Shown here piece by piece: positions 1 through 64,000 of a DNA stretch of 64,000 nt. Below the pieces are notes generated by a model. That model made no database searches. It was not told the DNA's origin and saw only the letters and a list, made by a program, of their open reading frames with translations. The translations under genes were made by a program, and so were the position numbers. Every line of letters begins with the position of its first letter. The first letter of the stretch is position 1. Location: assembly GCF_918378365.1 (NCBI RefSeq), contig NZ_OU912926.1, positions 3,162,001-3,226,000 of the forward strand, read 5' to 3'. This DNA is from Candidatus Nitrotoga arctica. Its GTDB lineage: Bacteria; Pseudomonadota; Gammaproteobacteria; Burkholderiales; Gallionellaceae.

Positions 1-2
1 CA

Positions 3-299
3 TTGCTGTTATGGCTAAACGGTGAGGCCATGCTGGGCATTTTCGCGGGCGTGCTGGTACTGATCTCTGCTAGCCGATTATCCCGCACGCAACTGTCGAA
101 ATGTGCCGCACTGGTTGCACTAGGTTATTGGGTGTTGGCACACTGGATAGTGGATAGCGGTGAGCCTTCTGCAGCCATGCGCCTGTACCAATGGAATTAC
201 GGCCACCTGCTAAATTACAATGGTTTGTCGCAAACTATTGCATTAGTGTTTCCGTTTCTCATGCTTGGCTACCTTTGGCGCGTTAAAAGTACATCGTAG
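3..299 (+). CDS. C-terminal part of a VanZ-like membrane protein (partial)
   Basis: The reading frame enters from before the window, so only its last 98 codons are seen. The visible part is hydrophobic, with about three membrane segments, and ends in a short basic tail. It resembles the C-terminal half of VanZ-like membrane proteins of beta-proteobacteria, mainly around the NYGHLLNYNG stretch; the biochemical role of that family is not settled. It lies 40 bp before the [2Fe-2S] protein gene on the same strand. Identification is tentative because the diagnostic N-terminal half is missing. Confidence 0.5.
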   Translation: MLLWLNGEAMLGIFAGVLVLISASRLSRTQLSKCAALVALGYWVLAHWIVDSGEPSAAMRLYQWNYGHLLNYNGLSQTIALVFPFLMLGYLWRVKSTS

Positions 300-339
300 A
301 GAGGTTGTATAATTAAAATTTATTCTTGTGAGGTCTTGT

Positions 340-651
340 ATGAGCTACTATCAAAAGCATGTTTTCTTTTGCACTAACCAACGCGAAGAAGGCGCGGAGT
401 GCTGCAATAACATTGGTGCGCAATGGATGCGCGACTATGTTAAAGATAAAGTCCAAGCACTTGGACTGTCTAACGAAACAAATCATATCCGCATCAACTC
501 GGCAGGTTGCATGAATCGTTGTGATGAAGGACCTGTATTGGTGGTGTATCCCGAGGGGGTATGGTACACGTATATGGATGAGAGCGACCTCGACGAAATC
601 ATCGTTGAACACTTACAGAATGGACGTGTGGTGGAACGCCTGAAAATTTAA
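340..651 (+). CDS. Thioredoxin-like [2Fe-2S] ferredoxin-family protein
   Basis: A 103-residue protein with cysteines at 11, 21, 57 and 61 (CTNQREEGAEC, then CMNRC). That is the pattern of the thioredoxin-fold [2Fe-2S] ferredoxins related to the NuoE-type subunit. It should be a soluble cytoplasmic electron carrier; its partner is unknown. The ATG at 340 is preferred over the in-frame GTG at 328 because an AGG-containing ribosome site sits just before it and the family begins at this point. Its stop codon shares a base with the ATG of the following hydrolase (TAATG), so the two are translated together, a pairing common in beta-proteobacteria. Confidence 0.85.
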   Translation: MSYYQKHVFFCTNQREEGAECCNNIGAQWMRDYVKDKVQALGLSNETNHIRINSAGCMNRCDEGPVLVVYPEGVWYTYMDESDLDEIIVEHLQNGRVVERLKI

Positions 652-1265
652 TGCCCACATTAGAAGAAGTTTCTATCCCCGGCCCAGCGGGTAAACTGGA
701 GGTTGTGGTGCATATACCGGATGTTGCACCGCGTGCTATCGCGGTGATAGCACATCCGCTGCCCACTGTGGGCGGAACGATGGAAAACAAGATCGTAACT
801 ACACTGGCCAAGACTTTTGCCGAACTAGGATTCGCCGCGTTGCGCTTCAATTTTCGGGGCGTAGGTGCCAGCAACGGCGAGTTTGATAATGGTAATGGTG
901 AAGTAGATGATGCGCTCACAGTAACGCGCTATGCATTGAGTAAATATGGCGACCTGCCGCTGATCCTATCCGGTTTTTCCTTCGGTGGTTATGTGCAGGC
1001 GCGTGCGGCACAGCAACTGCCTCCGCGTCAACTGGTGCTGATCGCACCGGCAGTGATGCGTTATGCGATGCCGCCCGTGCCACGCAACACGCTACTGGTC
1101 CATGGTGAGCTGGATGAAGTGGTCTCGTTGACGGATGTTATGCAATGGGCACGCCCGCAACTCTTGCCTATCGTAGTATTACCGGGAGCGGTACATTTTT
1201 TCCATGGCCGTCTGGATCAGTTGAAAGAGATTGTGCGTCAGAATTTCCTGGGACAAGCACTATGA
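651..1265 (+). CDS. Alpha/beta hydrolase of the small serine-hydrolase type
   Basis: A 204-residue protein with the alpha/beta hydrolase layout: an oxyanion-side HPLPTVGGTMENK segment near residues 35-47, the nucleophile elbow GFSFGG (serine nucleophile), a late Asp in the HGELDEVV segment and a catalytic His in the final AVHFFHG segment. It resembles the short CGINE/YheT-like hydrolases often annotated as dienelactone hydrolase or KANL3-like. The substrate cannot be told from sequence. No signal peptide is seen, so it is cytoplasmic. It overlaps the preceding [2Fe-2S] gene by one base. Confidence 0.85.
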   Translation: MPTLEEVSIPGPAGKLEVVVHIPDVAPRAIAVIAHPLPTVGGTMENKIVTTLAKTFAELGFAALRFNFRGVGASNGEFDNGNGEVDDALTVTRYALSKYGDLPLILSGFSFGGYVQARAAQQLPPRQLVLIAPAVMRYAMPPVPRNTLLVHGELDEVVSLTDVMQWARPQLLPIVVLPGAVHFFHGRLDQLKEIVRQNFLGQAL

Positions 1266-1431
1266 CTGAGGTGCTGCTCAATAAATTTTATCGCTTACAT
1301 ATAAAACATATACTGCTCGTTAAAGTTTATTTGCGACCAGCCCGCTTTGCGGATTGACTGCTTACCCTCTTTGCAATCTTTATCTCGCTTAAGGTTTTGA
1401 ATTTATACTTGTACTTTAAAATAAATAAATT

Positions 1432-1845
1432 ATGTTATGGATTAAAGCATTGCATGTGATTTTTATGGTTACCTGGTTCGCTGGCTTGTTCTATCTGCCA
1501 CGTCTGTTCGTGTATCACACCATGAGCAATGATAAGACCAGCATCGAGCGATTCAAAATCATGGAGCGCAAATTGTTCTACGGCATCATGACTCCGGGTG
1601 GAGTGCTGACTGCCATTTTTGGATTATGGCTGTGGATTGGGTATGGTGTAACCGGTGGGTGGATGCACATCAAATTCACACTGGTGTTATTGTTAATCGC
1701 CTACCACGTATATTGTGGCAAGCTGCTACACGACTTTAAAACCGATCGCAACACGCGTAGTCATGTATTCTACCGCTGGTTCAATGAATTTCCAGTGCTG
1801 CTTATGATTGCCATCATCATTCTTGTAATCGTCAAACCTGTATAA
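1432..1845 (+). CDS. hemJ: Protoporphyrinogen IX oxidase HemJ
   Basis: A 137-residue protein with four predicted membrane helices and the HemJ signature at the start (KALHVIFMVTWFAGLFYLPR, residues 5-24, with the conserved His8 and the Arg that ends the first helix). HemJ oxidises protoporphyrinogen IX to protoporphyrin IX in heme synthesis. Length and helix count are those of the family. A supply of heme fits the dense set of cytochrome genes elsewhere in the window, but the gene sits alone between unrelated neighbours. The rRNA methyltransferase starts 4 bp after its stop. Confidence 0.9.
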   Translation: MLWIKALHVIFMVTWFAGLFYLPRLFVYHTMSNDKTSIERFKIMERKLFYGIMTPGGVLTAIFGLWLWIGYGVTGGWMHIKFTLVLLLIAYHVYCGKLLHDFKTDRNTRSHVFYRWFNEFPVLLMIAIIILVIVKPV

Positions 1846-1849
1846 ATAA

Positions 1850-2992
1850 ATGCTTGAAAATTTTTTTACACCCTGTCCGCGCGGCTTGGAAACAATGCTA
1901 GCCAATGAACTGAATACGCTCGGCGCGCAAGAGGTGCGTACCACCGATGGGGGCGTGCATTTCACCGGCCCCTTTTTGTTAAGCTACCGTATTAATCTAC
2001 ACAGCCGCATTGCCAGTCGCGTGTTGTGGCGCGTGGCGGTAGCACATTATCGCAACGAGCAGGACATTTTCGATACCGCCTATGCGCTGCCGTGGAACGA
2101 TTGGTTCGGCACCACACACACCATCCGAGTCAATATGACGGCAATTAAATGCCCCTTAAAAAGCCTGGATTTTGCCACACTGAAAATCAAGGATGCTGTG
2201 TGCGATAAATTCCGCGCGCTCACCGGCGAACGTCCCAACGTGGATACACATACACCAGATGTCCGCATCCATGCCTTCCTTGAATCCAGCCGCATGACGC
2301 TGTATGTCGACACTTCCGGCGATGCGCTGTTCAAACGCGGTGTGCGCCAGTACACCAACGTTGCTCCCCTGCGCGAGAATCTGGCTGCGGGCATTTTACT
2401 GCTGACGGGTTGGCAGCCCGGCGTGCCGTTGCTTGACCCGATGTGCGGCAGTGGCACTTTCCTGATTGAAGCGGCACTGATGTCACTTAACATCGCCCCC
2501 GGCATTAGCCGCAGTTTTGCCTTCGAGAAACTGAAAGATTTCGACGCCTCCGCGTGGAGCGACATGCGCCGCCAAGCGCAAGCAGCACAAAAACCGGTTG
2601 GCGCATTGCCGATTTTCGGCAGCGATTTATATGGTGACGAACTTAAAGCCGCACACCTCAATCTGGAAAACGCAGGCTTGCTGGAAGCGGTGTCGCTCAA
2701 TCAAGCAAACGTGCTGGAGATTTCCGCACCCGCCGACTATGGCGTACTGGTAGCGAACCTGCCTTATGGCGAGCGCATGGGCGACCTGGAAGAGCTGCAA
2801 GAGTTATACCCAAAGCTGGGCGACGTACTGAAGAAAAAATTCGGCGGCTGGAATGCCTATCTGTTCACTTCCGATTTACGCATGCCGAAGTTCATCCGTC
2901 TGTCCGTTTCACGCCGCACCCTGCTATTCAACGGCGCAATTGAATGTCGTCTATTTGAATACAAGATGGTGGCGGGGAGCAATCGCACTTGA
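1850..2992 (+). CDS. rlmL: THUMP-domain rRNA (guanine-N2) methyltransferase, RlmL N-terminal type
   Basis: A 380-residue class I SAM-dependent RNA methyltransferase. The N-terminal third holds the ferredoxin-like and THUMP RNA-binding regions. The SAM-binding loop is DPMCGSGTF (residues 196-204), and the catalytic N-L-P-Y motif is NLPYGERM (303-310), typical of base-amino methylation. E. coli RlmL is a fusion of this enzyme with a second methyltransferase (RlmK); here only the RlmL-like half is present, as in most beta-proteobacteria. The symbol is given by homology; the exact target base (m2G2445 of 23S rRNA in E. coli) is an inference. Confidence 0.85.
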   Translation: MLENFFTPCPRGLETMLANELNTLGAQEVRTTDGGVHFTGPFLLSYRINLHSRIASRVLWRVAVAHYRNEQDIFDTAYALPWNDWFGTTHTIRVNMTAIKCPLKSLDFATLKIKDAVCDKFRALTGERPNVDTHTPDVRIHAFLESSRMTLYVDTSGDALFKRGVRQYTNVAPLRENLAAGILLLTGWQPGVPLLDPMCGSGTFLIEAALMSLNIAPGISRSFAFEKLKDFDASAWSDMRRQAQAAQKPVGALPIFGSDLYGDELKAAHLNLENAGLLEAVSLNQANVLEISAPADYGVLVANLPYGERMGDLEELQELYPKLGDVLKKKFGGWNAYLFTSDLRMPKFIRLSVSRRTLLFNGAIECRLFEYKMVAGSNRT

Positions 2993-3202
2993 ATAAAATT
3001 ATATGTGAAAAATTCAAGCCATTGCCATTGGCCAAACAATGTTTCTAGTCCAATAGAACGTTCCGTCAACTCGACACGTACGCTGGAGAAATTAGTGACA
3101 ATGAGGGGCACAGTGTTTGAACTTTGCCCAAGGGCGAAACATTAAACCTGCTGAAATGAAATTGTTGGGCTGAACAAGCCACACAATATTTCTATGGGGA
3201 TT

Positions 3203-3607
3203 TTATTTCACTACTCTAAGTCGCGGTTTGCCAGGAAGCGTGGGTTTATCTGGCGAAGTCGCACTACCACTATCCGTTGGAAGTGTCGGTATAGAGTCGT
3301 TTCCCTGAAAGACCAGTCCTTGCCCAGTTTCCTTGGCAAAAATACCAATCACAGCATCTATCGGCACGACCAGTCCATGCGATACACCGCCAAAGCGCCC
3401 ACCGCAGGTAATCTCCTCATTACCAATATGCAGGTTACGCACTGCATCCATGCTAAGGTTGATCACGATTTCGCCATCCTTAACATAGGCCTTTGGTACT
3501 CGCGTCTGCTCACTTACTTTAACTGCCAAATAAGGAGTTAAAGCACTGTCGGAACACCAGTCGTAAATCGCACGTATCAAATATGGTTTTGTGGAAAACT
3601 CCTTCAC
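3203..3607 (-). CDS. sspB: ClpXP adaptor SspB
   Basis: A 134-residue protein matching SspB: an N-terminal dimer/ssrA-peptide-binding fold (KPYLIRAIYDWCSDSALTPY near the start, then the GGRFGGVSHGLVVP strand-loop around residues 69-82) and a flexible acidic and proline-rich linker ending in a short basic tail, LRVVK, which in SspB docks onto the ClpX N-domain. It delivers ssrA-tagged proteins to ClpXP. It overlaps sspA by 4 bp, the conserved pairing in beta- and gamma-proteobacteria. Confidence 0.95.
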   Translation of the reverse strand: MKEFSTKPYLIRAIYDWCSDSALTPYLAVKVSEQTRVPKAYVKDGEIVINLSMDAVRNLHIGNEEITCGGRFGGVSHGLVVPIDAVIGIFAKETGQGLVFQGNDSIPTLPTDSGSATSPDKPTLPGKPRLRVVK

Positions 3608-4203
3608 TTCCGCATCGCTTTTTCGGCTGCCGTCATCGCTTCAATATAGGCCGGACGCGAAAACAATCGTTCAGCATATTTCATCAGCGGCGCAGCCTCC
3701 TTGGCAAGTTGAATATCATAATAATCCAGTCGCCATAGCAATGGGGCTATTGCCACGTCAAGCATAGAGTATTCATCATTCAGCATGAATTTTTGTTTGG
3801 CAAAAATTGGGGCAATCTGGGTCAGACTGTCGCGTACTGATAGACGTGCCTTATCTGCGGTCTTTTGCACTCCACTTTCCAGTGCACCAATGTGACAGAA
3901 CATCTCACTCTCAAAGCGATGTAAAAATAATCTGGCACGCGCACGCATTACAGGGTCGGCAGGCATCAACTGCGGATGTGGAAATCGTTCGTCAATATAT
4001 TCGTTAATGATATTGGATTCATACAGAACCAAGTCCCGCTCTACCAGCACTGGTACCATATTATATGGATTCATTATCATGAGATCTTCGGGTTTGTTAA
4101 ACACGTCGACATCAATGATCTGGAAATCCATCCCTTTCTCATACAACACGATACGGCAGCGCTGACTGAACGGGTCTGTTGTTCCCGAGTAAAGCGTCAT
4201 CAT
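3604..4203 (-). CDS. sspA: Stringent starvation protein A (glutathione S-transferase fold)
   Basis: About 199 residues with an N-terminal thioredoxin-like GST domain (MMTLYSGTTDPFSQRC start) and a helical C-terminal domain. SspA is an RNA-polymerase-binding regulator that lacks ordinary GST activity. The ATG at 4203 is preferred because beta-proteobacterial SspA begins MMxLYSG; a GTG at 4215 that overlaps the actF stop (GTGA) is the alternative and would add four residues. The gene follows actF without a gap, so it is likely to be read through from the alternative complex III operon. It may also have its own promoter inside actF, which I cannot see clearly. Confidence 0.92.
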   Translation of the reverse strand: MMTLYSGTTDPFSQRCRIVLYEKGMDFQIIDVDVFNKPEDLMIMNPYNMVPVLVERDLVLYESNIINEYIDERFPHPQLMPADPVMRARARLFLHRFESEMFCHIGALESGVQKTADKARLSVRDSLTQIAPIFAKQKFMLNDEYSMLDVAIAPLLWRLDYYDIQLAKEAAPLMKYAERLFSRPAYIEAMTAAEKAMRK

Positions 4204-4211
4204 AGCGCGGC

Positions 4212-5225
4212 TCACACTTTTATCAGATGACTACGGGCCATCATACGACGCACCAGCAGGAACCCGATAACGGCCAATACTGGGACAATAACAAGAACAG
4301 CAAACACTGGCATAGTGCCGGTTCCATTTACGCCAGAAATCCAAACATACCTTTCAAACAACGTTCCGACGATAATACTAGCAGCCACTGTCAAGATAAT
4401 GGGCGGTGAGTGCCGTGACGGACGCATGGCCAGCACTGTAAATGGAATAATAAATTTAAGAGTTATCATCGACCACCATAGCACGCTGTAGTCGCCATTC
4501 TGCATCCCCATCACGCGATCCACTTCGTTGGGGAGATTTGGATACCAGATGACTAAATATTGTGCAAAGAAAGTATATATAAACAGTAAAGTGAATGCGA
4601 ACATCATCTGCGCGAGGTAGTTGTAAACATAATCTTCAACGGGGCGCACCAATTTGCCACGCGTATTCAATACGTAAATCCACGTCACAAGGAAAGCCAT
4701 GAACATGTTGAAATTACTAATGAAATGCTGCATGCCATAAATCGCACTGTGCCAAGATGGCACCAGCGTCATCTCAAAGTCCCACGCTATCATAGTGCCG
4801 TATAATACAAAAGTATAGGGAATCCAATTTGCAATATTATGAAAGCGTTGCTGATCTTCCTTACTGCGATCACTCACCTCCTGTCGCTTGATGAATACCC
4901 AAAAAATGGTCATCACTGCCAGCATACCAAGCACTTGGCGTGTCACCAGAAATGTGTAGTTATGCCAAGCGGGAAGATGATGCCCATGCTCAGTGGCCGT
5001 GCTCAACCATGGGAAGGTTTTTTCGCCGCCAACCAATAGTATGATCAACAATACAAACGCTAACGGGAAAAGTGCAAACAGAGATACTGCTAATCGGCGA
5101 ATTTCATAGCGCCATTGGGCGCCTACCAAGTGCAACACTGCACTCAATGTCACCCCCCCCAGCGCAAGATAAAGCACCACCAAAAAACTAACTGTCAAAA
5201 CTGACCAATTGCTATACGAAATCAT
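4212..5225 (-). CDS. actF: Alternative complex III subunit ActF
   Basis: A 337-residue integral membrane protein with roughly ten predicted helices, occupying the ActF position at the end of the act operon. ActF is a shortened relative of the NrfD/PsrC-like subunit ActC and takes part in the proton-handling membrane core of the quinol:cytochrome c/HiPIP oxidoreductase. The ATG at 5225 is chosen over the GTG at 5234 because AAGGGAG lies at correct distance before it. The first base of sspA's alternative start overlaps its stop. Subunit assignment rests on helix content and operon order more than on a single motif. Confidence 0.85.
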   Translation of the reverse strand: MISYSNWSVLTVSFLVVLYLALGGVTLSAVLHLVGAQWRYEIRRLAVSLFALFPLAFVLLIILLVGGEKTFPWLSTATEHGHHLPAWHNYTFLVTRQVLGMLAVMTIFWVFIKRQEVSDRSKEDQQRFHNIANWIPYTFVLYGTMIAWDFEMTLVPSWHSAIYGMQHFISNFNMFMAFLVTWIYVLNTRGKLVRPVEDYVYNYLAQMMFAFTLLFIYTFFAQYLVIWYPNLPNEVDRVMGMQNGDYSVLWWSMITLKFIIPFTVLAMRPSRHSPPIILTVAASIIVGTLFERYVWISGVNGTGTMPVFAVLVIVPVLAVIGFLLVRRMMARSHLIKV

Positions 5226-5238
5226 TTGCTGCACTCCC

Positions 5239-5778
5239 TTATTTGGCTGCGGGCGTTACTGCCACAGCAGATTGCCCATTTTGCAGCACCTTGCGCACAT
5301 AGTTGATTACATTCCAGCGTTCGGTAGCTGACAGATCATTAGCATACGACGGCATGACCGCACCCCCGAACGTCATATAGCCCCAAATGAAACCATCAGA
5401 CCGCTCTTTCGTTTGATCAGCTGTCAAGTCAAACGGCTTTAATAATAATTTCGCTCCCACTAATCCATCGCCCTTGCCAGAATATCCGTGACAAGGAGTG
5501 CAATAAATTTGAAACAACTTCCCGCCAAGCGCCACTGATTTGTCGTCTGCTGGAATTGGATTCAATTGCTTTTCCGACGCGCCCATATCCTTCACCAGAG
5601 ATGACACACCGGGAATTGGAACTGAATGTTTTGGATATGGTCTCATTCCAGGATTTTTCAAATCCACACTCTCTTGTGGTTTAATACTAATCTGGTTCGC
5701 CATGTCGTCCGACCATGGCCATGCTTGCGCAAACGTAGGTACTAACAGCAATACAATTGCCAAGGATAATTTCATCAT
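5239..5778 (-). CDS. actE: Alternative complex III subunit ActE, monoheme cytochrome c
   Basis: A 179-residue periplasmic cytochrome c with an N-terminal signal sequence ending near AQA (residue 19), one heme site CTPCH at residues 93-97 and a likely axial Met in GYMTFGGAVMPSY (about 134-146). ActE is the terminal electron-transfer heme of alternative complex III, facing the periplasmic acceptor. Some characterised ActE proteins are lipoproteins; here no lipobox cysteine follows the signal, so the lipid anchor appears to be on ActB1 instead. The start overlaps the actD stop (ATGATGA). Confidence 0.92.
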   Translation of the reverse strand: MMKLSLAIVLLLVPTFAQAWPWSDDMANQISIKPQESVDLKNPGMRPYPKHSVPIPGVSSLVKDMGASEKQLNPIPADDKSVALGGKLFQIYCTPCHGYSGKGDGLVGAKLLLKPFDLTADQTKERSDGFIWGYMTFGGAVMPSYANDLSATERWNVINYVRKVLQNGQSAVAVTPAAK

Positions 5779-6302
5779 TTTCCCGCCTCTTCCTGAATCT
5801 CAAGTGCCTTATGCTTGGTAAAAATCGTCTTAAAAATAGCTACTGCCGACTCGTCCCCTTTCACCAAAATACCAATTTGGTCTTCCGATACTTTGGTGCT
5901 ATATAACGATGACCGCTTAGCTGGCAAGCCTGCGCAAATTAAGAAACCAAGGATGGTGATGAATACACCCCCGAGAATGAACATTTCATAAGTCAGAACG
6001 AAATCAGGCGGCAATGGCACAATTGGTTTGCCACCCTTAATTTGGGAAAAGAAGTTAGCCTGCGCGCTCGCAACCAGAAAAAAAGCAAGCAAACCACCCA
6101 TACAGGCTCCAATTAAAGTAAACCATTGCACATGGACTGGCTTGTCGCCCAACACTTTTTCAACTTCAGGATGCTCAATGGGTGACTTGAGTATCAAGTC
6201 GTCCATGTTAAACCCCTTGATATTGGCCGCGCGCAATTCAGCAATTACAGCCACGGCCTCATCAAAATCGTTAAACAGTGCCAGTAAATGACGTTGGCTC
6301 AT
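5775..6302 (-). CDS. actD: Alternative complex III subunit ActD (DUF3341)
   Basis: A 175-residue protein: a soluble N-terminal domain of about 60 residues (FNDFDEAVAVIAELR), two membrane helices separated by a short loop (about 60-80 and 105-125), and a soluble C-terminal stretch with KVSEDQIGILVKGD. This is the DUF3341/ActD layout, peripheral to ActC in the complex. A GGGAGAG ribosome site precedes the ATG. It sits directly between actC and actE, the standard order. Confidence 0.92.
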   Translation of the reverse strand: MSQRHLLALFNDFDEAVAVIAELRAANIKGFNMDDLILKSPIEHPEVEKVLGDKPVHVQWFTLIGACMGGLLAFFLVASAQANFFSQIKGGKPIVPLPPDFVLTYEMFILGGVFITILGFLICAGLPAKRSSLYSTKVSEDQIGILVKGDESAVAIFKTIFTKHKALEIQEEAGK

Positions 6303-6303
6303 T

Positions 6304-7668
6304 TTAGTACTCTCCCTTCACAGCAGGTTTGTGCTTCATCGCTAGACTACGGTGATACACCATTTCTTTGACTTCATACATAGAAACGGAAGGGAATACC
6401 TTGCAGAACACCATAAACAATAAAGTGAACCAGCCAAAGCTACCAAATACGATACCCCACTGCACTAAGCTTGGCCATTGATCATGATCCCAAGTCCAGG
6501 GATAGTGGCCGTGAGCGAAACTCGGCGCTATAATCATCCAACGTTCCAGCCACATACCCACGTTAAGCAATATCGATACTACGAACAATATTGGAAGGTG
6601 GGTCTGGAAACGTTTAAATGCTAGCATCAAAGGCAAAATGGATCCAAAGAAGATCATTGCCCAGAAGAATGGGGCATAAGGGCCAGTAGCCTTAAAAATT
6701 AATTGATCCTTGGCTGTCTGGTCATGCCCATACCATACTGAAGCAAACTCAATCAGATTGAGGTAAGTCCACACCATTGCAATAGCGAAGGTCAGGCGTA
6801 CCAGCTTCTTCATAATAGGCAACGTCATGTACTCTTCAAACCTGAACACATATCGCAAGATAATAAAAAGCGTGATGATCGCCGCACAACCGGAATATAA
6901 GGCACCCGCAACAAAGTAAGGAGGGAACGATGTTACATGCCAACCGGGCATATTCGACATAGCAAAGTCTGAAGCCACGATGGAGTGCACTGACACAGCC
7001 AGTGGAATCAGGAAGCAAGCTATAGTTAGATAGGTGATTCTGAAGTTTCGCCACTGGCGATCAGTTCCTTCCCAGCCAAGTGACATCACCGTGTATAATT
7101 TCTTACGCCAACCCGAATGGATATTGTCACGGCAAATTGCCAGATCAGGAATCATGCCGACGTAAAGAAAGAGAACGGAAGAGCTTAAATAGGTGGCAAT
7201 CGCGAACATATCCCATACTAGCGGGGACTGGAAATTTGGCCATACCCAACGCTCATTAGGGTAAGGCATCACATAATAGACCATCCATAAACGGCCTAAG
7301 TGCACCAGGACGAACAAGCCTGCCGTCATCAACGAGAAGGTTGTCATTGCCTCAGCGAAACGGTAGATTGGCTTACGCCAATCGGCATGCATTAAATGCA
7401 GAATCGCCGACAGCAAAGTTCCAGAATGGCTCATGCCTATCCAAAAAATGAAGGTGGCAATGTACAAACCCCAGACATGAGAGTTGTTTTTATTGGAAAC
7501 ACCCATGCCAGTCTGATACTGGTAAATTTCGCTTCCCACCGCCACACCTATCATGGCAAGTGCGATAAATAAAATCACCCAGTACAGCCTTCTTGGACTC
7601 TCCAAACTCTTGAGCACATCTTTGTTAATCTGTGCCCAAGCTATATCTTCGCGTATATCTTTTCCCAT
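6304..7668 (-). CDS. actC: Alternative complex III subunit ActC (NrfD/PsrC-like quinol-binding membrane protein)
   Basis: A 454-residue polytopic protein with about ten helices, of the NrfD/PsrC family. In alternative complex III it holds the quinol-oxidation site next to the iron-sulfur subunit and a putative proton channel. Family-typical stretches include FIFWIGMSHSGTLLSAILHL (about residues 73-92) and LGRLWMVYYVMPYPN. It has a strong GGAGG ribosome site. A 77-bp gap separates it from actB2, holding a small hairpin, so this is the only real gap inside the operon. Confidence 0.93.
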   Translation of the reverse strand: MGKDIREDIAWAQINKDVLKSLESPRRLYWVILFIALAMIGVAVGSEIYQYQTGMGVSNKNNSHVWGLYIATFIFWIGMSHSGTLLSAILHLMHADWRKPIYRFAEAMTTFSLMTAGLFVLVHLGRLWMVYYVMPYPNERWVWPNFQSPLVWDMFAIATYLSSSVLFLYVGMIPDLAICRDNIHSGWRKKLYTVMSLGWEGTDRQWRNFRITYLTIACFLIPLAVSVHSIVASDFAMSNMPGWHVTSFPPYFVAGALYSGCAAIITLFIILRYVFRFEEYMTLPIMKKLVRLTFAIAMVWTYLNLIEFASVWYGHDQTAKDQLIFKATGPYAPFFWAMIFFGSILPLMLAFKRFQTHLPILFVVSILLNVGMWLERWMIIAPSFAHGHYPWTWDHDQWPSLVQWGIVFGSFGWFTLLFMVFCKVFPSVSMYEVKEMVYHRSLAMKHKPAVKGEY

Positions 7669-7710
7669 TGCTCTATTTCCTCCCCTTATGCTTGCGTGAA
7701 AGTAGCTTCA

Positions 7711-7731
7711 ATGCCGCTTCCCACGCGGCAT
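7711..7731 (-). other. Hairpin in the actB2-actC intercistronic gap
   Basis: ATGCCGC (7711-7717) and GCGGCAT (7725-7731) form a 7-bp perfect stem with a 7-base loop in the only gap inside the act operon. No U-tract follows on the transcribed strand, so it does not look like a terminator. An mRNA-processing or stability element is one possibility, but this is inference. Confidence 0.4.
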
Positions 7732-7745
7732 CCCCATTACGCTGC

Positions 7746-8600
7746 TTAAATAGCGCTTTCACGCAACTGCTCCAGATACATCACCGACGGATAAGTGCGC
7801 AACTCTTCCAAAATGCGATAGCCACGCAGTTTGACAGCCTCTTCTGCTGCGTCCTTTGCTTGTTTATCCTTATTTAGTTCAACCTGTTGCGTCATCCACT
7901 GTTTACCAACCTTAGCCAAGGGGTCAACCAGATTACCAAAAGATATAGCTCCCGTCGGACAAACTTGCTGACAGGCAGTCTGCACTTCACCATCAAGTAC
8001 ACTTCGTCCTTCGCTACGTGCATTGCTCTTGGCGACAGTCAATCGCTGCACACAGAACGTACATTTTTCCATCACACCCTTGCCACGCACGGTCACGTCT
8101 GGATTGAGCTGCTGATTCATCGGCTCCGGCCACACATTAGCAGTAGTTGGATAGTCATACCAGTTGAAGTAGCGAACCTTATACGGGCAGTTCGCGTTAC
8201 AGTAACGTGAGCCGACGCAACGATTGTAAACCTGCGAGTTCAGACCATCCGCCGTGTGGTTGGTAGCACCTACTGGACATACCGTTTCGCACGGTGCAGC
8301 CTCACAATGCTGACACAACATAGGTAGAAACTGCGCCCCCTGATCGGCAAATTCGCGGCCATCATTATCCCAGTAACGTTCGATGCGTATCCAATGGTGG
8401 GAATGCCCATGTGCAAATTTCTCCTTGCCAACCACGGGCAGATTGTTTTCTGCATAACATGCCACGCTACAAGCATTACAGCCGGTGCATGAATCCAAGT
8501 CTATGCTCATCGCCCATTTGTATTCCCGGTGCGGCCTGTCGTCCGACGGATGCTGTTGGCGGAAGTCAGACCAGTTTTCTAATAAGTTGGTAATGGACAC
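7746..8600 (-). CDS. actB2: Alternative complex III iron-sulfur subunit ActB2 (separate from ActB1)
   Basis: A 284-residue ferredoxin-type protein with fifteen cluster cysteines: 38/41/44/48, 96/99/104/108, 128/134/138 and 180/183/210/214. Fifteen is what three [4Fe-4S] and one [3Fe-4S] cluster need, as found in the B2 domain of characterised ActB. It forms an electron wire from the quinol site on ActC to the heme subunits. In the structurally studied complexes B1 and B2 are one polypeptide; here they are two genes 3 bp apart. It starts with GTG at 8600, supported by a strong GGAGGTG ribosome site. No signal peptide of its own is seen, so export with Tat-targeted ActB1 is likely. Confidence 0.92.
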   Translation of the reverse strand: MSITNLLENWSDFRQQHPSDDRPHREYKWAMSIDLDSCTGCNACSVACYAENNLPVVGKEKFAHGHSHHWIRIERYWDNDGREFADQGAQFLPMLCQHCEAAPCETVCPVGATNHTADGLNSQVYNRCVGSRYCNANCPYKVRYFNWYDYPTTANVWPEPMNQQLNPDVTVRGKGVMEKCTFCVQRLTVAKSNARSEGRSVLDGEVQTACQQVCPTGAISFGNLVDPLAKVGKQWMTQQVELNKDKQAKDAAEEAVKLRGYRILEELRTYPSVMYLEQLRESAI

Positions 8601-8603
8601 CTT

Positions 8604-10814
8604 TTACACCTCCTTCGAAAGATTCACTTTATCAGATGACATCCTTACCGCTATTTTTCTGCCCATCTGTTGGCCACCGGCAGGGCCTTCATCTTTAACG
8701 ATGATCACACGCTGCCCAGCCTTGCTGACTTTAACGCGCGTCTCGTGCATTGCCAACTCTCCGGTTTCCTTGTCGAATACGGGATCAAGAATCTTGAAGG
8801 CATTAACACCGACACCCTTTGCATAACGTCCCATCGCCTCATGACCATAGCCCAACGGCACTGAAACTACATCGGGATGAATACCGGTAAATACATAGAC
8901 CTGCGCCTTAATAGCACCGCTTTTTGAAGCCACTTCAACAATGTCGCCTTCCACAATGCCCAACTTGGCGGCGGTCTTGGGATGCATCTCCACCCAACTA
9001 TCCCACACGATAGTAGTTAACGGATCCGGTGATTCCTGCAACCAAGGTTCATTGGCATTGCGGCCATCACGTAAGCTGGCGCTCACTGCAGGAATCAGGT
9101 GCAACGGATACGTACTATCTTCTACAAACGGAGCTGGCACCACCAAGCCATTGACGGGTGCATGACTGGATATATTGACAGGTGCGCCTACTAATTTGAC
9201 CACACCATGGCTTAAAGCAGCCTCCCAAAATGTATCGTCGTCCGCATTCGCACCACCCAACGCGCCCTTGTTCGACACCATTGCATTACGCAAGTAAGAA
9301 TAAAAATCTTCATAGCCTTTATATTCATCTGGCCGGCGTTGTTTGAGCAAGGCAAGCAGGATGTCACCCATGCCCAGTGTACCGGGGTGCAATTTTTCCA
9401 TCAGCGGTTGCCGAATATTTAGTTGCGCACCTTCCGCAATATATTCCGGCATGACCGTTCCCCAGTCCTCCAGAGCAGAATTCAACGGCAGCACCAAATC
9501 GGCCTCTACTGCGGTTTCATCCATGTAATGAGCGAACGCCACCTTAAAAGGTACTTTCTTTAAGTTTTCTTTCAGTTTCATGGACGCAGGTGCAGTGAAC
9601 ATTGGATTTGCACCATAGCTGAATAACACTTTAACCTTGTCTTGCGCCATATTGTCATTGAGTGTCTGTAACGCCAAGCGGTTGCCAGTAGTCGGCGCTA
9701 TTTGCGGAAATGGTATACCAGAAGGTGCTTCTACCGTCTTACCGACATTGCCTAATACTTGATTCAACAAAGCGATAGCGGTGGCATTCTGCGAACCGTG
9801 CGCATAGCCCTCGGCCGCACTACCGGCAATTATTAAGCTAGGGCTACGCTCCTTAAGTAATGCTGCAAGCTTGCCTATATGTTCAGTAGACACTCCGGTA
9901 TCTTTGCTTACCCGGTCTGCGGTGTATTCCTTTACAGCAGCAGCGACATCTCCTGGAACAGATAATCCTGCTGCAGCTAGCACATTAATCAATCCCAGCG
10001 CGAGGATGCCTTCAGTGCCAGGACGTATAGCCAGCCAACGATCCGCATTCGCACCAGTTAATGTCATCTTGGATTCAACCTGCACCAACACCCCGCGCTC
10101 GCCATTATCAGCCTTGCGGAAGCGAGCATACTGCTGGGAGAAATGCACCGGTGAGACCCACGCACCGAGGAAATCGGCTCCGAATGAAAGAATAACCTTA
10201 GCCTTGTCTAGACGTAACCGCGGCATCTCTACGCCATAAGCCTTTTTATTAGCTGCACGCATAACTGACGGTGCAACTGCCTCATAAACATAATGATGAC
10301 CAGAGCCCAGCGCATCTAGATAATTTTTCAATAATGCTTTGACATGTCCACTAACACCACCGGTCAGGAAGGCGACATTCTCTGCTTTCACACCACCGAC
10401 CTTTTCGTTGATTAACGCCAGCGCTTTTTCCCATGTTATCGCTTCACCTTTATCACCATTGCGCAACAGCGGTTCGCGGATGCGATCTGGGTTGTAATGC
10501 GCCTGCACTCCGGCCTGCCCTAAACCGCACATTTTGCCGTTATTAATGGATGATTTTGGATTGCCTTCCAGCTTAAGCACGCGACCTTCTCGCACTCGCC
10601 CCATAATGCCGCACCCAGCATCACACTGCGCACAAGTCGAGTTAAAGTATGTGCCAATACTAGGAATGATATAGTCCGCCGTCTGGACATAGGAAGTTAC
10701 AAATTCCTTTCCATCCTCAACTGAGGTATTGCCACATCCGCTTAATGCGACCGTCGCACCGCCCCACCCCAGCACCTTCAAAAAATCTCGCCGATTAAAA
10801 CTGTTTTCAATCAT
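8604..10814 (-). CDS. actB1: Alternative complex III large subunit ActB1 (molybdopterin-oxidoreductase-like, Tat lipoprotein)
   Basis: A 736-residue protein related to the catalytic subunit of molybdopterin oxidoreductases. In known alternative complex III this domain carries no molybdenum cofactor and is structural. The N-terminus is a Tat signal (NRRDFLK, residues 7-13) followed by a lipobox LSGC with Cys27, predicting folded export and a lipid anchor. Unusually, Cys61, 64, 68 and 96 keep the exact C-x2-C-x3-C-x27-C spacing of the [4Fe-4S] site of molybdo-enzymes. The ATG at 10814 is chosen for its AGAGGT ribosome site and because it places the RR motif correctly; an upstream in-frame GTG at 10853 is less likely. 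Confidence 0.92.
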   Translation of the reverse strand: MIENSFNRRDFLKVLGWGGATVALSGCGNTSVEDGKEFVTSYVQTADYIIPSIGTYFNSTCAQCDAGCGIMGRVREGRVLKLEGNPKSSINNGKMCGLGQAGVQAHYNPDRIREPLLRNGDKGEAITWEKALALINEKVGGVKAENVAFLTGGVSGHVKALLKNYLDALGSGHHYVYEAVAPSVMRAANKKAYGVEMPRLRLDKAKVILSFGADFLGAWVSPVHFSQQYARFRKADNGERGVLVQVESKMTLTGANADRWLAIRPGTEGILALGLINVLAAAGLSVPGDVAAAVKEYTADRVSKDTGVSTEHIGKLAALLKERSPSLIIAGSAAEGYAHGSQNATAIALLNQVLGNVGKTVEAPSGIPFPQIAPTTGNRLALQTLNDNMAQDKVKVLFSYGANPMFTAPASMKLKENLKKVPFKVAFAHYMDETAVEADLVLPLNSALEDWGTVMPEYIAEGAQLNIRQPLMEKLHPGTLGMGDILLALLKQRRPDEYKGYEDFYSYLRNAMVSNKGALGGANADDDTFWEAALSHGVVKLVGAPVNISSHAPVNGLVVPAPFVEDSTYPLHLIPAVSASLRDGRNANEPWLQESPDPLTTIVWDSWVEMHPKTAAKLGIVEGDIVEVASKSGAIKAQVYVFTGIHPDVVSVPLGYGHEAMGRYAKGVGVNAFKILDPVFDKETGELAMHETRVKVSKAGQRVIIVKDEGPAGGQQMGRKIAVRMSSDKVNLSKEV

Positions 10815-10856
10815 TGCTGATACCTCTTGGAAATCTTTATCTTGTGAACGCACCGA

Positions 10857-11462
10857 TTACTTATGACACTGCCAGCAGTCGTTCGGGCCGTGAGTCGTCT
10901 TTGTGGATGTTGCATCTACCGGATGATCTTTCTGATGACAGCTCACACACCAACCCATGGAGAGTGACTTTTGGCGACGCGCGACGGTCATTGTTTTCAC
11001 ATCGCCGTGACAATAACCACAAGCTTCCTGTACCGGCTTGTTTTGCGCGAAAACAAAACGCTGGATGTGACGCTCATGGTTGAATCGCACGAAATCAGGA
11101 AGGTCATGCACCTTTTTCCAAGGCACTGCTTTTTTAGCTTCCCAATATTCGAACAATTTCTTGATACGCGGGGTTTCCCGCACCGACTCGATGCTTTGAT
11201 GGCAACCAATACATTTCTGCAACGGCGGAATGCCTGCCACAATGCTACGGCGTGCATAAGTATGACAGTACATGCAATTTATCTGCATGCCGCCTTTTGC
11301 AGCATCACCAGCGTGACGGTCATGGGGAAACTCAATTGGCTGTTCGACCTTAGGACCCAAGTCGTCAGCTGTAGTGAGGGGCTGCACCGCATTAGCGGCA
11401 TAGCTGCCAGCGGAAACAATCAATCCAACAAGCAGAACGGACAAACGTAAAAAACAATACAT
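10857..11462 (-). CDS. actA: Alternative complex III pentaheme cytochrome ActA
   Basis: A 201-residue protein with an N-terminal hydrophobic signal/anchor (about 3-22) and five CxxCH sites: Cys63-His67, 84-88, 148-152, 172-176 and 196-200. The last heme site lies one residue from the C-terminus. This is the ActA pattern; extra histidines at HDRH and FNHERH supply likely distal ligands. It is first in the operon. The ATG at 11462 follows GGGGAG at proper distance and begins the signal sequence; an upstream in-frame start at 11483 lacks support. Confidence 0.94.
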   Translation of the reverse strand: MYCFLRLSVLLVGLIVSAGSYAANAVQPLTTADDLGPKVEQPIEFPHDRHAGDAAKGGMQINCMYCHTYARRSIVAGIPPLQKCIGCHQSIESVRETPRIKKLFEYWEAKKAVPWKKVHDLPDFVRFNHERHIQRFVFAQNKPVQEACGYCHGDVKTMTVARRQKSLSMGWCVSCHQKDHPVDATSTKTTHGPNDCWQCHK

Positions 11463-11868
11463 CGTAAGTAGCTCCCCCAACAAACAAATTAGACTGCCGA
11501 CCAGAACAACATCGGCATGTATATCACATTTACAACAGGTAATTTAAACGATGCAATATCGCTTAAGTATTTACATACTTACTTATTTGGTACATACCCC
11601 TCCACAAGGGATAGACGCGATAAAACGACGGCATAATGTCCAGTTTGGAAAATAAAGTCAACAGTACAAAATATAGTACGCTAACTTTTGCACAATAATT
11701 TACATAAAAATTATATATAAACATAACATTACATTTTTTATGTCTATTGTTTTTTGCATAAAGAATAACTTTTGCGCATGCCACACTTCTAATAAAACGA
11801 AATCCATCTTTAGCTTGCGATTGTTGGTATGCCCCAAAGTCAATCCACCAAGCTGGAATCAAGTGCTA
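11463..11868. other. Intergenic region upstream of the act operon
   Basis: About 400 bp of AT-rich sequence between actA and the IS630 element, without a credible gene. It must contain the act promoter unless the insertion displaced it. The clearest structure is a run at 11695-11717 centred on TTTACATAAA that recurs nearly exactly upstream of the 36-codon gene at 42.2 kb. Another ATTTACATA lies near 11570. Confidence 0.6.
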
Positions 11869-12983
11869 TAGACCCGGCACGATTTATAAGTGAACTTTTC
11901 TTGATTTTCGATGTCCATGGAGTATGGAAAAAGAAGATGCCCGCAAGCAGTCGCGAGAAGTACTGCATGAACGACGCAAGCAAGTCATTCGTATGCACCG
12001 CAAAGGTGTGGCGGTGATGGAGATCGTGGTGCAAACGGGACTGAGCTGGACGGCAGTCAATACGGCGCTGCGGTTGTATAAGGCTGAAGGTTCGGGGGCA
12101 CTCAAGCCCGGCGTTCGGGGTAAAAAACCTGGCAGTGGACGTCGCTTGACGGTTAGCCAAGAGCTGGCGATTCAACAAACCATCTGCGACAGACGCCCCG
12201 AACAACTTAAGATGGATTTTGCGCTATGGAGCAGGCCCGCTGTGCGCCAGCACATTGAGCTGGCGCACAGTATCAAGCTGTCTATTCGGGCAGTAGGCAA
12301 CTACTTGGCACGTTGGGGTTTTACACCACAAAAACCCATTAAAAAAGCATACGAGCAGCGGCCTGAAGCCGTCCAGGCTTGGCTTGATGAACAATATCCG
12401 GCCATTGAAGCCAGAGCAAAAACAGAAGGTGCGGAAATTCACTGGGGCGACGAGACGGCGCTAGTCAACACGGATGTCAGAGGCAGGAGCTATGCGCCGG
12501 TGGGCAAGACACCTGTGACGTTCGCAGTAGGCGGCACGCGCCACAAGCTATCGATGATTGCGACGGTAACCAATCAGGGTAAAACGCGCTGGATGATTAT
12601 TGATGAGGCATTTAACTCCGACAAGCTCATTGAATTTCTGGAGGCGCTCATCAAGGATACAGACCGCAAGGTGTTTCTGATACTGGACAACTTGAGAGTT
12701 CATCACAGCAAACCTGTAAAGGCTTGGGCTGCCGAGAACGCACAGAAAATCGAGTTGTTCTACTTGCCCAGCTACAGCCCTGAACTCAACCCCGAAGAAA
12801 GACTGAATGCAGATCTCAAGCACGTCATCACTTCAAAGGTGCCAGTGCGCACCAAGGCAAAACTCAGAGCTGCTGCGACTGATCACATGACCATGCTTGA
12901 GCAAAACCCCGAACGCGTGCGCCGTTATTTCGGCGACCCAAAAGTCGCCTACGCGGCTTCATGAATAATTTGTGCCGGATCAA
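11869..12983 (+). mobile_element. IS630-family insertion sequence
   Basis: About 1.1 kb with imperfect terminal inverted repeats: the left end TAGACCCGGCAC (11869-11880) matches the complement of the right end GTGCCGGATCAA (12972-12983) at 10 of 12 positions. Each end is flanked by TA (11867-11868 and 12984-12985), the target duplication typical of IS630/Tc1-mariner elements. One transposase gene fills the element. It lies upstream of, and divergent from, the act operon. Ends were fixed by eye, so a base or two of error is possible. Confidence 0.8.
11924..12964 (+). CDS. IS630-family DDE transposase
   Basis: A 346-residue transposase with an N-terminal helix-turn-helix region (about residues 20-60, GVAVMEIVVQTGLSWTAVN) and a C-terminal DDE domain. 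The catalytic acids are seen in HWGDETALV, in FLILDNLRVHHS and in SPELNPEERLNADLK. The open reading frame is uninterrupted and fills the element between the inverted repeats, so it may still be active. The family moves DNA by cut and paste into TA sites. Confidence 0.93.
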   Translation: MEKEDARKQSREVLHERRKQVIRMHRKGVAVMEIVVQTGLSWTAVNTALRLYKAEGSGALKPGVRGKKPGSGRRLTVSQELAIQQTICDRRPEQLKMDFALWSRPAVRQHIELAHSIKLSIRAVGNYLARWGFTPQKPIKKAYEQRPEAVQAWLDEQYPAIEARAKTEGAEIHWGDETALVNTDVRGRSYAPVGKTPVTFAVGGTRHKLSMIATVTNQGKTRWMIIDEAFNSDKLIEFLEALIKDTDRKVFLILDNLRVHHSKPVKAWAAENAQKIELFYLPSYSPELNPEERLNADLKHVITSKVPVRTKAKLRAAATDHMTMLEQNPERVRRYFGDPKVAYAAS

Positions 12984-13029
12984 TAATCAAAAAAATCGGC
13001 AGACGTCAATCAAAGCAGAGCACATGAAA

Positions 13030-13824
13030 TTATTTAGCCGTAGCCGATTTTCGCTGTCCCCGTAGCATTAACACCAAGCCCACAATCACCATTGGCAGAC
13101 TGAGCCATTGGCCCATGCTAATACCGAAACTCATTAGACCAAATATGCCGTCATCTGGGTTACGTGTATATTCAACAAAGAAACGGAAGCTGCCATAACC
13201 GAGAAGGAACAAACCAGATACAGCACCTACTGGACGCGGCTTGCGCGAATATAGCCACATAAGCGCAAACAGAACCAAGCCTTCCAGTATAAATTCATAA
13301 AGCTGAGAAGGATGGCGCGGCAGATCATCCACATTGGGGAATACCATCCCCCAAGCCACATTTGTGGGTCGCCCCCATAATTCAGCATTAATAAAGTTGC
13401 CGATACGCCCTGCACCCAAGCCCAATGGCACCAGCGGGGCTATAAAGTCCATCAATTGCAGCCAGGGAACTTTGTGCTGACGAGCAAAAAGTGCCATCGC
13501 CACCAATACGCCTAGAAAACCACCATGAAATGACATACCACCCTGCCAAACCGCGAGAATTTCAAGCGGGCGAGTTACATAGTAACCGGGGTTATAAAAC
13601 AGCACCTCGCCCAGCCTCCCACCCAGCACAACACCAAGAATGCCGTAAAATAAAAGGTCATCCATCATTTTGTCATCCCATCCAGGACGATTAAGAGTGC
13701 GAATGCGCGATTTCCCCAGCCATAAAAATAGCATAAAGGCAAGTAAATACATCAATCCATACCAGTGTACTGCAAGAGGGCCAATGTGTATGGCCACAGG
13801 ATCAAACTGGGGATGGATGAGCAT
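13030..13824 (-). CDS. lgt: Prolipoprotein diacylglyceryl transferase Lgt
   Basis: A 264-residue inner-membrane enzyme with about seven helices that transfers diacylglycerol from phosphatidylglycerol to the lipobox cysteine of prolipoproteins. The Lgt signature [16 protein letters not shown] is complete, as is the early [11 protein letters not shown] segment. Its products here would include ActB1, the LivK-like receptor, the YtkA-like lipoprotein and the thioredoxin-like lipoprotein. It is a single gene, read toward the IS630 element 46 bp away. Confidence 0.96.
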
Positions 13825-14017
13825 ACTGAGTGATTTATCTTAACGATGATTTTAAGATCAATATTATACGTGATTTAATATCACGTTTATCCTGGCACGC
13901 AGCAAATAGAATTTGCTACGCTAAAGCAGGATTTGTCAACGACCAGTTAGAGATATGCGTTATTATCAACACTGTCTAGTGCCTTACAGTTTGCAAACGA
14001 GATGGAGTTGGTTAAAA

Positions 14018-14046
14018 TGGCATGGGCAGCAATGTCTAATTATAAT
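14018..14046 (+). promoter_or_regulatory. Possible sigma-70 promoter of the cytochrome c gene
   Basis: TGGCAT (14018-14023), a 17-bp spacer and a consensus TATAAT (14041-14046), 40 bp before the cytochrome c start. The -10 is perfect and the -35 weak. The gene has an isolated promoter region and two terminator-like hairpins behind it, so a promoter here is expected. Confidence 0.45.
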
Positions 14047-14085
14047 TTAATTGTAAGAAAACTTAATATAATGGAGCTTAAGAAA

Positions 14086-14460
14086 ATGAAATCTATCATC
14101 GTTAGCATGGTTGCAGCAGCAGGCCTGATGGCAGCAGGTAGCGTTTTAGCAACTGATATGCCAGAACTGGCCAAGAAAAGCGGCTGTACTGCTTGCCACA
14201 AAATTGATACAAAATTAATCGGTCCAGCTTGGATGGATGTTTCCAAGAAGTATAAGGGCGTTAAAGAGTATTCTTATTCGCCAACTGGCAGTGCTAGCCC
14301 CGACGCCAAGAAGATGTCATTGGAAGAAGGTCTGATCATGAAAGTATCCAAGGGTGGTACTGGCAACTGGGGTACTGTACCAATGACTCCTAACGCTCCT
14401 GCTGTAAAACCTGAAAACATCAAAACACTGGTTCATTTCGTTCTTGATCTGGCCAAGTAA
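14086..14460 (+). CDS. Periplasmic monoheme cytochrome c (class I, c551/c552 type)
   Basis: A 124-residue precursor with a signal sequence ending around VLA (residue 21) and one heme site, CTACH, followed by GPAW and a likely axial Met in TVPMTPN. That is the plan of small soluble class I cytochromes c that shuttle electrons to terminal oxidases. ATG 14086 is chosen because GGAGCTTAAGAAA gives a ribosome site just before it and the signal peptide starts there; an in-frame ATG 84 bp upstream is unlikely. The gene is transcribed alone. It is a good candidate for the electron carrier between alternative complex III and the oxidase system, but this is inference. Confidence 0.9.
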   Translation: MKSIIVSMVAAAGLMAAGSVLATDMPELAKKSGCTACHKIDTKLIGPAWMDVSKKYKGVKEYSYSPTGSASPDAKKMSLEEGLIMKVSKGGTGNWGTVPMTPNAPAVKPENIKTLVHFVLDLAK

Positions 14461-14481
14461 TAAAGGGATTAAATTTCTCTT

Positions 14482-14511
14482 AGCAGAAGTCGGCGTCAGC
14501 CGATTTCTGCT
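14482..14511 (+). terminator. Hairpin after the cytochrome c gene
   Basis: AGCAGAAGTCGGC (14482-14494), loop GTCA, then GCCGATTTCTGCT (14499-14511) form a 13-bp stem with one mismatch, 21 bp after the cytochrome stop. Only a short pyrimidine run follows, so it may act as a transcript-end stabiliser or a weak terminator. Confidence 0.6.
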
Positions 14512-14574
14512 TTCCGCACAACAATTCAATCAATCGCTTAATGAATGTGATCAAATTTGCAAACAGAACAAACC

Positions 14575-14606
14575 TTAAAGCCAGTTTATGCTGGCTTTAA
14601 TTTATT
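14575..14606 (+). terminator. Rho-independent terminator
   Basis: TTAAAGCCAG (14575-14584), loop TTTATG and CTGGCTTTAA (14591-14600) form a perfect 10-bp stem followed by TTTATT. It is the second, stronger stop behind the cytochrome c gene. Confidence 0.75.
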
Positions 14607-15053
14607 AATGTTCCAGTTGCAGTTTCTGACATGTAACAAATTTACACGCATGATGATGCAACACATGTTATGTTAAACGGGTATCTGCATTGCGTTCTAA
14701 GGTTTGTTAATTGTTGCCCCGCATAATCCTCCATCTCAATGATGCGTTGTGCTAACAACAATAATCATATAAAACCTATCATCGCCAACATGCTTGCCTA
14801 AATCAGGTTTGATGGTTAAAGGCAGTATCATGCCAGCTGTCATGATGTAGCTTACCAAACAAAGCTCGTGTTCCGACTAACACTCAATTGACAAAAAATA
14901 ATTGACCACGCACGGATCAGTATCTCCAGAAAGTATTCAAGCTGGCTAAAGTATCGCTTCGAGCAATCCAATTATTGTTTTAATAAAAATAATTATAGTT
15001 AACGTATGCTGGTTACATTATTGCGTTTCAATCAATATTCAAAATATGCAAAA
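14607..15053. other. Gene-free region before the ABC transporter
   Basis: About 450 AT-rich bases with no credible reading frame. A short inverted repeat, ATCATG...CATGAT (14827-14846), is the only local symmetry I noticed; it could be an operator but has no other support. Confidence 0.5.
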
Positions 15054-15083
15054 TTGACAAAAATATAACATGCTAAAGATAAT
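15054..15083 (+). promoter_or_regulatory. Sigma-70 promoter of the ABC transporter operon
   Basis: A perfect -35, TTGACA (15054-15059), an 18-bp spacer and GATAAT (15078-15083, one mismatch from the -10 consensus), 33 bp before the receptor gene start. Confidence 0.65.
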
Positions 15084-15115
15084 CCATTCGATAACTTATT
15101 ACCGCTAAACCCATC

Positions 15116-16297
15116 ATGTCGCATAACCAGTCATCCCTGCTCCTCGCCCTGTCCATTACCATCCTCACGGCTTGCAGCGAATCAAAAACACCTGTTACCA
15201 GCGGCACGGATGAACTAGTGGTGAAGATCGGTGCCGCTGCCCCACTCACCGGGCCGCAAGCTCATATTGGCAAGGACAATGAGAACGGTACGCGCATGGC
15301 GATCGAGGATGCCAATACCAAGGGAGTCATCATTGGCGGACGTAAGGCACGTTTTGAACTAATCAGCGAGGATGACCAAGCGGACCCGAAAACTGCGACT
15401 ATCGTGGCACAAAAGCTGGTAGACGCAAAAGTGAATGGTGTAATCGGCCATCTCAATTCCGGTACCTCTATTCCGGCTTCTAGAATCTACAGCGATAACG
15501 GTATCCCACAGATTTCCCCTTCCGCAACAGCGGTGAGTTACACCGGCCAAGGCCTTAAGACCGCCTTTCGCGTGATGTCCAACGACGGGCAGCAAGGCAA
15601 AGCACTGGGCGAATTCGCAGCAAAGTCCCTGAATGCTAAAAAAATTGCGGTTATAGACGATCGCTCTGCCTATGGCCAAGGACTGGCCGACGAATTCATC
15701 AAATCTGTACAAGCCAACGGTGCGCAGATCGTAGCGCATGAATACACCACTGACAAAGCGGTAGACTTTACTGCAGTGCTGACCTCCATCAAGGGTAAGC
15801 ACCCCGATTTACTGTTTTTTGGCGGCATGGATCCGCAAGGCGTACCGATGGCCAAACAGCTCAAAGCTCTTGGTTTAAATATTAAGTTTGTAATGGGCGA
15901 CGGTGGTTACACGCCAAAATTACTGGATCTGGCTGGCGATGCCGCCAATGGGGTTTATGCTTCACTGCCTGGCGTGCCACTGGAACAGATGCCTGGCGGC
16001 AAAGACTTCTCCCAGCGCTATGAAGCAAAATATAAACAACCCATTCAGCTATACGCACCATATTGTTATGATGCGGTGAACGTGATGATCGCCACGATGC
16101 AAAAAGCCGCTTCAGCCGACCCAGCGAAATACCTGCCCGAGCTCGCCAAGATTACCCATAGTGGCGTGACCGCGAACATCGCTTTCGACGAAAAGGGCGA
16201 CATTAAGGGCGGCGCTGTGACTCTGTACCAAGTCCAGCAAGGCAAGTGGCAGCCGTTGCAAACCATGGGCGGGAATACCGCGCTATCCGCGCATTGA
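15116..16297 (+). CDS. livK: Branched-chain amino acid-type ABC transporter substrate-binding lipoprotein (LivK-like)
   Basis: A 393-residue periplasmic binding protein of the Leu/Ile/Val (type I) fold: VVKIGAAAPLTGPQAHIGKD opens the mature domain, and GVIGHLNSGTSIPASRIY is the usual ligand-pocket segment. The signal ends in a lipobox, ILTAC, with Cys20. So unlike E. coli LivK it should be membrane-tethered. Ligand could be branched-chain or other amino acids or an amide/urea; sequence alone does not decide. A terminator-like hairpin right after the stop separates it from the permease genes, which usually means higher expression of the receptor. Confidence 0.88.
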   Translation: MSHNQSSLLLALSITILTACSESKTPVTSGTDELVVKIGAAAPLTGPQAHIGKDNENGTRMAIEDANTKGVIIGGRKARFELISEDDQADPKTATIVAQKLVDAKVNGVIGHLNSGTSIPASRIYSDNGIPQISPSATAVSYTGQGLKTAFRVMSNDGQQGKALGEFAAKSLNAKKIAVIDDRSAYGQGLADEFIKSVQANGAQIVAHEYTTDKAVDFTAVLTSIKGKHPDLLFFGGMDPQGVPMAKQLKALGLNIKFVMGDGGYTPKLLDLAGDAANGVYASLPGVPLEQMPGGKDFSQRYEAKYKQPIQLYAPYCYDAVNVMIATMQKAASADPAKYLPELAKITHSGVTANIAFDEKGDIKGGAVTLYQVQQGKWQPLQTMGGNTALSAH

Positions 16298-16321
16298 TTG
16301 GGACTGGATTGAAAAATAAAG

Positions 16322-16344
16322 CGACACCTTGCGTGTCGTTTTTT
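16322..16344 (+). terminator. Attenuating terminator between receptor and permease genes
   Basis: CGACAC (16322-16327), loop CTTGC, GTGTCG (16333-16338) and six T residues form a compact intrinsic terminator 24 bp after the receptor stop and 15 bp before livH. Partial readthrough would set the receptor:permease ratio. Confidence 0.8.
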
Positions 16345-16359
16345 GTTTGTGAGTAACCT

Positions 16360-17283
16360 TTGGACACATTGCTACAACAAATCGTCAACGGCTTCGTGCA
16401 AGGCAGCGTATATGCCATGGTTGCTTTGGGTTACACCATGGTATACGGCATTCTCGGGCTGATTAATTTCGCACATGGGGAAGTGGTGATGGTGGGAGCA
16501 ATGGTGGCGATGTCAGTGATCCAGTTGCTCATTGGTTCTGGCTTGCCGCCGCTGCTAATATTACTGATCAGCCTGATAACTTCGATTATGGTATGCATGG
16601 CGTTAGGTTACGGCATCGAACGCATCGCCTACCGTCCATTGCGCAATGCCCCACGTCTGGCCCCGCTAATCACTGCGATTGGCGTGTCCATTGTGCTACA
16701 AAATCTGGCGATGATGTTCTGGGGACGCGAATACCATGCTTTTCCGTCTTTACTGCCAAACAACTCGCATATGCTGTCTGGTGCAATCATTACGGAAGTG
16801 CAGATTCTTATTGTATTAGTAGCGTTAGGAATGATGGGGAGCTTGCTGCTGTTGATGCATCGCACCCGTCTGGGCCGCGCAATGCGCGCTGTAGCGGAAA
16901 ATCCCACCGCTGCCGTTCTGATGGGAGTGAATATCAACGGTGTGATTGCTATTACTTTCATGCTGGGTTCTGCACTAGCCGCAGTGGCAGGTATCATGGT
17001 CAGTGCGAACTACGGCATCGTACACTATTACATGGGTTCCATTCTGGGGCTCAAAGCATTCACTGCCGCTGTATTAGGCGGTATCGGCAACATGCGCGGG
17101 GCCATGGTGGGTGGTCTGCTGCTGGGGTTAATTGAAAGTTTAGGAGCAGGTTATGTTGGTGATCTCAGTGGTGGCTTTCTCGGTAGTCATTATCAAGATG
17201 TATTTGCCTTCTTTGTGCTGATTTCCGTACTGGTCTTCCGTCCATCCGGCTTATTAGGAGAGCGTGTTGCGGAACGTGCTTAA
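16360..17283 (+). CDS. livH: ABC transporter permease LivH
   Basis: A 307-residue inner-membrane permease with about eight helices. The family start LLQQIVNGFVQGSVYAMVAL and the EAA-type loop with GVNINGVIAITF are present. The gene begins with TTG at 16360: no ATG exists near the conserved N-terminus, and the family starts M-D-x-L-L-Q-Q. It forms a heterodimer channel with LivM. It overlaps livM by 20 bp. Confidence 0.9.
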   Translation: MDTLLQQIVNGFVQGSVYAMVALGYTMVYGILGLINFAHGEVVMVGAMVAMSVIQLLIGSGLPPLLILLISLITSIMVCMALGYGIERIAYRPLRNAPRLAPLITAIGVSIVLQNLAMMFWGREYHAFPSLLPNNSHMLSGAIITEVQILIVLVALGMMGSLLLLMHRTRLGRAMRAVAENPTAAVLMGVNINGVIAITFMLGSALAAVAGIMVSANYGIVHYYMGSILGLKAFTAAVLGGIGNMRGAMVGGLLLGLIESLGAGYVGDLSGGFLGSHYQDVFAFFVLISVLVFRPSGLLGERVAERA

Positions 17284-18364
17284 ACATCTGTTTTCTATGA
17301 ACAGACACAGCGCGTGGCTGGCATTTGTCGTGCTCGCCATTGTATTGCTGGCGTTACCCTTCTTTACCGATGAACTGTTCGGGCGCAGTTGGGTACGCAT
17401 CATGAATTTCGCATTGCTATACATCATGCTGGCGCTGGGATTGAACATCGTAGTCGGTTATGCCGGCTTGCTCGACCTCGGTTACATCGCCTTCTTTGCG
17501 GTGGGCGCATATTGCTATGCTTTGCTTAGCTCGCCTCAATTAGGCTTGCATTTGCCATTTTGGATAGTCCTGCCGCTGGGCGCACTGCTGGCATGTATAT
17601 TCGGTGTGCTGCTAGGAGCACCAACTTTGCGCCTACGCGGCGATTACCTGGCCATCGTCACCTTGGGGTTTGGCGAAATCATTCGCATCTTCCTCAACAA
17701 CCTGAACGCGCCGATTAACATCACCAATGGCCCGCAAGGCATTAGTATGATAGACCCTATCCGTTTCGGCGAATTCTCCTTAGGCAACACGCACGAATTG
17801 TTTGGCCTCACTTTTCCCTCTGTGCATCTGCATTACTACCTGTTCCTTTTCTTCACATTACTAGTAATTTTTATTTCACTACGCTTGGAAGATTCACGCA
17901 TTGGCCGCGCCTGGATGGCAATTCGCGAAGACGAAGTGGCAGCTGAAGCGATGGGCATCAATACCCGAAATATCAAACTGCTGGCATTTGCCATGGGAGC
18001 AACTTTCGGCGGTTTGGCGGGTGGCTTATTTGCTGGTTTCCAAGGTTTTGTCAGCCCGGAAAGTTTTAGTCTAACTGAATCCATCACAGTGTTATGCATG
18101 GTAGTACTAGGTGGTATGGGCAACATCAACGGCGTGCTGTTAGGCGGCATGCTGCTAGTAGTATTGCCCGAAGCTTTGCGCCACGGCTCAGGGCCGGCAC
18201 AGCAACTACTGTTCGGCAAGACCCTTATCGACCCGGAAAGCTTGCGCATGCTGTTATTTGGACTAGCGCTGATCACGGTCATGTTATGGCGACCTGCCGG
18301 ATTATGGCCCTCTAACCAACGCCGACGCGAACTGGTTGCCGAAAATGATGCAGCTCAGCGGTAA
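17264..18364 (+). CDS. livM: ABC transporter permease LivM
   Basis: A 366-residue permease partner of LivH, with about nine to ten helices, the LGLNIVVGYAGLLDLGYIAF segment and the cytoplasmic coupling loop IREDEVAAEAMGINTRNIK. It starts with GTG at 17264, five bases after GGAG; the ATG at 17297 is a possible alternative that would lose 11 residues. The last residues are charged and hydrophilic. Confidence 0.9.
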   Translation: MLRNVLKHLFSMNRHSAWLAFVVLAIVLLALPFFTDELFGRSWVRIMNFALLYIMLALGLNIVVGYAGLLDLGYIAFFAVGAYCYALLSSPQLGLHLPFWIVLPLGALLACIFGVLLGAPTLRLRGDYLAIVTLGFGEIIRIFLNNLNAPINITNGPQGISMIDPIRFGEFSLGNTHELFGLTFPSVHLHYYLFLFFTLLVIFISLRLEDSRIGRAWMAIREDEVAAEAMGINTRNIKLLAFAMGATFGGLAGGLFAGFQGFVSPESFSLTESITVLCMVVLGGMGNINGVLLGGMLLVVLPEALRHGSGPAQQLLFGKTLIDPESLRMLLFGLALITVMLWRPAGLWPSNQRRRELVAENDAAQR

Positions 18365-18379
18365 TTAGGATACCTGGGC

Positions 18380-19198
18380 ATGACAACACCCATTGAATTC
18401 GACATCAATTTACTCGAACTGTCCGGTGTAGCCAAACGCTTCGGTGGCCTATCTGCGCTGAGCGATATTTCGCTGCACATTCGGCGTGGTGAAATTTATG
18501 GCTTGATCGGCCCAAATGGTGCGGGTAAAACGACACTCTTTAACATTTTGACTGGGCTGTATCAGGCGGATAGTGGGCGTTTCACGTTTAACAACATGGA
18601 GTATAGCGGCCGCTGCAAACCACATGTGTTAGCGCAGGCAGGAATTGCGCGCACCTTCCAAAACATTCGCTTGTTTGCGAATATGACTGCACTAGAAAAC
18701 GTCATGGTCGGTCGTCACCTGCGCACCAGCAGCGGCATCTGGGGCGCATTGACTCGCAATGCTAGAGCACGCGTCGAAGAACATGAAATCGTGCAGCATG
18801 CACGTACTTTACTGAGCTATGTAGGCATAGACCGCCCGCACCAAACTTTGGCCAAAAATCTATCCTACGGCGAACAACGTAGGCTGGAGATTGCCCGTGC
18901 GCTGGCTACCGATCCAAAATTACTTGCGCTAGATGAACCAGCGGCAGGCATGAATGCCACTGAAACTGAAAACCTGAAGGAATTATTACTATCCATACGC
19001 GCCAGCGGCATTACAGTGCTGCTCATCGAACATGACGTAAAATTTATTCTCGGCCTGTGCGACCGCGTGGCAGTTCTCGATTACGGCAAAAAAATCGCCG
19101 AGGGCGTGCCGGAAAAAATTCGATGCGATCCGGCGGTGATCACGGCTTATTTGGGAACAGAACCCATTATTCCTGCCCAGGCAGGAATCCAATCATAA
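18380..19198 (+). CDS. livG: ABC transporter ATPase LivG
   Basis: A 272-residue ATPase with Walker A GPNGAGKTT, signature LSYGEQRRLEIARAL, Walker B LLALDEP and the switch His in LLIEHD. It powers the LivHM channel. The ordinary end of the family (AYLGTE) is followed here by PIIPAQAGIQS, eight of whose residues are encoded by a perfect inverted repeat (19169-19188) of the kind that gives the well-known IPA-AGIQ tails, so the tail is an acquired repeat, not part of the domain. Confidence 0.92.
   Translation: MTTPIEFDINLLELSGVAKRFGGLSALSDISLHIRRGEIYGLIGPNGAGKTTLFNILTGLYQADSGRFTFNNMEYSGRCKPHVLAQAGIARTFQNIRLFANMTALENVMVGRHLRTSSGIWGALTRNARARVEEHEIVQHARTLLSYVGIDRPHQTLAKNLSYGEQRRLEIARALATDPKLLALDEPAAGMNATETENLKELLLSIRASGITVLLIEHDVKFILGLCDRVAVLDYGKKIAEGVPEKIRCDPAVITAYLGTEPIIPAQAGIQS
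19169..19188. repeat. REP-type palindrome inside the 3' end of livG
   Basis: ATTCCTGCC - CA - GGCAGGAAT, a perfect 9-bp inverted repeat. The sequence and its reading as IPAQAGIQ match the dispersed extragenic palindromes seen in many proteobacteria, here extending a coding region. Only this copy was noticed in the window. Confidence 0.7.
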
Positions 19199-19234
19199 GA
19201 AAAAGATGCTTCATATTGTGAGCATACCAAAACC

Positions 19235-19963
19235 ATGATTGCACCTGAATCAAGATCACTGTTGCAGGTACGCGATCTGAAAGTAGCCTACGGCGGCATT
19301 CAGGCACTAAAAGGCATTGATCTCGACGTAGCACCGGGCGAGCTGGTCGCACTCATCGGCAGCAACGGTGCCGGTAAAACCACAACGCTTAAGGCGTTAG
19401 CTGGCTTGCTACACCCCTCTGCAGGCGAAATACATTACCGCGGCATATCTTTACAACGCCACGCCGCACATCAACTTATACAAGAAGGATTAGTATTAGT
19501 GCCGGAAGGCCGTGGCGTATTCGCGCGACTGACGGTGGAAGAGAATTTGCAGATGGGTGCATATTGCCGCAACGACAAATTCTCCATTGCGCAGGATATG
19601 CAACACATCTACAAGTTGTTTCCGCGCTTGGCCGAGCGCCATATGCAACTGGCCGGCACGTTGTCCGGCGGCGAACAACAAATGATGGCACTGGGACGCG
19701 CGTTGATGAGCCGCCCCAAACTATTGATGCTGGATGAACCCAGCATGGGACTGGCACCGATGATGGTGGTCAAAATTTTTGAAACCATCCGCAACATTTC
19801 CGCACAGGGTGTTTCAATTCTGCTGGTTGAGCAGAACGCCAAGCTTGCCCTCGAAGTGGCGCAACGCGGTTATGTGATGGAAAGCGGCCTGATTACGTTA
19901 TCCGACAGCGCCGCCAATCTTCTGGGGAGCGCTGTGGTGCGTCGCGCCTATCTGGGCAGTTAG
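19235..19963 (+). CDS. livF: ABC transporter ATPase LivF
   Basis: A 242-residue ATPase with Walker A GSNGAGKTT, signature LSGGEQQMMALGRALM, Walker B LLMLDEPSMGLAP and switch region LLVEQNAK. It pairs with LivG. It lies 36 bp after livG, the palindromic repeat sitting at the junction. It is the last gene of the transporter operon. Confidence 0.92.
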   Translation: MIAPESRSLLQVRDLKVAYGGIQALKGIDLDVAPGELVALIGSNGAGKTTTLKALAGLLHPSAGEIHYRGISLQRHAAHQLIQEGLVLVPEGRGVFARLTVEENLQMGAYCRNDKFSIAQDMQHIYKLFPRLAERHMQLAGTLSGGEQQMMALGRALMSRPKLLMLDEPSMGLAPMMVVKIFETIRNISAQGVSILLVEQNAKLALEVAQRGYVMESGLITLSDSAANLLGSAVVRRAYLGS

Positions 19964-20143
19964 TTCATCTTTAACAGACTGCCTATTGGTGGATGCCATA
20001 ACGACAATTTATATCGGTCTCAAAGAGATAAGACAACAATAGACGACTGCGCAGAAAGGCGATAATATTGGACGAGCTCACATCCATCTTGCACTGCAAC
20101 GATGCGAGGAATGATATCCCCACGAAGAGTTAGCGCAGCACAT

Positions 20144-20551
20144 TCAAATGTCGGGCGGTGGACTGTAGTGTGAGCCAGGGTTTATTTTGAATTCAGTAAA
20201 TACAGCGTTGGAATACTCATCCGCCATAGCTAAATCAAGCTTGCGCAAGGTCTGGTAAATTTCCCGCACCTTTTCCCGCTTGTCTTGGAAATAATAAGCA
20301 ACGCCTAGGTTAAACCAGGCACTAGCCTTCTCTGGCTCAATACGCACCGCTTCCTCATACGCCAGAATCGCCAGACTGTATTTTTTAAGATTTCCATAAG
20401 TAATACCCAAGTTATACCAAGCATCGGCATACTCTGGCTGAAGGCGCAGTGCTTGCCGATATGCCTCAATTGCCTCCTCGTATTGTTTAAGATTGTCACA
20501 GGATACGCCTTGGGCAAACCAAGCGTTGACATAGAAGCTTACTGAGTTCAT
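20144..20551 (-). CDS. Tetratricopeptide-repeat protein
   Basis: A 135-residue protein that consists mainly of about three TPR units (YEEAIEAYRQALRLQPEYAD, then SLAILAYEEAVRIEPEKAS, with AWYNLGITYG and AWFNLGVAYY between). TPRs are protein-binding helical repeats; no catalytic domain or convincing signal sequence is seen. The ATG at 20551 follows a clear TTAGGAGA ribosome site. It is a single gene with unknown partner, convergent with livF. Confidence 0.8.
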   Translation of the reverse strand: MNSVSFYVNAWFAQGVSCDNLKQYEEAIEAYRQALRLQPEYADAWYNLGITYGNLKKYSLAILAYEEAVRIEPEKASAWFNLGVAYYFQDKREKVREIYQTLRKLDLAMADEYSNAVFTEFKINPGSHYSPPPDI

Positions 20552-21065
20552 GGTTTCTCCTAAATAATGCAATATGAATTCTTTGTTTCGCGCAAAACAG
20601 GCTGGCTAATCACCAAATAACTTTGTAATAGCTGTAAAAACATTGTGGCATGGGTAGTCCAAGACTGGATTTGAAGCTTATAAAGTATTTTATATTATAT
20701 TTTTATTTAAATTCATCAAAAATTCACCAACCCTCTACTATAGTTACCAAATTTAAAGATGGCCTGCATTGCTAATTCATAAATTAGCTCTCAAGTATAA
20801 TTTTACCTCTTTATTAGAGATTCATATCCCCAGCCTCGTCCAATATGGAACGAGTCTAAATGACTCGGGTTATAAATGATAATTATACGAGGCATGGTTT
20901 TGGATGATCCAAATCTGCACACGATAGCGCAAGTATTGACGTTCTTGGCAGGGCAATCTGAATATTGCCCTCAAAAAATACCTATGGCCGAACATTACTA
21001 CTGAACGAGTCCCGCTCACTTGATCTATTTAGCGAGATTAATTTCTATACCGTGTTAAACTCGCC
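20552..21065. other. Gene-free region between the TPR gene and rnpB
   Basis: About 510 AT-rich bases. It holds two small hairpins, CGAGTC-taaat-GACTCG (20851-20867) and AGGGCAAT-ctgaat-ATTGCCCT (20949-20970), and a possible -10 (TATACC, 21046-21051) at the right distance for rnpB. I see no gene. Confidence 0.5.
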
Positions 21066-21420
21066 GAGAAGCTGGCTAGACAGTCGCCGCGTCCGCAAGT
21101 ATGGGCGGGGAGGAAAGTCCGGGCTCCGTAGAGCAAGATGCCGGTTAATGGCCGGACACCGTGAGGTGATGAAAAGTGCCACAGAGAATAGTCTGCCTAA
21201 GTTCTGCAAGGAAACGGCGAGGGTGAAACGGCGGGGTAAGAGCCCACCGCGGACGTGGTAACACGGACGGCACGGTAAACTCCATCTGGAGCAAGACCAA
21301 ATAGGCAGGTAATGACGTGGCTCGCGTCGCCTGCGGGTAGGTCGCTTGAGCGTCAGGTAACGAAACGCCTAGAGGAATGACTGTCCACGACAGAACCCGG
21401 CTTATCGGCTAGCTTCACTT
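21066..21420 (+). ncRNA. rnpB: RNase P RNA (class A)
   Basis: Catalytic RNA that removes 5' leaders of tRNA precursors. Seen directly: the near-universal GAGGAAAGTCCGGGCTCC core (P4 5' side) at about 21111, the closing ACAGAACCCGGCTTATCGG segment near 21390-21408, which includes the tRNA-CCA-binding loop, and terminal helix P1 from GAAGCTGGCT (21068-21077) pairing with GGCTAGCTTC (21407-21416). The length of about 355 bases is normal for a type A RNA. Ends are approximate. The position before mraZ is common in beta-proteobacteria. Confidence 0.95.
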
Positions 21421-21733
21421 GATTTCGATAAATATCCAAGAATGATAATTCGAGCGAAAACGGCTTGAATATAGGCCAGCATAAAAACTATCGCTGCCAA
21501 AAGGGTAGCTTCTACCAAGTTTTTGTTTTCATTGACATGAAACTAAAACACCTCAAATACCTCTTTTAATTCCGCAGGCCTAGCACCATCACGCTCTGCT
21601 CCTCACAAACCCAACAAACATCATAAATAGCTTTAGCATTTTTGTGCAATCCATTATTTATTAAAGAAATTAATACAACATCAACTTTCAGCTCTAACTG
21701 CTTGTCGCGCAAAGAAAAATCTAATTTTATTGC
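21421..21733. other. Region between rnpB and the mraZ promoter
   Basis: About 310 AT-rich bases. A 63-codon minus-strand reading frame (21566 to an ATG at 21757) lies here but runs into the mraZ -10 box and has no recognised relative. No other feature is supported. Confidence 0.4.
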
Positions 21734-21762
21734 TTGACCCAGCCTACTTTTTTCCATATAGT
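21734..21762 (+). promoter_or_regulatory. Promoter of the division/cell-wall cluster (Pmra)
   Basis: TTGACC (21734-21739), exactly 17 bp, TATAGT (21757-21762): each box is one base from consensus at ideal spacing. Transcription would begin near 21769, immediately in front of the MraZ repeats. Confidence 0.85.
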
Positions 21763-21770
21763 GAAGCGAA

Positions 21771-21795
21771 GTGGGGAAAAGTGGGTTTTTGTGGG
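21771..21795 (+). promoter_or_regulatory. MraZ operator: three GTGGG direct repeats
   Basis: GTGGG occurs at 21771, 21781 and 21791, with exactly 10-bp periodicity (5-bp spacers). This is the TGGGN repeat array to which MraZ binds in E. coli and mycoplasmas to repress its own cluster. Here it overlaps the predicted transcript start, consistent with autorepression. Confidence 0.88.
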
Positions 21796-21818
21796 TTGGC
21801 AAGTACAGGGTTGCGATA

Positions 21819-22265
21819 ATGTTTCAGGGAGCGACACAACTCAGTCTGGATAGCAAAGGCAGGCTCGCGATACCAGCTCGGCATCGTGATATCTTGCTCG
21901 CGCATTTCGCTGGTCAGTTAGTGCTAACTGCTGATGCGGATGGTTGCTTACTGTGTTATCCGCAGCCTGAATGGCAACCGATACGCGACAAACTGCTTAA
22001 ATTATCCTCTCTTAATCCCCGCATACGCGCGCTACAGCGCCGCCTGATTGGTTACGCCGAAGATGTCGAAATGGATGCAGCGGGACGTGTACTAATTTCT
22101 CCCGCCTTGCGTGGCTACGCCATGTTGGATAAGCGCGTAATGCTGATTGGCCAAGGCAATAAACTCGAATTGTGGGATGAGGCAAAATGGACAGCGCAGC
22201 AAGAAATAGCGTTGTCGTTTTCCCATGGCGAGCTTCCCCCGGAACTGGAGGGATTCACGTTGTGA
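21819..22265 (+). CDS. mraZ: Transcriptional regulator MraZ
   Basis: A 148-residue protein of two AbrB-like DNA-binding halves; the family start [22 protein letters not shown] (mostly residues 1-20) and the second copy [16 protein letters not shown] are visible, with the D-x-x-G-R motif in both. It forms ring-shaped oligomers and represses the dcw promoter. The ATG at 21819 is chosen from the conserved start; the upstream in-frame GTG at 21771 is part of the operator. Its stop overlaps the rsmH start (GTGA). Confidence 0.95.
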
Positions 22266-23221
22266 GTGGTTGCTTATCTCACACACCCATATTGCTGCAT
22301 GAAACAGTTTTATTGCACGAAGCCATTGAGGCATTGCAGATTAAACCGGATGGTGTCTATGTGGACGGCACGTTCGGGCGAGGGGGGCACAGTCAGCTGA
22401 TACTGCAAAAGCTGGACGCGATGGGTCGTTTAATTGCGTTGGATAAGGACCCTGCGGCAGTAGCTGCGGCGCAGGCGATTACTGATTCACGTTTTGTCAT
22501 GGTGCACAGCGGATTCGCACACTTGACTAAATTGTTGAACAAACTGGCGGTTGAAAAAATAGATGGGGTGTTGCTCGATTTGGGGGTGTCTTCGCCGCAA
22601 CTGGATGATGAGCAACGCGGCTTCAGCTTCCGTTTCGACGCGCCGCTGGACATGCGTATGGATACCAGCAGCGGACAAACCGCCGCAGAATGGCTGGCCA
22701 CCGTAAATGAAAGTTTGCTTGGAGAGGTAATACGTGACTATGGCGAGGAACGGTTTGCTACACAGATTGCAAGAGCGCTTGTTGCTGCACGCCAAGAGAA
22801 AACTATCTCCACTACGCGTCAGCTCAGCGAGATTGTTGCTCAGGCCGTGCGTACACGTGAGCCCGGGAAAAATCCGGCGACACGTACCTTTCAAGCTATA
22901 CGGATTTATCTCAACCAAGAACTCGAAGAAATTGCGCGGGTTCTCCCGCAATGTGTGGATTGCCTAAGACTAGGAGGACGTATCGTGGTCATCAGTTTCC
23001 ATTCGCTGGAAGACCGGATGGTAAAACATTTTCTGCGCAACATGGCGCAGGGCGATAAGTTACCGCGTAATTTACCCATTCGCGCTGCAGATATACCAAA
23101 AGGAAGGCTGCGCCTAATCGGCAAAGCAATTCACGCCACATCGCAGGAAGTGGCAACTAACCCGCGAGCGCGCAGTGCGGTGATGCGCGTAGCAGAACGG
23201 ATGGGCGCGGCAGATGACTAG
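22262..23221 (+). CDS. rsmH: 16S rRNA m4C1402 methyltransferase RsmH (MraW)
   Basis: A 319-residue SAM-dependent methyltransferase. The SAM loop is [11 protein letters not shown] (34-44), followed by LDKDPAA and the [12 protein letters not shown] substrate segment. GTG at 22262 overlapping the mraZ stop fits the family N-terminus ([16 protein letters not shown]); the earlier in-frame ATG at 22187 would lie inside mraZ. It ends 8 bp into ftsL. Confidence 0.95.
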
Positions 23222-23504
23222 GGTGCATCTATTGCTCTTACTTATGGTGATCATTTGCGCGCTGGGTGTTGTGACCTCACAAGACAAGGCGCGCAAATTG
23301 TTTGCGGAATTACAAAAGGAAAAGGACCGCGCGCAGCAAATGGAAGTGGAATGGGGACAATTACAACTTGAGCAAAGTACCTGGGCGATGCCAGCGCGGG
23401 TGGAGAAAATCGCAGTCGACAAGTTGCAAATGCAGCTCCCGAAAAGCCAACAGATCCAATTTATTCGTGCTGAAGAGCTGAATAAATCTTTAACGCAACC
23501 ATGA
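23214..23504 (+). CDS. ftsL: Cell division protein FtsL
   Basis: A 96-residue bitopic protein: a short cytoplasmic start, one membrane helix (about 4-21) and a periplasmic coiled coil ([20 protein letters not shown]). FtsL joins FtsQ and FtsB at the divisome. Sequence conservation is low in this family, so the call rests on topology, size and its fixed place between rsmH and ftsI. Confidence 0.92.
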
Positions 23505-25234
23505 ATTATCCCAGCAATATACAGGCCGCCAAGCTTGCAACATTACCGCCGTGGCGTTCTCAGCTGTTATTTGCCCTATTGCTATTTGGCATGGGTGCAT
23601 TGATCGTGCGGGCAGTCTATTTGCAAAGCATCAACAATAATTTCTTGCAACAGAAAGGAAATGCACGTTCCAACCGTGTCGTCGATATTAGTGCGCACCG
23701 CGGCATGATTACCGATCGCAATGGAGAGCCGCTCGCCATCAGCACGCCTGTAGAATCCATTTGGGTTAGCCCGCAAGATGTAGAAGCGACTCCACAACAA
23801 GTGAATCAGTTAGCGCGGATCATGGGCATGAATATCACAGAAGTGAAGAATCGTTTATTCGACACTACGCGTGACTTCGTTTATCTCCAGCGTCAGTTAC
23901 CACCCGAACAGGCGGAAAAAATCGTCAAGCTGGGCATGCCCGGTGTGTCACTACGGCGTGAGTATCGCCGCTATTACCCAAGCGGAGACATAACAGCACA
24001 CCTACTCGGTTTCACTGACGTGGACGACAACGGTCAGGAAGGATTGGAGCTGGCATTACAAAATCAGCTCGGTGGCAAAGCGGGCAGCCAACGCGTAATC
24101 AAGGATCGCAAGGGCCATATTGTCGAAGACGTCGCCAGCATTCGCGCGCCCAAGCCGGGCAGCAATCTGGCGCTAAGTATAGACAGCAAAATCCAATATT
24201 TAGCCTACCGAGAAATAAAGCTGGCGGTCGAGCACCATAATGCCAAAGCCGGCTCCATTGTAGTGTTAGACGCTAAAAGCGGCGAAGTGTTGGCGCTGGC
24301 CAATTGGCCAAGTTACAACCCTAATAATCGTGCCAAGTCCAACCTTCAGGTACTGCGCAACCATGCTGTGACTGATCTATTCGAACCGGGTTCCACGCTC
24401 AAGCCTTTCACCGTAGCGGCCGCGCTGGAAACGGGTAACGTGACGCCACAAACCATTATCAATACCGAAAATGGGACAATGCTAGTCGGCAAACACAAAA
24501 TTCATGACACCCATCCCGAAGAAGCGCTCACAGTGGCACAAGTAATTCAGAAATCCAGTAACGTGGGCGCGGCTAAGATTGCACTATCCTTGCCGCCGGA
24601 AAAAATCTGGCAAAGCCTGAACGAAAGTGGTTTTGGCATGCAGACCGGCAGTGGCTTCCCCGGTGAGGCGGCAGGTAAATTACACGATTACAAGAAGTGG
24701 CGGCCCATTGAGCAAGCCACCCTTTCCTATGGCCACGGCATTTCCGTCAGCCTGTTGCAACTGGCACGCGCCTATACCATATTTGCAAACAATGGTGAAT
24801 TGAGGCCAGTGTCGTGGCTTAAGCTGGATGCACCTGTGAACGGCAAAAAAGTATATTCGAATGCCACCGCGCGCGAAATACTCGCTATGCTGGAACTGGC
24901 GGTTCTGCCAGGCGGCACCGCGCCGCTGGCACAGATCAATGGCTACCGCGTAGCAGGCAAGACTGGCACTGCGCACAAGCTAGAGGGGGGGCGCTACATC
25001 AATCGTTATATTTCTTCTTTTGTCGGATTGGCACCCGCGTCCAACCCACGCCTGGTCGTGGCAGTGATGATCAACGAGCCCAACAACGGTCAATATTACG
25101 GCGGTATGGTCGCAGCACCCGTATTTAGTAATGTGATGGGCGCTACGCTGCGGCTGCTCAACGTGCCTAACGATACACAGCTCGGAAATGTATTAATGCC
25201 GCTACCTGTCGATATTGTAAAGGAAGAAGTGTGA
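23501..25234 (+). CDS. ftsI: Septal peptidoglycan transpeptidase FtsI (PBP3)
   Basis: A 577-residue class B penicillin-binding protein: a membrane anchor at about 20-40, the dimerisation domain to about 220, then the transpeptidase. Catalytic motifs: STLK (Ser298, Lys301), SSN (352-354) and KTG (487-489). It cross-links septal peptidoglycan with FtsW. It overlaps ftsL by 4 bp. Confidence 0.97.
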   Translation: MNYPSNIQAAKLATLPPWRSQLLFALLLFGMGALIVRAVYLQSINNNFLQQKGNARSNRVVDISAHRGMITDRNGEPLAISTPVESIWVSPQDVEATPQQVNQLARIMGMNITEVKNRLFDTTRDFVYLQRQLPPEQAEKIVKLGMPGVSLRREYRRYYPSGDITAHLLGFTDVDDNGQEGLELALQNQLGGKAGSQRVIKDRKGHIVEDVASIRAPKPGSNLALSIDSKIQYLAYREIKLAVEHHNAKAGSIVVLDAKSGEVLALANWPSYNPNNRAKSNLQVLRNHAVTDLFEPGSTLKPFTVAAALETGNVTPQTIINTENGTMLVGKHKIHDTHPEEALTVAQVIQKSSNVGAAKIALSLPPEKIWQSLNESGFGMQTGSGFPGEAAGKLHDYKKWRPIEQATLSYGHGISVSLLQLARAYTIFANNGELRPVSWLKLDAPVNGKKVYSNATAREILAMLELAVLPGGTAPLAQINGYRVAGKTGTAHKLEGGRYINRYISSFVGLAPASNPRLVVAVMINEPNNGQYYGGMVAAPVFSNVMGATLRLLNVPNDTQLGNVLMPLPVDIVKEEV

Positions 25235-26760
25235 GCTTCCATTCCGACCTCATTTCCTCCCTCGGCGTAAAAGTCACGCGGCTAGCGACGGAGAGCCGCG
25301 CGGTTGCGCCAGGTGATACATTCATCGCCTACCCCGGTAGCAAGGCAGATGGGCGTCAGTTCATTAAGCAAGCTATCGCAAATGGTGCCAATGCGGTGAT
25401 CTGGGAAGCGCTCGGCTTCAGCTGGAACGGAGCATGGCAACTCCCCAATTTGGCAGTCGCCGATCTGCGCCATCATGCCGGAGAGATTGCTGACCATGTC
25501 TATGGCAGTCCCTCGCAAAAAATGTGGGTAGTTGGTATCACCGGCACCAATGGTAAGACATCATGCTGCCACTGGATTGCACAATCATTTTGCGCGCTGG
25601 GCAAAAAAACTGCGCTGATCGGAACCTTGGGCAACGGCTTTCACTCTGCTTTGCAGCCCACTCTCAACACCACACCCGATGCCATCCGCCTGCATGAATT
25701 ATTAGCCGATTATCTCGCGCAGGGCGCACAGGCTGTAGCAATGGAGGTGTCCTCTCATGCTTTGGAACAAGGGCGCGTGAATGGGGTGCAATTCGATGTA
25801 GCGCTGCTTACCAACCTCAGCCGAGACCATCTCGATTATCACGGCGACATGCATAGCTATGCGGCGGCCAAGCGCCGCTTATTCGATTGGCAACAACTTA
25901 AATACGTTGTACTCAATCTGGATGATGCATTCGGTGCCGAGATTGCCGAACAACTACAGGACAAAGGGGTGGAAGTGGTGGGCTACGGTCTAAACGATGC
26001 CGCTTTGGCCTTGGCCGAGCGCCTCGGTTTACGCATGGTTTACGGTGGCGCATTACGTATGGATAGGCAGGGGTTCAGCCTGCAAATACATTCCAGCTGG
26101 GGCGGTGGTGAACTGCATAACACACTGATTGGACGCTTTAATGTTGCCAATCTGTTGGGCGTGATGGCGGTGTTGCTGGTGAGTGGAGTGACATTAAGCA
26201 ATGCGCTGCACGAATTGTCGCATATCAGCGCGGTGCCCGGACGCATGCAGACTTTTAGTGAGGGCGGTCGCCCCACTGTGGTGGTGGACTATGCACATAC
26301 CCCGGATGCACTGGAAAAAGTGTTACAGGCCCTACGTGAATTGGTCGGACATGCAATAGTCGGAGCTGATAACGGCAAACTGATTTGTGTGTTCGGTTGT
26401 GGTGGCGACCGCGACCGCGGCAAACGCCCAATGATGGGGGCTATCGCAGCCAAATTGGCAGACATCTCTATTATTACCAGCGACAACCCGCGCAGTGAAG
26501 CGCCACTCGACATAATCGCAACCATTGTATCCGGCATTACGTCAGGAAGAAGGGAAACGAACGGCACATACCAAATCATAGAAGATCGCGCCTCGGCCAT
26601 CGCACAAGCAGTCCTCAGCGCGCATGCGACGGATATCGTACTGATTGCCGGTAAAGGGCACGAGTCATATCAGGAAGTCAGGGGTATCAAATATCCGTTC
26701 AGCGACGCCGAGGTTGCACAGCGCGCGTTGTTGGCTTGGCGCAATGAGGCGCGGGCATGA
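25231..26760 (+). CDS. murE: UDP-MurNAc-tripeptide synthetase MurE (meso-diaminopimelate type)
   Basis: A 509-residue Mur ligase with ATP loop GITGTNGKT (102-110) and the DNPR motif (418-421), which marks enzymes that add meso-diaminopimelate instead of lysine. It starts at GTG 25231 overlapping the ftsI stop. Cytoplasmic step of peptidoglycan precursor synthesis. Confidence 0.97.
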   Translation: MSFHSDLISSLGVKVTRLATESRAVAPGDTFIAYPGSKADGRQFIKQAIANGANAVIWEALGFSWNGAWQLPNLAVADLRHHAGEIADHVYGSPSQKMWVVGITGTNGKTSCCHWIAQSFCALGKKTALIGTLGNGFHSALQPTLNTTPDAIRLHELLADYLAQGAQAVAMEVSSHALEQGRVNGVQFDVALLTNLSRDHLDYHGDMHSYAAAKRRLFDWQQLKYVVLNLDDAFGAEIAEQLQDKGVEVVGYGLNDAALALAERLGLRMVYGGALRMDRQGFSLQIHSSWGGGELHNTLIGRFNVANLLGVMAVLLVSGVTLSNALHELSHISAVPGRMQTFSEGGRPTVVVDYAHTPDALEKVLQALRELVGHAIVGADNGKLICVFGCGGDRDRGKRPMMGAIAAKLADISIITSDNPRSEAPLDIIATIVSGITSGRRETNGTYQIIEDRASAIAQAVLSAHATDIVLIAGKGHESYQEVRGIKYPFSDAEVAQRALLAWRNEARA

Positions 26761-28190
26761 TGCTGCTATCGCAGGCCGCACAAGTATTGGGCTGCGAGCT
26801 TGTCGGCCACGATGTATTGTTTACCTCCGTGTCCAGCGATAGTCGAGCGATCAATGCAGGCGATCTGTTTGTAGCGTTGCAGGGAGAAAATTACGACGGT
26901 GTCGCATTTGTTGCCAGTGCGACTCAAAGCGGTGCAGTCGCTGCATTGGTAACAGCTACAAATTATCGAAACGTTGAGTCACCGTGCCCTTTGCTGCTGG
27001 TGGAAGACACACGCCTGGCATTAGGTCGTCTGGCAGCTCATTGGCGGGCGCAGTTCGACATCCCCGTGATAGCAGTGACCGGCAGCAACGGCAAGACCAC
27101 GGTGAAGGAAATGTTGGCAAGCATATTGCGCGCAGCAACGGGTGATGACAACGCAGTGTTAGCAACGCTTGGAAATCTCAACAATGACATTGGTATGCCC
27201 CTTACTTTGCTTAAGCTGCGAGCCGTTCATCGCTATGCAGTGATCGAGATGGGTATGAACCATCAGGGAGAAATTGAATACTTGACCCGGTTGGCACGGC
27301 CGGATGTCGCTATCGTCAACAACGCGGGCAGCGCACACTTGGCCGGATTGGGTTCAGTGGACGCAGTGGCACGCGCTAAAGGAGAAATTTTCACAGGGTT
27401 GTCGCCTCAAGGCACTGCGGTCATTAATGCAGATGACGCTTATGCACCACTATGGCGCGAGTTGGCAGACGGCCATACGATTATTGAATTCGGTCTGGGA
27501 AAAAGTGTAGCGGTACATGCGCAATGGCAAGTAAGGGACGATGGCGCGCATATCGAAGTGAGTATGCCGCAGGGTAGCTTCAGTGCACAGTTGCAAGTTC
27601 CAGGGGTCCACAACGTCCGCAACGCGCTGGCCGCTACTGCGGCAGCGCTGGCCTTGCACGTGCTCGTGCCAGCGATTGCAGCAGGGCTGGAACGGTTTTC
27701 TGGCGTGACCGCTCGTTTGCAGCGTAAAACTGCACTGCAGGGTGCGATACTAATAGATGACAGCTACAACGCCAATCCGGCCTCACTGCACGCCGCACTC
27801 GAGGTATTGGCGCAGAGCGCCGGTAAAAAAATCCTGGTACTGGGCGACATGGGAGAGTTGGGAGAGGACGCTGTACACCTGCATAGTGAAATTGGCGCAG
27901 AAGCCCGCCGTTTTGGGGTGAACCAACTATTAGCATTGGGTAAATTGACACCACATACGGTACATGAGTTCGGCCCAGGCGCTCGTCACTTTGAACGCAT
28001 TGAGGATTTATTCGCCGTGCTGGATAAGAATTTGGATAGTGATAGCACAATACTAGTGAAGGGCTCGCGCTTCATGCGCATGGAGCGGGTGGTGCAGCAC
28101 TGCACTCGAACGAATCAGGTAAGAGAAGAAAGAAGCAAGGAAGAGTCCATGCACAAGCTTCACCATCCTTCCTTAACCCTTTCCTCCTAA
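26757..28190 (+). CDS. murF: UDP-MurNAc-pentapeptide synthetase MurF
   Basis: A 477-residue Mur ligase that adds D-Ala-D-Ala. ATP loop is VTGSNGKTT near residue 102. The catalytic domain ends near MRMERVVQH; a hydrophilic tail of about 30 residues follows (with SKEESMHKLHHP) that is unusual for MurF and probably unstructured. It overlaps murE by 4 bp. Confidence 0.96.
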   Translation: MMLLSQAAQVLGCELVGHDVLFTSVSSDSRAINAGDLFVALQGENYDGVAFVASATQSGAVAALVTATNYRNVESPCPLLLVEDTRLALGRLAAHWRAQFDIPVIAVTGSNGKTTVKEMLASILRAATGDDNAVLATLGNLNNDIGMPLTLLKLRAVHRYAVIEMGMNHQGEIEYLTRLARPDVAIVNNAGSAHLAGLGSVDAVARAKGEIFTGLSPQGTAVINADDAYAPLWRELADGHTIIEFGLGKSVAVHAQWQVRDDGAHIEVSMPQGSFSAQLQVPGVHNVRNALAATAAALALHVLVPAIAAGLERFSGVTARLQRKTALQGAILIDDSYNANPASLHAALEVLAQSAGKKILVLGDMGELGEDAVHLHSEIGAEARRFGVNQLLALGKLTPHTVHEFGPGARHFERIEDLFAVLDKNLDSDSTILVKGSRFMRMERVVQHCTRTNQVREERSKEESMHKLHHPSLTLSS

Positions 28191-28211
28191 TCGCCCGGCG
28201 AAAGAAGCAAA

Positions 28212-29297
28212 ATGTTACTTATATTCGCGCAATGGTTATCGCAATATGTCAGTGTATTCAGCGTTTTCAGTTACATCACACTGCGCGCTGTGCTGGCTGC
28301 AATAACTGCGTTATCTATTTCCTTCCTGGTCGGACCGATGATGATACGCAAGCTAACCGCCTATAAGATAGGCCAAGCGGTACGGGATGACGGCCCGCAG
28401 ACACATCTGATAAAAGCTGGCACGCCAACAATGGGGGGCGCGTTAATTCTCACCTCGATAGCCATCACCACGTTATTGTGGGCCGATCTGAGCAACAGGT
28501 ATGTATGGGTGGTGTTGCTCACCACATTGGGTTTCGGGGCGATCGGCTGGGTCGATGACTATCGCAAAGTAGTTCATCGCAACCCCAAGGGGCTATCTGC
28601 CAAAGCCAAGATATTGTGGCAATCCATCATTGCAGTGATCGTGGCCGCGTACCTGTGGCAACACGCCAGCCTGCCTGCGCATACCGAACTGATCGTGCCT
28701 TTCTTCAAGCATCTGGTATTTCCGCTCGCGGCATTCACATTCATTCTGCTGGCCTGCCTGGTTATCGTTGGTACCAGTAACGCAGTAAATTTGACCGATG
28801 GTCTGGACGGCTTGGCGATCATGCCCACGGTGATGATCAGCAGTGCGCTGGCGATCTTCGCTTATGTTGCGGGCCATGCAGTATTCGCCAAGTATCTTGG
28901 CATGCCGCATATTCCTGGCGCGAGCGAATTGGCGGTATTCTGCGGCGCAATTGCGGGCGCGGGGTTGGCTTTTTTGTGGTTTAACGCTTATCCGGCAGAA
29001 GTGTTCATGGGCGACGTAGGTGCGCTGGCGCTGGGCGCTGCGCTGGGCACGGTGGCGGTGATCGTGCGCCAGGAAATTGTCCTGCTTATCATGGGCGGAG
29101 TATTCGTACTGGAAACGCTGTCGGTGATCATCCAGGTGGCTTCTTTCAAGCTTACTGGCAAGCGTATTTTTCGCATGGCGCCGCTCCATCATCATTATGA
29201 ATTGAAGGGCTGGAAAGAGAATCAAGTAGTTGTGCGGTTTTGGATTATTTCAATGATGTTGGTATTAATCGGATTGACTACGCTGAAATTACGATGA
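28212..29297 (+). CDS. mraY: Phospho-MurNAc-pentapeptide transferase MraY
   Basis: A 361-residue membrane enzyme with ten helices making lipid I. Visible family motifs: GTPTMGG, the aspartate pair in [18 protein letters not shown], and the His loop [14 protein letters not shown] near the end. Length is normal. The 21-bp gap from murF is one of the larger ones in the cluster. Confidence 0.97.
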
Positions 29298-30694
29298 TGC
29301 CATTAACAAATAAATCAGTGCTGGTGCTTGGTCTCGGCGAGACCGGACTATCGCTTGTGCGCTGGCTTAGTGCACAGGGTGCGCGGGTGCGTGCTGCCGA
29401 CAGCCGTGACCTCCCTCCCTCTCTGGATGCATTACGCACTCAGTTTCCCGAGACAGAGCTGCACTGCGGGGTATTTCGCAGCGAATTGCTCAATGGTATC
29501 GATTTGATCGCTATCAGTCCAGGTATGCCATTAAGCAATCAATTGGTAGTGCAGGCGGTGGCACGTGGCATTCCAATAATGGGAGATATTGAATTATTTG
29601 CCAGATCATTGCCACAAGATAATTGCCCGAAAATTATTGCCATCACCGGTGCCAATGGTAAATCCACGGTAACCAGCATGGTCGGTGCAATGTGCCGTGC
29701 GGCAGGCTTGGACACGGAAGTAGCTGGCAATATTTCGCCCGCAGTGCTGGATGTGCTATTACAACGCCAAGGGCAGCAACCGGATGTTTGGGTGCTTGAA
29801 CTTTCCAGCTTTCAATTAGAAACCACATCCTCTCTCAGTGCAGATGCAGCCACGGTACTCAACATCAGCGAAGACCATCTCGATCGTTATTCCGACATCA
29901 ACGAATATATAGCCGCCAAGGCGCGCATCTTCCGTAACAATGGACAAAAAAGCGTGCAAGTGCTCAATCGCGATGATGAAAACAGTACTGGCATGGCGTT
30001 ATCAGGACGCATACAAAATTCATTTGGTTTGAATACACCGCCTCCCACCGATAATGACTGGGGCATAGATAGCAGCAGCGAAGATGTATGGTTAATGCAT
30101 GGCCAGCGGCGTGTAATGAATGCCAATGAACTGCGAGTGGCGGGGCTACATAATGTGGCGAATGCACTGGCTGCTCTGGCCTTGTGCCATGGCATAGATT
30201 TGCCGCTGACACCGTTACTGAATGCATTACGAGCTTTCGAGGGTTTGCCTCATCGCGTGCAGCCCATCGCAGAAATCAACGACATCGTTTATTACGACGA
30301 TTCCAAAGGAACGAATGTCGGCGCTACCATAGCGGCGCTACAGGGTTTAAGACGGCCTGCCGTGTTAATTGCTGGCGGAGAGGGCAAAGGACAGGATTTT
30401 GCACCGCTCTATCCGGTAGTGATGCAGTATGCGCGCGCAGTAGTGCTCATCGGTCGCGATGCCGACAAGATTGCAGCGGTGCTACAGAATTGTGGTGTGC
30501 CTGTGGTTCATGCACAGACCATGGCCGATGCAGTACGTCAGAGTGCCTCTCTGGCACAGCCGGGCGACGCAGTCCTGTTATCGCCAGCCTGCGCCAGCTT
30601 TGATATGTTCCGTAATTACAGCCATCGTGCGGAAGCATTTATCGCCGCAGTGCATGCTTTGCAAGGGGATGCGCCATGCTCGCCGCAAGCCTGA
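29294..30694 (+). CDS. murD: UDP-MurNAc-L-alanine:D-glutamate ligase MurD
   Basis: A 466-residue Mur ligase with ATP loop ITGANGKST, the [10 protein letters not shown] segment and the C-terminal [16 protein letters not shown] motif. ATG 29294 overlaps the mraY stop (ATGATG; the second ATG at 29297 is equally possible); a longer frame starting at 29240 lies within mraY and is rejected. It overlaps ftsW by 19 bp. Confidence 0.96.
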
Positions 30695-31839
30695 CCAGCC
30701 GCCACCATGCATTAGTGGAATATGACAAGACACTGTCGTGGATAACCATCGCGTTGCTGTCGTTCGGACTAGTAATGGTGTATTCAGCCTCCATCGCCAC
30801 TGCCGAAGCAAGCAAGTTCACTGGCTTTCAGCCTGCATATTATTTGGTGCGGCATAGCCTGTATATTTTCGTAGGTATCATGGCCGGGGTAATGGCGTTC
30901 CAAGTATCGCTACAGAACTGGCAGAGATTGGCGCCCTACCTGTTTCTGCTTGGCGTGGCACTACTCATTTTAGTGCTTATCCCCGGCATCGGGCGCGAAG
31001 TAAATGGCAGCCGCCGCTGGCTCTCACTTTTCGTCATTAATCTCCAACCATCTGAACTCATAAAATTATTTGCCGTGCTGTATGCAGCCGATTACACCGT
31101 GCGCAAAGGTTTGCTCAAAGATCACTGGGGCCAAGCATTTCTACCGATGTTCGCGGTGATGGCGCTGGTCGGAGGCCTGTTATTGCTCGAACCGGATATG
31201 GGTTCTTTTGTGGTGATTTGTATTGTCGCGATCTCTATTCTGTTTCTTGGTGGTTTTAATATCAAAGTGTTCGCCGGATTGGTGATTGCCCTGCCTATCG
31301 CATTTGCAGCCCTTATTTTTTCATCACCTTATCGCATGCAGCGCGTAGTCGGCTTTATGGATCCATGGTCTGACCCTTACGGCAAGGGTTACCAGTTAAG
31401 CCATGCGCTGATCGCATTTGGTCGCGGCGAGTGGTTCGGCGTGGGGCTGGGCGGTAGTTTGCAAAAATTATTCTACTTGCCAGAAGCACATACCGATTTT
31501 CTACTCGCGGTCATTGCTGAAGAGCTGGGCTTCGTTGGTGTATGCATAGTTATCCTGTTATTTGCCGGGCTGATCATTCGCGCCTTCGCCATCGGCCGTC
31601 AAGCCGCCAATCTCGATCGCCAGTTTGCCGCGTTGGTGGCACAGGGTATTGCCGTGTGGCTGGGCGTGCAAGCAATGATTAATATTGGCGTAAATACGGG
31701 AGTATTGCCCACCAAGGGGTTAACCCTGCCCTTTCTTAGTTTTGGCGGCAGCAGCGTGGTAGTGAGTTGCATTGCGGCAGCGCTGCTACTCCGCATCGAT
31801 TGGGAAAACAGACGAATGTTGAGAGGTCTGCCAATATGA
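30676..31839 (+). CDS. ftsW: Septal peptidoglycan glycosyltransferase FtsW
   Basis: A 387-residue SEDS-family protein with ten helices. The SEDS motifs are clear: [15 protein letters not shown], the EPDMGSFVV stretch with the catalytic-site Asp, and FLSFGGSS near the end. It polymerises glycan strands together with FtsI. Confidence 0.96.
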
Positions 31840-31950
31840 CTTTAATCATTACCAGAACCTCCCATCTTTCGTCTGTTTCAGTAAAAGCCAACATTCGCGT
31901 AGTTAATGTTATGTCGGGATTAAACCGTCTATGTGCCGGAGCTGCCAATC

Positions 31951-33012
31951 ATGACGCGTAAGATCCTGATTATGGCTGGCGGAACGGGTGGCCATATCTT
32001 CCCAGCCTTGGCTGTGGCTGACTACCTACGCTCAAAAGGCTGGCGCATCATTTGGCTGGGCGCGCCCAAAAGCATGGAAGCACAGTTGGTACCTCAACAT
32101 GGTTATGAAATGGCCAATGTGCGTTTCTCCGGTCTACGCGGAAAGGGACTGTTGCGCAAATTGATGCTGCCACTCAATCTGCTGCTGGCATTGGGGCAGA
32201 GCGGTGCTGCATTGTTTCGTCATCGTCCCGACGTAGTACTGGGCATGGGAGGTTACATCACCTTCCCCGGCGGAATCATGGCTGCATTGATGCGCCGTCC
32301 ATTGTTGATTCACGAACAAAACTCTATTGCCGGACTGAGCAACAAAGTTCTGGCGCGATTGGCCGCAAGAGTGCTGAGCGGTTTTCCGCACGTACTGCCC
32401 GCAGCTGAATGGTGTGGCAATCCAGTACGCGACAGTATCACCATGCTACCCGAGCCACCTATACGCTACGCCGCACGTAGCGGCGTGCTTAACCTATTAG
32501 TGCTGGGTGGCAGTTTAGGTGCGAAGGCAATCAATGAATGCGTGCCGCAGGCATTGGCATTATTGCCACAGGCTACGCGTCACAATGTGTTACACCAAAC
32601 TGGCAAACAGCATTTGGAGGCGGTGCGCACCGCCTACCAGCAGGCGGCAGTAAACGCCGAGTCTCAGCCATTTCTGGATGATATGGCACAGCACTATGCC
32701 TGGGCGGACGTAGTAATTTGTCGTGCTGGAGCCTTGACTATCGCCGAACTGGCAGCAGCCGGCGTGGCCAGCATACTGGTGCCATTTCCGTTCGCGGTGG
32801 ATGATCACCAGACCGGCAATGCACGCTTTCTCAGCGAGCGCGGCGCGGCCGCCCTACTACCACAGACTGAATTGAAACCGCAGCCATTGGCAAATTTATT
32901 ACAGGGAATAACCAGGGAACGCGCGCTGAACATGGCGCAAAGCGCACGCAAACTGGCCAAACCGGAAGCAACACTGTGCGTTGCGCAAGTATGTATGGAG
33001 TTGGCTGGATGA
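31951..33012 (+). CDS. murG: Lipid II synthase MurG
   Basis: A 353-residue GT-B glycosyltransferase that adds GlcNAc to lipid I. Motifs: [16 protein letters not shown] at the N-terminus, LGGSLGA in the middle, [12 protein letters not shown] and [11 protein letters not shown] for UDP-GlcNAc. The ATG at 31951 begins the conserved [10 protein letters not shown]; an upstream GTG (31933) is less likely. A 111-bp gap after ftsW is the largest in the first half of the cluster and could hold an internal promoter, though none is clear. Confidence 0.96.
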
Positions 33013-34427
33013 AACATAAAGTTAAACACATTCACTTCGTTGGCATAGGCGGCTCCGGCATGAGCGGAATAGCCGAAGTATTACTCAATTTGGGATATCA
33101 GGTGAGTGGTTCTGATATAGCTGACAACGCGATCACACAGCGTATGAAACAACTCGGCGCGACAGTGTATTTAGGACATGCCAATAGTCATGCAGCGAAT
33201 GCTAATGCAGTGGTAGTGTCTTCCGCAGTGAATTCAGACAACCCGGAGATAGTGGCCGCGCGCGCGCACAATATTCCAGTGGTGCCGCGCGCAATGATGC
33301 TGGCAGAGTTGATGCGTTTACGCCAGGGAATCGCCGTGGCCGGTACACATGGCAAGACCACCACAACCAGCCTGACCGCGAGCGTGTTAGCCAAAGGTGG
33401 TTTTGACCCGACCTTTGTAATTGGCGGGAAGCTTAACAGTAGCGGCACCAACGCCAAGCTGGGAACTGGTGAGTTTATCGTAGTGGAAGCCGATGAATCG
33501 GATGCTTCGTTTCTGTACCTGCAACCCATCTTGGCTGTGATTACCAACATAGATGCCGATCACATGGAAACATACGAGCATGATTTCTCGAAGTTGAAGC
33601 AGGCATTCGTGGATTTTGTCGAACATTTACCATTCTATGGCATGGTCATGGTGTGCGTGGATGATGCCAACATACGCGACATTCTGCCCAGCATTAGCAA
33701 GCCAGTTACCACTTACGGTTTTGCCGAAGATGCGCAAATCCGCGCGGTGAATGTGCGCCACCAAGATGGCAAGATGCGATTTACCGCACTATGCCGACAA
33801 AACGGGCAGCCACGCGATCTGGATATCATACTCAATCTGCCCGGGCAGCATAACGTACAGAATGCGCTGGCAGCAATCGCCGTGGGGCTGGAAGTCGGCG
33901 TAGCAGATGATGCCATCATTAGCGCGCTCGGTGAATTCGAGGGCGTGGGGCGGCGTTTTCAGCGCTATGGCGAAATTCCACTAGCGGGCAGTGGTACCTT
34001 TACCCTGATCGATGATTACGGCCATCATCCCATCGAAATACTGGCGACAGTAAATGCTGTGCGCGGGGCATTTCCGAGGCGGCGTTTATTGCTGGTGTTT
34101 CAGCCCCATCGCTACACGCGTACGCGTGATTTATTTGAAGATTTCGTCAAGGTATTAAGCGGGGTGGATGTGCTACTGCTAGCCGAAGTATATGCCGCAG
34201 GTGAGGCACCCATCGTAGCAGCTGACGGGCGAGCATTAACACGCGCGTTACGTGTGGCCGGGCAAAACAAGGTGCTGTTCGTGGAACAAATTCAAGATAT
34301 GCCGCAGGCCATTCTGAATATGGCACAAGCCGGTGATGTGATCGTAACGATGGGAGCGGGTTCGATCGGTGGAGTAGCGAACACGCTAAAAAATATAGCC
34401 ACAAGTATTGGCGCATCTCCTAAATGA
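33009..34427 (+). CDS. murC: UDP-MurNAc:L-alanine ligase MurC
   Basis: A 472-residue Mur ligase: N-terminal Rossmann motif [19 protein letters not shown] loop GTHGKTTTT, catalytic EADESDASF and the DDYGHHPIE motif. ATG 33009 overlaps the murG stop (ATGA). Start inside murG at 32976 is rejected. Confidence 0.97.
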
Positions 34428-35404
34428 ACATGATCGAGCCCGCACAATTTATTACAGAAGCGTTGCGCGGAACGCTACGCAGCAACGTCGCCATGTGCCA
34501 CCACACCAGTTGGCGTGCTGGTGGCCATGCTGAAAGAGTCTATCAACCCGCTGATTTGGCCGACTTGATTGTTTTCCTGCGTACCTTGCCAGCAGATGAG
34601 CTGGTAGTCGCAGTGGGATTGGGCAGCAACCTATTGGTGCGTGATGGAGGTCTACGCGGCACGGTGCTGCTGTTACATGCGGCGCTCACCGAAATGCGTA
34701 TAGAAACGGATGGATCGATCTATGTGCAGGCTGGTGTATCCGGTGCCAAGCTGGCTCGCTTCGCAGCAAAGCATAACCTGAGGGGTGCGGAATTTTTCGC
34801 CGGAATACCCGGCACACTGGGCGGAATGTTGGCAATGAACGCTGGCTGCTACGGTAGCGAAACTTGGAATGTGGTGGCAAATGCGCAGACGCTAATGCGT
34901 AGCGGAAAACTATTGGAACGTGAGCCGGATGATTATGAGATTGGCTATCGGCATGTTGTGTTGCGAAAGAAGGGTAAATATCTTGAGCACGACGACCACA
35001 TCCCTAATTCCTTGCCTTTTTACCAAGAGGAATTTTTCGTCGGCGCGAGACTGCGCTTGCCAGCTAGTGACGGCGAAATCGCTCGCCGCGAGATTAAGTC
35101 GCTGTTATCCAAGCGCATTGCCTCCCAGCCCTTAAACCTGCCGAATGCTGGCTCAGTGTTCCGCAATCCGCCAAATGATTATGCGGCACGTCTGATCGAG
35201 CAGTGCGGGTTGAAAAGCTTGCAGATCGGCGGTGCGCGCGTATCGGAACAGCACGGCAACTTTATCGTAAACGTGGGCGGAGCCACGGCGGAAGACATTG
35301 AAAATCTGATTAACAAAGTACAGGTGAGTGTGCAACACAAGACCGGCATTTGCCTGCATCCGGAAGTGCGAATTATCGGCGAGTACGCAAACACTCATGA
35401 ATAA
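34424..35404 (+). CDS. murB: UDP-N-acetylenolpyruvoylglucosamine reductase MurB
   Basis: A 326-residue FAD enzyme. FAD-binding [33 protein letters not shown], and the catalytic Ser in NAGSVFRNP and Glu near LHPEVRIIG are present. It has the inserted loop with a Tyr ([10 protein letters not shown]) of type I MurB. Overlaps murC by 4 bp. Confidence 0.96.
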
Positions 35405-36344
35405 CCAATACCTTTTCCCACATTCCTTGCCCCCTGCACAACATGGAAAAGTTGCGGTCTTGTGTGGCGGGCGCTCTGCCGAGCGCGAAATCTCGCTCAA
35501 GAGTGGTGCAGCAGTGCTGACCGCGCTACTGAAAAGTGGGGTTAATGCCCAGCCATTTGATCCTGCCGAACAGGATTTACATAAGCTGCTGGAGGATGGT
35601 TTTCAACGCGCCTTCATTGCGCTACACGGACGCTTTGGCGAAGACGGCACAATGCAAGGCGCACTTGAATTGATGAACATACCCTATACCGGTAGCGGGG
35701 TGTTGGCTTCAGCGCTAGCCATGGATAAGTGGCGCAGCAAATTGGTGTGGCAGGCTGCAAGGTTGCCTATTCCGGCTTATGAGATGCTCGATGCAGCCAG
35801 CGATTTGGCTGCGATAGTGAAACGGCTGGGGTTGCCGCTATTCATCAAGCCAGCCAATGAAGGTTCCAGTGTGGGCATCAGTAAAGTGAAAGAGGCCAGT
35901 GAACTGCAAGCTGCATATGCAGAAGCGGCGAAACACGACAAATTGGTAATTGCGGAGGCATTTATTAGCGGGGGCGAATACACGGTCGCCATCCTTGGTG
36001 AGCAGGCACTGCCAGTAATTAAGATAGAGCCAGCCAATGAATTTTACGACTATGAGGCAAAGTACTTGCGCAACGATACACGCTATCTGTGTCCCTCTGG
36101 TTTGTCGCAAGAAAATGAAGCCGAGATGCAACGGCTGGCACTACAAAGCTTTGCACTGATAGGAGGCGCCGGCTGGGGACGTGTGGATTTTTTGACGGAT
36201 GAGACTGGACAGCCTTTTTTGCTGGAGATCAATACCGTGCCCGGCATGACCGACCATAGCTTGGTGCCGATGGCGGCACGTCAGGCAGGAATGAGTTTCG
36301 AACAACTGGTGCTAACCATATTGGATTTGACCCATGTGGGATAA
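35397..36344 (+). CDS. ddlB: D-alanine:D-alanine ligase DdlB
   Basis: A 315-residue ATP-grasp ligase. [20 protein letters not shown] is the usual start; [27 protein letters not shown] and [20 protein letters not shown] carry the ATP and D-Ala sites. The ATG at 35397 overlaps the murB end; a longer frame reaching to 35328 lies inside murB. Confidence 0.95.
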
Positions 36345-37134
36345 GCCGGAGTCGTTACGCATGATATCCAGCGCACTATTCGGCATTTGCTTCGTACTGG
36401 TTTCATATGGCGCGTTGCACTATGCGTTGCACATGCCAGTGTTTGCGCTACGCGTCATATCTATTAGTACAGCGCCGCGCCAGGTGGTTCCTGCTCAGAT
36501 TGAGGCTATGGTACGCAATGAATTGCACGGTAATTTTTTCACTCTAGATTTGGAACGTACGCGGCGGGCTTTTGAGAGCATTCCCTGGGTGCGTAAAGTA
36601 AGCATACGGCGCCATTTCCCCTGGCGACTTGAGATAAGCTTGGAAGAGCATGTAGCGCTGGCACACTGGAACAATGCAGGGTTGGTAAGCACCCACGGCG
36701 AAGTGTTTTCGGCTGAAACGGACAAGCTATTGCCGAAATTCATCGGGCAGCCCGATGGCGCAGCCGAAGTGACCCAGATGTATGTCGCATTGACTGAGCA
36801 GCTTGCACCGCTTAAGCAGGAAATTACAGAAATCAGCTTGTCCCCGCGCCGTTCCTGGCGATTGCGCCTGAACAACGGCATGCTGCTGGAATTGGGGCGT
36901 GAGCAGTCAAAGCAGCGCTTGGCGCGCTTTGTGGCAGTGTATCCATATAGCCTGATGCCCATGCAACAAAATTACGAACTTTTACATGCGGGAAAAGCTC
37001 CGCATCAAAATGGACTGCAACGCAGGGCAGAATATGTGGATTTGCGTTATCGCAATGGCTTTGCCGTTTACCTGTCGAGTACAGCAAACGGTCTGGGCAT
37101 GGTCGGGAAAAAAAGTAATGTAGGGCGAAGCTAA
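36334..37134 (+). CDS. ftsQ: Cell division protein FtsQ
   Basis: A 266-residue bitopic protein: a short cytoplasmic tail, a membrane helix at about 10-28, a POTRA domain (about 36-105) and the beta domain with the [16 protein letters not shown] and [13 protein letters not shown] strands. It recruits FtsB-FtsL. It overlaps ddlB by 11 bp. Confidence 0.95.
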
Positions 37135-37231
37135 ATTCGACAGAGGATTTTTCTCATAATGGAACGCGTATTTTAGTACATGCATCGTCCAAACAACACA
37201 ACGCAAAAAGTTTAGGCAGTGGAGAAATGTA

Positions 37232-38467
37232 ATGAGTAATAGCAGGGAAAACAAGAATTTGATCATAGGGCTGGACATCGGCACTTCCAAGATTGTCACT
37301 ATCGTCGCCGAGGTCAAGTCGGAAGGAACCATGGAAGTCATTGGCGTAGGAATGCACGAATCCTCCGGCATGAAGAAGGGAATGGTGGTCAATATTGATG
37401 CGACAGTGGCAGCGATCCAGCGAGCACTGGGTGATGCCGAGTTAATGGCTGATTGCAAAATTCGTGAGGTTTACACGGGTATCGCGGGCAGCCATATTAA
37501 AAGTTCCAATGCCAATGGCATGGTCAAGATTAAAGATCGAGAAGTTGCGCAGGCTGACATCGACCGAGCAGTTGAAACCGCCAGCTCGCTAAGCTTGCCT
37601 GGCGACCAGCAGATATTGCACATTTTGGAACAGGAATTCAGCATCGATGGGCAAGGGAATATCAAGAAGCCGCTGGGTATGAGCGGTATGCGCCTTGAGG
37701 TCGAGGTGCATATCGTAACTGGTGCGGTCGCAGCGGCACAGAACATCATGAAATGCGTGCACCGTTGCGGGCTGGAGGTGCGAGAAATGATCCTGCAACC
37801 GTTGGCATCCAGCAAGGCGGTGCTGTCGGACGATGAGAGAGATTTAGGCGTGTGCTTAGTGGACATCGGCGGCGGTACTACCGATGTGGCGATTTTTACG
37901 GGTGGCGCGATTCGTCATACCGCCGTCATTCCGATTGCAGGTGACCAAATTACGAATGATGTCGCAATGGCTTTGCGCACTCCGACTACCGATGCCGAAG
38001 ACATCAAGATCAAATATGGCTGTGCTCTGCGCCAGCTCGCTGACGATGGCCCGATCGGAGTCCCCGGAGTCGGTGAGCGAGGTGTACGTATGTTGTCGCG
38101 GCAAACCTTAGCAGAGGTCATTGAGCCACGCGTGGAGGAGCTCTATATGCTGGTGCAGGCTGAGTTACGTCGCAGTGGATTCGAAAATTTGCTGTCCTCG
38201 GGCATCGTCATCACTGGAGGTAGCAGCGCCATGCAGGGCATGGTGGAACTGGGTGAAGAAATATTCCATATGCCGGTGCGTTTAGGACTGCCGCGCTATA
38301 TAGGAGGACTATCTGATGTGGTGAAAACACCCCGTTTTTCCACCGGTGTTGGCTTGCTGCTCTATGGATTGGAGCAGTACCAGCACAATCAGGCTGCGCG
38401 TCAGCGCTCGAATTCTTTCAGCGAGATGCTGAACAGCATGAAAGCATGGTTCAAAGGAAATTTTTAG
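37232..38467 (+). CDS. ftsA: Actin-like division protein FtsA
   Basis: A 411-residue actin-fold ATPase: IIGLDIGTSKIVTIVAE (phosphate 1), LVDIGGGTTDVAIF (phosphate 2), SGIVITGGSS and a C-terminal amphipathic helix (MLNSMKAWFKGNF) that binds the membrane. It tethers FtsZ. A 97-bp gap follows ftsQ, a usual place for an internal promoter. Confidence 0.96.
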   Translation: MSNSRENKNLIIGLDIGTSKIVTIVAEVKSEGTMEVIGVGMHESSGMKKGMVVNIDATVAAIQRALGDAELMADCKIREVYTGIAGSHIKSSNANGMVKIKDREVAQADIDRAVETASSLSLPGDQQILHILEQEFSIDGQGNIKKPLGMSGMRLEVEVHIVTGAVAAAQNIMKCVHRCGLEVREMILQPLASSKAVLSDDERDLGVCLVDIGGGTTDVAIFTGGAIRHTAVIPIAGDQITNDVAMALRTPTTDAEDIKIKYGCALRQLADDGPIGVPGVGERGVRMLSRQTLAEVIEPRVEELYMLVQAELRRSGFENLLSSGIVITGGSSAMQGMVELGEEIFHMPVRLGLPRYIGGLSDVVKTPRFSTGVGLLLYGLEQYQHNQAARQRSNSFSEMLNSMKAWFKGNF

Positions 38468-38546
38468 TGGACTAATTTCTAGCTGAGCATAACCAAGTAG
38501 ATCATTAAGTGTTTGAATTTATATCGTAAACAAAAGGGAGAAAACA

Positions 38547-39704
38547 ATGTTTGAAATCGAGAATGTACAACTTCAGGACGCGGTAATTAAGGTTATAGGC
38601 GTGGGCGGCTGCGGCGGCAATGCAGTGGATCATATGATTGAAAAAGGCGTACAGGGCGTAGAGTTCATCGTCATTAATACCGATGCCCAAGCACTCAATC
38701 GCAACAAAGCACGCACTCAATTACAAATAGGTGCCACTATTACCAAGGGACTAGGTGCGGGGGCCATTCCGGACGTTGGACGAGCCGCTGCCGAGGAAGA
38801 TCGCGAGCGCATTGCCGATTTGATCCGAGGTGCCAATATGATATTTATCACTGCAGGAATGGGTGGCGGCACGGGCACCGGCGCGGCACCCGTAGTAGCC
38901 CAGATAGCCAAGGAAATGGACATCCTCACCGTGGCCGTGGTGACCAAACCATTTCTTCACGAAGGCAAGCGCATGCGTTTGGCACTAGCTGGCATCGAAG
39001 CACTGTGCGAGTCTGTGGACTCACTTATTATCGTGCCAAATGAAAAATTGATGACCGTGCTGGGCGAAGACACTAGTTTACTGGATGCATTCAGCGCCTC
39101 CAATAGTGTGTTACAGGGTGCAGTGGCGGGCATCGCCGAGGTAATTAATGTACCCGGCCTGATGAATGTGGACTTTGCCGATGTGCGCACCCTTATGTCT
39201 GAAAACGGCATGGCGATGATGGGATCGGCTACTGCTTCTGGATCTGATCGCGCTAAAGTTGCGGCCGAACGCGCCATGTCCAGCCCTTTGCTGGAGGATG
39301 TGAACTTAGCAGGCGCGCGCGGTGTGCTGATAAATATCAGCTCCAGTAGCAAACTCACCCTGAGAGAATTCAGGGAAATTACCAACAGCGTGCAATTTGC
39401 CATTGAAGAAGCCACCGTAATAGTCGGCTCTGTGTTCGATGAGAGCATGGGTGACGAACTGCGAGTGACCATTGTGGCAACTGGCTTGGGCTCGCCGCTG
39501 GAACGTAAGCAAAGTAAGCCCGAACTTGTATATGGGCAACGCACAGGCACGCATAACGAACCAATCTTCGCGGTCAATTATAAAGAGCTTGAAATGCCGG
39601 CAGTAATCCGTAATGGCCGTCACCGCGAAGCAGTCGAAGCGATGAAACAGTCTGGTGTTGACACACTGGATATTCCATCCTTTCTGCGCAAGCAAGCAGA
39701 TTAA
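38547..39704 (+). CDS. ftsZ: Tubulin-like division protein FtsZ
   Basis: A 385-residue GTPase with G-box GGGTGTGAAP (106-115), the T7-loop region NVDFADVRTLM and the C-terminal conserved peptide DIPSFLRKQAD (375-385) that binds FtsA and ZipA. A strong AAAGGGAG ribosome site lies in front. Confidence 0.98.
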   Translation: MFEIENVQLQDAVIKVIGVGGCGGNAVDHMIEKGVQGVEFIVINTDAQALNRNKARTQLQIGATITKGLGAGAIPDVGRAAAEEDRERIADLIRGANMIFITAGMGGGTGTGAAPVVAQIAKEMDILTVAVVTKPFLHEGKRMRLALAGIEALCESVDSLIIVPNEKLMTVLGEDTSLLDAFSASNSVLQGAVAGIAEVINVPGLMNVDFADVRTLMSENGMAMMGSATASGSDRAKVAAERAMSSPLLEDVNLAGARGVLINISSSSKLTLREFREITNSVQFAIEEATVIVGSVFDESMGDELRVTIVATGLGSPLERKQSKPELVYGQRTGTHNEPIFAVNYKELEMPAVIRNGRHREAVEAMKQSGVDTLDIPSFLRKQAD

Positions 39705-39901
39705 TACCGTTCTAGGAGCGCGAGCATCCCATCTTTAATTGGGCGTTGCGATCAGTAGACACAAAGGCAGAATAACGAGTAAGAGACTTGCTTCAAAGAA
39801 TGGGAAATCACTTTATGGTAATTTCCCTGCGTTTGATTCATCTGCGTATCGAATTGACACACTGCAATATGGGCGCGATTTGTTTAGAAGTTCTTGTATA
39901 A

Positions 39902-39919
39902 CACCGGTATAAACCGGTG
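39902..39919. other. Inverted repeat between ftsZ and lpxC
   Basis: CACCGGT-ataa-ACCGGTG, a perfect 7-bp inverted repeat 54 bp before lpxC. No T-run follows, so it is not an obvious terminator. It may be an operator for lpxC or a remnant stop for ftsZ. The 268-bp gap around it has no gene. Confidence 0.45.
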
Positions 39920-39972
39920 CCAGAATGAACTATGTTAAAATTTAAAATTATTTATAAGCCTTTTAAAGCAAC

Positions 39973-40884
39973 ATGGTTAACCAACGCACATTAAAAAATT
40001 CGGTGCAAGCTACTGGGGTTGGGCTGCATACTGGTGAGCGAGTTAATCTTACCTTGTCTCCTGCACCTGCAAACAGCGGCATCGTATTCCGCCGGGTTGA
40101 TGTTGTGCCGGTGGTGGTGATACGCGCTGAAGCGCATGTGGTGCAGGATACCCGCTTGTCCACCTGCCTGGAAGTAAACGGCACGCGTATAGCCACTATA
40201 GAACACCTAATGTCCGCTTTTGCCGGGCTAGGCGTGGATAATGCTTTTGTTGACTTGACGAGCGCAGAAGTACCCATTATGGATGGGAGCGCCGGAACAT
40301 TTATTTTCCTTTTGCAATCTGCAGGCATCATCGAACAATCTGCGGCAAAAAAATTCATCCGCATAAAAAAAATCATAGAGATCAAAGACGGTGACAAATG
40401 GGTGCGCTTCGAACCATTCAACGGCTACAAACTTAACTTTACTATTAATTTTTCCCATCCTGTATTTGCCTCTACTAAACAACATGTAACGATAGATCTG
40501 GGGGAACATTCTTACATCAAAGAAGTAAGCCGCGCCCGTACCTTCGGCTTCATGCATGACGTTGAGAATATGCGGGCTCAGGGATTGGCGCTGGGTGGCA
40601 ACTTGGACAACGCCATCGTGATGGATGAATATCGCGTCATCAATCCAGATGGGTTGCGCTTTGAGGACGAGTTCGTCAAGCACAAAATACTAGATGCCAT
40701 TGGCGATCTATATTTGCTCGGACATCCGCTGATCGGCGCTTTCTCTGGTTATAAATCTGGCCATGCTCTGAACAATGCCTTGCTACGCACCTTGCTTGCT
40801 GATGAACAAGCGTGGGAATTCGTGACTTTCAACAAGACTGAGGAAGCGCCGGCATTCCTGCGTTTACAATTGCAGACTGCCTGA
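39973..40884 (+). CDS. lpxC: UDP-3-O-acyl-GlcNAc deacetylase LpxC
   Basis: A 303-residue zinc enzyme, the committed step of lipid A synthesis. Zinc ligands are in EHLMSAFAG (His78) and in the [10 protein letters not shown] segment (His and Asp); the catalytic His is in [10 protein letters not shown]. It closes the dcw cluster as in E. coli. A hairpin (40878-40898, TGCCTGA/TCAGGCA) overlaps the stop codon. Confidence 0.96.
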
Positions 40885-40898
40885 TTCTTCATCAGGCA
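40878..40898 (+). terminator. Hairpin at the end of lpxC
   Basis: TGCCTGA (40878-40884), a 7-base loop and TCAGGCA (40892-40898), overlapping the lpxC stop. There is no T-tract, so termination efficiency is uncertain; a 3'-end protecting role is possible. Confidence 0.4.
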
Positions 40899-40973
40899 AC
40901 CGCCCCTTCACCGACGAGCTGAGTAAAGATTAGGGAAGTTAAATTCACCGAATCAACTGTAAGGACAAATACT

Positions 40974-41174
40974 TTGCTCATTTTGCGTCTGCTACTCGTC
41001 CTGGCCGCTCTCTTCATTATCTTTTCCGGTGGAGCGTACATGATTACCCGCAATCGCCGCTATCTAAATCTCGCGTGGCAGATAGTACGCTTCGTGATTT
41101 TCATGCTGTTGATATTTGTTGTGCTGTTTTTGTTGGAGCGTTACGTTTTAATAGGTTGGCGCATTTTTGTTTAA
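40974..41174 (+). CDS. Small two-helix membrane protein
   Basis: A 66-residue protein with two hydrophobic segments (about 2-22 and 34-57) joined by a basic loop (TRNRRYLNLAWQ). The TTG start at 40974 has AAGGA eight bases before it. Short proteins of this shape occur after lpxC in other beta-proteobacteria, but no function is known to me. Confidence 0.65.
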   Translation: MLILRLLLVLAALFIIFSGGAYMITRNRRYLNLAWQIVRFVIFMLLIFVVLFLLERYVLIGWRIFV

Positions 41175-41551
41175 GATTAGCTACCCTGAATAACCAGAAA
41201 AAATTGCGTATTTATTTGTTTTAATAGGTAATAAAGAGATAACTGAATCGGCACCTTGACCTGTAGGAATTGACAAGCCGAATATTAAGATAGGGCAGAC
41301 GAACAGTTTGTCAACCCGTTCCCCGGAGAAAGGTCGACTAGCCCTCTCCGATCTGATTGATGGGGGTTGCACAATCTGAAGTACATCTAGCCTAGCGGAT
41401 AAACAAAGGCGCTCAGCGAATTAGCATTATTCTGAGGGATGCTATGAGCGCGTATCGAAACAGAGCAAATTTGCTACTGAGAAGAGCTTAAAGTGCATAT
41501 CTAAAGCAAAATAGACCCACGCTTAACATGGAAGATCAGAAGTTACACAAC
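41175..41551. other. Gene-free region
   Basis: About 375 bp between two convergent genes. A minus-strand frame at 41181-41372 has no start signal or recognised relative. I see no RNA gene, repeat or promoter that I can support. Confidence 0.4.
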
Positions 41552-41953
41552 TCAATGTATTGAACTTCCAGAATCTTTATCGAGATGTTGCATAAGCTTT
41601 GCAGCAGCCTTAAGCACATCGTCGAGAGGAATAATAAATGTTAGTTCAACCTCCCCCATAAACACCCGTAAAGCGCATTCAGTAGCAGTTCGGCCAATAG
41701 CTAATTCGATATGCTGTGCTGGGAGTGCATTCTTTGGACCAGACCAAGTTTGTACTTTTAAATCCGGTTCTTTTGCCCATTTCGAAGCAAGTCCAAGAAC
41801 TGGGTATATAAGAGCATTCAATCCTTCTGGGTTGATAATAAATTCTGTTTCAGTGCCATTAGTATCTGTTAGTGCAAGGCAAATTACATTGTTTGTATCG
41901 GTAGGATATGTGCGAACTGAAGCTATTGGTCTTAATGGTTTTTCGTTTGACAT
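41552..41953 (-). CDS. Unrecognised soluble protein
   Basis: A 133-residue protein without membrane segments or signal. It begins MSNEKPLRPIASVRTYPTD, has beta-rich spacing (HIELAIGRTATECALRVFMG) and a helical C-terminus (DDVLKAAAKLMQHL). A TAGGA ribosome site precedes the ATG. Composition and codon use look like those of a real gene, but I do not recognise the family. It stands alone between lpxC and the respiratory region. Confidence 0.6.
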   Translation of the reverse strand: MSNEKPLRPIASVRTYPTDTNNVICLALTDTNGTETEFIINPEGLNALIYPVLGLASKWAKEPDLKVQTWSGPKNALPAQHIELAIGRTATECALRVFMGEVELTFIIPLDDVLKAAAKLMQHLDKDSGSSIH

Positions 41954-42079
41954 TTTTTTCCTACGGTAGGAGTAATAATTTATATCTTAACATTTAGTTG
42001 CATAACACCCCGCTAGGAACACAACCGTGACGAAGTATCACCAAGAGAGAAATATACTGACCAGAATTAAACTAGTAAT

Positions 42080-42102
42080 ATAATTTACATAAATATTATA
42101 TT
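42080..42102. promoter_or_regulatory. AT-rich motif shared with the act upstream region
   Basis: The 23 bases here match those at 11695-11717 in 21 positions, with TTTACATAAA at the core, and can fold as AATATAAT/ATTATATT. It lies 124 bp upstream of the 36-codon gene, the first gene of the respiratory region. A binding site is possible; chance similarity between AT-rich stretches is not excluded. Confidence 0.35.
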
Positions 42103-42225
42103 GTGTCTGAGTCAGGCATGCAATGCTGGTTGTGAGAAATACTTGCGCGTCGAATGTCTTTTAGATACACTTAACTATTAGGTAATAATGGTTATTATAA
42201 ATAACGATACATAAGGAGTAATATC

Positions 42226-42336
42226 ATGGAAATATTGGTTCCCATAGTGCTTTTCGGCACTGGCATTATTGTCGCCACAATCTTGGCTGGCTTAGGTATT
42301 GAACGGATTATAGAAGGTCAAAAAGGTAATAAATAA
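42226..42336 (+). CDS. 36-residue single-helix membrane microprotein
   Basis: A 36-codon gene with an excellent ribosome site (AAGGAG, seven bases before ATG). It encodes one membrane helix (PIVLFGTGIIVATILAGLGI) and a short charged tail (ERIIEGQKGNK). It precedes the first mini heme-copper-oxidase gene. Single-helix proteins of this size (CcoQ, CcoH-like, CydX) stabilise terminal oxidases, so a similar role is likely but unproven. A hairpin follows it. Confidence 0.7.
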   Translation: MEILVPIVLFGTGIIVATILAGLGIERIIEGQKGNK

Positions 42337-42405
42337 ATATTACTCAGCTTCTATTACAAATACAAATTCTCAAAACGATAAAAATCGTTATCCTGTTATT
42401 CGCTC

Positions 42406-42431
42406 AAGCACGGCCATATGCGGCCGTGCTT
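42406..42431 (+). terminator. Strong hairpin before the mini-oxidase gene
   Basis: AAGCACGGCC (42406-42415), loop ATATGC, GGCCGTGCTT (42422-42431): a perfect 10-bp GC-rich stem followed by TCGTTATTG. It lies 70 bp after the microprotein stop and 31 bp before the next start, so it may end most microprotein transcripts and weaken readthrough. Confidence 0.7.
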
Positions 42432-42462
42432 TCGTTATTGAAGCATCACACCGACACTTCCC

Positions 42463-42981
42463 ATGCGTTTAAACAACACTGAGTTCGCCCACTTAATTAA
42501 GTTTTTGTTGGTTTCCACAATTTCTTTTTTCTTCGGTGCAATGCATGGCATGTTGCAAGTGATTCCGTCAATACGAGCTTGGCTGGATTCTATCGGCAGC
42601 CCTTACGGTGGCCCTGGGCACATGATAGATCCCTTGGCACATGCACACATAAACTTAATCGGAGGGCTAGTGATATTGGCAATGGGAACCATGTATTATT
42701 TGCTCCCCATTATTAGCGGAAAAGCAATTTACTCTATACGTTTGATAAACCATTCGTTTTGGTGGACAACTATCGGAGTATTTTATTTTTACACTACGCA
42801 AGTAGTATTTGGCATCCTGGAAGGAAATTTATTACTAGAAAATAACCTGCAAGCTATGGCACAAGTACACCGCTTTTATGGACCCATCGTAGCCAGTTCA
42901 GGAATGATCATGGCGACAGGTTTTTGCATCTATCTTGCTAATGTCTTACTCACACTTAAAAATAACGACCGGAATCCTTAA
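42463..42981 (+). CDS. Four-helix mini heme-copper-oxidase subunit I homologue (copy A)
   Basis: A 172-residue membrane protein with four helices that aligns only with the last third (helices IX-XII) of the CcoN-type subunit at 53.7-55.1 kb. Seen directly: HAHINLIG with His60 and His62, equal to the H-x-H pair that binds hemes b3 and b in oxidases, then YYLLP, YSIRL (90-94) and a following FWW. The helix II heme ligand, copper ligands and cross-linked Tyr of a full subunit are absent. It therefore cannot be a classical oxidase by itself; a heme-b-binding electron-transfer or sensor subunit is an inference. No clear ribosome site is seen. It converges on the YtkA-like gene. Confidence 0.8.
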   Translation: MRLNNTEFAHLIKFLLVSTISFFFGAMHGMLQVIPSIRAWLDSIGSPYGGPGHMIDPLAHAHINLIGGLVILAMGTMYYLLPIISGKAIYSIRLINHSFWWTTIGVFYFYTTQVVFGILEGNLLLENNLQAMAQVHRFYGPIVASSGMIMATGFCIYLANVLLTLKNNDRNP

Positions 42982-42994
42982 AAACTATTTATTG

Positions 42995-43423
42995 CTAAGG
43001 CGATAAGTTCAGCGGGAAGCGCAGAACTCCTTCAGCGCCGTTGCGTTTTATTTGCACCTGTAACACGGACCTGGTGCCTAGGGTAACTTTAGCCGCCCTG
43101 CGGTAAACACCTACTTCCCCATCTTGTATTGCTTGTATCCATTGATCTTGGTCGTCAGTGCGCACCGAAACCATAATGTCATGGACTGGTCCACGTTCAC
43201 CAGTCACTATCACCAAAAACTCGTTTATTCCAGGACGCGGTGGACTGGGCCTTGATTCAACTCGTACCTCCGCACCCTGCCATTTTTGCGGTTGCGTATC
43301 AGCAACTTGGTCTCTGCCACATGCGGTTAGCAGCACCAAAAAAAACAACTTAATATATTTTACATATGTACTCCGCAGTCGGCTAACGGGGGTATGCGAA
43401 TTATTTTTCTGCATTGAGCTCAT
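42995..43423 (-). CDS. YtkA/FixH-like periplasmic lipoprotein
   Basis: About 142 residues from the ATG at 43423 (43414 is an alternative). A basic start and hydrophobic segment end in a lipobox LLTAC, giving a lipid-anchored periplasmic protein. The mature part (EVRVESRPSPPRPGINEFLV... then MVSVRTDDQDQWI) has the beta-sandwich look of YtkA/FixH domains, which often accompany cbb3 oxidase and copper-handling genes. Its 5' end overlaps the 3' end of the next gene upstream by about 20 bp. It is last in the operon that starts at 47.8 kb. The domain call is by resemblance only. Confidence 0.65.
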   Translation of the reverse strand: MSSMQKNNSHTPVSRLRSTYVKYIKLFFLVLLTACGRDQVADTQPQKWQGAEVRVESRPSPPRPGINEFLVIVTGERGPVHDIMVSVRTDDQDQWIQAIQDGEVGVYRRAAKVTLGTRSVLQVQIKRNGAEGVLRFPLNLSP

Positions 43424-43832
43424 GGGATTGTTCTTTATTATTTTTATCTGAATCCAGCTTGCCACCCATAGACGATCCATATAGATTTACCATGAAACGA
43501 ACAAATGCACTTCCGGCAGCAACATAAAATAAAGCGATGATAAACCCCCAGTCCACCCAAGGGCGCTCATCACCCGGTCGGAGACCCCAAAATGGGAAAC
43601 TCAAACCCACCGCAACCAGTAACACCGCAACAGTCACTCCTACAAACCAATAAGGTATCTTTTTTTGCGATTCAGGGATGGTTTCTACCAATTCCCAATC
43701 TTCAAGCCCACGTTTGGCCATACGTTCTTCATCAGAAGCATACCCAAAATGGTCATCCGGCTTCTCACCCCAGCGCGGCTCATCTACTTGCGATAAACCT
43801 CGATCTTTTTCACCCATATCGCTGGCGATCAT
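43401..43832 (-). CDS. Two-helix membrane protein of the oxidase region (short paralogue)
   Basis: A 143-residue protein with a hydrophilic acidic N-terminal part (about 60 residues), two membrane helices (about 62-82 and 92-112) and a charged tail. The segment LLVAVGLSFPFWGLRPGDE, followed by WVDWGFIIALFY, is closely matched by TAFLTTFPLWGQRP and WWDKGYLIDLFY in the 221-residue protein of the core oxidase operon; the two are paralogues, the other carrying a long loop between the helices. Function unknown. It overlaps ccoG by 4 bp. Confidence 0.7.
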   Translation of the reverse strand: MIASDMGEKDRGLSQVDEPRWGEKPDDHFGYASDEERMAKRGLEDWELVETIPESQKKIPYWFVGVTVAVLLVAVGLSFPFWGLRPGDERPWVDWGFIIALFYVAAGSAFVRFMVNLYGSSMGGKLDSDKNNKEQSHELNAEK

Positions 43833-45169
43833 AGCTTTCTCCTTTGTTCGGAAAAATGTTGAACAGGGAATCGGCCCATCCAGGTATCACCTGCAGAAAC
43901 TTCAACTACAACAGAATGTAAGCCTCGTGGCAAATCTTGCGCGATGGAAAGAATAAGCGATTCTCGCCCGACTGGTGGTAATTTAACGTTCTCAGCGCTG
44001 AGCCGATAACTGTCCGGCGGCAAGCCTAACACACGTACGTGTAGCTCCGCTGAGTGATACAGTTTGTTGGAAAGCGCAATGCGATATTCTTGAACCGTAC
44101 GACCTTGCTGGATATCCGCATTGCCCACTACTACATGATAAGGTTGATATGACCATAATCCCCAAATAAACATCACCGCACCCAATACCACGAAGGGGGA
44201 CGTCCAGCCCATTCGGGCAAACAAAGAAATTGCGACGCCACGAAATTTATTTACACTTTTATTCGTGCGTTCAAGCATATCAAAACGTAATAACCCAGGA
44301 ACTCCTTGTTTATTATGCAAGCGATTACAAGCATCAACGCAATCGCCACAATTGATACAACTGTCATAAATATCAGTTTTGCGCGGATCCAGATCGATAA
44401 AACAAGAAGTGACACAATAATTACATTTGGCGCATTCATCGCTGCGGCTGGCATCGTATGCTATATGCAAAGTCTGCTTGGTTTTAAACGAATGCATCCA
44501 AACTCTGTAAATACAGGCGTAGCGGCACCAGAAATGTCTTATTAACGCAATATCTATGAAAACGATCACGACACATACCGCATAAATCCAATGCAACGAT
44601 CCCGCTAGCTGGGTATTTTCTTGCAGTGTTACGAAAGACCACACCACACTTGGCTGATAGAAATAAAATAATGGGATTAGCGCAAAAAACATAGCCGCCC
44701 CAAAAAATGCAACGCCGAGCAACATCCAATTCATGATCTTATTCTTGGCACCCGCCACGCGCGGCGCTTCGCCAGTTAAGCTTACCTCGGCATGCTTACC
44801 TAATAGTTTGTGCGTAAGATTGTTAGCCCACTCGGCCATACTATTTTGAGGACAAACCCAACCGCAAAACACAGTACCTGCAGTCGAGTACAGTAACACC
44901 AAACTACTCGCCAAAAAAAGCCATGCCCCGGTTACCAAGGAAAAATCAGCCAGCCAGATTTGCCTATCAAGCACAACAAAAGCGGCCGCACCCGGATCAA
45001 TCCGGAATAGGCCGCTAGCCGGAATTAGTACAACAAGTACCAGTACCAGCATCTGCACTAACCGCCGCTTCCAACGGAATTCGGAATGAGTTGGCTTGGA
45101 ACCTACGACCGTGCCGATAACCTTGACCGGGATACTGGAAATGGATTTATACTTGACGCCGCTGGCCAT
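43829..45169 (-). CDS. ccoG: CcoG (FixG/RdxA) cbb3-oxidase accessory iron-sulfur protein
   Basis: A 446-residue membrane protein: five or so helices, membrane-embedded CGWVCPQN (102-109), the CRYACIYRVWMHSF segment, two ferredoxin motifs CAKCNYCVTSC (246-256) and CINCGDCVDAC (271-281), and a periplasmic Ig-like C-terminal domain. CcoG reduces Cu(II) for delivery to the cbb3 oxidase copper site. Its presence supports the idea that the heme-copper proteins nearby contain CuB. It lies 7 bp after the spermidine-synthase-like gene. Confidence 0.92.
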   Translation of the reverse strand: MASGVKYKSISSIPVKVIGTVVGSKPTHSEFRWKRRLVQMLVLVLVVLIPASGLFRIDPGAAAFVVLDRQIWLADFSLVTGAWLFLASSLVLLYSTAGTVFCGWVCPQNSMAEWANNLTHKLLGKHAEVSLTGEAPRVAGAKNKIMNWMLLGVAFFGAAMFFALIPLFYFYQPSVVWSFVTLQENTQLAGSLHWIYAVCVVIVFIDIALIRHFWCRYACIYRVWMHSFKTKQTLHIAYDASRSDECAKCNYCVTSCFIDLDPRKTDIYDSCINCGDCVDACNRLHNKQGVPGLLRFDMLERTNKSVNKFRGVAISLFARMGWTSPFVVLGAVMFIWGLWSYQPYHVVVGNADIQQGRTVQEYRIALSNKLYHSAELHVRVLGLPPDSYRLSAENVKLPPVGRESLILSIAQDLPRGLHSVVVEVSAGDTWMGRFPVQHFSEQRRKL

Positions 45170-45176
45170 AATTCAA

Positions 45177-47792
45177 TTAATTCCCTGTCGTATTTGCTTC
45201 ACGGTCAAGCGGGCTCAGCTCCAGCAAGTGCGCACGACTCAATTCCGCGTGTGCATCACCCGCATTCCGCTCAATTCGCCACAATGCACGCACCGCTTCT
45301 ACGTGATATGGATTAAGACGCAAAATTTTCTGCAACGCCTCTTTCTCACTCAATCCATGCTCGCGCGCCTGTGCTAAAGATGAAAACATATTATCAGCCA
45401 ACGCATAAGCAATCCAGCGATCTTTTGCATTCGCCTTATAAGCCAGATGCGTCAGCTGGTTAGCCTGTTGCGTTGCGCCACGCGCAGCCGCAAGCCAGCT
45501 TCGCGTCATCAGCTCGCTGGCTACGTAAGCGCGTTCGAAAGCCTCTTTATCGTGGTCACGAATGCCAAGCAAATTTGCAGCAGCTTCCATTTTCGGCCTG
45601 GTTTTAAGCAAAATCTGTAATAATTTTGCCACATCTAATTCACCAGCGTAGCGCGCGCGTGGCAGACGAAATTCAATCACTGGCGACCACTCATCTTGCA
45701 CTTGTTCCTGACTAACCGGCAGTGGCCCCCAATAGCGTCCGAGCCAAGTCCACCCCCCTTCGCCAGCAGTCGCCTCATCCTGTTGCCCCAAGGACAAACG
45801 CTGCAAATTATGCAGCAACCCCTGCGCCCCCATAAACTTCTGCTGTGGACCGACCAAGGCTAGATGCATTCCATCGAGAAATATTTGCGCATCTGGAAAA
45901 ACCCGTCGAAAGCTATTAAAAATTACGTTCAAAGATTTGTTGTCAAATTGATTGAGTGCCAACCACTGAACAAATAGTCCATTTTCGCTTAAGCGATTAC
46001 GCACGCGCTGAAATTGCTGGACTGATAATAAAGAACTTGAACCTGCCAAATCCGGATGAAACACGTCGCCGATTATGACGTCGTATTGATCCCGACTCGC
46101 GCTTAAAAAATGCCGTACGTCGTCACGTTCCACTTTAGTTTGACGCAACACGTTGCGATTTAATGGGGCGAACCAACTCACTGCGGATTCAATCGCACCC
46201 TGTGATAGTTCAACAGCACTACGCTTTAAATTTGGAAACGCTAGCGAACCAGCCACAGAAATTCCAGTACCTAGCCCGAGAAATAGCACCGAACGAGGCT
46301 GTTCATGCAACAGTAACGGAAGACGCGCTTGATTGGACTGCACGAATACCGCCGTAGGATCAGTTGAAGCATCCATTCTTTGTAAGTCAGTCAACAATAC
46401 ACGCTGCCCGTCTTGTTGCTCCACCACATGAGTCATCGAAATGGCGTCTTCGTAAAAATATAAATCTCTGCTTCCCGCTTGCGCCTGCGGCAATAACATA
46501 TTAACTGGCGGTAACTTTACAACTGGCCATGCTGCCATTAAAAAAACTGGTACGGCAAGCCATGCGATACGCGACTGCGCCCAAGTTAAACCCACAATCA
46601 ACAATACCGAAGCTGCCACCGCCACCGTAGCAGCGCTGCCCCAAAGCGGAATCAATACCACCCCTGCAACTACCGCGCCGAACGCGGCACCCAATGAATT
46701 AGCTCCATACAACCATACCCCACCGCCATTCGAGCGGCCATTTAACAAAGGCAGCCAAGCTCCAAGTGCCACGGTAACTGGCAGAGTTACCAGCATGAGT
46801 AATAACCCCTGCATTCTCAATGCTTCAAATAAAGAAGCAAACTCAGCTCGCTCCACCCATGCCGAAAGTGCAGGTAACAACCACAAACTCAATACGGTAA
46901 ATCCTCCGGCAGCAATGGGCAAGATTACAAACCATACTTGCCTGTGCTGGCGTGGCACGATCAAGCTGCCGCTACCAATGCCCAACAGAAATGACGCCAA
47001 AATCACTGCCAGCACGTACTCGGTGCGTAGCATCACCATGCCGAACAGGCGCGTCCAAGCTATTTGCAAGATCAGACTTGCCGCACCGATTGCGGCATAG
47101 GCGAACAGAAAAGTTAGACGTGGTCGACTTGCCCTAACACTTCTCTCGGTAACCTGCACTGTGGTGTACCGCGATGAAAGCAGCAACAGCGCAACAGCTC
47201 CCAAACACCCAATCGCGGCAACCACTCTGACTGCCCAGACCCAGCCCAAAGCAGGCAGCAACCAAAGTGGTAACAGTGCGCCGCAAGCAGCACCTAGGGT
47301 ATTTAAACCATAAATCTTCCCCAGTCGCTCTGGCCTATTTCCCAATGATGCTAAAATCAATGGAAACCCTGCTCCCATAATAAAAGCTGGGAACAGCAAC
47401 AAACACAATGCAACACTAGCAATAAGGCCATACCATTGAAATAACGAAAATTGAGCAGCCGCGCCTTCCATTCCCACCGATGTCATTTGCAGAATCAGGG
47501 GCAAGAGTAAGGCGTAAACAGCAATACCCCCTTCCAATACAGCAAGCAACAACAACGGTCTTTTGATTTGGGAAGCCCGGTGTACCGCAAATAAACTTCC
47601 CGCTCCCAACCCTCCCATAAATGCGGCGACAGTCAGTACCACCGCAAAAATACTCACACCGAATTGCAAAGAAAGTATGCGCGCCCACAATACTTCGTAT
47701 GCCACGCTAGTCATACCAAATAACCCATACAGCGCTGCCAGTGGCCAATAATTACGCTTTGGGATTAATGATTGTGACTCTTTCACCAGCAT
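45177..47792 (-). CDS. Membrane-fused spermidine synthase-like protein
   Basis: An 871-residue fusion. Residues from about 15 to 430 form many membrane helices of the kind found in the membrane-bound spermidine-synthase-like family. A soluble domain follows with the SAM-type glycine loop FLGLGTGISVAGS, VELSQGAIE and the IGDVFHPDLAG active-site segment; a helical repeat-like C-terminus ends the protein (EKEALQKILRLNPYHVEAVRAL). Known relatives have not been given a clear substrate; some sit beside respiratory genes. Polyamine synthesis is only one option. It is first in an operon with ccoG. Confidence 0.8.
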   Translation of the reverse strand: MLVKESQSLIPKRNYWPLAALYGLFGMTSVAYEVLWARILSLQFGVSIFAVVLTVAAFMGGLGAGSLFAVHRASQIKRPLLLLAVLEGGIAVYALLLPLILQMTSVGMEGAAAQFSLFQWYGLIASVALCLLLFPAFIMGAGFPLILASLGNRPERLGKIYGLNTLGAACGALLPLWLLPALGWVWAVRVVAAIGCLGAVALLLLSSRYTTVQVTERSVRASRPRLTFLFAYAAIGAASLILQIAWTRLFGMVMLRTEYVLAVILASFLLGIGSGSLIVPRQHRQVWFVILPIAAGGFTVLSLWLLPALSAWVERAEFASLFEALRMQGLLLMLVTLPVTVALGAWLPLLNGRSNGGGVWLYGANSLGAAFGAVVAGVVLIPLWGSAATVAVAASVLLIVGLTWAQSRIAWLAVPVFLMAAWPVVKLPPVNMLLPQAQAGSRDLYFYEDAISMTHVVEQQDGQRVLLTDLQRMDASTDPTAVFVQSNQARLPLLLHEQPRSVLFLGLGTGISVAGSLAFPNLKRSAVELSQGAIESAVSWFAPLNRNVLRQTKVERDDVRHFLSASRDQYDVIIGDVFHPDLAGSSSLLSVQQFQRVRNRLSENGLFVQWLALNQFDNKSLNVIFNSFRRVFPDAQIFLDGMHLALVGPQQKFMGAQGLLHNLQRLSLGQQDEATAGEGGWTWLGRYWGPLPVSQEQVQDEWSPVIEFRLPRARYAGELDVAKLLQILLKTRPKMEAAANLLGIRDHDKEAFERAYVASELMTRSWLAAARGATQQANQLTHLAYKANAKDRWIAYALADNMFSSLAQAREHGLSEKEALQKILRLNPYHVEAVRALWRIERNAGDAHAELSRAHLLELSPLDREANTTGN

Positions 47793-48460
47793 GAACTAAC
47801 CTTAATGTACTGTAATATAATTAAAACAAATATTGATAACAGCGCAAAAATGTGCAATTTTAATTGTTAAGTAACAACTTAGTATATCCGCATAGTTTCC
47901 AGTGAGCTTCATATAAGCGGCAATATCTTTAGCTTTCCCGCAGTGGAACAACTTGCGGATGGGATAGCCCTGAGAATTACGGGAGTCCACATGCGTTTGC
48001 TTTAATCGCCTGGATTGAAGCCCTGGTCAGTCGCATTACTGATGAAATGGCGAGCCAAATTTAGCACGCTCTATAATTGCAGGTGCAGCATGCACGTTAT
48101 TTTTTGACTGGTTCTAATAGACTATGAATTCGCACTGACCATCTACACATCGAAGTATCACTGCGGTGTAGCGATAACACCCGTTCGATGAATTTTTTTT
48201 GATGCGCCAAACCAAACTGATTTTGAGTTTCATCTGGTGCACAAGGAGAATGCATCTACTATCACAGCAAATTCATCGAAGATCCAGCTAACCGGACAGT
48301 GGGAGCAGGGCAGAAACATCGTTCAACACGCACCAACGCAACGCTCAAAACAAACTAAAAAATATCGAAGCATGAATAGTGTTTCATTGAAATTGTTTGA
48401 TAAGCAACAGATACGGGGCTAAGCGTCGACAAAAATAGGCCACATCGTTTTGTAATTGAA
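47793..48460. other. Gap between the two oxidase operons
   Basis: About 670 bp. The first part should hold the promoter of the operon ending at 43 kb, although no clear boxes are seen. The rest has only a 61-codon plus-strand frame (48237-48422) of low-complexity, Gln/Lys-rich content with no relative that I know. It may be decayed sequence. Confidence 0.4.
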
Positions 48461-48847
48461 TCAGAAGGGATAAAACCAAATAACGCCGACAATTGCGTGT
48501 ACAAAAGCCAGTGTAATAGTAAGCCCGGCAGAAATCATATGTAGCACGAATACTTGCTTACCATATATCCCCATAGCAATGCCCAGCGCGCCAGTAATTA
48601 GGAGCAAAATTAACAATGGCACACCCAACAAAAACATCGTCAAATGTTTTTTTTGGATGGTTGAGGGCCTATCTGTTTTAATCTGGCTGGCTTGCTGTTC
48701 AAACGCCTCCATCACCTTAGAACTATCGCCTTTTTGATCGTTATCTTCAGCTCGCGCGTTTGGTAGAGCAAGCATCAAAAATAACACCGCTGTAATCAGC
48801 CAACATGCTAATAGACATGGATAAGAGCTACCCTTTGCACTCGCCAT
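48461..48847 (-). CDS. Signal-peptide membrane protein with conserved-looking histidines
   Basis: A 128-residue protein: a signal sequence ending in ARA (about residue 33), an acidic linker, then two membrane helices (about 70-95 and 98-125). His residues occur at the start of the first helix (KKHLTM), at the start of the second (FVLHMIS) and inside it (AFVHAIVG). Paired membrane histidines could hold a b-type heme, but no family is recognised. Last gene of the core oxidase operon; the upstream stop overlaps its ATG by one base. Confidence 0.6.
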   Translation of the reverse strand: MASAKGSSYPCLLACWLITAVLFLMLALPNARAEDNDQKGDSSKVMEAFEQQASQIKTDRPSTIQKKHLTMFLLGVPLLILLLITGALGIAMGIYGKQVFVLHMISAGLTITLAFVHAIVGVIWFYPF

Positions 48848-49101
48848 TATTTATCACTCTCGACTGAAACTGCCTGCTGCTCTTTCGGATCGGTTTTGCT
48901 TTCCGCGTAATGCCATGTCAACACCGCAATCAGAATAAAAGGAACAAAAAGAATACCCAGCAGAAATAAAAAAATAAACCAGAGCGTATCAATATGCACA
49001 TGAAGAAAACGGTAGCTATCCACTGCATAGCTCATTTTTACCGAAGACAATGTGAGACCAAGAACCATTCCTAGGCGCCACAAAATTTTGAGCACTCTCA
49101 C
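48847..49101 (-). CDS. Small exported single-helix protein
   Basis: An 84-residue protein with a signal-like N-terminus (to about SYA, residue 26), a short HVH-containing stretch (FLHVHIDTLW), one strong membrane helix (about 39-63) and a charged cytoplasmic-type tail. It overlaps the SUMF1-like gene by 4 bp and the 128-residue gene by one. No family recognised; context says accessory to the oxidase. Confidence 0.6.
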   Translation of the reverse strand: MRVLKILWRLGMVLGLTLSSVKMSYAVDSYRFLHVHIDTLWFIFLFLLGILFVPFILIAVLTWHYAESKTDPKEQQAVSVESDK

Positions 49102-50162
49102 CCTTTTTTATCCTTTACCTCGAGATTACTCGCACAGCGAAATCCAAAAAAATCAGAAGCATAGTTTGCAAAAGCGAAATTTCGATGGAATACTGCGGAG
49201 GAGAATGGGTCCCCCTTCCATGAGCCACCACGCAATACTTTATAGCTTCCCCCAGTCGGCACAACGTCAACCTCTTTTTTATTTGTCGCCCGCACGACTT
49301 TTCCTTTAAACAAATCCGACGGCGCGTCAGATCCAGGATAGGGTGCAAAATCATCCGCTGTCCACTCATTTACGTTACCCGCCATATCCATTATTCCATA
49401 TGGACTAACTCCATTGAGATAAGCATTCACGTTGGTTGTCGAACCTACATTGTAATAAGTATTTAACCGCTCCGGTTCCATTTTGTTACCCCACGGCCAC
49501 CGCCGACCATCCGTTCCACGCCCAGACTTTTCCCATTCCGCTTCAGAAGGAAGCCGCTTGCCTGCCCACTTCGCGTACGCTGTTGCATCATACCAAGACA
49601 CCATAGTAACTGGGCGCAACATTTCGCCTTGAGGAATTTTTCCTTTTTTCCAGTTTAGCGGCGGACGGTGTGAAGTAGCGACTACAAATTTGGCATATTG
49701 TGCATTAGTTACAGGGTATTTATCTATCCAGAAGGCAGGTAATTTAACTGTATGCTGCGGACGATTTTGTACATCTGCACGTTCTAAATCTGTACCCATC
49801 GAAAAAGCTCCCTCAGGGATTAATACCATACTATCTACTTCCAGCCACTCTTCTTTGGAGAGCAAACTTTCAATTTCTATCGCACTATATCCTACCGTAT
49901 GATTTTTATCGGCCTCATGCACACTATGCAATACTAAATCTTCACCAGCAGCGCGTATGTGGGATGATTCATCTTTCAATTCGTAAGTTGCACGCGTGCG
50001 CATTTCACCCATACGTTCGAACCCCTGATTTACCACATACAGGGTAATTCCAATTGCTAACAAGACGAAGCAAATTACAAAAGTAGCCGATAAGTAACGT
50101 TTACGACGTGCATAATCTACAGCAGGAAGTACAGTTTTTCTGTTTGCAGAAGTAACCGCCAT
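49098..50162 (-). CDS. Membrane-anchored formylglycine-generating-enzyme-like (SUMF1/NirV-type) protein without catalytic cysteines
   Basis: A 354-residue protein: a membrane helix at 24-44, then a periplasmic FGE-sulfatase domain from about 112 (MVLIPEGAFSMGTDLERAD, WIDKYPVTNAQY, LPSEAEWEKSGRG, AGNVNEW at 261-267, RGGSW at 311-315, GFRCA at 340-344). The active-site cysteine pair of true FGE lies just after GGSW; here this stretch is WKGDPFSSAVFHRN, and the only cysteines are 31 and 343. So sulfatase activation is unlikely. Related non-FGE proteins such as NirV accompany copper nitrite reductases. A structural or maturation role in the oxidase is inferred from the operon. Confidence 0.85.
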   Translation of the reverse strand: MAVTSANRKTVLPAVDYARRKRYLSATFVICFVLLAIGITLYVVNQGFERMGEMRTRATYELKDESSHIRAAGEDLVLHSVHEADKNHTVGYSAIEIESLLSKEEWLEVDSMVLIPEGAFSMGTDLERADVQNRPQHTVKLPAFWIDKYPVTNAQYAKFVVATSHRPPLNWKKGKIPQGEMLRPVTMVSWYDATAYAKWAGKRLPSEAEWEKSGRGTDGRRWPWGNKMEPERLNTYYNVGSTTNVNAYLNGVSPYGIMDMAGNVNEWTADDFAPYPGSDAPSDLFKGKVVRATNKKEVDVVPTGGSYKVLRGGSWKGDPFSSAVFHRNFAFANYASDFFGFRCASNLEVKDKKG

Positions 50163-50633
50163 CTAAATATCACTTTCTTTGTTGTCGGAACGTTGCTTAT
50201 ATAAAAGAACTCGCGGACTTCGTCCGTAAGTGCCTTTTACCATAATTTCACCCATGACCCCACCGAATGCTGCCGCGGTCATAACGACAGTTACAAACAA
50301 ACCCCACAGGCCAAAAGGAATTAGCGATGCATCTTCCGGAACTGTATTGAAATAAATACTTTCCACGTAACTAATCGATTTAACTATTAACGGAGGGAAG
50401 TAACACAACCATTTGCCGCCAAGTCCAAAAATAACAGCAACCAATACGCCGACAAAAAAAGGTAACACCAGCATATCTATGACCCACAGCCCATTAAAGT
50501 CAAGAATGCCGCGAAATAACTCGATTTTTACTCCAAGTAAGCGGTCGCCGAAGTAATTCAGCGCACAACCCATGATAACTGCCACGACCCCGCTGAAAAA
50601 TCTGGCTTTGGTCAAAGGCGGCAGTCTACTCAT
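50163..50633 (-). CDS. Unassigned four-helix membrane protein of the oxidase operon
   Basis: A 156-residue protein with about four hydrophobic segments (12-30, 48-72, 75-90 and 105-128). A periplasmic-looking loop (VESIYFNTVPEDASLIPFG) precedes the last helix, and the C-terminal tail is basic. No family motif is recognised. It overlaps the cytochrome gene before it by 4 bp, so it is translated with it. Confidence 0.6.
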   Translation of the reverse strand: MSRLPPLTKARFFSGVVAVIMGCALNYFGDRLLGVKIELFRGILDFNGLWVIDMLVLPFFVGVLVAVIFGLGGKWLCYFPPLIVKSISYVESIYFNTVPEDASLIPFGLWGLFVTVVMTAAAFGGVMGEIMVKGTYGRSPRVLLYKQRSDNKESDI

Positions 50634-51118
50634 GGACGATATTCTTGACCTGTAAGTATTTCATGTTCGGCTTTACGTGTTTCTTCGAGATACCAATCTT
50701 GCACCTTCAGGTTTGCCATATAGCGCGCCAAAAGTCGTCGTTCACTTTCCGACAGTTGCACATAAGATGGCATTTGATATTCCCTCTTCAAACGGGATGG
50801 CAATATTGCCTGAGGATTTATGGCTGAAAAATACTGGTAAAACCAGTCTTCGCTACGCAAAGAACCGATACCATCCAATATTGGGGCCGGGACGGCTTTC
50901 ATAAGATCACGCACCGTCCACAATGAATGGCAGCTTTTACAATTTTGCTGGCGATAAATATCCATAGCAGCGCGTTCGAGAGTAGCTGATGCAGTGCTGT
51001 AATAGGGAATACCTTTATCGACTTCCTGAATAGTATTGAGACGCCATAGATTACGTCCCATAAAACCTACAACAACAATCGCAATTACTATAAAAACAAT
51101 TTTTTCGCCTAGTTTCAT
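50630..51118 (-). CDS. Membrane-anchored monoheme cytochrome c (first copy)
   Basis: A 162-residue protein with an uncleaved N-terminal anchor (about 6-24), one heme site CKSCH (60-64) and a likely axial Met116 (REYQMPSY). It has the build of NorC/CcoO-type anchored cytochromes. It is a paralogue of the 198-residue cytochrome at 62.1-62.7 kb: both begin MKLGEK (at residue 1 or 6) and share LDGIGS-R after the heme. It probably feeds electrons to the catalytic subunit. Confidence 0.85.
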   Translation of the reverse strand: MKLGEKIVFIVIAIVVVGFMGRNLWRLNTIQEVDKGIPYYSTASATLERAAMDIYRQQNCKSCHSLWTVRDLMKAVPAPILDGIGSLRSEDWFYQYFSAINPQAILPSRLKREYQMPSYVQLSESERRLLARYMANLKVQDWYLEETRKAEHEILTGQEYRP

Positions 51119-51123
51119 TGGTC

Positions 51124-51393
51124 CTATTGCTTTTCTTTTTCCTGACGCTTTAATACACGTTCCCGGCTTTGCATCTGTGTGGCATTTACCTCGCGACTTT
51201 TTGCATATTCTTGAGGTGACATTTTTTCTTTATCACCTTCATCAAATACTAAATACTTGATGTCTTCATCGAATTGCTCATTCTTCACCCCCCACCTAAT
51301 CCAATAAATGACAGCAATAATAATCAATCCGCCAACAATAAGCCAAAGGTAAATAGACCATCCATCATCCATTGATTGCAAGTAGTTTTCCAT
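51124..51393 (-). CDS. CcoS-like small membrane protein
   Basis: An 89-residue protein with a short periplasmic start, one helix (about 14-33) and then RWGVKNEQFDEDIKYLVFDE, which matches the CcoS pattern of a helix followed by W-x-V-x-x-x-Q-F-D-D and I-L-x-D-D. CcoS is needed for cofactor insertion into cbb3 oxidase. The charged 40-residue tail is longer than in ordinary CcoS. Homology is judged by eye from a short motif. Confidence 0.65.
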   Translation of the reverse strand: MENYLQSMDDGWSIYLWLIVGGLIIIAVIYWIRWGVKNEQFDEDIKYLVFDEGDKEKMSPQEYAKSREVNATQMQSRERVLKRQEKEKQ

Positions 51394-51436
51394 ATTTCCT
51401 CCATCGATCGTTAGGTAGCTCCCCTAATGAGTTAGT

Positions 51437-51757
51437 CTAATAAAGATATCCGCCTAGCATTTGTAGCCCACCAAAAATGACTGCAACTATGATGCCTAAA
51501 ATTATTAATGCAAACATCACTTTCTCCCCAGATCTCATCGTTTTTGGTGCATGATTGCCGAACATAACCATATAAACAATGCCAGAAAATACTAAAACTC
51601 CCAACAGCATAAAAAAAAACACACCCGCGCTAAATTGTTGGCTGCGCATACCTTCTATGCTTAAATCTAATTTAGGTGAATACGCTGTATTAGCTAATAT
51701 ATGTAACACACTGTCTAAATTTAATCTTTCAAGAAATGAATAAATAATTGTCTCCAC
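51437..51757 (-). CDS. Unassigned two-helix protein of the oxidase operon
   Basis: A 106-residue protein with two membrane helices (about 47-66 and 80-102) and a hydrophilic loop (FGNHAPKTMRSGEK). The N-terminal 40 residues are amphipathic. The first helix begins after FSAGVFFFMLLGVLVFSG. I do not recognise a family. It lies just after an intra-operon terminator, so its expression may be lower than that of the genes before it. Confidence 0.6.
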   Translation of the reverse strand: METIIYSFLERLNLDSVLHILANTAYSPKLDLSIEGMRSQQFSAGVFFFMLLGVLVFSGIVYMVMFGNHAPKTMRSGEKVMFALIILGIIVAVIFGGLQMLGGYLY

Positions 51758-51778
51758 TCATTCCGAATGAATCTCTAT

Positions 51779-51809
51779 AAAAAGATTATGCCGCCTATAC
51801 GGCGGCATA
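51779..51809 (-). terminator. Intra-operon intrinsic terminator/attenuator
   Basis: On the minus strand TATGCCGCC (51809-51801), a five-base loop and GGCGGCATA (51795-51787) form a perfect 9-bp stem, followed by ATCTTTTTAT. It is placed 30 bp after the 44-codon gene and 22 bp before the 106-codon gene. It would favour the first six genes (catalytic subunit, CcoO-like and small proteins) over the later accessory genes. Confidence 0.75.
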
Positions 51810-51839
51810 CCTTATTCATTTAGCTTTCTAGCCGAAATA

Positions 51840-51974
51840 TTAACTCTTATTCGATCTTATTTGAGGACTTTTCTTATCATAATCGTCCACAAAGAAGCTA
51901 TAAAAAAATGGAGCAAATGTTGCAAATGCAATTACTGCCGCGAATACGGTAGGTGCATAGTCATAATCTATCAT
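51840..51974 (-). CDS. 44-residue single-helix membrane microprotein
   Basis: A 44-codon gene with a strong AGGAGG ribosome site. It encodes an acidic aromatic start (MIDYDYAPT), one membrane helix (VFAAVIAFATFAPFFYSFF) and a charged tail (VDDYDKKSPQIR). Size and place in the operon resemble CcoQ of classical cbb3 operons, although CcoQ sequence similarity is not evident. Confidence 0.75.
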   Translation of the reverse strand: MIDYDYAPTVFAAVIAFATFAPFFYSFFVDDYDKKSPQIRSNKS

Positions 51975-52004
51975 AATAGTGCCTCCTGTAATATCATTTA
52001 AAAA

Positions 52005-52670
52005 CTAAACGTTATGTCGTCTGTCACCGTGACGTTGATCATGATCGTGATGACGAGGCTGCCAGGTATATGGAGGCAACCGCTTCACAGTAACTGTTAC
52101 GCCAACAAAGAACATCGTAAGATAAAATAGGTCAATTAAATATCCTTTATCCCACCAAGGCTGTTGACGCTCTCGTTTACCATTAGCACGATAATTACCT
52201 TCAAAATTAGCGATTTTTACCTCTGGACCAACAACAGTGTAATCCTTAAGATCTACATCTGGAATCTTCATTATTTCTTCGATTTGTGGTTTGAGAACAC
52301 GTAAATCACTCATAGTCACCGGATGTCGATCCTGCTGACCTTTCAATGGACTGTCTTTATTAATCTCAATAATACGTTTCATTGCTGCATCATCGCCTTG
52401 AGCTTCTTGTATCGACTGGATTTCCGGATTATCCATAACTTTAATAAAGTCAGCATAGATCGCAGCTGTGGGACGCTGTCCCCAAAGCGGGAAAGTAGTC
52501 AAAAATGCCGTTACGACAGTTAACATAACAAGAATAACAACAGGCACCGGTAACCGATTGTTATCCTCTGTCATACCACCAAGATCTTCAGCTTCCCAAA
52601 GTGCTTTACTTCGTTCTACAGTATTATCAACTGACAAACTAACCAGTGGAGCATTAAAAACCCAAGTCAT
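52005..52670 (-). CDS. Two-helix membrane protein with long periplasmic loop (long paralogue)
   Basis: A 221-residue protein: about 40 hydrophilic residues, a helix (about 42-60) ending in TTFPLWGQRP, a 110-residue periplasmic-type loop rich in charged residues and Ile/Pro, a second helix after WWDKGYLIDLFY, and a His-rich tail (HHDHDQRHGDRRH). Both helices and the WGxRP turn match the 143-residue protein beside ccoG. The His-rich end could bind metal. No known family. Confidence 0.7.
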   Translation of the reverse strand: MTWVFNAPLVSLSVDNTVERSKALWEAEDLGGMTEDNNRLPVPVVILVMLTVVTAFLTTFPLWGQRPTAAIYADFIKVMDNPEIQSIQEAQGDDAAMKRIIEINKDSPLKGQQDRHPVTMSDLRVLKPQIEEIMKIPDVDLKDYTVVGPEVKIANFEGNYRANGKRERQQPWWDKGYLIDLFYLTMFFVGVTVTVKRLPPYTWQPRHHDHDQRHGDRRHNV

Positions 52671-52687
52671 TTCATGTCCCCCTTAAA

Positions 52688-53650
52688 TTATTTCAGATTT
52701 ATAACAAAATCAATCAAGTTTCGAATTTCGCTATCTTTAGCGTACATAGGCACATCTGGGGGAGTAGTGATTTTTCCTTCCCGATATTCGTCGTACTCAG
52801 AACGCCATTTATTGTAATCAATTTTTTTGCCATTTACGTCCACCTCACCCCATAAATAATCAAAACGGGGCATAATAGAATGGGGTTGTACTAAACGCGG
52901 ATTAAAGAAATGCAGCATCATCCACTCTCTAGACGAATTGCGCGATCCTACGTGCAACAAATCTGGTCCTTTGCGGTCAGATCCAAATGCTGTTGGAGAT
53001 TCCCCATTAAAGTCACCCAGCATCGGGGGAGCACCAAACACCTGCCAATCTTGCGTTTGTTCAGGCAACAATGTATGACACCACCAACAACCCTCACGTA
53101 CAAACATGGTTTTTCCAGATCCGGCATGTAAAATATCTGCATCCGCAGCAAGTTTTAAAACCTCGTCTGGAGTCCAGCCTTTCGTGGCAGTCGCATTTTC
53201 TATATATGAAAGTGGTTTACCCTCAAAAGTCTGCAATTCATCACTTTTCTTAATTAGGAATACGGCGCCGCTTTCTTTTTTTGCTTCATTTACGCGACCT
53301 TGCTTGACACTAAGCTCTTCTACCCCTTTACCCAAATTAGCCGTATGCGTCACTCCATTGGGCAATGACGTGCCTGCAGGATATACATAAGCATATACTG
53401 GCTCCATTGACTCACCGCTTTTCGGATCTTTTCTGACCAGCACTTTCAATGGCTTATTCAAGCCCTTCAGCACTGGATCTGCAAGTTGCCACCCCGAATC
53501 CCATCCTGAAGTTAATTGCTTATCCAAACCAACCTCGGAGACCACTGAAGCCGCAAGATCAAAACTTGGAAAAAACAAAGTTATACTCATTGACAATCCG
53601 AATGCCATCCCAAACGCTCTGGAACCGATTCTATACTCTCTAAAATTCAT
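52688..53650 (-). CDS. ccoO: Enlarged CcoO-like monoheme cytochrome c subunit
   Basis: A 320-residue protein. Residues from about 183 match the CcoO heme domain: FVREGCWWCH (heme at 188-192), GSDRKGPDL (223-231), SSREWMMLHFFNPR and axial Met260 in HSIMPRF. Classical CcoO is near 200 residues; here about 150 residues of unassigned periplasmic sequence lie between the N-terminal hydrophobic segment (about 12-33) and the heme domain. It is 36 bp after the ccoN-like gene, as in cco operons. Confidence 0.85.
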   Translation of the reverse strand: MNFREYRIGSRAFGMAFGLSMSITLFFPSFDLAASVVSEVGLDKQLTSGWDSGWQLADPVLKGLNKPLKVLVRKDPKSGESMEPVYAYVYPAGTSLPNGVTHTANLGKGVEELSVKQGRVNEAKKESGAVFLIKKSDELQTFEGKPLSYIENATATKGWTPDEVLKLAADADILHAGSGKTMFVREGCWWCHTLLPEQTQDWQVFGAPPMLGDFNGESPTAFGSDRKGPDLLHVGSRNSSREWMMLHFFNPRLVQPHSIMPRFDYLWGEVDVNGKKIDYNKWRSEYDEYREGKITTPPDVPMYAKDSEIRNLIDFVINLK

Positions 53651-53686
53651 AATTTTCTCCCCAGATTCTGTCTTAAAGTTATAGGT

Positions 53687-55096
53687 TTAACGTTCGTACG
53701 CCAATTCGTGTGGCATGCGTCCGGCCGGAATAACAGTACCTTCACGCGCAGTCATCCACATGTTGTATAACCAAATGAGGGTCGAAGAAAATACCATGGT
53801 ACCACCTAACCAACGAGCGATCATATAGGGATGCTCGGCAATCACGACATCAATGTATGGCACTTCATAAATTTTACCAGCGCCTTGAATTAAACCAGCA
53901 ATCGTCATTGATATCCAATAGGTACTAAATCCAATCAATAATAACCAGAAATGCAAGTTACCTAGCGTCAGCGAGTACAACTTACGCTTCATCAACGTTT
54001 GCAAACCCAAGTAAACAGCTGCAGCCTCAAGGAATGTCGAAAATCCTAACAAAGCAAGATGTGCGTGTGCCACCATCCAACCAGTACCATGAATGTACCA
54101 ATTGATCGAGCGTGTTTGTTGGAAACCGCCCTGCATATTAAGCGGAATCGCCAATAATACGCCCACCACGGTAAAACGCACTTCGATGTTTTCAACAAAC
54201 ATATTCCATTTACCCTGCATGGTCAAAAGTATATTTGACACGAATGCAATCGCTGGCACCAAAATCAAAACCCCTTCCACCGAAGCAAAAGACTTTAGCC
54301 ATTCAGGTAAGGGGGCAGACATCAAATGATGCGCGGCCGGGGTGGAATAAAACACAACTATGGACCAAAAATGCAAGTGGCCTATACGATGCGAATACAA
54401 TGGATTGCCGGTCACTTTTGGAATAACGTAATAGGCAATCGCTGCAGCAACGGGAGTAATCCACAATCCCAGAATGTTATGCGCAAACCACCACGTCATG
54501 TAAGCTTCGGTTAAGCCCGTAAGATGGAAATACTCTGGCAGATTACCAACCAAAAATACGATAAACAACATAAAAGTTGATGCTGCAAAAAACCAGTTTG
54601 TCGTATAAATACCTTGGGTACGGCGCTTTATTATGGTCATCCATACATTAGTCGCCAAAGGAATAGTTACAAAAGCAGCGATACCCAAATCTATTGGCCA
54701 TGGGAAATCAGAATATTCGCGTCCCGAGGTTACTCCCATCCATAATAGAGATAGACCCGTAGCCAATGCAATATTCCACATCATACAGTTCCACAAGCCA
54801 AGCTTTTCTGACCAGAGCTTTGTATTCCCCAGTATCGGGGTGATATACATCATGGCCATTGCAAATGCCATCGAAATCCAGCCAAAAATCACTGCCAACA
54901 CGTGCACTTGACGCATATGGCCAAAAGCAAACATTTCCGTCCCAGTTACAAAATCAGGGAACGCAAGCTTAGCCGCATTAAATGACCCCAATCCAGTCCC
55001 GATTACGAACCATAAAATGGAAGAAAACCCGAAGAAAATCGCCGCCGAACCGACCGGGATAGCCTCATTTTTAGCAAACAAATACTTAAGAATCAT
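53687..55096 (-). CDS. ccoN: Divergent cbb3-type heme-copper oxidase catalytic subunit (CcoN-like)
   Basis: A 469-residue protein with about twelve helices. All cofactor ligands can be placed: His65 (helix II) and His346 for low-spin heme b, His344 for heme b3, His206, His256 and His257 for CuB, and Tyr250 six residues before the His pair, as the cross-linked Tyr of cbb3 oxidases. The Glu residues that ligate FeB in NorB are absent from the WWFAHNILG helix. So it should reduce oxygen, not NO, but it is far from standard CcoN in sequence. AGGAGA precedes the ATG. Confidence 0.88.
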   Translation of the reverse strand: MILKYLFAKNEAIPVGSAAIFFGFSSILWFVIGTGLGSFNAAKLAFPDFVTGTEMFAFGHMRQVHVLAVIFGWISMAFAMAMMYITPILGNTKLWSEKLGLWNCMMWNIALATGLSLLWMGVTSGREYSDFPWPIDLGIAAFVTIPLATNVWMTIIKRRTQGIYTTNWFFAASTFMLFIVFLVGNLPEYFHLTGLTEAYMTWWFAHNILGLWITPVAAAIAYYVIPKVTGNPLYSHRIGHLHFWSIVVFYSTPAAHHLMSAPLPEWLKSFASVEGVLILVPAIAFVSNILLTMQGKWNMFVENIEVRFTVVGVLLAIPLNMQGGFQQTRSINWYIHGTGWMVAHAHLALLGFSTFLEAAAVYLGLQTLMKRKLYSLTLGNLHFWLLLIGFSTYWISMTIAGLIQGAGKIYEVPYIDVVIAEHPYMIARWLGGTMVFSSTLIWLYNMWMTAREGTVIPAGRMPHELAYER

Positions 55097-55173
55097 GCTG
55101 CATCTCCTTTTTTAGCTCTAGCAGACTCAATGGCTGCTGCACTTAGTGTTATTTTCACTATAATTTCAACAAT

Positions 55174-55374
55174 TTATTTTTTTGACGTTTTATGCGGCGC
55201 TATCGAAGCTATCTCTTCAGAAATTATTTCGCCCACAGTACCTCCCACCGTGTCCCCCAGAACGTCCCCCCCCGGCAAATGAATACGTTTATGCGGCATT
55301 AATACGTACCACGATAACCACATACTCGAAAATGCCAAGAGCATACAGCACACCCCCGCTATTAGTACAAGCAT
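55174..55374 (-). CDS. Small single-helix protein of the oxidase operon
   Basis: A 66-residue protein: one N-terminal helix (about 2-26, LVLIAGVCCMLLAFSSMWLSW) then a basic turn (MPHKRIHLPGGDVLG) and an acidic tail with EIISEEIASIAPHK. AAGGAGGGG precedes its ATG. Unrecognised. It is between the first gene of the operon and the catalytic subunit. Confidence 0.6.
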   Translation of the reverse strand: MLVLIAGVCCMLLAFSSMWLSWYVLMPHKRIHLPGGDVLGDTVGGTVGEIISEEIASIAPHKTSKK

Positions 55375-55438
55375 ATTCCCCTCCTTATTTAAGGTCGTCA
55401 GTTTTTAAAACAATTGTTTTACGCAAGCGAGCACCGAT

Positions 55439-55720
55439 CTAAGCATGACGGGAATTTTCAATCGTATCGTGACGCTTTAAAGCAAGTGCCAACATTAAAG
55501 AAAACGCAAGGCCAAATGCAAACATACAGAAACTCATAAAACCATTAAATGTTGTAGGTATATATGAACCAGCACCTACTCCACCCCAATCTGTGAATCC
55601 TCCACGCCCCATCCAGCACATAAGGGCAGCTCCGAACACACTACCATTACCCATGCCCGTCACAAATCCCGCAACTATAATAATCCAAAAGGATCTAGAT
55701 GGTATTGACTTTGCCTGCAT
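55439..55720 (-). CDS. Small two-helix protein, first gene of the oxidase operon
   Basis: A 93-residue protein with two membrane segments (about 11-35 and 60-82), joined by a Gly-rich loop (MGRGGFTDWGGVGAGSYIP). A GGAGGAAA ribosome site precedes the ATG. No family is recognised. It leads the operon, about 170 bp downstream of a good promoter. Confidence 0.6.
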   Translation of the reverse strand: MQAKSIPSRSFWIIIVAGFVTGMGNGSVFGAALMCWMGRGGFTDWGGVGAGSYIPTTFNGFMSFCMFAFGLAFSLMLALALKRHDTIENSRHA

Positions 55721-55865
55721 TTTGTATTTCCTCCCCGGTTTTTTCTAAAATATTTAGATATTTTTACTAATTTTTAAACGGAACTCGGATGTTTTCAAGC
55801 AAATTTACGCTGTAACCGAATTCCTTCTGGTAAAAAATAGTGTAGATACCAGCAATTACTAAATC

Positions 55866-55892
55866 CAGTGATATAAAAATGCAGTGATATAA
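55866..55892. promoter_or_regulatory. Direct repeats over the oxidase promoter
   Basis: CAGTGATATAA occurs at 55866-55876 and again at 55882-55892, an 11-bp perfect direct repeat with 16-bp period. The second copy overlaps the -10 box of the oxidase promoter, so a repressor or activator bound here would control it. It does not resemble an FNR/ANR site. Confidence 0.5.
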
Positions 55893-55918
55893 TAAAACCC
55901 TACGCTTAACCTTGTCAA
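55889..55918 (-). promoter_or_regulatory. Sigma-70 promoter of the core oxidase operon
   Basis: On the minus strand: perfect TTGACA (55918-55913), 18-bp spacer, TATTAT (55894-55889, one mismatch). The transcript would start near 55882 and have a leader of about 160 bases before the first gene. Confidence 0.7.
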
Positions 55919-55954
55919 GGCATAGCGCACCTAAACCAAACAATAATATTGATT

Positions 55955-57388
55955 ATGAACATTAATAACTTTCTGTCGCGTATCCCTCTTCGTTACTGGG
56001 GATATCTTTCGTTGTCATTATGGGGTGCAGCGATTCTCTTTTTGTTGCGCCAAGACCTTTACAATTTAGATGAGGGTTCTGCCAAATCTCTTTTATTGGT
56101 ATGGTCAATCGCTGATCAGGTGGCAGCTTCAGTTGTAACTTTTGGCGCGCCCGATTTGCGCACATTGTTGTTTTTACCTGTGGCGTTTCTTTGGACAGGT
56201 AATGTTTTTGCAGCCAAAATTTTCACTACCCTTTTGCTAGCATTTGCTATTTGGTTACTTTATTTATGGAACCGACACAATGTCAATGCTGAAAGTGCTT
56301 TAATTGCCAGTGGCTTACTAATTATATCGCCGTTAATGCTAGAACAAATTGATACACTTTCTCCGGGCATTTATATATTGCCAGCGTTTGCATTAGGTGC
56401 ATGGCTGAATACGGAATATCGAGCAAATCCTAGCCCGGGTGGGGGTTGGTATTTTTCCCAATTACTAGTCAGCGCCTTCAGCGTAAGCTTGCATCCCATT
56501 GGCCTAGCTTATCCATTATCGCTGCTTTGGTCATGGTACAAAGATCCCTTAGACCAGAAGCAACAGAAATATTTTTTTATAGGGGTAAGTTTTGTTGCTC
56601 TCTTTACTTTACTCATCTTAAGGGGTTGGAATTACGTCGAATGGTTCCAAAACCCTATTAAAAGTCTCACCATTGCTATACTTGGATCATCCTTGGGAGG
56701 TGAATTATCTGCTGTCAGTTGGATAGCAGGAGGATTCATGCTTGCGGGGCTTCTAATCATCGTCACCAAACAATACCGCAACCTATGGTCAGATTTTACT
56801 GGACGCACTTTTCTTATTGGGTTGACGCTAGGAGTTACAACCAGTGATTCCACTTGGGCCACAATTGCGTTAAGTCTTATTTTATATTTTGGCATCCCTT
56901 TATTATTACAATCGCGACAGGTTCGTGCAGGTGAGGGATTTATACAGCAACGTGGCTTAATTTTGCTGTTTATTATCATTCTTTCCACAGTTTTTATGCG
57001 GGCGGATAAAACCCACTACGAAATTCGACAGTCCGGCTTTTTATCCGACGAGGATAAATTAATTCATTTTCTTGTTGAAGAAGCTGAAAATAACCGTAAA
57101 ATCGCTGAAGAAGACACAAGCGAAACAAATCCTGTTCCTTTACGTGTTGCCAGTCAATGGCCAAGCCGTACCATGATCGCCTGTAAATGTGATACTTTGC
57201 CTTTACCCCCAGCGGCGCGAGATCCGCAGACTCAGCTCACCATGCTGCACAGCATTACCCACTTATTATTCAATCCACGGCAAGCCAACAATGCAGCACT
57301 TGCCCGGAACCTATCTATTTCTGGTGGAGGGTTCATTGAAACTATCGCATTACAGCCCGGCGGGGTGCTTTTACATTTTAAAAAATAA
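55955..57388 (+). CDS. ArnT/PMT-like membrane glycosyltransferase-type protein
   Basis: A 477-residue protein with ten or more helices. The start (residues to about 60) has one helix followed by the periplasmic acidic motif NLDEG that is used by GT39/GT83-type lipid-linked sugar transferases, then DLRTLLFLP leads into the next helix. The last 100 residues are soluble. The ATG at 55955 is preferred over TTG at 55949, but neither has a good ribosome site. It diverges from the oxidase operon and seems unrelated to it. Substrate unknown. Confidence 0.65.
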   Translation: MNINNFLSRIPLRYWGYLSLSLWGAAILFLLRQDLYNLDEGSAKSLLLVWSIADQVAASVVTFGAPDLRTLLFLPVAFLWTGNVFAAKIFTTLLLAFAIWLLYLWNRHNVNAESALIASGLLIISPLMLEQIDTLSPGIYILPAFALGAWLNTEYRANPSPGGGWYFSQLLVSAFSVSLHPIGLAYPLSLLWSWYKDPLDQKQQKYFFIGVSFVALFTLLILRGWNYVEWFQNPIKSLTIAILGSSLGGELSAVSWIAGGFMLAGLLIIVTKQYRNLWSDFTGRTFLIGLTLGVTTSDSTWATIALSLILYFGIPLLLQSRQVRAGEGFIQQRGLILLFIIILSTVFMRADKTHYEIRQSGFLSDEDKLIHFLVEEAENNRKIAEEDTSETNPVPLRVASQWPSRTMIACKCDTLPLPPAARDPQTQLTMLHSITHLLFNPRQANNAALARNLSISGGGFIETIALQPGGVLLHFKK

Positions 57389-57453
57389 ATACACCAGCTA
57401 ACCTAAAAAATAGAGGCGGATAATAAGCGCATACCGACAAGAGGAGATGCGCG

Positions 57454-58407
57454 ATGGGGATCAACAAGATTCAGTTTCAAAAAGGTCTGTCGATGACTGG
57501 ATTCATGGAAAATTACGGAACGGAGGATAAATGCCACGCAGCATTGGTTGCTTCGCGCTGGCCTGCCGGGTTTGTTTGTCCGAAGTGCGGCGGTACGCAC
57601 CATAGCACCTTCGAGCGCAAGGGACTGCATTACTGGCAGTGTTCGATGTGCCGAGAACAGACCACTGCAATCTGCGGGACGATTTTCCACGCCACGAAGC
57701 TGCCCCTGACCCACTGGTTTTTGGGTATGCATCTGTTGAGTCAATCGAAGAACAGCATATCGGCGCTGGAACTCAAACGTCATTTGGGGGTGCGCTACAA
57801 GACCGCCTGGCTGTTGAAACACAAGCTGATGCAAGTCATGACGGTGCGGGAAGAATCGCGCCAGCTCGACGGTCGCGTTGAGATCGACGACGCTTATCTG
57901 GGTGGGGAGTTGCCCGGCGGCAAGAGCGGCCGGGGCTCGGAGAACAAGGTGCCCTTCATCGCTGCGGTGCAGACCACTGAAACTGGCCATCCGCTGTTCG
58001 TTTGCCTGACCAGGCTGAAATTTACCAAAGACGCGATTGCCCAGTGGGCGAAGAAATCGCTGTGCGCGTCGGTTAATGTCATTTCCGATGGATTGGGGTG
58101 CTTCCGAGCCGTCACAGAATCTGGAGCCACTCACGAGCGCACCGTCACCGGCGGCAGTACTGCCTGCGTAAAGCTGGAGCAATTTCGCGCGGTCAATACC
58201 CTCTTAGGCAATCTGAAGACGATGTTCTCTGGAACCTACCATGCGTTCGATTTCTCCAAGTACGCCCATCGTTACCTCGCCGAGTTTCAATATCGATTCA
58301 ACCGCCGCTTCGACCTGTCTGTCATTCTGGTCAGACTGCTTCGAGCATCATCCGTCACTTCGCCCTATCCTGTGCGCCTCATTCGCGAGGCTGAACATTG
58401 TGGCTAA
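57454..58407 (+). CDS. IS1595-family (ISXO2-like) transposase
   Basis: A 317-residue transposase: an N-terminal zinc ribbon (CPKCGGTHHSTFERKG, then CSMC, residues about 42-66), a helical region, and the ISXO2-like DDE domain (EIDDAYLGGELPGGKSGRGS; ISDGLGCFRAV; the FKTMFSGTYHAF-like NLKTMFSGTYHAF end). The frame is intact. I could not fix convincing inverted repeats; TAACCTA at 57398 and a GGCTAATCAGG at 58398 are candidates only. It lies between the glycosyltransferase gene and the third oxidase gene set, so it may have split what was one locus. Confidence 0.9.
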   Translation: MGINKIQFQKGLSMTGFMENYGTEDKCHAALVASRWPAGFVCPKCGGTHHSTFERKGLHYWQCSMCREQTTAICGTIFHATKLPLTHWFLGMHLLSQSKNSISALELKRHLGVRYKTAWLLKHKLMQVMTVREESRQLDGRVEIDDAYLGGELPGGKSGRGSENKVPFIAAVQTTETGHPLFVCLTRLKFTKDAIAQWAKKSLCASVNVISDGLGCFRAVTESGATHERTVTGGSTACVKLEQFRAVNTLLGNLKTMFSGTYHAFDFSKYAHRYLAEFQYRFNRRFDLSVILVRLLRASSVTSPYPVRLIREAEHCG

Positions 58408-58540
58408 TCAGGAAAAGTTATGTGCGAATTGCGTAACCTTCCAGAAATAATTTTCTGGTAACTCTACGACGTCGAAAGCTTAAGATTAGCCTGATTTAGT
58501 CGGCTCATGCCCCAATTGGAGAAAAATTTAATTTAACGAT

Positions 58541-58750
58541 ATGAATAAGCTCATACAAGAAATTATAATTTATTTGGTTGTCGCTCTTAGCTCTCTATTC
58601 ATCATGAGCTATGCTGTACACATGCTGGTTGGTGGCTTAGTTAGCAAGAAAACTGAGTACTTGCTGATTTTAATCACTTGTATCATTGGTGTAGTGGCTA
58701 TAGGATTTATGGCTTGGGATGTAGCACAACGCCGCAAGGGCATTAAATAG
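58541..58750 (+). CDS. Small two-helix membrane protein
   Basis: A 69-residue protein with helices at about 7-30 and 40-59 and a basic end (AQRRKGIK). It begins right after the IS1595-type gene, and decayed transposase sequence follows it. The ribosome site is weak (GGAGAAAA some 17 bases upstream). Its shape resembles other small proteins of the region, but no family is recognised. Confidence 0.5.
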   Translation: MNKLIQEIIIYLVVALSSLFIMSYAVHMLVGGLVSKKTEYLLILITCIIGVVAIGFMAWDVAQRRKGIK

Positions 58751-58959
58751 CGATTCGCACACAGCTTAAAATACTAGCAGCCTGCCGAGCTGCATGGCAA
58801 CATAAATAATCGATACATCAATATAATTAGTTTTTGAGCAAAGCCGGACAGACTGCTAATCTTACTGTTACAAATGTAATTTTAGCTTACCGGTTACAAT
58901 GCGGACAATGGCCCAAGGCACTTGTGAAAGCGACGTTCAAGTAACACTACTCTGGTACG

Positions 58960-59410
58960 TAACGCTGTTGCGTACACTAGGCTGCCACGAGCCAGCATAA
59001 TCGTTCTACTTGGCGTTCGGCGAATTTTTTAACCGCTGCCATCGCGTCCGGCCTTGAGTCGTGACGCCATCAAGAGTCCTAAGCTGCGATGCTCAGCGTA
59101 ATGGTGAAACCCGCGTTAGTCCCTTCCTTCGTAGTGCCTTAGTCTAAAAGTCCTGCTTGAGTTCCTGAAAGTCCCGCTCGATGCGCCAAGCTTTCTTCGA
59201 CAATACCAGAGCCAAGTCATCACCATCACCGATTCATGCCGGGTTCCCGACACAGTCCCATTGGGCATACGCGGGGACCATACCCAAGTTTAGGCGGTGC
59301 AGTCCCCAGTTACCCATACCGCGCGGGGGGCCGGGCAAATGCCGACTATATGGTAGCGTTAGTACACGATGGGAGGCTGTCTTGAAGGCTTACCAGTGAC
59401 AAACTGACTA
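58960..59410 (-). pseudogene. Decayed IS4/IS701-type transposase remnant
   Basis: Minus-strand sequence reads AWRIERDFQELKQDF near 59190-59150, the C-terminal signature of IS4/IS701-type transposases, and after a frameshift HYEGRD-stop-RGFHHYAEH at about 59136-59095, the next conserved block. Stops and frame changes are many. No complete frame or ends remain. Extent is approximate. Confidence 0.7.
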
Positions 59411-59421
59411 TCTAGCTAGGA

Positions 59422-59808
59422 CTAGGACTCTACAAGTAGGGCACCTGTAAAAATGACCAAGGCACGCACCAGCAACAACGCCTTACCTTGCGCACGATGA
59501 TCGATGCGCACGCTGTTATCACTACGCAGCAAACACAGAGCAGTTTTAACTTGCATTACATATAACGCGTACATCATCACGAGCATCATGAAATGTATCC
59601 ACACTAGAATTGAGGTCAATTCGCTTTCCACAATCAAACGCCGATACCAGCCCTTATAAAGATAGAGATAAATCGGCATCCCCAAATCAAACAAAATTAC
59701 GGAAGTCATTGTCAGTACATGAAACGTACGTTGCTTAGCGTATCGGAACGCAGCTAACATTAATACATAAGTAAACAGCGCTGCCCACACTGTACCTGCC
59801 GTTAGCAT
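59422..59808 (-). CDS. Unassigned four-helix membrane protein between two transposase remnants
   Basis: A 128-residue protein with helices at about 5-20, 30-50, 65-88 and 107-125. Charged loops between them include YKGWYRRLIVESE and RSDNSVRIDHRAQG. A His (IHFMMLVMM) lies in the third helix. The frame is intact, although both sides are decayed transposase sequence, so selection seems to have kept it. Family not recognised; the place among oxidase genes hints at a respiratory role. Confidence 0.55.
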   Translation of the reverse strand: MLTAGTVWAALFTYVLMLAAFRYAKQRTFHVLTMTSVILFDLGMPIYLYLYKGWYRRLIVESELTSILVWIHFMMLVMMYALYVMQVKTALCLLRSDNSVRIDHRAQGKALLLVRALVIFTGALLVES

Positions 59809-59869
59809 ATTCTGTTCTGTCCACGCACCTTACTTGCATTCTCCATCAGTTCTTTTAGACGATTCTAAC

Positions 59870-60500
59870 TACGATAGTTCGTAAGATAATGCCGAACACC
59901 GGTTCCACCGTGCATTTACGTTTTACATATAGCGCCCGGCCCATGATCGTCAGTAACAAATGCCGCCTGCCCCACCTCCGTAGCATCTTATTTCAGCAGC
60001 GGTAGTGCAGTAAGCATGTTACTCACTACACACTGCAATCACGGGCTGATGTTCTGTTCCACGCAAGCCTTGACGTTAGCCAATGAAAAGTACGTGTGGG
60101 CCACCAAGTCAGCCGGCTTTCCAGTTCAACCAGCAATGCTTTGAACTGCTGGATCGATGCTACTTGTCATTACACGCCTACACAGTGTTAATCGTCACGA
60201 TCAGCTAACGTCCATACCCACCTCAACCTGGCCGTTGTAGCATTCCACCACCGGATACTTTCATGACGCGTAATTTTTCTCATCCGTGAGAGTGATTTAA
60301 TCTTTGTCCTGCGCATCCGCCTCTGGCGGAATAGGGTGTTTGCCGTGAGGTTTATATCCGCTTTTTTGCTTTTGCCTCACGCTAGTCCAGCTTGCCTTGA
60401 TGCTCGACTTGTTTCTACTCAACGATAAACCGCGCTAAGTGATGTTCCGGTAGCCAGTTGTTCATCGAAGATGGGAATAGGCAGCATATGTTACATATGA
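59870..60500 (-). pseudogene. Decayed IS1182-type transposase remnant
   Basis: Minus-strand sequence, in shifting frames, gives ITLTDEKN and MKVSGGG (about 60290-60250), then YNGQVEVGMDVS (about 60240-60205) and ADLVAHTYFSLANVKACVEQ (about 60110-60050). These follow the order and spacing of conserved blocks in IS1182-family transposases. At least three frame changes and several stops show it is dead. Ends not determined. Confidence 0.75.
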
Positions 60501-60589
60501 TCTGCTTGAAGCGACTTAATAAATAATATTCAACTTATTTTTATAACAACGCTAATTGTGCTATTTCTAGTGGTGATTGGTCGGTTTTT

Positions 60590-61072
60590 TTATTTTTTAA
60601 TTGAGAAAAAATCCGACGAGCTACTAACTAATTTAAGCATTTCCTGAATTGCTTGGTAATCTTTTAAACTGGAAAACTGTCCTTTATGAAATACAAATTG
60701 CAAGCGCTGGTCTGATTTATTCAGACCAGCCAGACCGAACGAACGACCTGAGTAATCTGCGTATATTCGCAAATCTTTCACCAACTCCACTTGCTCTCCA
60801 TTGCGAAAAATAATTCGAGTTACCTGCTTACCTATTTCAATTGCGATAGGCGCAGCAGGCAGTAACATTAACCGGGTTTTCAATATGCGGTTGGCACCAG
60901 CAATAAAAAAGAAACTGGCCAGAAACGAAAACAAATATGCCAAACTGACATCTCCGCCATACCAAAATTTAAGTACCATTGACAGTAAAGCCACCACTGT
61001 AGGAACATACAGCAGTAAATCCCACATCATGCCTTTGCGGTCTTGAACTAAATTGAAACGCGTATCACTCAT
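60590..61072 (-). CDS. Unassigned membrane protein with cytoplasmic domain
   Basis: A 160-residue protein: two helices close to the N-terminus (about 17-36 and 43-60) and a soluble beta-rich domain of about 90 residues (IEIGKQVTRIIFRNGEQVEL, then LQFVFHKGQFSS). It resembles small membrane proteins with a PH-like domain, but I cannot name the family. It follows the thioredoxin-like gene by 6 bp and ends the third oxidase gene set. Confidence 0.6.
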   Translation of the reverse strand: MSDTRFNLVQDRKGMMWDLLLYVPTVVALLSMVLKFWYGGDVSLAYLFSFLASFFFIAGANRILKTRLMLLPAAPIAIEIGKQVTRIIFRNGEQVELVKDLRIYADYSGRSFGLAGLNKSDQRLQFVFHKGQFSSLKDYQAIQEMLKLVSSSSDFFSIKK

Positions 61073-61078
61073 GCTAGA

Positions 61079-61633
61079 TCAACCCGCGTGACTTTCTGTT
61101 CCCGCCTTGAGAATCCTTTTAATTCCCGCTTCCATTTCGCCATGCAACATGCGTCCTGGCTGAACTCCGCTAACAAAACCTTTATCATCTATAAAGAAAG
61201 TCCAGGGATCACCCATCACACGATATGCCTTGAATGCTTGCGGATTTTGGTATTGATCCATGTGCAAAAAAAGCACCTGGGTTTGATATTTTTCCAAGAG
61301 CGCTTTCATTATTTGCAACTGGCCATCACACACGGTGCAATGGCCAGGTGTGGCAAACTCCAAGACGATAGGTTTATTAAGCGCTAATGCTTTATCCAAA
61401 GAGTATTGGTACATGCGTGCATCTGGCTGACGATATGTTGTCATTTTACTCATGTCCCCGCCGACATCTGCCAATGTTTTGGTGGGCAAACTAGGTGCTA
61501 GCATACCTTTCTGCAACATTCCCATTGAAGCCCCCCCCATGCTCCATGCGGAAAACTGTTCGCCGCAACCACAAACCAGGCAGGAAACAACGAGCAGCCA
61601 TATTATTCTTATTTTCACTTGGGCCGGTTCCAT
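61079..61633 (-). CDS. Thioredoxin-like lipoprotein with CxxC
   Basis: A 184-residue protein: signal with a lipobox VCGC (Cys23), a linker, and a thioredoxin fold containing FATPGHCTVCDGQ (Cys99, Cys102), then LFLHMDQYQNP and the cis-Pro segment GDPWTFFIDDKG. It would act in the periplasm, lipid-anchored, as a thiol reductase for cytochrome c or copper-site assembly. Its start overlaps the mini-oxidase gene (copy B) by 19 bp. Confidence 0.8.
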   Translation of the reverse strand: MEPAQVKIRIIWLLVVSCLVCGCGEQFSAWSMGGASMGMLQKGMLAPSLPTKTLADVGGDMSKMTTYRQPDARMYQYSLDKALALNKPIVLEFATPGHCTVCDGQLQIMKALLEKYQTQVLFLHMDQYQNPQAFKAYRVMGDPWTFFIDDKGFVSGVQPGRMLHGEMEAGIKRILKAGTESHAG

Positions 61634-62127
61634 CCATTACAAGTACGGTATATATTATATCCCCAAATAATGTTAGCCAGTAAAACCACACTACCAAAAA
61701 TTCCTGCGAGTGACATAAAACGTGATGCCACCGACTCTCCGTCGTCATCAATAAAAATACCAATCAGCCCCGCAGAACTGAAGAAAACCACGACCCCCAG
61801 CAGGCCAAGATTATGCATCCAGAAATGGATCTTGACCAAACGCAGACTGTAGATGGAACGACGCACCAACCGTGGTATAAGATAATATACCGCGCCGAAA
61901 ATAGCCATTTCCACCCATCCCAACAAATTAATATGGGTATGCCCTAAAACGATCCTATGGCCGGGTATCCCGCTATTAACAAAGTGCCTAAAGGTGGGAA
62001 TCCCGCCCATCAACGCCCCCCAGGAAAAACCAATTATGCTGTAAATAATACATGCATAAATAAACCACAATGTATATTTGGTATATTCTTTATCCTGAGT
62101 CCAAGGCTCATTTGGTTCCTGCATCAT
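61615..62127 (-). CDS. Four-helix mini heme-copper-oxidase subunit I homologue (copy B)
   Basis: A 170-residue protein with four helices, paralogous to the 42.5-kb protein and to helices IX-XII of the CcoN-like subunit. His63 and His65 in LGHTHINLLGW form the H-x-H heme ligand pair; YYLIP, YSLRL (93-97), HFW (101-103) and AGLIGIF follow at the same spacing as in the full subunit (HAHLALLG, YSLTL, HFW, AGLIQG). It overlaps the cytochrome c gene by 20 bp and the thioredoxin-like gene by 19 bp, so the three should be made together. Function unknown; heme b binding is inferred. Confidence 0.8.
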   Translation of the reverse strand: MMQEPNEPWTQDKEYTKYTLWFIYACIIYSIIGFSWGALMGGIPTFRHFVNSGIPGHRIVLGHTHINLLGWVEMAIFGAVYYLIPRLVRRSIYSLRLVKIHFWMHNLGLLGVVVFFSSAGLIGIFIDDDGESVASRFMSLAGIFGSVVLLANIIWGYNIYRTCNGWNRPK

Positions 62128-62704
62128 GCTGATTCTCTTTCGCTTTTAATTTCACTTCTTCACGTACATCCTTATAATCCGATTTCCAGCTATCTGGCGC
62201 CCACATCCTAACCATCTCATCAATAAACTTGGACTCTCCACCCACAGGAGGAAGTCGCGACGCATTAGACCCTGGATTGGCTCGTAACTCGGAAAGAAAC
62301 ATAGCGATCGCCTGCAAATCCGCTTGCGGCAATTTCGCTACGAAAGCAGCTCCTTTAAAAGGGCCATGATCCATCGTTGTTCCAGGGTAAGATGCTTCTG
62401 GATCGGTTAAAAATTTGTTAAGGTATTCAAGGGTACGCTTGGAACCGATACCGTCGAGAACCAACCCCATATTTGTACCGTTGCGCATTGCGCGGTGACA
62501 GACAGTGCATCCCGCTGTACGAAATAATTCTGACCCGCGCAAGCCTTTTGTGGAAAAGTCATACTGAAGTACTGGATACATCGGCTTATCCAAGCGTAAT
62601 CTGACAACTTCTAGCACCAACCAACTGGCAAAAGCCATAATGCCAATCAGCGCAAAACCCCCAAATAGCAATTTTTCTCCAAGCTTCATATTGCTAATTG
62701 CCAT
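62108..62704 (-). CDS. Membrane-anchored monoheme cytochrome c (second copy)
   Basis: A 198-residue protein with an N-terminal anchor (about 12-33), heme site CTVCH (66-70) and a possible axial Met111. It shares MKLGEK at its start and VLDGIGS after the heme with the 162-residue cytochrome at 50.6-51.1 kb. A C-terminal extension of about 50 charged residues is unique to this copy. A GGGAG ribosome site supports ATG 62704. Confidence 0.85.
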   Translation of the reverse strand: MAISNMKLGEKLLFGGFALIGIMAFASWLVLEVVRLRLDKPMYPVLQYDFSTKGLRGSELFRTAGCTVCHRAMRNGTNMGLVLDGIGSKRTLEYLNKFLTDPEASYPGTTMDHGPFKGAAFVAKLPQADLQAIAMFLSELRANPGSNASRLPPVGGESKFIDEMVRMWAPDSWKSDYKDVREEVKLKAKENQHDAGTK

Positions 62705-62745
62705 ACTGAATTACTCCCGACTACTTAATATACATTCCAATAGAT

Positions 62746-62784
62746 AAAATCCCCGCGTCCAGAACAACTCGACGCGGGGATTTT
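62746..62784 (-). terminator. Intrinsic terminator of the diheme cytochrome gene
   Basis: AAAATCCCCGCGTC (62746-62759) and GACGCGGGGATTTT (62771-62784) form a perfect 14-bp stem with an 11-base loop. With flanking A/T it can work on both strands. It separates the diheme cytochrome gene from the gene set starting at 62.7 kb. Confidence 0.85.
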
Positions 62785-62817
62785 AAAAACAAAATCTATT
62801 CAATAACTTAAATACTT

Positions 62818-63597
62818 CTATCGAACTAAAATTTCCTTCAAAACGGTTTGATTATCTATCAAAAGTCCGTCCCGTACATTAATTGGCTGAGCAGTAGTCA
62901 AATATGCAGCAACATTATAAATGTCGTCATCTGTAAGCGTTTTCGCCACCGCCTGCATCATTGAAACCCCTCCAACTACAGGATCATTATTCCTTGTGCC
63001 ATCACGCCAACTTTTCAATTGATTAACCAAATATACATATTTTTGATTGCCGATTGCCGGAAACATAGGGTCAGCACCGCGACCATTAAACCCATGACAT
63101 GAATAACAAGAGGCTACCTTACCCTTTACCCCACTATGAACCAGAAGTTTTCCTAAATACGGCTGGCCAACCTGCTGGCCCTCTGCTTTAAGAGCTTTCA
63201 AATCAGACGGCTCAAACTTTCTGGGCAAACTATCTACAAATGCAGCCACATCACGGCGGTCTTGCTCGCTCAATGCTTTGGCGAATCCGTTCATTACCGC
63301 GCCTAGCCCAGAGGGGACTCGCTTATCTGCAGCAAAATTAGTGAGCTGTTTAACTATATAAACATAACCAATATTGGCTAAACGGGGCGCGCCCATGGCA
63401 TCATTACCTAATGCATTTTCACCATGACAGGTCAGGCAAGCAGGAACATCCCCTTTTCCTTGGGTAAAGATGGTCTTACCGTTAGCAGGATTCGCGCTAA
63501 CTTTTCCAGCTTCCGCAGAAGCGGCCGTTCCTGATACCAATACAGTGATAGCTATTATTGCAAGCCATGACGACAACATGGATGTAGATTTGCGCAT
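62818..63597 (-). CDS. Periplasmic diheme cytochrome c (c4-like)
   Basis: A 259-residue protein with a signal sequence ending near ASA (residue 28) and two heme sites, CLTCH (54-58) and CYSCH (164-168), in two similar halves, each followed by a GAPRLANIGYVYIVKQL or FPAIGNQKYVYLVNQL stretch. That is the c4 layout; axial Met candidates are in VMNGFAKAL and MMQAVAKTL. Each half is longer than in ordinary c4. It could donate electrons to the oxidase system. It follows the 33-codon gene. Confidence 0.88.
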   Translation of the reverse strand: MRKSTSMLSSWLAIIAITVLVSGTAASAEAGKVSANPANGKTIFTQGKGDVPACLTCHGENALGNDAMGAPRLANIGYVYIVKQLTNFAADKRVPSGLGAVMNGFAKALSEQDRRDVAAFVDSLPRKFEPSDLKALKAEGQQVGQPYLGKLLVHSGVKGKVASCYSCHGFNGRGADPMFPAIGNQKYVYLVNQLKSWRDGTRNNDPVVGGVSMMQAVAKTLTDDDIYNVAAYLTTAQPINVRDGLLIDNQTVLKEILVR

Positions 63598-63754
63598 TTC
63601 CCCCCCTTATTTCTTGAATTCTTCAATTTAATCTTCCCTTAACAACTTTACAAGTTGCTGGTCTTTCAACCACTATGTAAAGACACACCATGTTTTCGAA
63701 AGACATCCAAAAACAATATTTTCGCCATCCACAGTATTATTTAGCCTTGTTTCA

Positions 63755-63856
63755 TTAAGAATTCTTCTTAAACAAGATCGCGGCCATACCAAAAATAAAT
63801 CCAAAAATACACACATACATCAAAAGAACTTGGCCGGTAGTCACATTCTCAAACAT
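63755..63856 (-). CDS. 33-residue single-helix membrane microprotein
   Basis: A 33-codon gene with an excellent GGAGGAG ribosome site. It encodes one helix (VLLMYVCIFGFIFGMAAILF) with a short polar start (MFENVTTGQ) and a KKNS end. Like the 36- and 44-residue proteins of the region it looks like a CcoQ-type oxidase microprotein. It lies 157 bp before the diheme cytochrome gene on the same strand. Confidence 0.7.
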   Translation of the reverse strand: MFENVTTGQVLLMYVCIFGFIFGMAAILFKKNS

Positions 63857-64000
63857 AACTTCTCCTCCTCTCCAATACTGCTTTGGTTAAAAAACTTATT
63901 GTGCTCATGGTCTTTCTAGACTGACGAATTTTATCACTGCCAATTTATATTACGCAAGTTTTTTAGCAATTTGGACTTTCGGGATCGCTTCAGTTTAAAA

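Follow-up and report, generated by a model that had tools for sequence, protein, structure and literature searches.

Gene content and order at the locus

Positions 48461-55720 of the window, the 64-kb stretch of Candidatus Nitrotoga DNA analysed here, hold 12 closely spaced genes on the minus strand, confirming the operon-like run described in an earlier, sequence-only reading. A thirteenth gene, encoding 44 residues at 51840-51974, had been missed in that reading. The run is part of a block of about 20 genes whose order, traced by tblastn across 85 loci and viewed for most of them, is largely conserved. The locus counts below are tblastn matches over these 85 loci, many of which end inside the block, and those of the small COX1-like proteins, inflated by cross-matches to CcoN, are omitted; 75 further relatives lie outside the sample.

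55439..55720, minus: p93, 93-aa membrane protein that opens the core unit; no Pfam match; 84/85 loci
55174..55374, minus: p66, 66-aa single-helix protein; no Pfam match; 85/85 loci
53687..55096, minus: CcoN-like catalytic subunit, 469 aa; COX1, 257.6 bits
52688..53650, minus: CcoO-like monoheme cytochrome c (CWWCH); FixO, 66 bits; 85/85 loci
52005..52670, minus: p221, 221 aa, heme-less and CcoP-anchor-like; top FixP_N match genome-wide, though sub-threshold
51840..51974, minus: p44, 44-aa single-helix peptide; pattern in 65/68 gaps, profile in 79/85 loci
51787..51809, minus: intrinsic-terminator-like hairpin with T run, closing the core unit; -19 kcal/mol, z -5.1
51437..51757, minus: p106, two-helix membrane protein that opens the second unit; 78/85 loci
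51124..51393, minus: p89, 89 aa, CcoS-like; FixS, 18.4 bits (cut-off of 23.1 not reached); 78/85 loci
50630..51118, minus: cytc162, membrane-anchored monoheme cytochrome c; Cytochrom_C and weak FixO; 83/85 loci
50163..50633, minus: p156, membrane protein; no Pfam match; 71/85 loci
49098..50162, minus: membrane-anchored protein with FGE-sulfatase domain; PF03781, 190 bits; 72/85 loci
48847..49101, minus: p84, single-helix protein; 70/85 loci
48461..48847, minus: p128, three-helix protein, weakly similar to cytochrome b561 (PF01292, 19.6 bits; cut-off not reached); 67/85 loci
45177..47792, minus: fused membrane/spermidine-synthase-like protein, within the block; MFS_SpdSyn, 90 bits; 65/85 loci
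43829..45169, minus: CcoG-like polyferredoxin; TIGR02745, 107 bits (cut-off of 316.7 not reached); 63/85 loci
43401..43832, minus: p143, two-helix protein; 66/85 loci
42995..43480, minus: p161, lipoprotein-like; 31/85 loci
42463..42981, plus: small COX1-like protein, helix IX-XII type; PF00115, 39 bits
62818..63597, minus: di-heme cytochrome c4-like protein, Cyc1-like, candidate electron donor; 65/85 loci
62108..62704, minus: cytc198, membrane-anchored monoheme cytochrome c of the c4 module; 73/85 loci, some by cross-match to cytc162
61615..62127, minus: second small COX1-like protein, c4 (Cyc1-like) module; PF00115, 53 bits
61079..61633, minus: thioredoxin-like protein, c4 module; thioredoxin models just under cut-off; 57/85 loci
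60590..61072, minus: p160, membrane protein, c4 module; no Pfam match; 58/85 loci

The neighbourhood survey, proposed earlier as a check, thus found the gene order conserved over the 85 loci, which excludes a chance origin. The block is common to Nitrotoga, relatives of Gallionella and Sideroxydans, Ferrovum, gammaproteobacterial MAGs and a second class, probably Zetaproteobacteria. The CcoO-like and CcoS-like proteins named at the outset are both present, the latter as p89. The FGE-like protein lacks, on inspection of the conserved pattern, the cysteine pair that we take to be the mark of an active FGE. The lipoprotein-like p161 may resemble FixH/CcoH, a likeness backed by no search; it has no Pfam or NCBIfam match.

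The gene run was first read as one operon. Its tight spacing stands, but the set is split by a conserved terminator-like hairpin (51809-51787) and is therefore not a single plain operon. This hairpin follows p44 in 55 of 65 loci, compared with 0-2 of 65 in five shuffles and 0-5 of 66-86 after ten other genes. The p44 reading frame has AGGAGG ahead of its ATG and no Pfam match, and its profile was built from 65 sequences that match by construction; the six loci without it, of 85, end before its place. By size and position p44 appears CcoQ-like. Across the whole window, Rfam at the gathering threshold returned RNase P only. A TTGACA-18-TATTAT candidate promoter lies at 55918-55889; it is a mere lead, since the promoter scan yielded fewer sites (14) than shuffled sequence (mean 20.9).

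A catalytic subunit outside ordinary CcoN

The best match of the 469-residue protein among solved structures is the cbb3 CcoN of 3mk7 (E 6.9e-61). All heme and CuB ligands of an oxygen-reducing cbb3-type subunit are present, as had been claimed: the two heme b histidines, that of heme b3, the three CuB ligands and the tyrosine of the cross-link are conserved in 86/86 sequences, that of the window included. The predicted cross-link residue, Y250, aligns with P. stutzeri Y251 in all 86 and sits on a different helix from its histidine. The gene set is genuine and, judged by its ligands, cross-link tyrosine and monoheme CcoO, is a C-family (cbb3-type) heme-copper oxidase.

Identity to canonical CcoN is 28-34% among the matches listed. 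In the phylogeny suggested by the sequence-only reading, the lineage separates from 14 canonical CcoN as a clade of its own (supports 97/96 and 99/100) and branches outside ordinary CcoN; this clade is deep, and where its root belongs is unsure. The Nitrotoga genome (99.64% complete, one contig) holds this as its sole full COX1, a search for a second having found none, and also carries a cytochrome bd. We dropped the possibility of an ordinary CcoN completed by a CcoP, or a standard ccoNOQP operon, encoded elsewhere, given the separate clade, the single full COX1 and the lack of any FixP_N match above cut-off in the genome. Among 398 sampled genomes, in which only CcoN and p221 were searched, CcoN of the lineage (E<=1e-72) occurs in 42 and p221 in 43, with 40 shared. 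Spread on known plasmids was rejected: 379 plasmid records match, all below 60% identity, and at 32-34% among the matches listed (8 of 379).

Residues at P. stutzeri positions 237, 240, 317 and 323 are replaced in the lineage. Y237, S240 and Y317, which we take to be polar residues of the canonical K-type proton path, are Y, S and Y in 14/14 canonical CcoN and H, G and A in 86/86 sequences here; in the 12 aligned sequences His236, Gly239, His240 and Ala316 are invariant. A changed proton path is therefore probable, given these three replacements (Tyr to His, Ser to Gly, Tyr to Ala). Gln at position 323 was dropped as a hallmark, since three other divergent cbb3 rows share it and it is thus not special to the lineage. 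Our literature search found no paper confirming these presumed channel residues or the role of the CcoP glutamate discussed below.

A possible heme-less CcoP anchor and the c-type cytochromes

All nine canonical operons inspected carry a di-heme CcoP; the gene set has none, and a FixP_N search of the whole genome gave nothing above cut-off. The earlier claim that CcoP is missing holds for the di-heme protein, but plain absence is too simple, as a heme-less, CcoP-anchor-like family, p221, is present. In p221, a first helix like that of FixP_N, bearing E35-x-N37-N38, is followed by another region and by a second helix. The window's own p221 reaches 12.1-13.5 bits against FixP_N, short of the cut-off of 24.9. 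Of the 34 family members, 28 give a FixP_N match at E<=1 (the strongest at 7.5e-5), while each of the other families listed hits one member. In hhalign, p221 aligns to CcoP with probability 61, compared with 9 for p143 and no more than 0.9 for any of six further non-heme proteins; heme proteins are no control here, as they match the CcoP heme domains. An HMM of nine canonical CcoP N-termini did not find p221 significant (E 7.2, behind p143 at 6.1), and the p221 profile drew chance-level hits only from PDB sequences. The first helix of p143 resembles that of p221, and the profile's weak secondary matches are probably p143. CcoP looks stripped of its heme domains rather than simply absent, with p221 appearing to keep the acidic residue. 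We take this CcoP-like Glu to be the mouth of a proton channel.

The CcoO-like protein has about 120 extra residues ahead of its heme domain and matches PDB CcoO chains in a sequence search (E 1.7e-14). AlphaFold models of p221 and CcoO are weak (mean pLDDT 65.6 and 72.2), and a fold search of both against the PDB gave no usable match; as the CcoO heme domain is itself poorly modelled, this absence means little. The membrane-anchored cytc162 is nearer CcoO than CcoP (hhalign probability 90 versus 76).

Proposed architecture and known relatives

We propose a model, which we consider fairly probable, where a core of CcoN, CcoO, a heme-less CcoP anchor and a CcoQ-like peptide is fed from high-potential donors by monoheme cytochromes and has a changed proton path. 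The enzyme would be the terminal cytochrome c oxidase of the nitrite oxidizer, of a distal-type cbb3 lineage known otherwise from reports on iron oxidizers, with a core complex of CcoN, CcoO, p221 and p44, probably joined by p93 and p66. The core genes would be transcribed above the rest of the set, and p106, the CcoS-like p89, cytc162, p156, the FGE-like protein, p84 and p128 may be peripheral subunits or assembly factors. Electrons would come from a periplasmic cytochrome c, the c4/Cyc1 module being a candidate, and pass through a single monoheme stage, CcoO with cytc162 perhaps preceding it, to heme b and b3-CuB, skipping the di-heme relay of CcoP. Such a single entry would be apt for donors of high potential, nitrite or Fe(II) for example. 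While p221 seems to keep a CcoP-like helix and the Glu at the presumed channel mouth, the three CcoN replacements mean that protons probably take a changed path. It is tempting to speculate further, and we do so tentatively, that this is a further C-family architecture: a heme-less anchor still supplying acidic proton entry, a 44-aa CcoQ-like peptide, a new CcoN proton path, electron entry by a single heme adapted to donors of high potential, a cassette of about 20 genes carried between iron-oxidizing and nitrite-oxidizing lineages, and paired single-repeat COX1 proteins as another redox module.

Alternatively, cytc162 might be the true subunit III in place of CcoP, p221 being an unrelated structural protein. 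It carries heme, matches the CcoP heme domain (probability 76) and turns up by tblastn in 83 of 85 loci, and passages of the Ferrovum JA12 paper propose that co-localised cytochromes replace subunit III (PMC4725956). Yet cytc162 is closer to CcoO, sits past the conserved terminator and thus outside the core unit, and in two loci (L104 and L109) is on the other strand, away from the core, while the likeness to a CcoP anchor belongs to p221. We regard this reading as unlikely, although cytc162 as subunit III and p221 as CcoP anchor could both be true at once. We dropped as improbable the idea that CcoP was split into the p221 anchor and a soluble carrier, its lost heme half being the di-heme c4 protein. 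The latter, found in 65/85 loci, does match canonical CcoP heme domains (53.6 bits; TIGR00782, 50.9 bits), and passages of PMC5513912 cite Barco 2015 for the suggestion that Cyc1 feeds cbb3 in Mariprofundus; however, the heme domains of c4 pair with those of CcoP in reversed order, which is what one would expect from generic class I cytochromes, and c4 falls under the NCBIfam ccoP cut-off of 179.95.

An enzyme reducing NO or another diatomic gas instead of oxygen is highly improbable and was also dropped. NorB and CcoN have a common fold, and the clade's depth and unsure root leave some room for it, but the cross-link tyrosine, absent from three NorB-like rows, is kept in 86/86 sequences of the lineage, which does not cluster with NorB; this is also the only full COX1 of Nitrotoga, besides the cytochrome bd. 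We give hardly any credence to an ordinary cbb3 oxidase among unrelated passengers, even though several genes lack a known family and, in the stretch examined, L104 and L109 keep the core without the FGE-like protein, p156, p84 and p128. Against this, beta- and gammaproteobacteria and one more proteobacterial class share the gene order, and the lineage's CcoN (E<=1e-72) and p221 were not found in the rest of the 398 genomes.

Returning to the stripped-CcoP model, the proposed enzyme shares with canonical ccoNOQP (P. stutzeri 3mk7) its fold family, heme and CuB ligands, cross-link tyrosine and CcoO heme domain, but differs in having no di-heme CcoP, extra CcoO residues and p44 where CcoQ is expected. 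A 'distal' cbb3 subtree was reportedly described by Ducluzeau et al. in 2008. 'Distal' cbb3 or ccoN is also named in passages on S. lithotrophicus ES-1 (PMC8788666), Zetaproteobacteria (PMC7029218) and Gallionellaceae, Nitrotoga included (PMC10734462); the ES-1 text describes proximal and distal clusters of different subunit make-up. The genome taken to be ES-1 has two CcoN at E<=1e-20 among the matches listed, one canonical with CcoP and the other of this lineage, 86% identical and in the same block. The lineage, whose subunit composition differs from the proximal (canonical) type, fits 'distal' cbb3, and we infer by elimination which ES-1 copy is distal; there is probably no difference of kind from the 'distal' enzymes of ES-1, Zetaproteobacteria and Gallionellaceae.

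Passages on Ferrovum JA12 report CcoN and CcoO without subunit III (PMC4725956). Ferrovum myxofaciens P3G has the same block (L123) at 84%, JA12 being likened from its description, and the donor to the Ferrovum cbb3 is Fe(II), as opposed to nitrite in Nitrotoga. Candidatus Tenderia electrophaga is described as having a highly expressed terminal oxidase outside a ccoNOPQ operon, complex IV-2, which may correspond to the Nitrotoga oxidase, and a Cyc1 region syntenic with Mariprofundus. The ccoNOP genes, CcoP included, given for Mariprofundus PV-1 in passages of PMC3179512 would count against the CcoP-less reading if they belong to this lineage. The early description of a multi-subunit lineage thus survives as to its divergence, its place outside ordinary CcoN and its own accessory set, but not as to being previously uncharacterised: the lineage fits the 'distal' cbb3/ccoN already in print, and the Ferrovum text had noted the missing subunit III. 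What appears new here is the shared order of about 20 genes, the stripped CcoP reading, the p44 gene, the conserved terminator and the three channel residues replaced in 86/86 sequences.

Passages of PMC6050957 describe Candidatus Nitrotoga as having a high-affinity, proton-pumping cbb3 oxidase, a description that, by our analysis, would rest on canonical cbb3. Should the organism's only heme-copper oxidase indeed do without the CcoP relay and the customary residues of the proton path, its affinity and proton yield need not be those of the canonical enzyme, and the same caution would apply to iron oxidizers having this enzyme. Its parts suggest altered electron and proton routes. The block is a candidate for a genomic marker that links iron with nitrite oxidizers, and it provides a natural experiment on which portions of CcoP are important.

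Catalytic subunit of the oxidase

Twelve minus-strand genes occupy 48461-55720, and the oxidase of this set is a real, well-kept enzyme whose function we infer with fair confidence. Anatomically it is a cbb3 variant inside a lineage already named in the literature, not the previously uncharacterised one proposed by the sequence-only reading. We aligned 86 CcoN rows of the lineage (the window and 85 loci) with 14 canonical CcoN, three divergent cbb3 and three NorB-like rows. H65, H206, Y250, H256, H257, H344 and H346 are conserved in 86/86 lineage rows and align with the heme b, CuB, cross-link and heme b3 residues of P. stutzeri CcoN. The CuB residue numbering of P. stutzeri CcoN is also given in PMC3578206. 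That the oxidase is a divergent cbb3 type was confirmed: in a maximum-likelihood tree of 35 rows, 15 lineage rows form one group (support 97/96) on a stem of 1.8 changes/site, apart from the 14 canonical rows, themselves a group (99/100), with long branches meeting flagged by the tool and the root and branching order among the three cbb3 groups unsure (78/38).

Y237, S240 and Y317 of P. stutzeri are, we assume, K-type channel positions of cbb3 oxidases. They are Y, S and Y in 14/14 canonical rows versus H, G and A in 86/86 lineage rows; the three divergent cbb3 rows have Y/Y/H, S/S/S and Y/Y/Y. An additional histidine, H240, is invariant among 12 lineage CcoN sequences. At P. stutzeri position 323, where a Glu presumably lowers the heme b3 potential, the 14 canonical rows have E or D, and Gln is found in 12/12 lineage sequences as well as in the three divergent cbb3 rows. 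With these putative channel residues replaced, protons probably take a changed path in the lineage oxidase.

Other loci hold further variants. L155 (G019:C11) has another divergent cbb3-like set, with a 1034-aa fused protein that bears three heme motifs; L157 and L162 have CcoN-like proteins beside monoheme cytochromes, with no di-heme CcoP in the stretch examined.

p221, p44 and the apparent end of the core unit

52005..52670 (-), p221, a 221-aa protein
51840-51974 (-), p44, AGGAGG then ATG and 44 codons, between p221 and p106
51809-51787, GC-rich hairpin plus T run 3' of p44 (-19 kcal/mol, z -5.1)
43401-43832 (-), p143, adjoining CcoG

CcoP had been called missing, which holds insofar as FixP_N, the Pfam model for the CcoP anchor (cut-off 24.9 bits), finds nothing above cut-off in the host genome; it is qualified by p221, whose family resembles a heme-less CcoP anchor. 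The best sub-threshold match in the genome is the p221 gene of the oxidase set (13.5 bits, E 0.24). FixP_N is matched at E<=1 by 28 of 34 p221 homologs, the lowest E-value being 7.5e-5, and each other family listed for them matched one member; the window's own p221 scores 12.1 bits, below the 24.9 cut-off. A di-heme CcoP is encoded in 9/9 canonical operons examined, from the 14 canonical CcoN of the tree; p221 has no heme motif. In profile-profile comparison with nine CcoP sequences p221 reaches a probability of 61 (41 for its N-terminal part alone), p143 reaches 9, and p106, p156, p128, p84, p93 and p89 at most 0.9; against full CcoP the heme proteins reach 26-84 via its heme domains and provide no control. 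Speaking against the resemblance, an ordinary profile of canonical CcoP N-termini had no significant hit among the window proteins (p221 E 7.2, p143 E 6.1). The near-invariant E35-x-N37-N38 of the p221 family resembles the acidic residue preceding NN, TN or VN in CcoP sequences, which we take to be the proton-channel mouth.

p221 is present in 43/398 phylum-sample genomes, 40 of these among the 42 with lineage CcoN. One genome (G187) has full p221 and no CcoN at E 1e-72, two (G267, G321) have partial, weak p221 matches, and two (G219, G312) have CcoN close to a contig end without a p221 match. On these comparisons, p221 resembles a CcoP that may have been reduced to a heme-less anchor. PMC3179512 lists ccoNOP, and not CcoQ, for Mariprofundus PV-1, which would weaken the case for loss of CcoP should these genes belong to the lineage. 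p143 is an apparent paralogue of the first helix of p221 (FPFWGLRP vs FPLWGQRP).

A p44-type frame was found by pattern in 65/68 measurable p221-p106 gaps. A profile built from those frames matches 79/85 loci, including three gaps missed by the pattern; the other six, judged by their lengths, stop short of the expected place. Pfam has no family for p44, which appears CcoQ-like in size and place, a single helix with a charged tail. Within 110 bases, a strict hairpin-plus-T rule is satisfied at 55/65 loci, compared with 0-2/65 in five shuffles and 0 to 5 of 66-86 downstream of ten other genes in the set. The hairpin's place is constant across loci and its stem letters vary. Because hairpin and T run are conserved there, the core unit seems to end after p44; transcription may read through into the second unit.

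Gene order and accessory proteins

42463-42981 (+), small COX1-like protein
45177-47792 (-), large membrane protein with fused spermidine-synthase-like domain
49098-50162 (-), FGE-like protein
57454-58407 (+), IS1595/ISXO2-type transposase
61615-62127 (-), small COX1-like protein

Gene order was surveyed by tblastn (E 1e-3) at 85 loci, the best 80 of 155 relatives plus five others. Among the loci listed, the typical order is p93, p66, CcoN, CcoO, p221, p106, p89, cytc162, p156, FGE-like, p84 and p128, continuing with spermidine-synthase-like, CcoG-like, p143 and p161.

Loci with a tblastn match; many of the loci stop within the block
CcoO 85/85; p66 85/85; p93 84/85; cytc162 83/85; p221 82/85
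p89 78/85; p106 78/85; FGE-like 72/85; p156 71/85; p84 70/85; p128 67/85
p143 66/85; spermidine-synthase-like 65/85; CcoG 63/85; p161 31/85

A module of cytochrome c4, cytc198, small COX1, thioredoxin-like protein and p160 lies near the block, as does a second small COX1 protein. The module stands ahead of the core, inverted ahead of it (L069, L083) or after it, as at L148, where the locus is inverted and the module divergent. In the window, the transposase separates the cytochrome c4 module from the oxidase core. L104 and L109 keep core and module, and FGE, p156, p84 and p128 look dispensable there because none lies within the stretch examined. Two genomes of another class have a CcoN that shares 78% identity with the window's, compared with 35-64% for the other measured proteins, cross-matches excluded; weak p221-profile matches of ~50 residues in that class are probably the p143 gene.

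CcoO keeps its heme domain and carries ~120 extra residues ahead of it, confidently modelled in part by structure prediction; the model had no match in the PDB. By profile comparison, cytc162 is closer to CcoO than to CcoP. The FGE-like protein has RGGSWKGDPFS where active FGE carries a cysteine pair, and a structural role is likely because that pair is replaced. An FGE fold fixed within a respiratory gene set is an odd setting; among NCBIfam models the protein comes closest to EgtB, SenA and GldK. The membrane protein with the spermidine-synthase-like domain lies between the oxidase genes and CcoG.

The host genome has three COX1 matches, full-length in one only; the two partial ones are the small proteins that bracket the oxidase set, each with an H-x-H pair. 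With filters off they align to CcoN helices IX-XII and more weakly to the V-VIII stretch, as if each resembled a single repeat of the heme-copper fold. The genome additionally encodes cytochrome bd subunit I (G000:C1:1285324-1286604 (-)); cydAB is reported in 15.4% of the nitrite oxidizers (PMC10734462).

Host and distribution

The host, Ca. Nitrotoga, belongs to the Gallionellaceae and lives by oxidizing nitrite (PMC6050957, PMC10734462); its genome is one contig of 3,301,051 bases, 99.64% complete, of which the window spans 3162001-3226000.

Related oxidases are described in the literature. Sideroxydans ES-1 has proximal and distal cbb3 clusters of differing subunit make-up, the distal one with ~three-fold higher expression, raised on thiosulfate (PMC8788666). 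Proximal or distal ccoN occurs in most Gallionellaceae genomes (PMC10734462), and both occur in Zetaproteobacteria (PMC7029218). In Ferrovum JA12 subunit III is absent and co-localised cytochromes may substitute (PMC4725956); in Tenderia the Cyc1 neighbourhood is syntenic and complex IV-2 is highly expressed (PMC5371394). Literature searches that reached neither subscription journals nor supplements turned up no description of p221 or p44, nor of the terminator or the channel-residue replacements.

Lineage CcoN (>=84% identity) is present in 46/158 Gallionellaceae genomes, comprising 15/19 of the Nitrotoga genus and 31/139 of the remainder, and canonical CcoN is co-resident in at least 16 of the 46. 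Three Nitrotoga-genus genomes (G004, G011, G016) have no match to the window's CcoN even at E 0.001; G016 is 97% complete and may have lost the oxidase or lack the contig. A fourth (G010) has a canonical copy only, on an 8.8-kb contig. In the phylum sample, lineage CcoN at >=69% identity occurs in 42/398 genomes, host included, a count that excludes a 43rd match (G419, 33% identity). The 41 besides the host all fall in three families outside the window's order (f57, f77, f90), probably Zetaproteobacteria.

A scan of 84,980 species genomes gave 155 relatives. The best 80 of these are 81-97% identical and include Nitrotoga, Gallionella, Sideroxydans, Ferrovum and gammaproteobacterial or unspecified proteobacterial MAGs; nine among them reach 95-97%, eight being Ca. 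Nitrotoga and one a Gallionellales bacterium.
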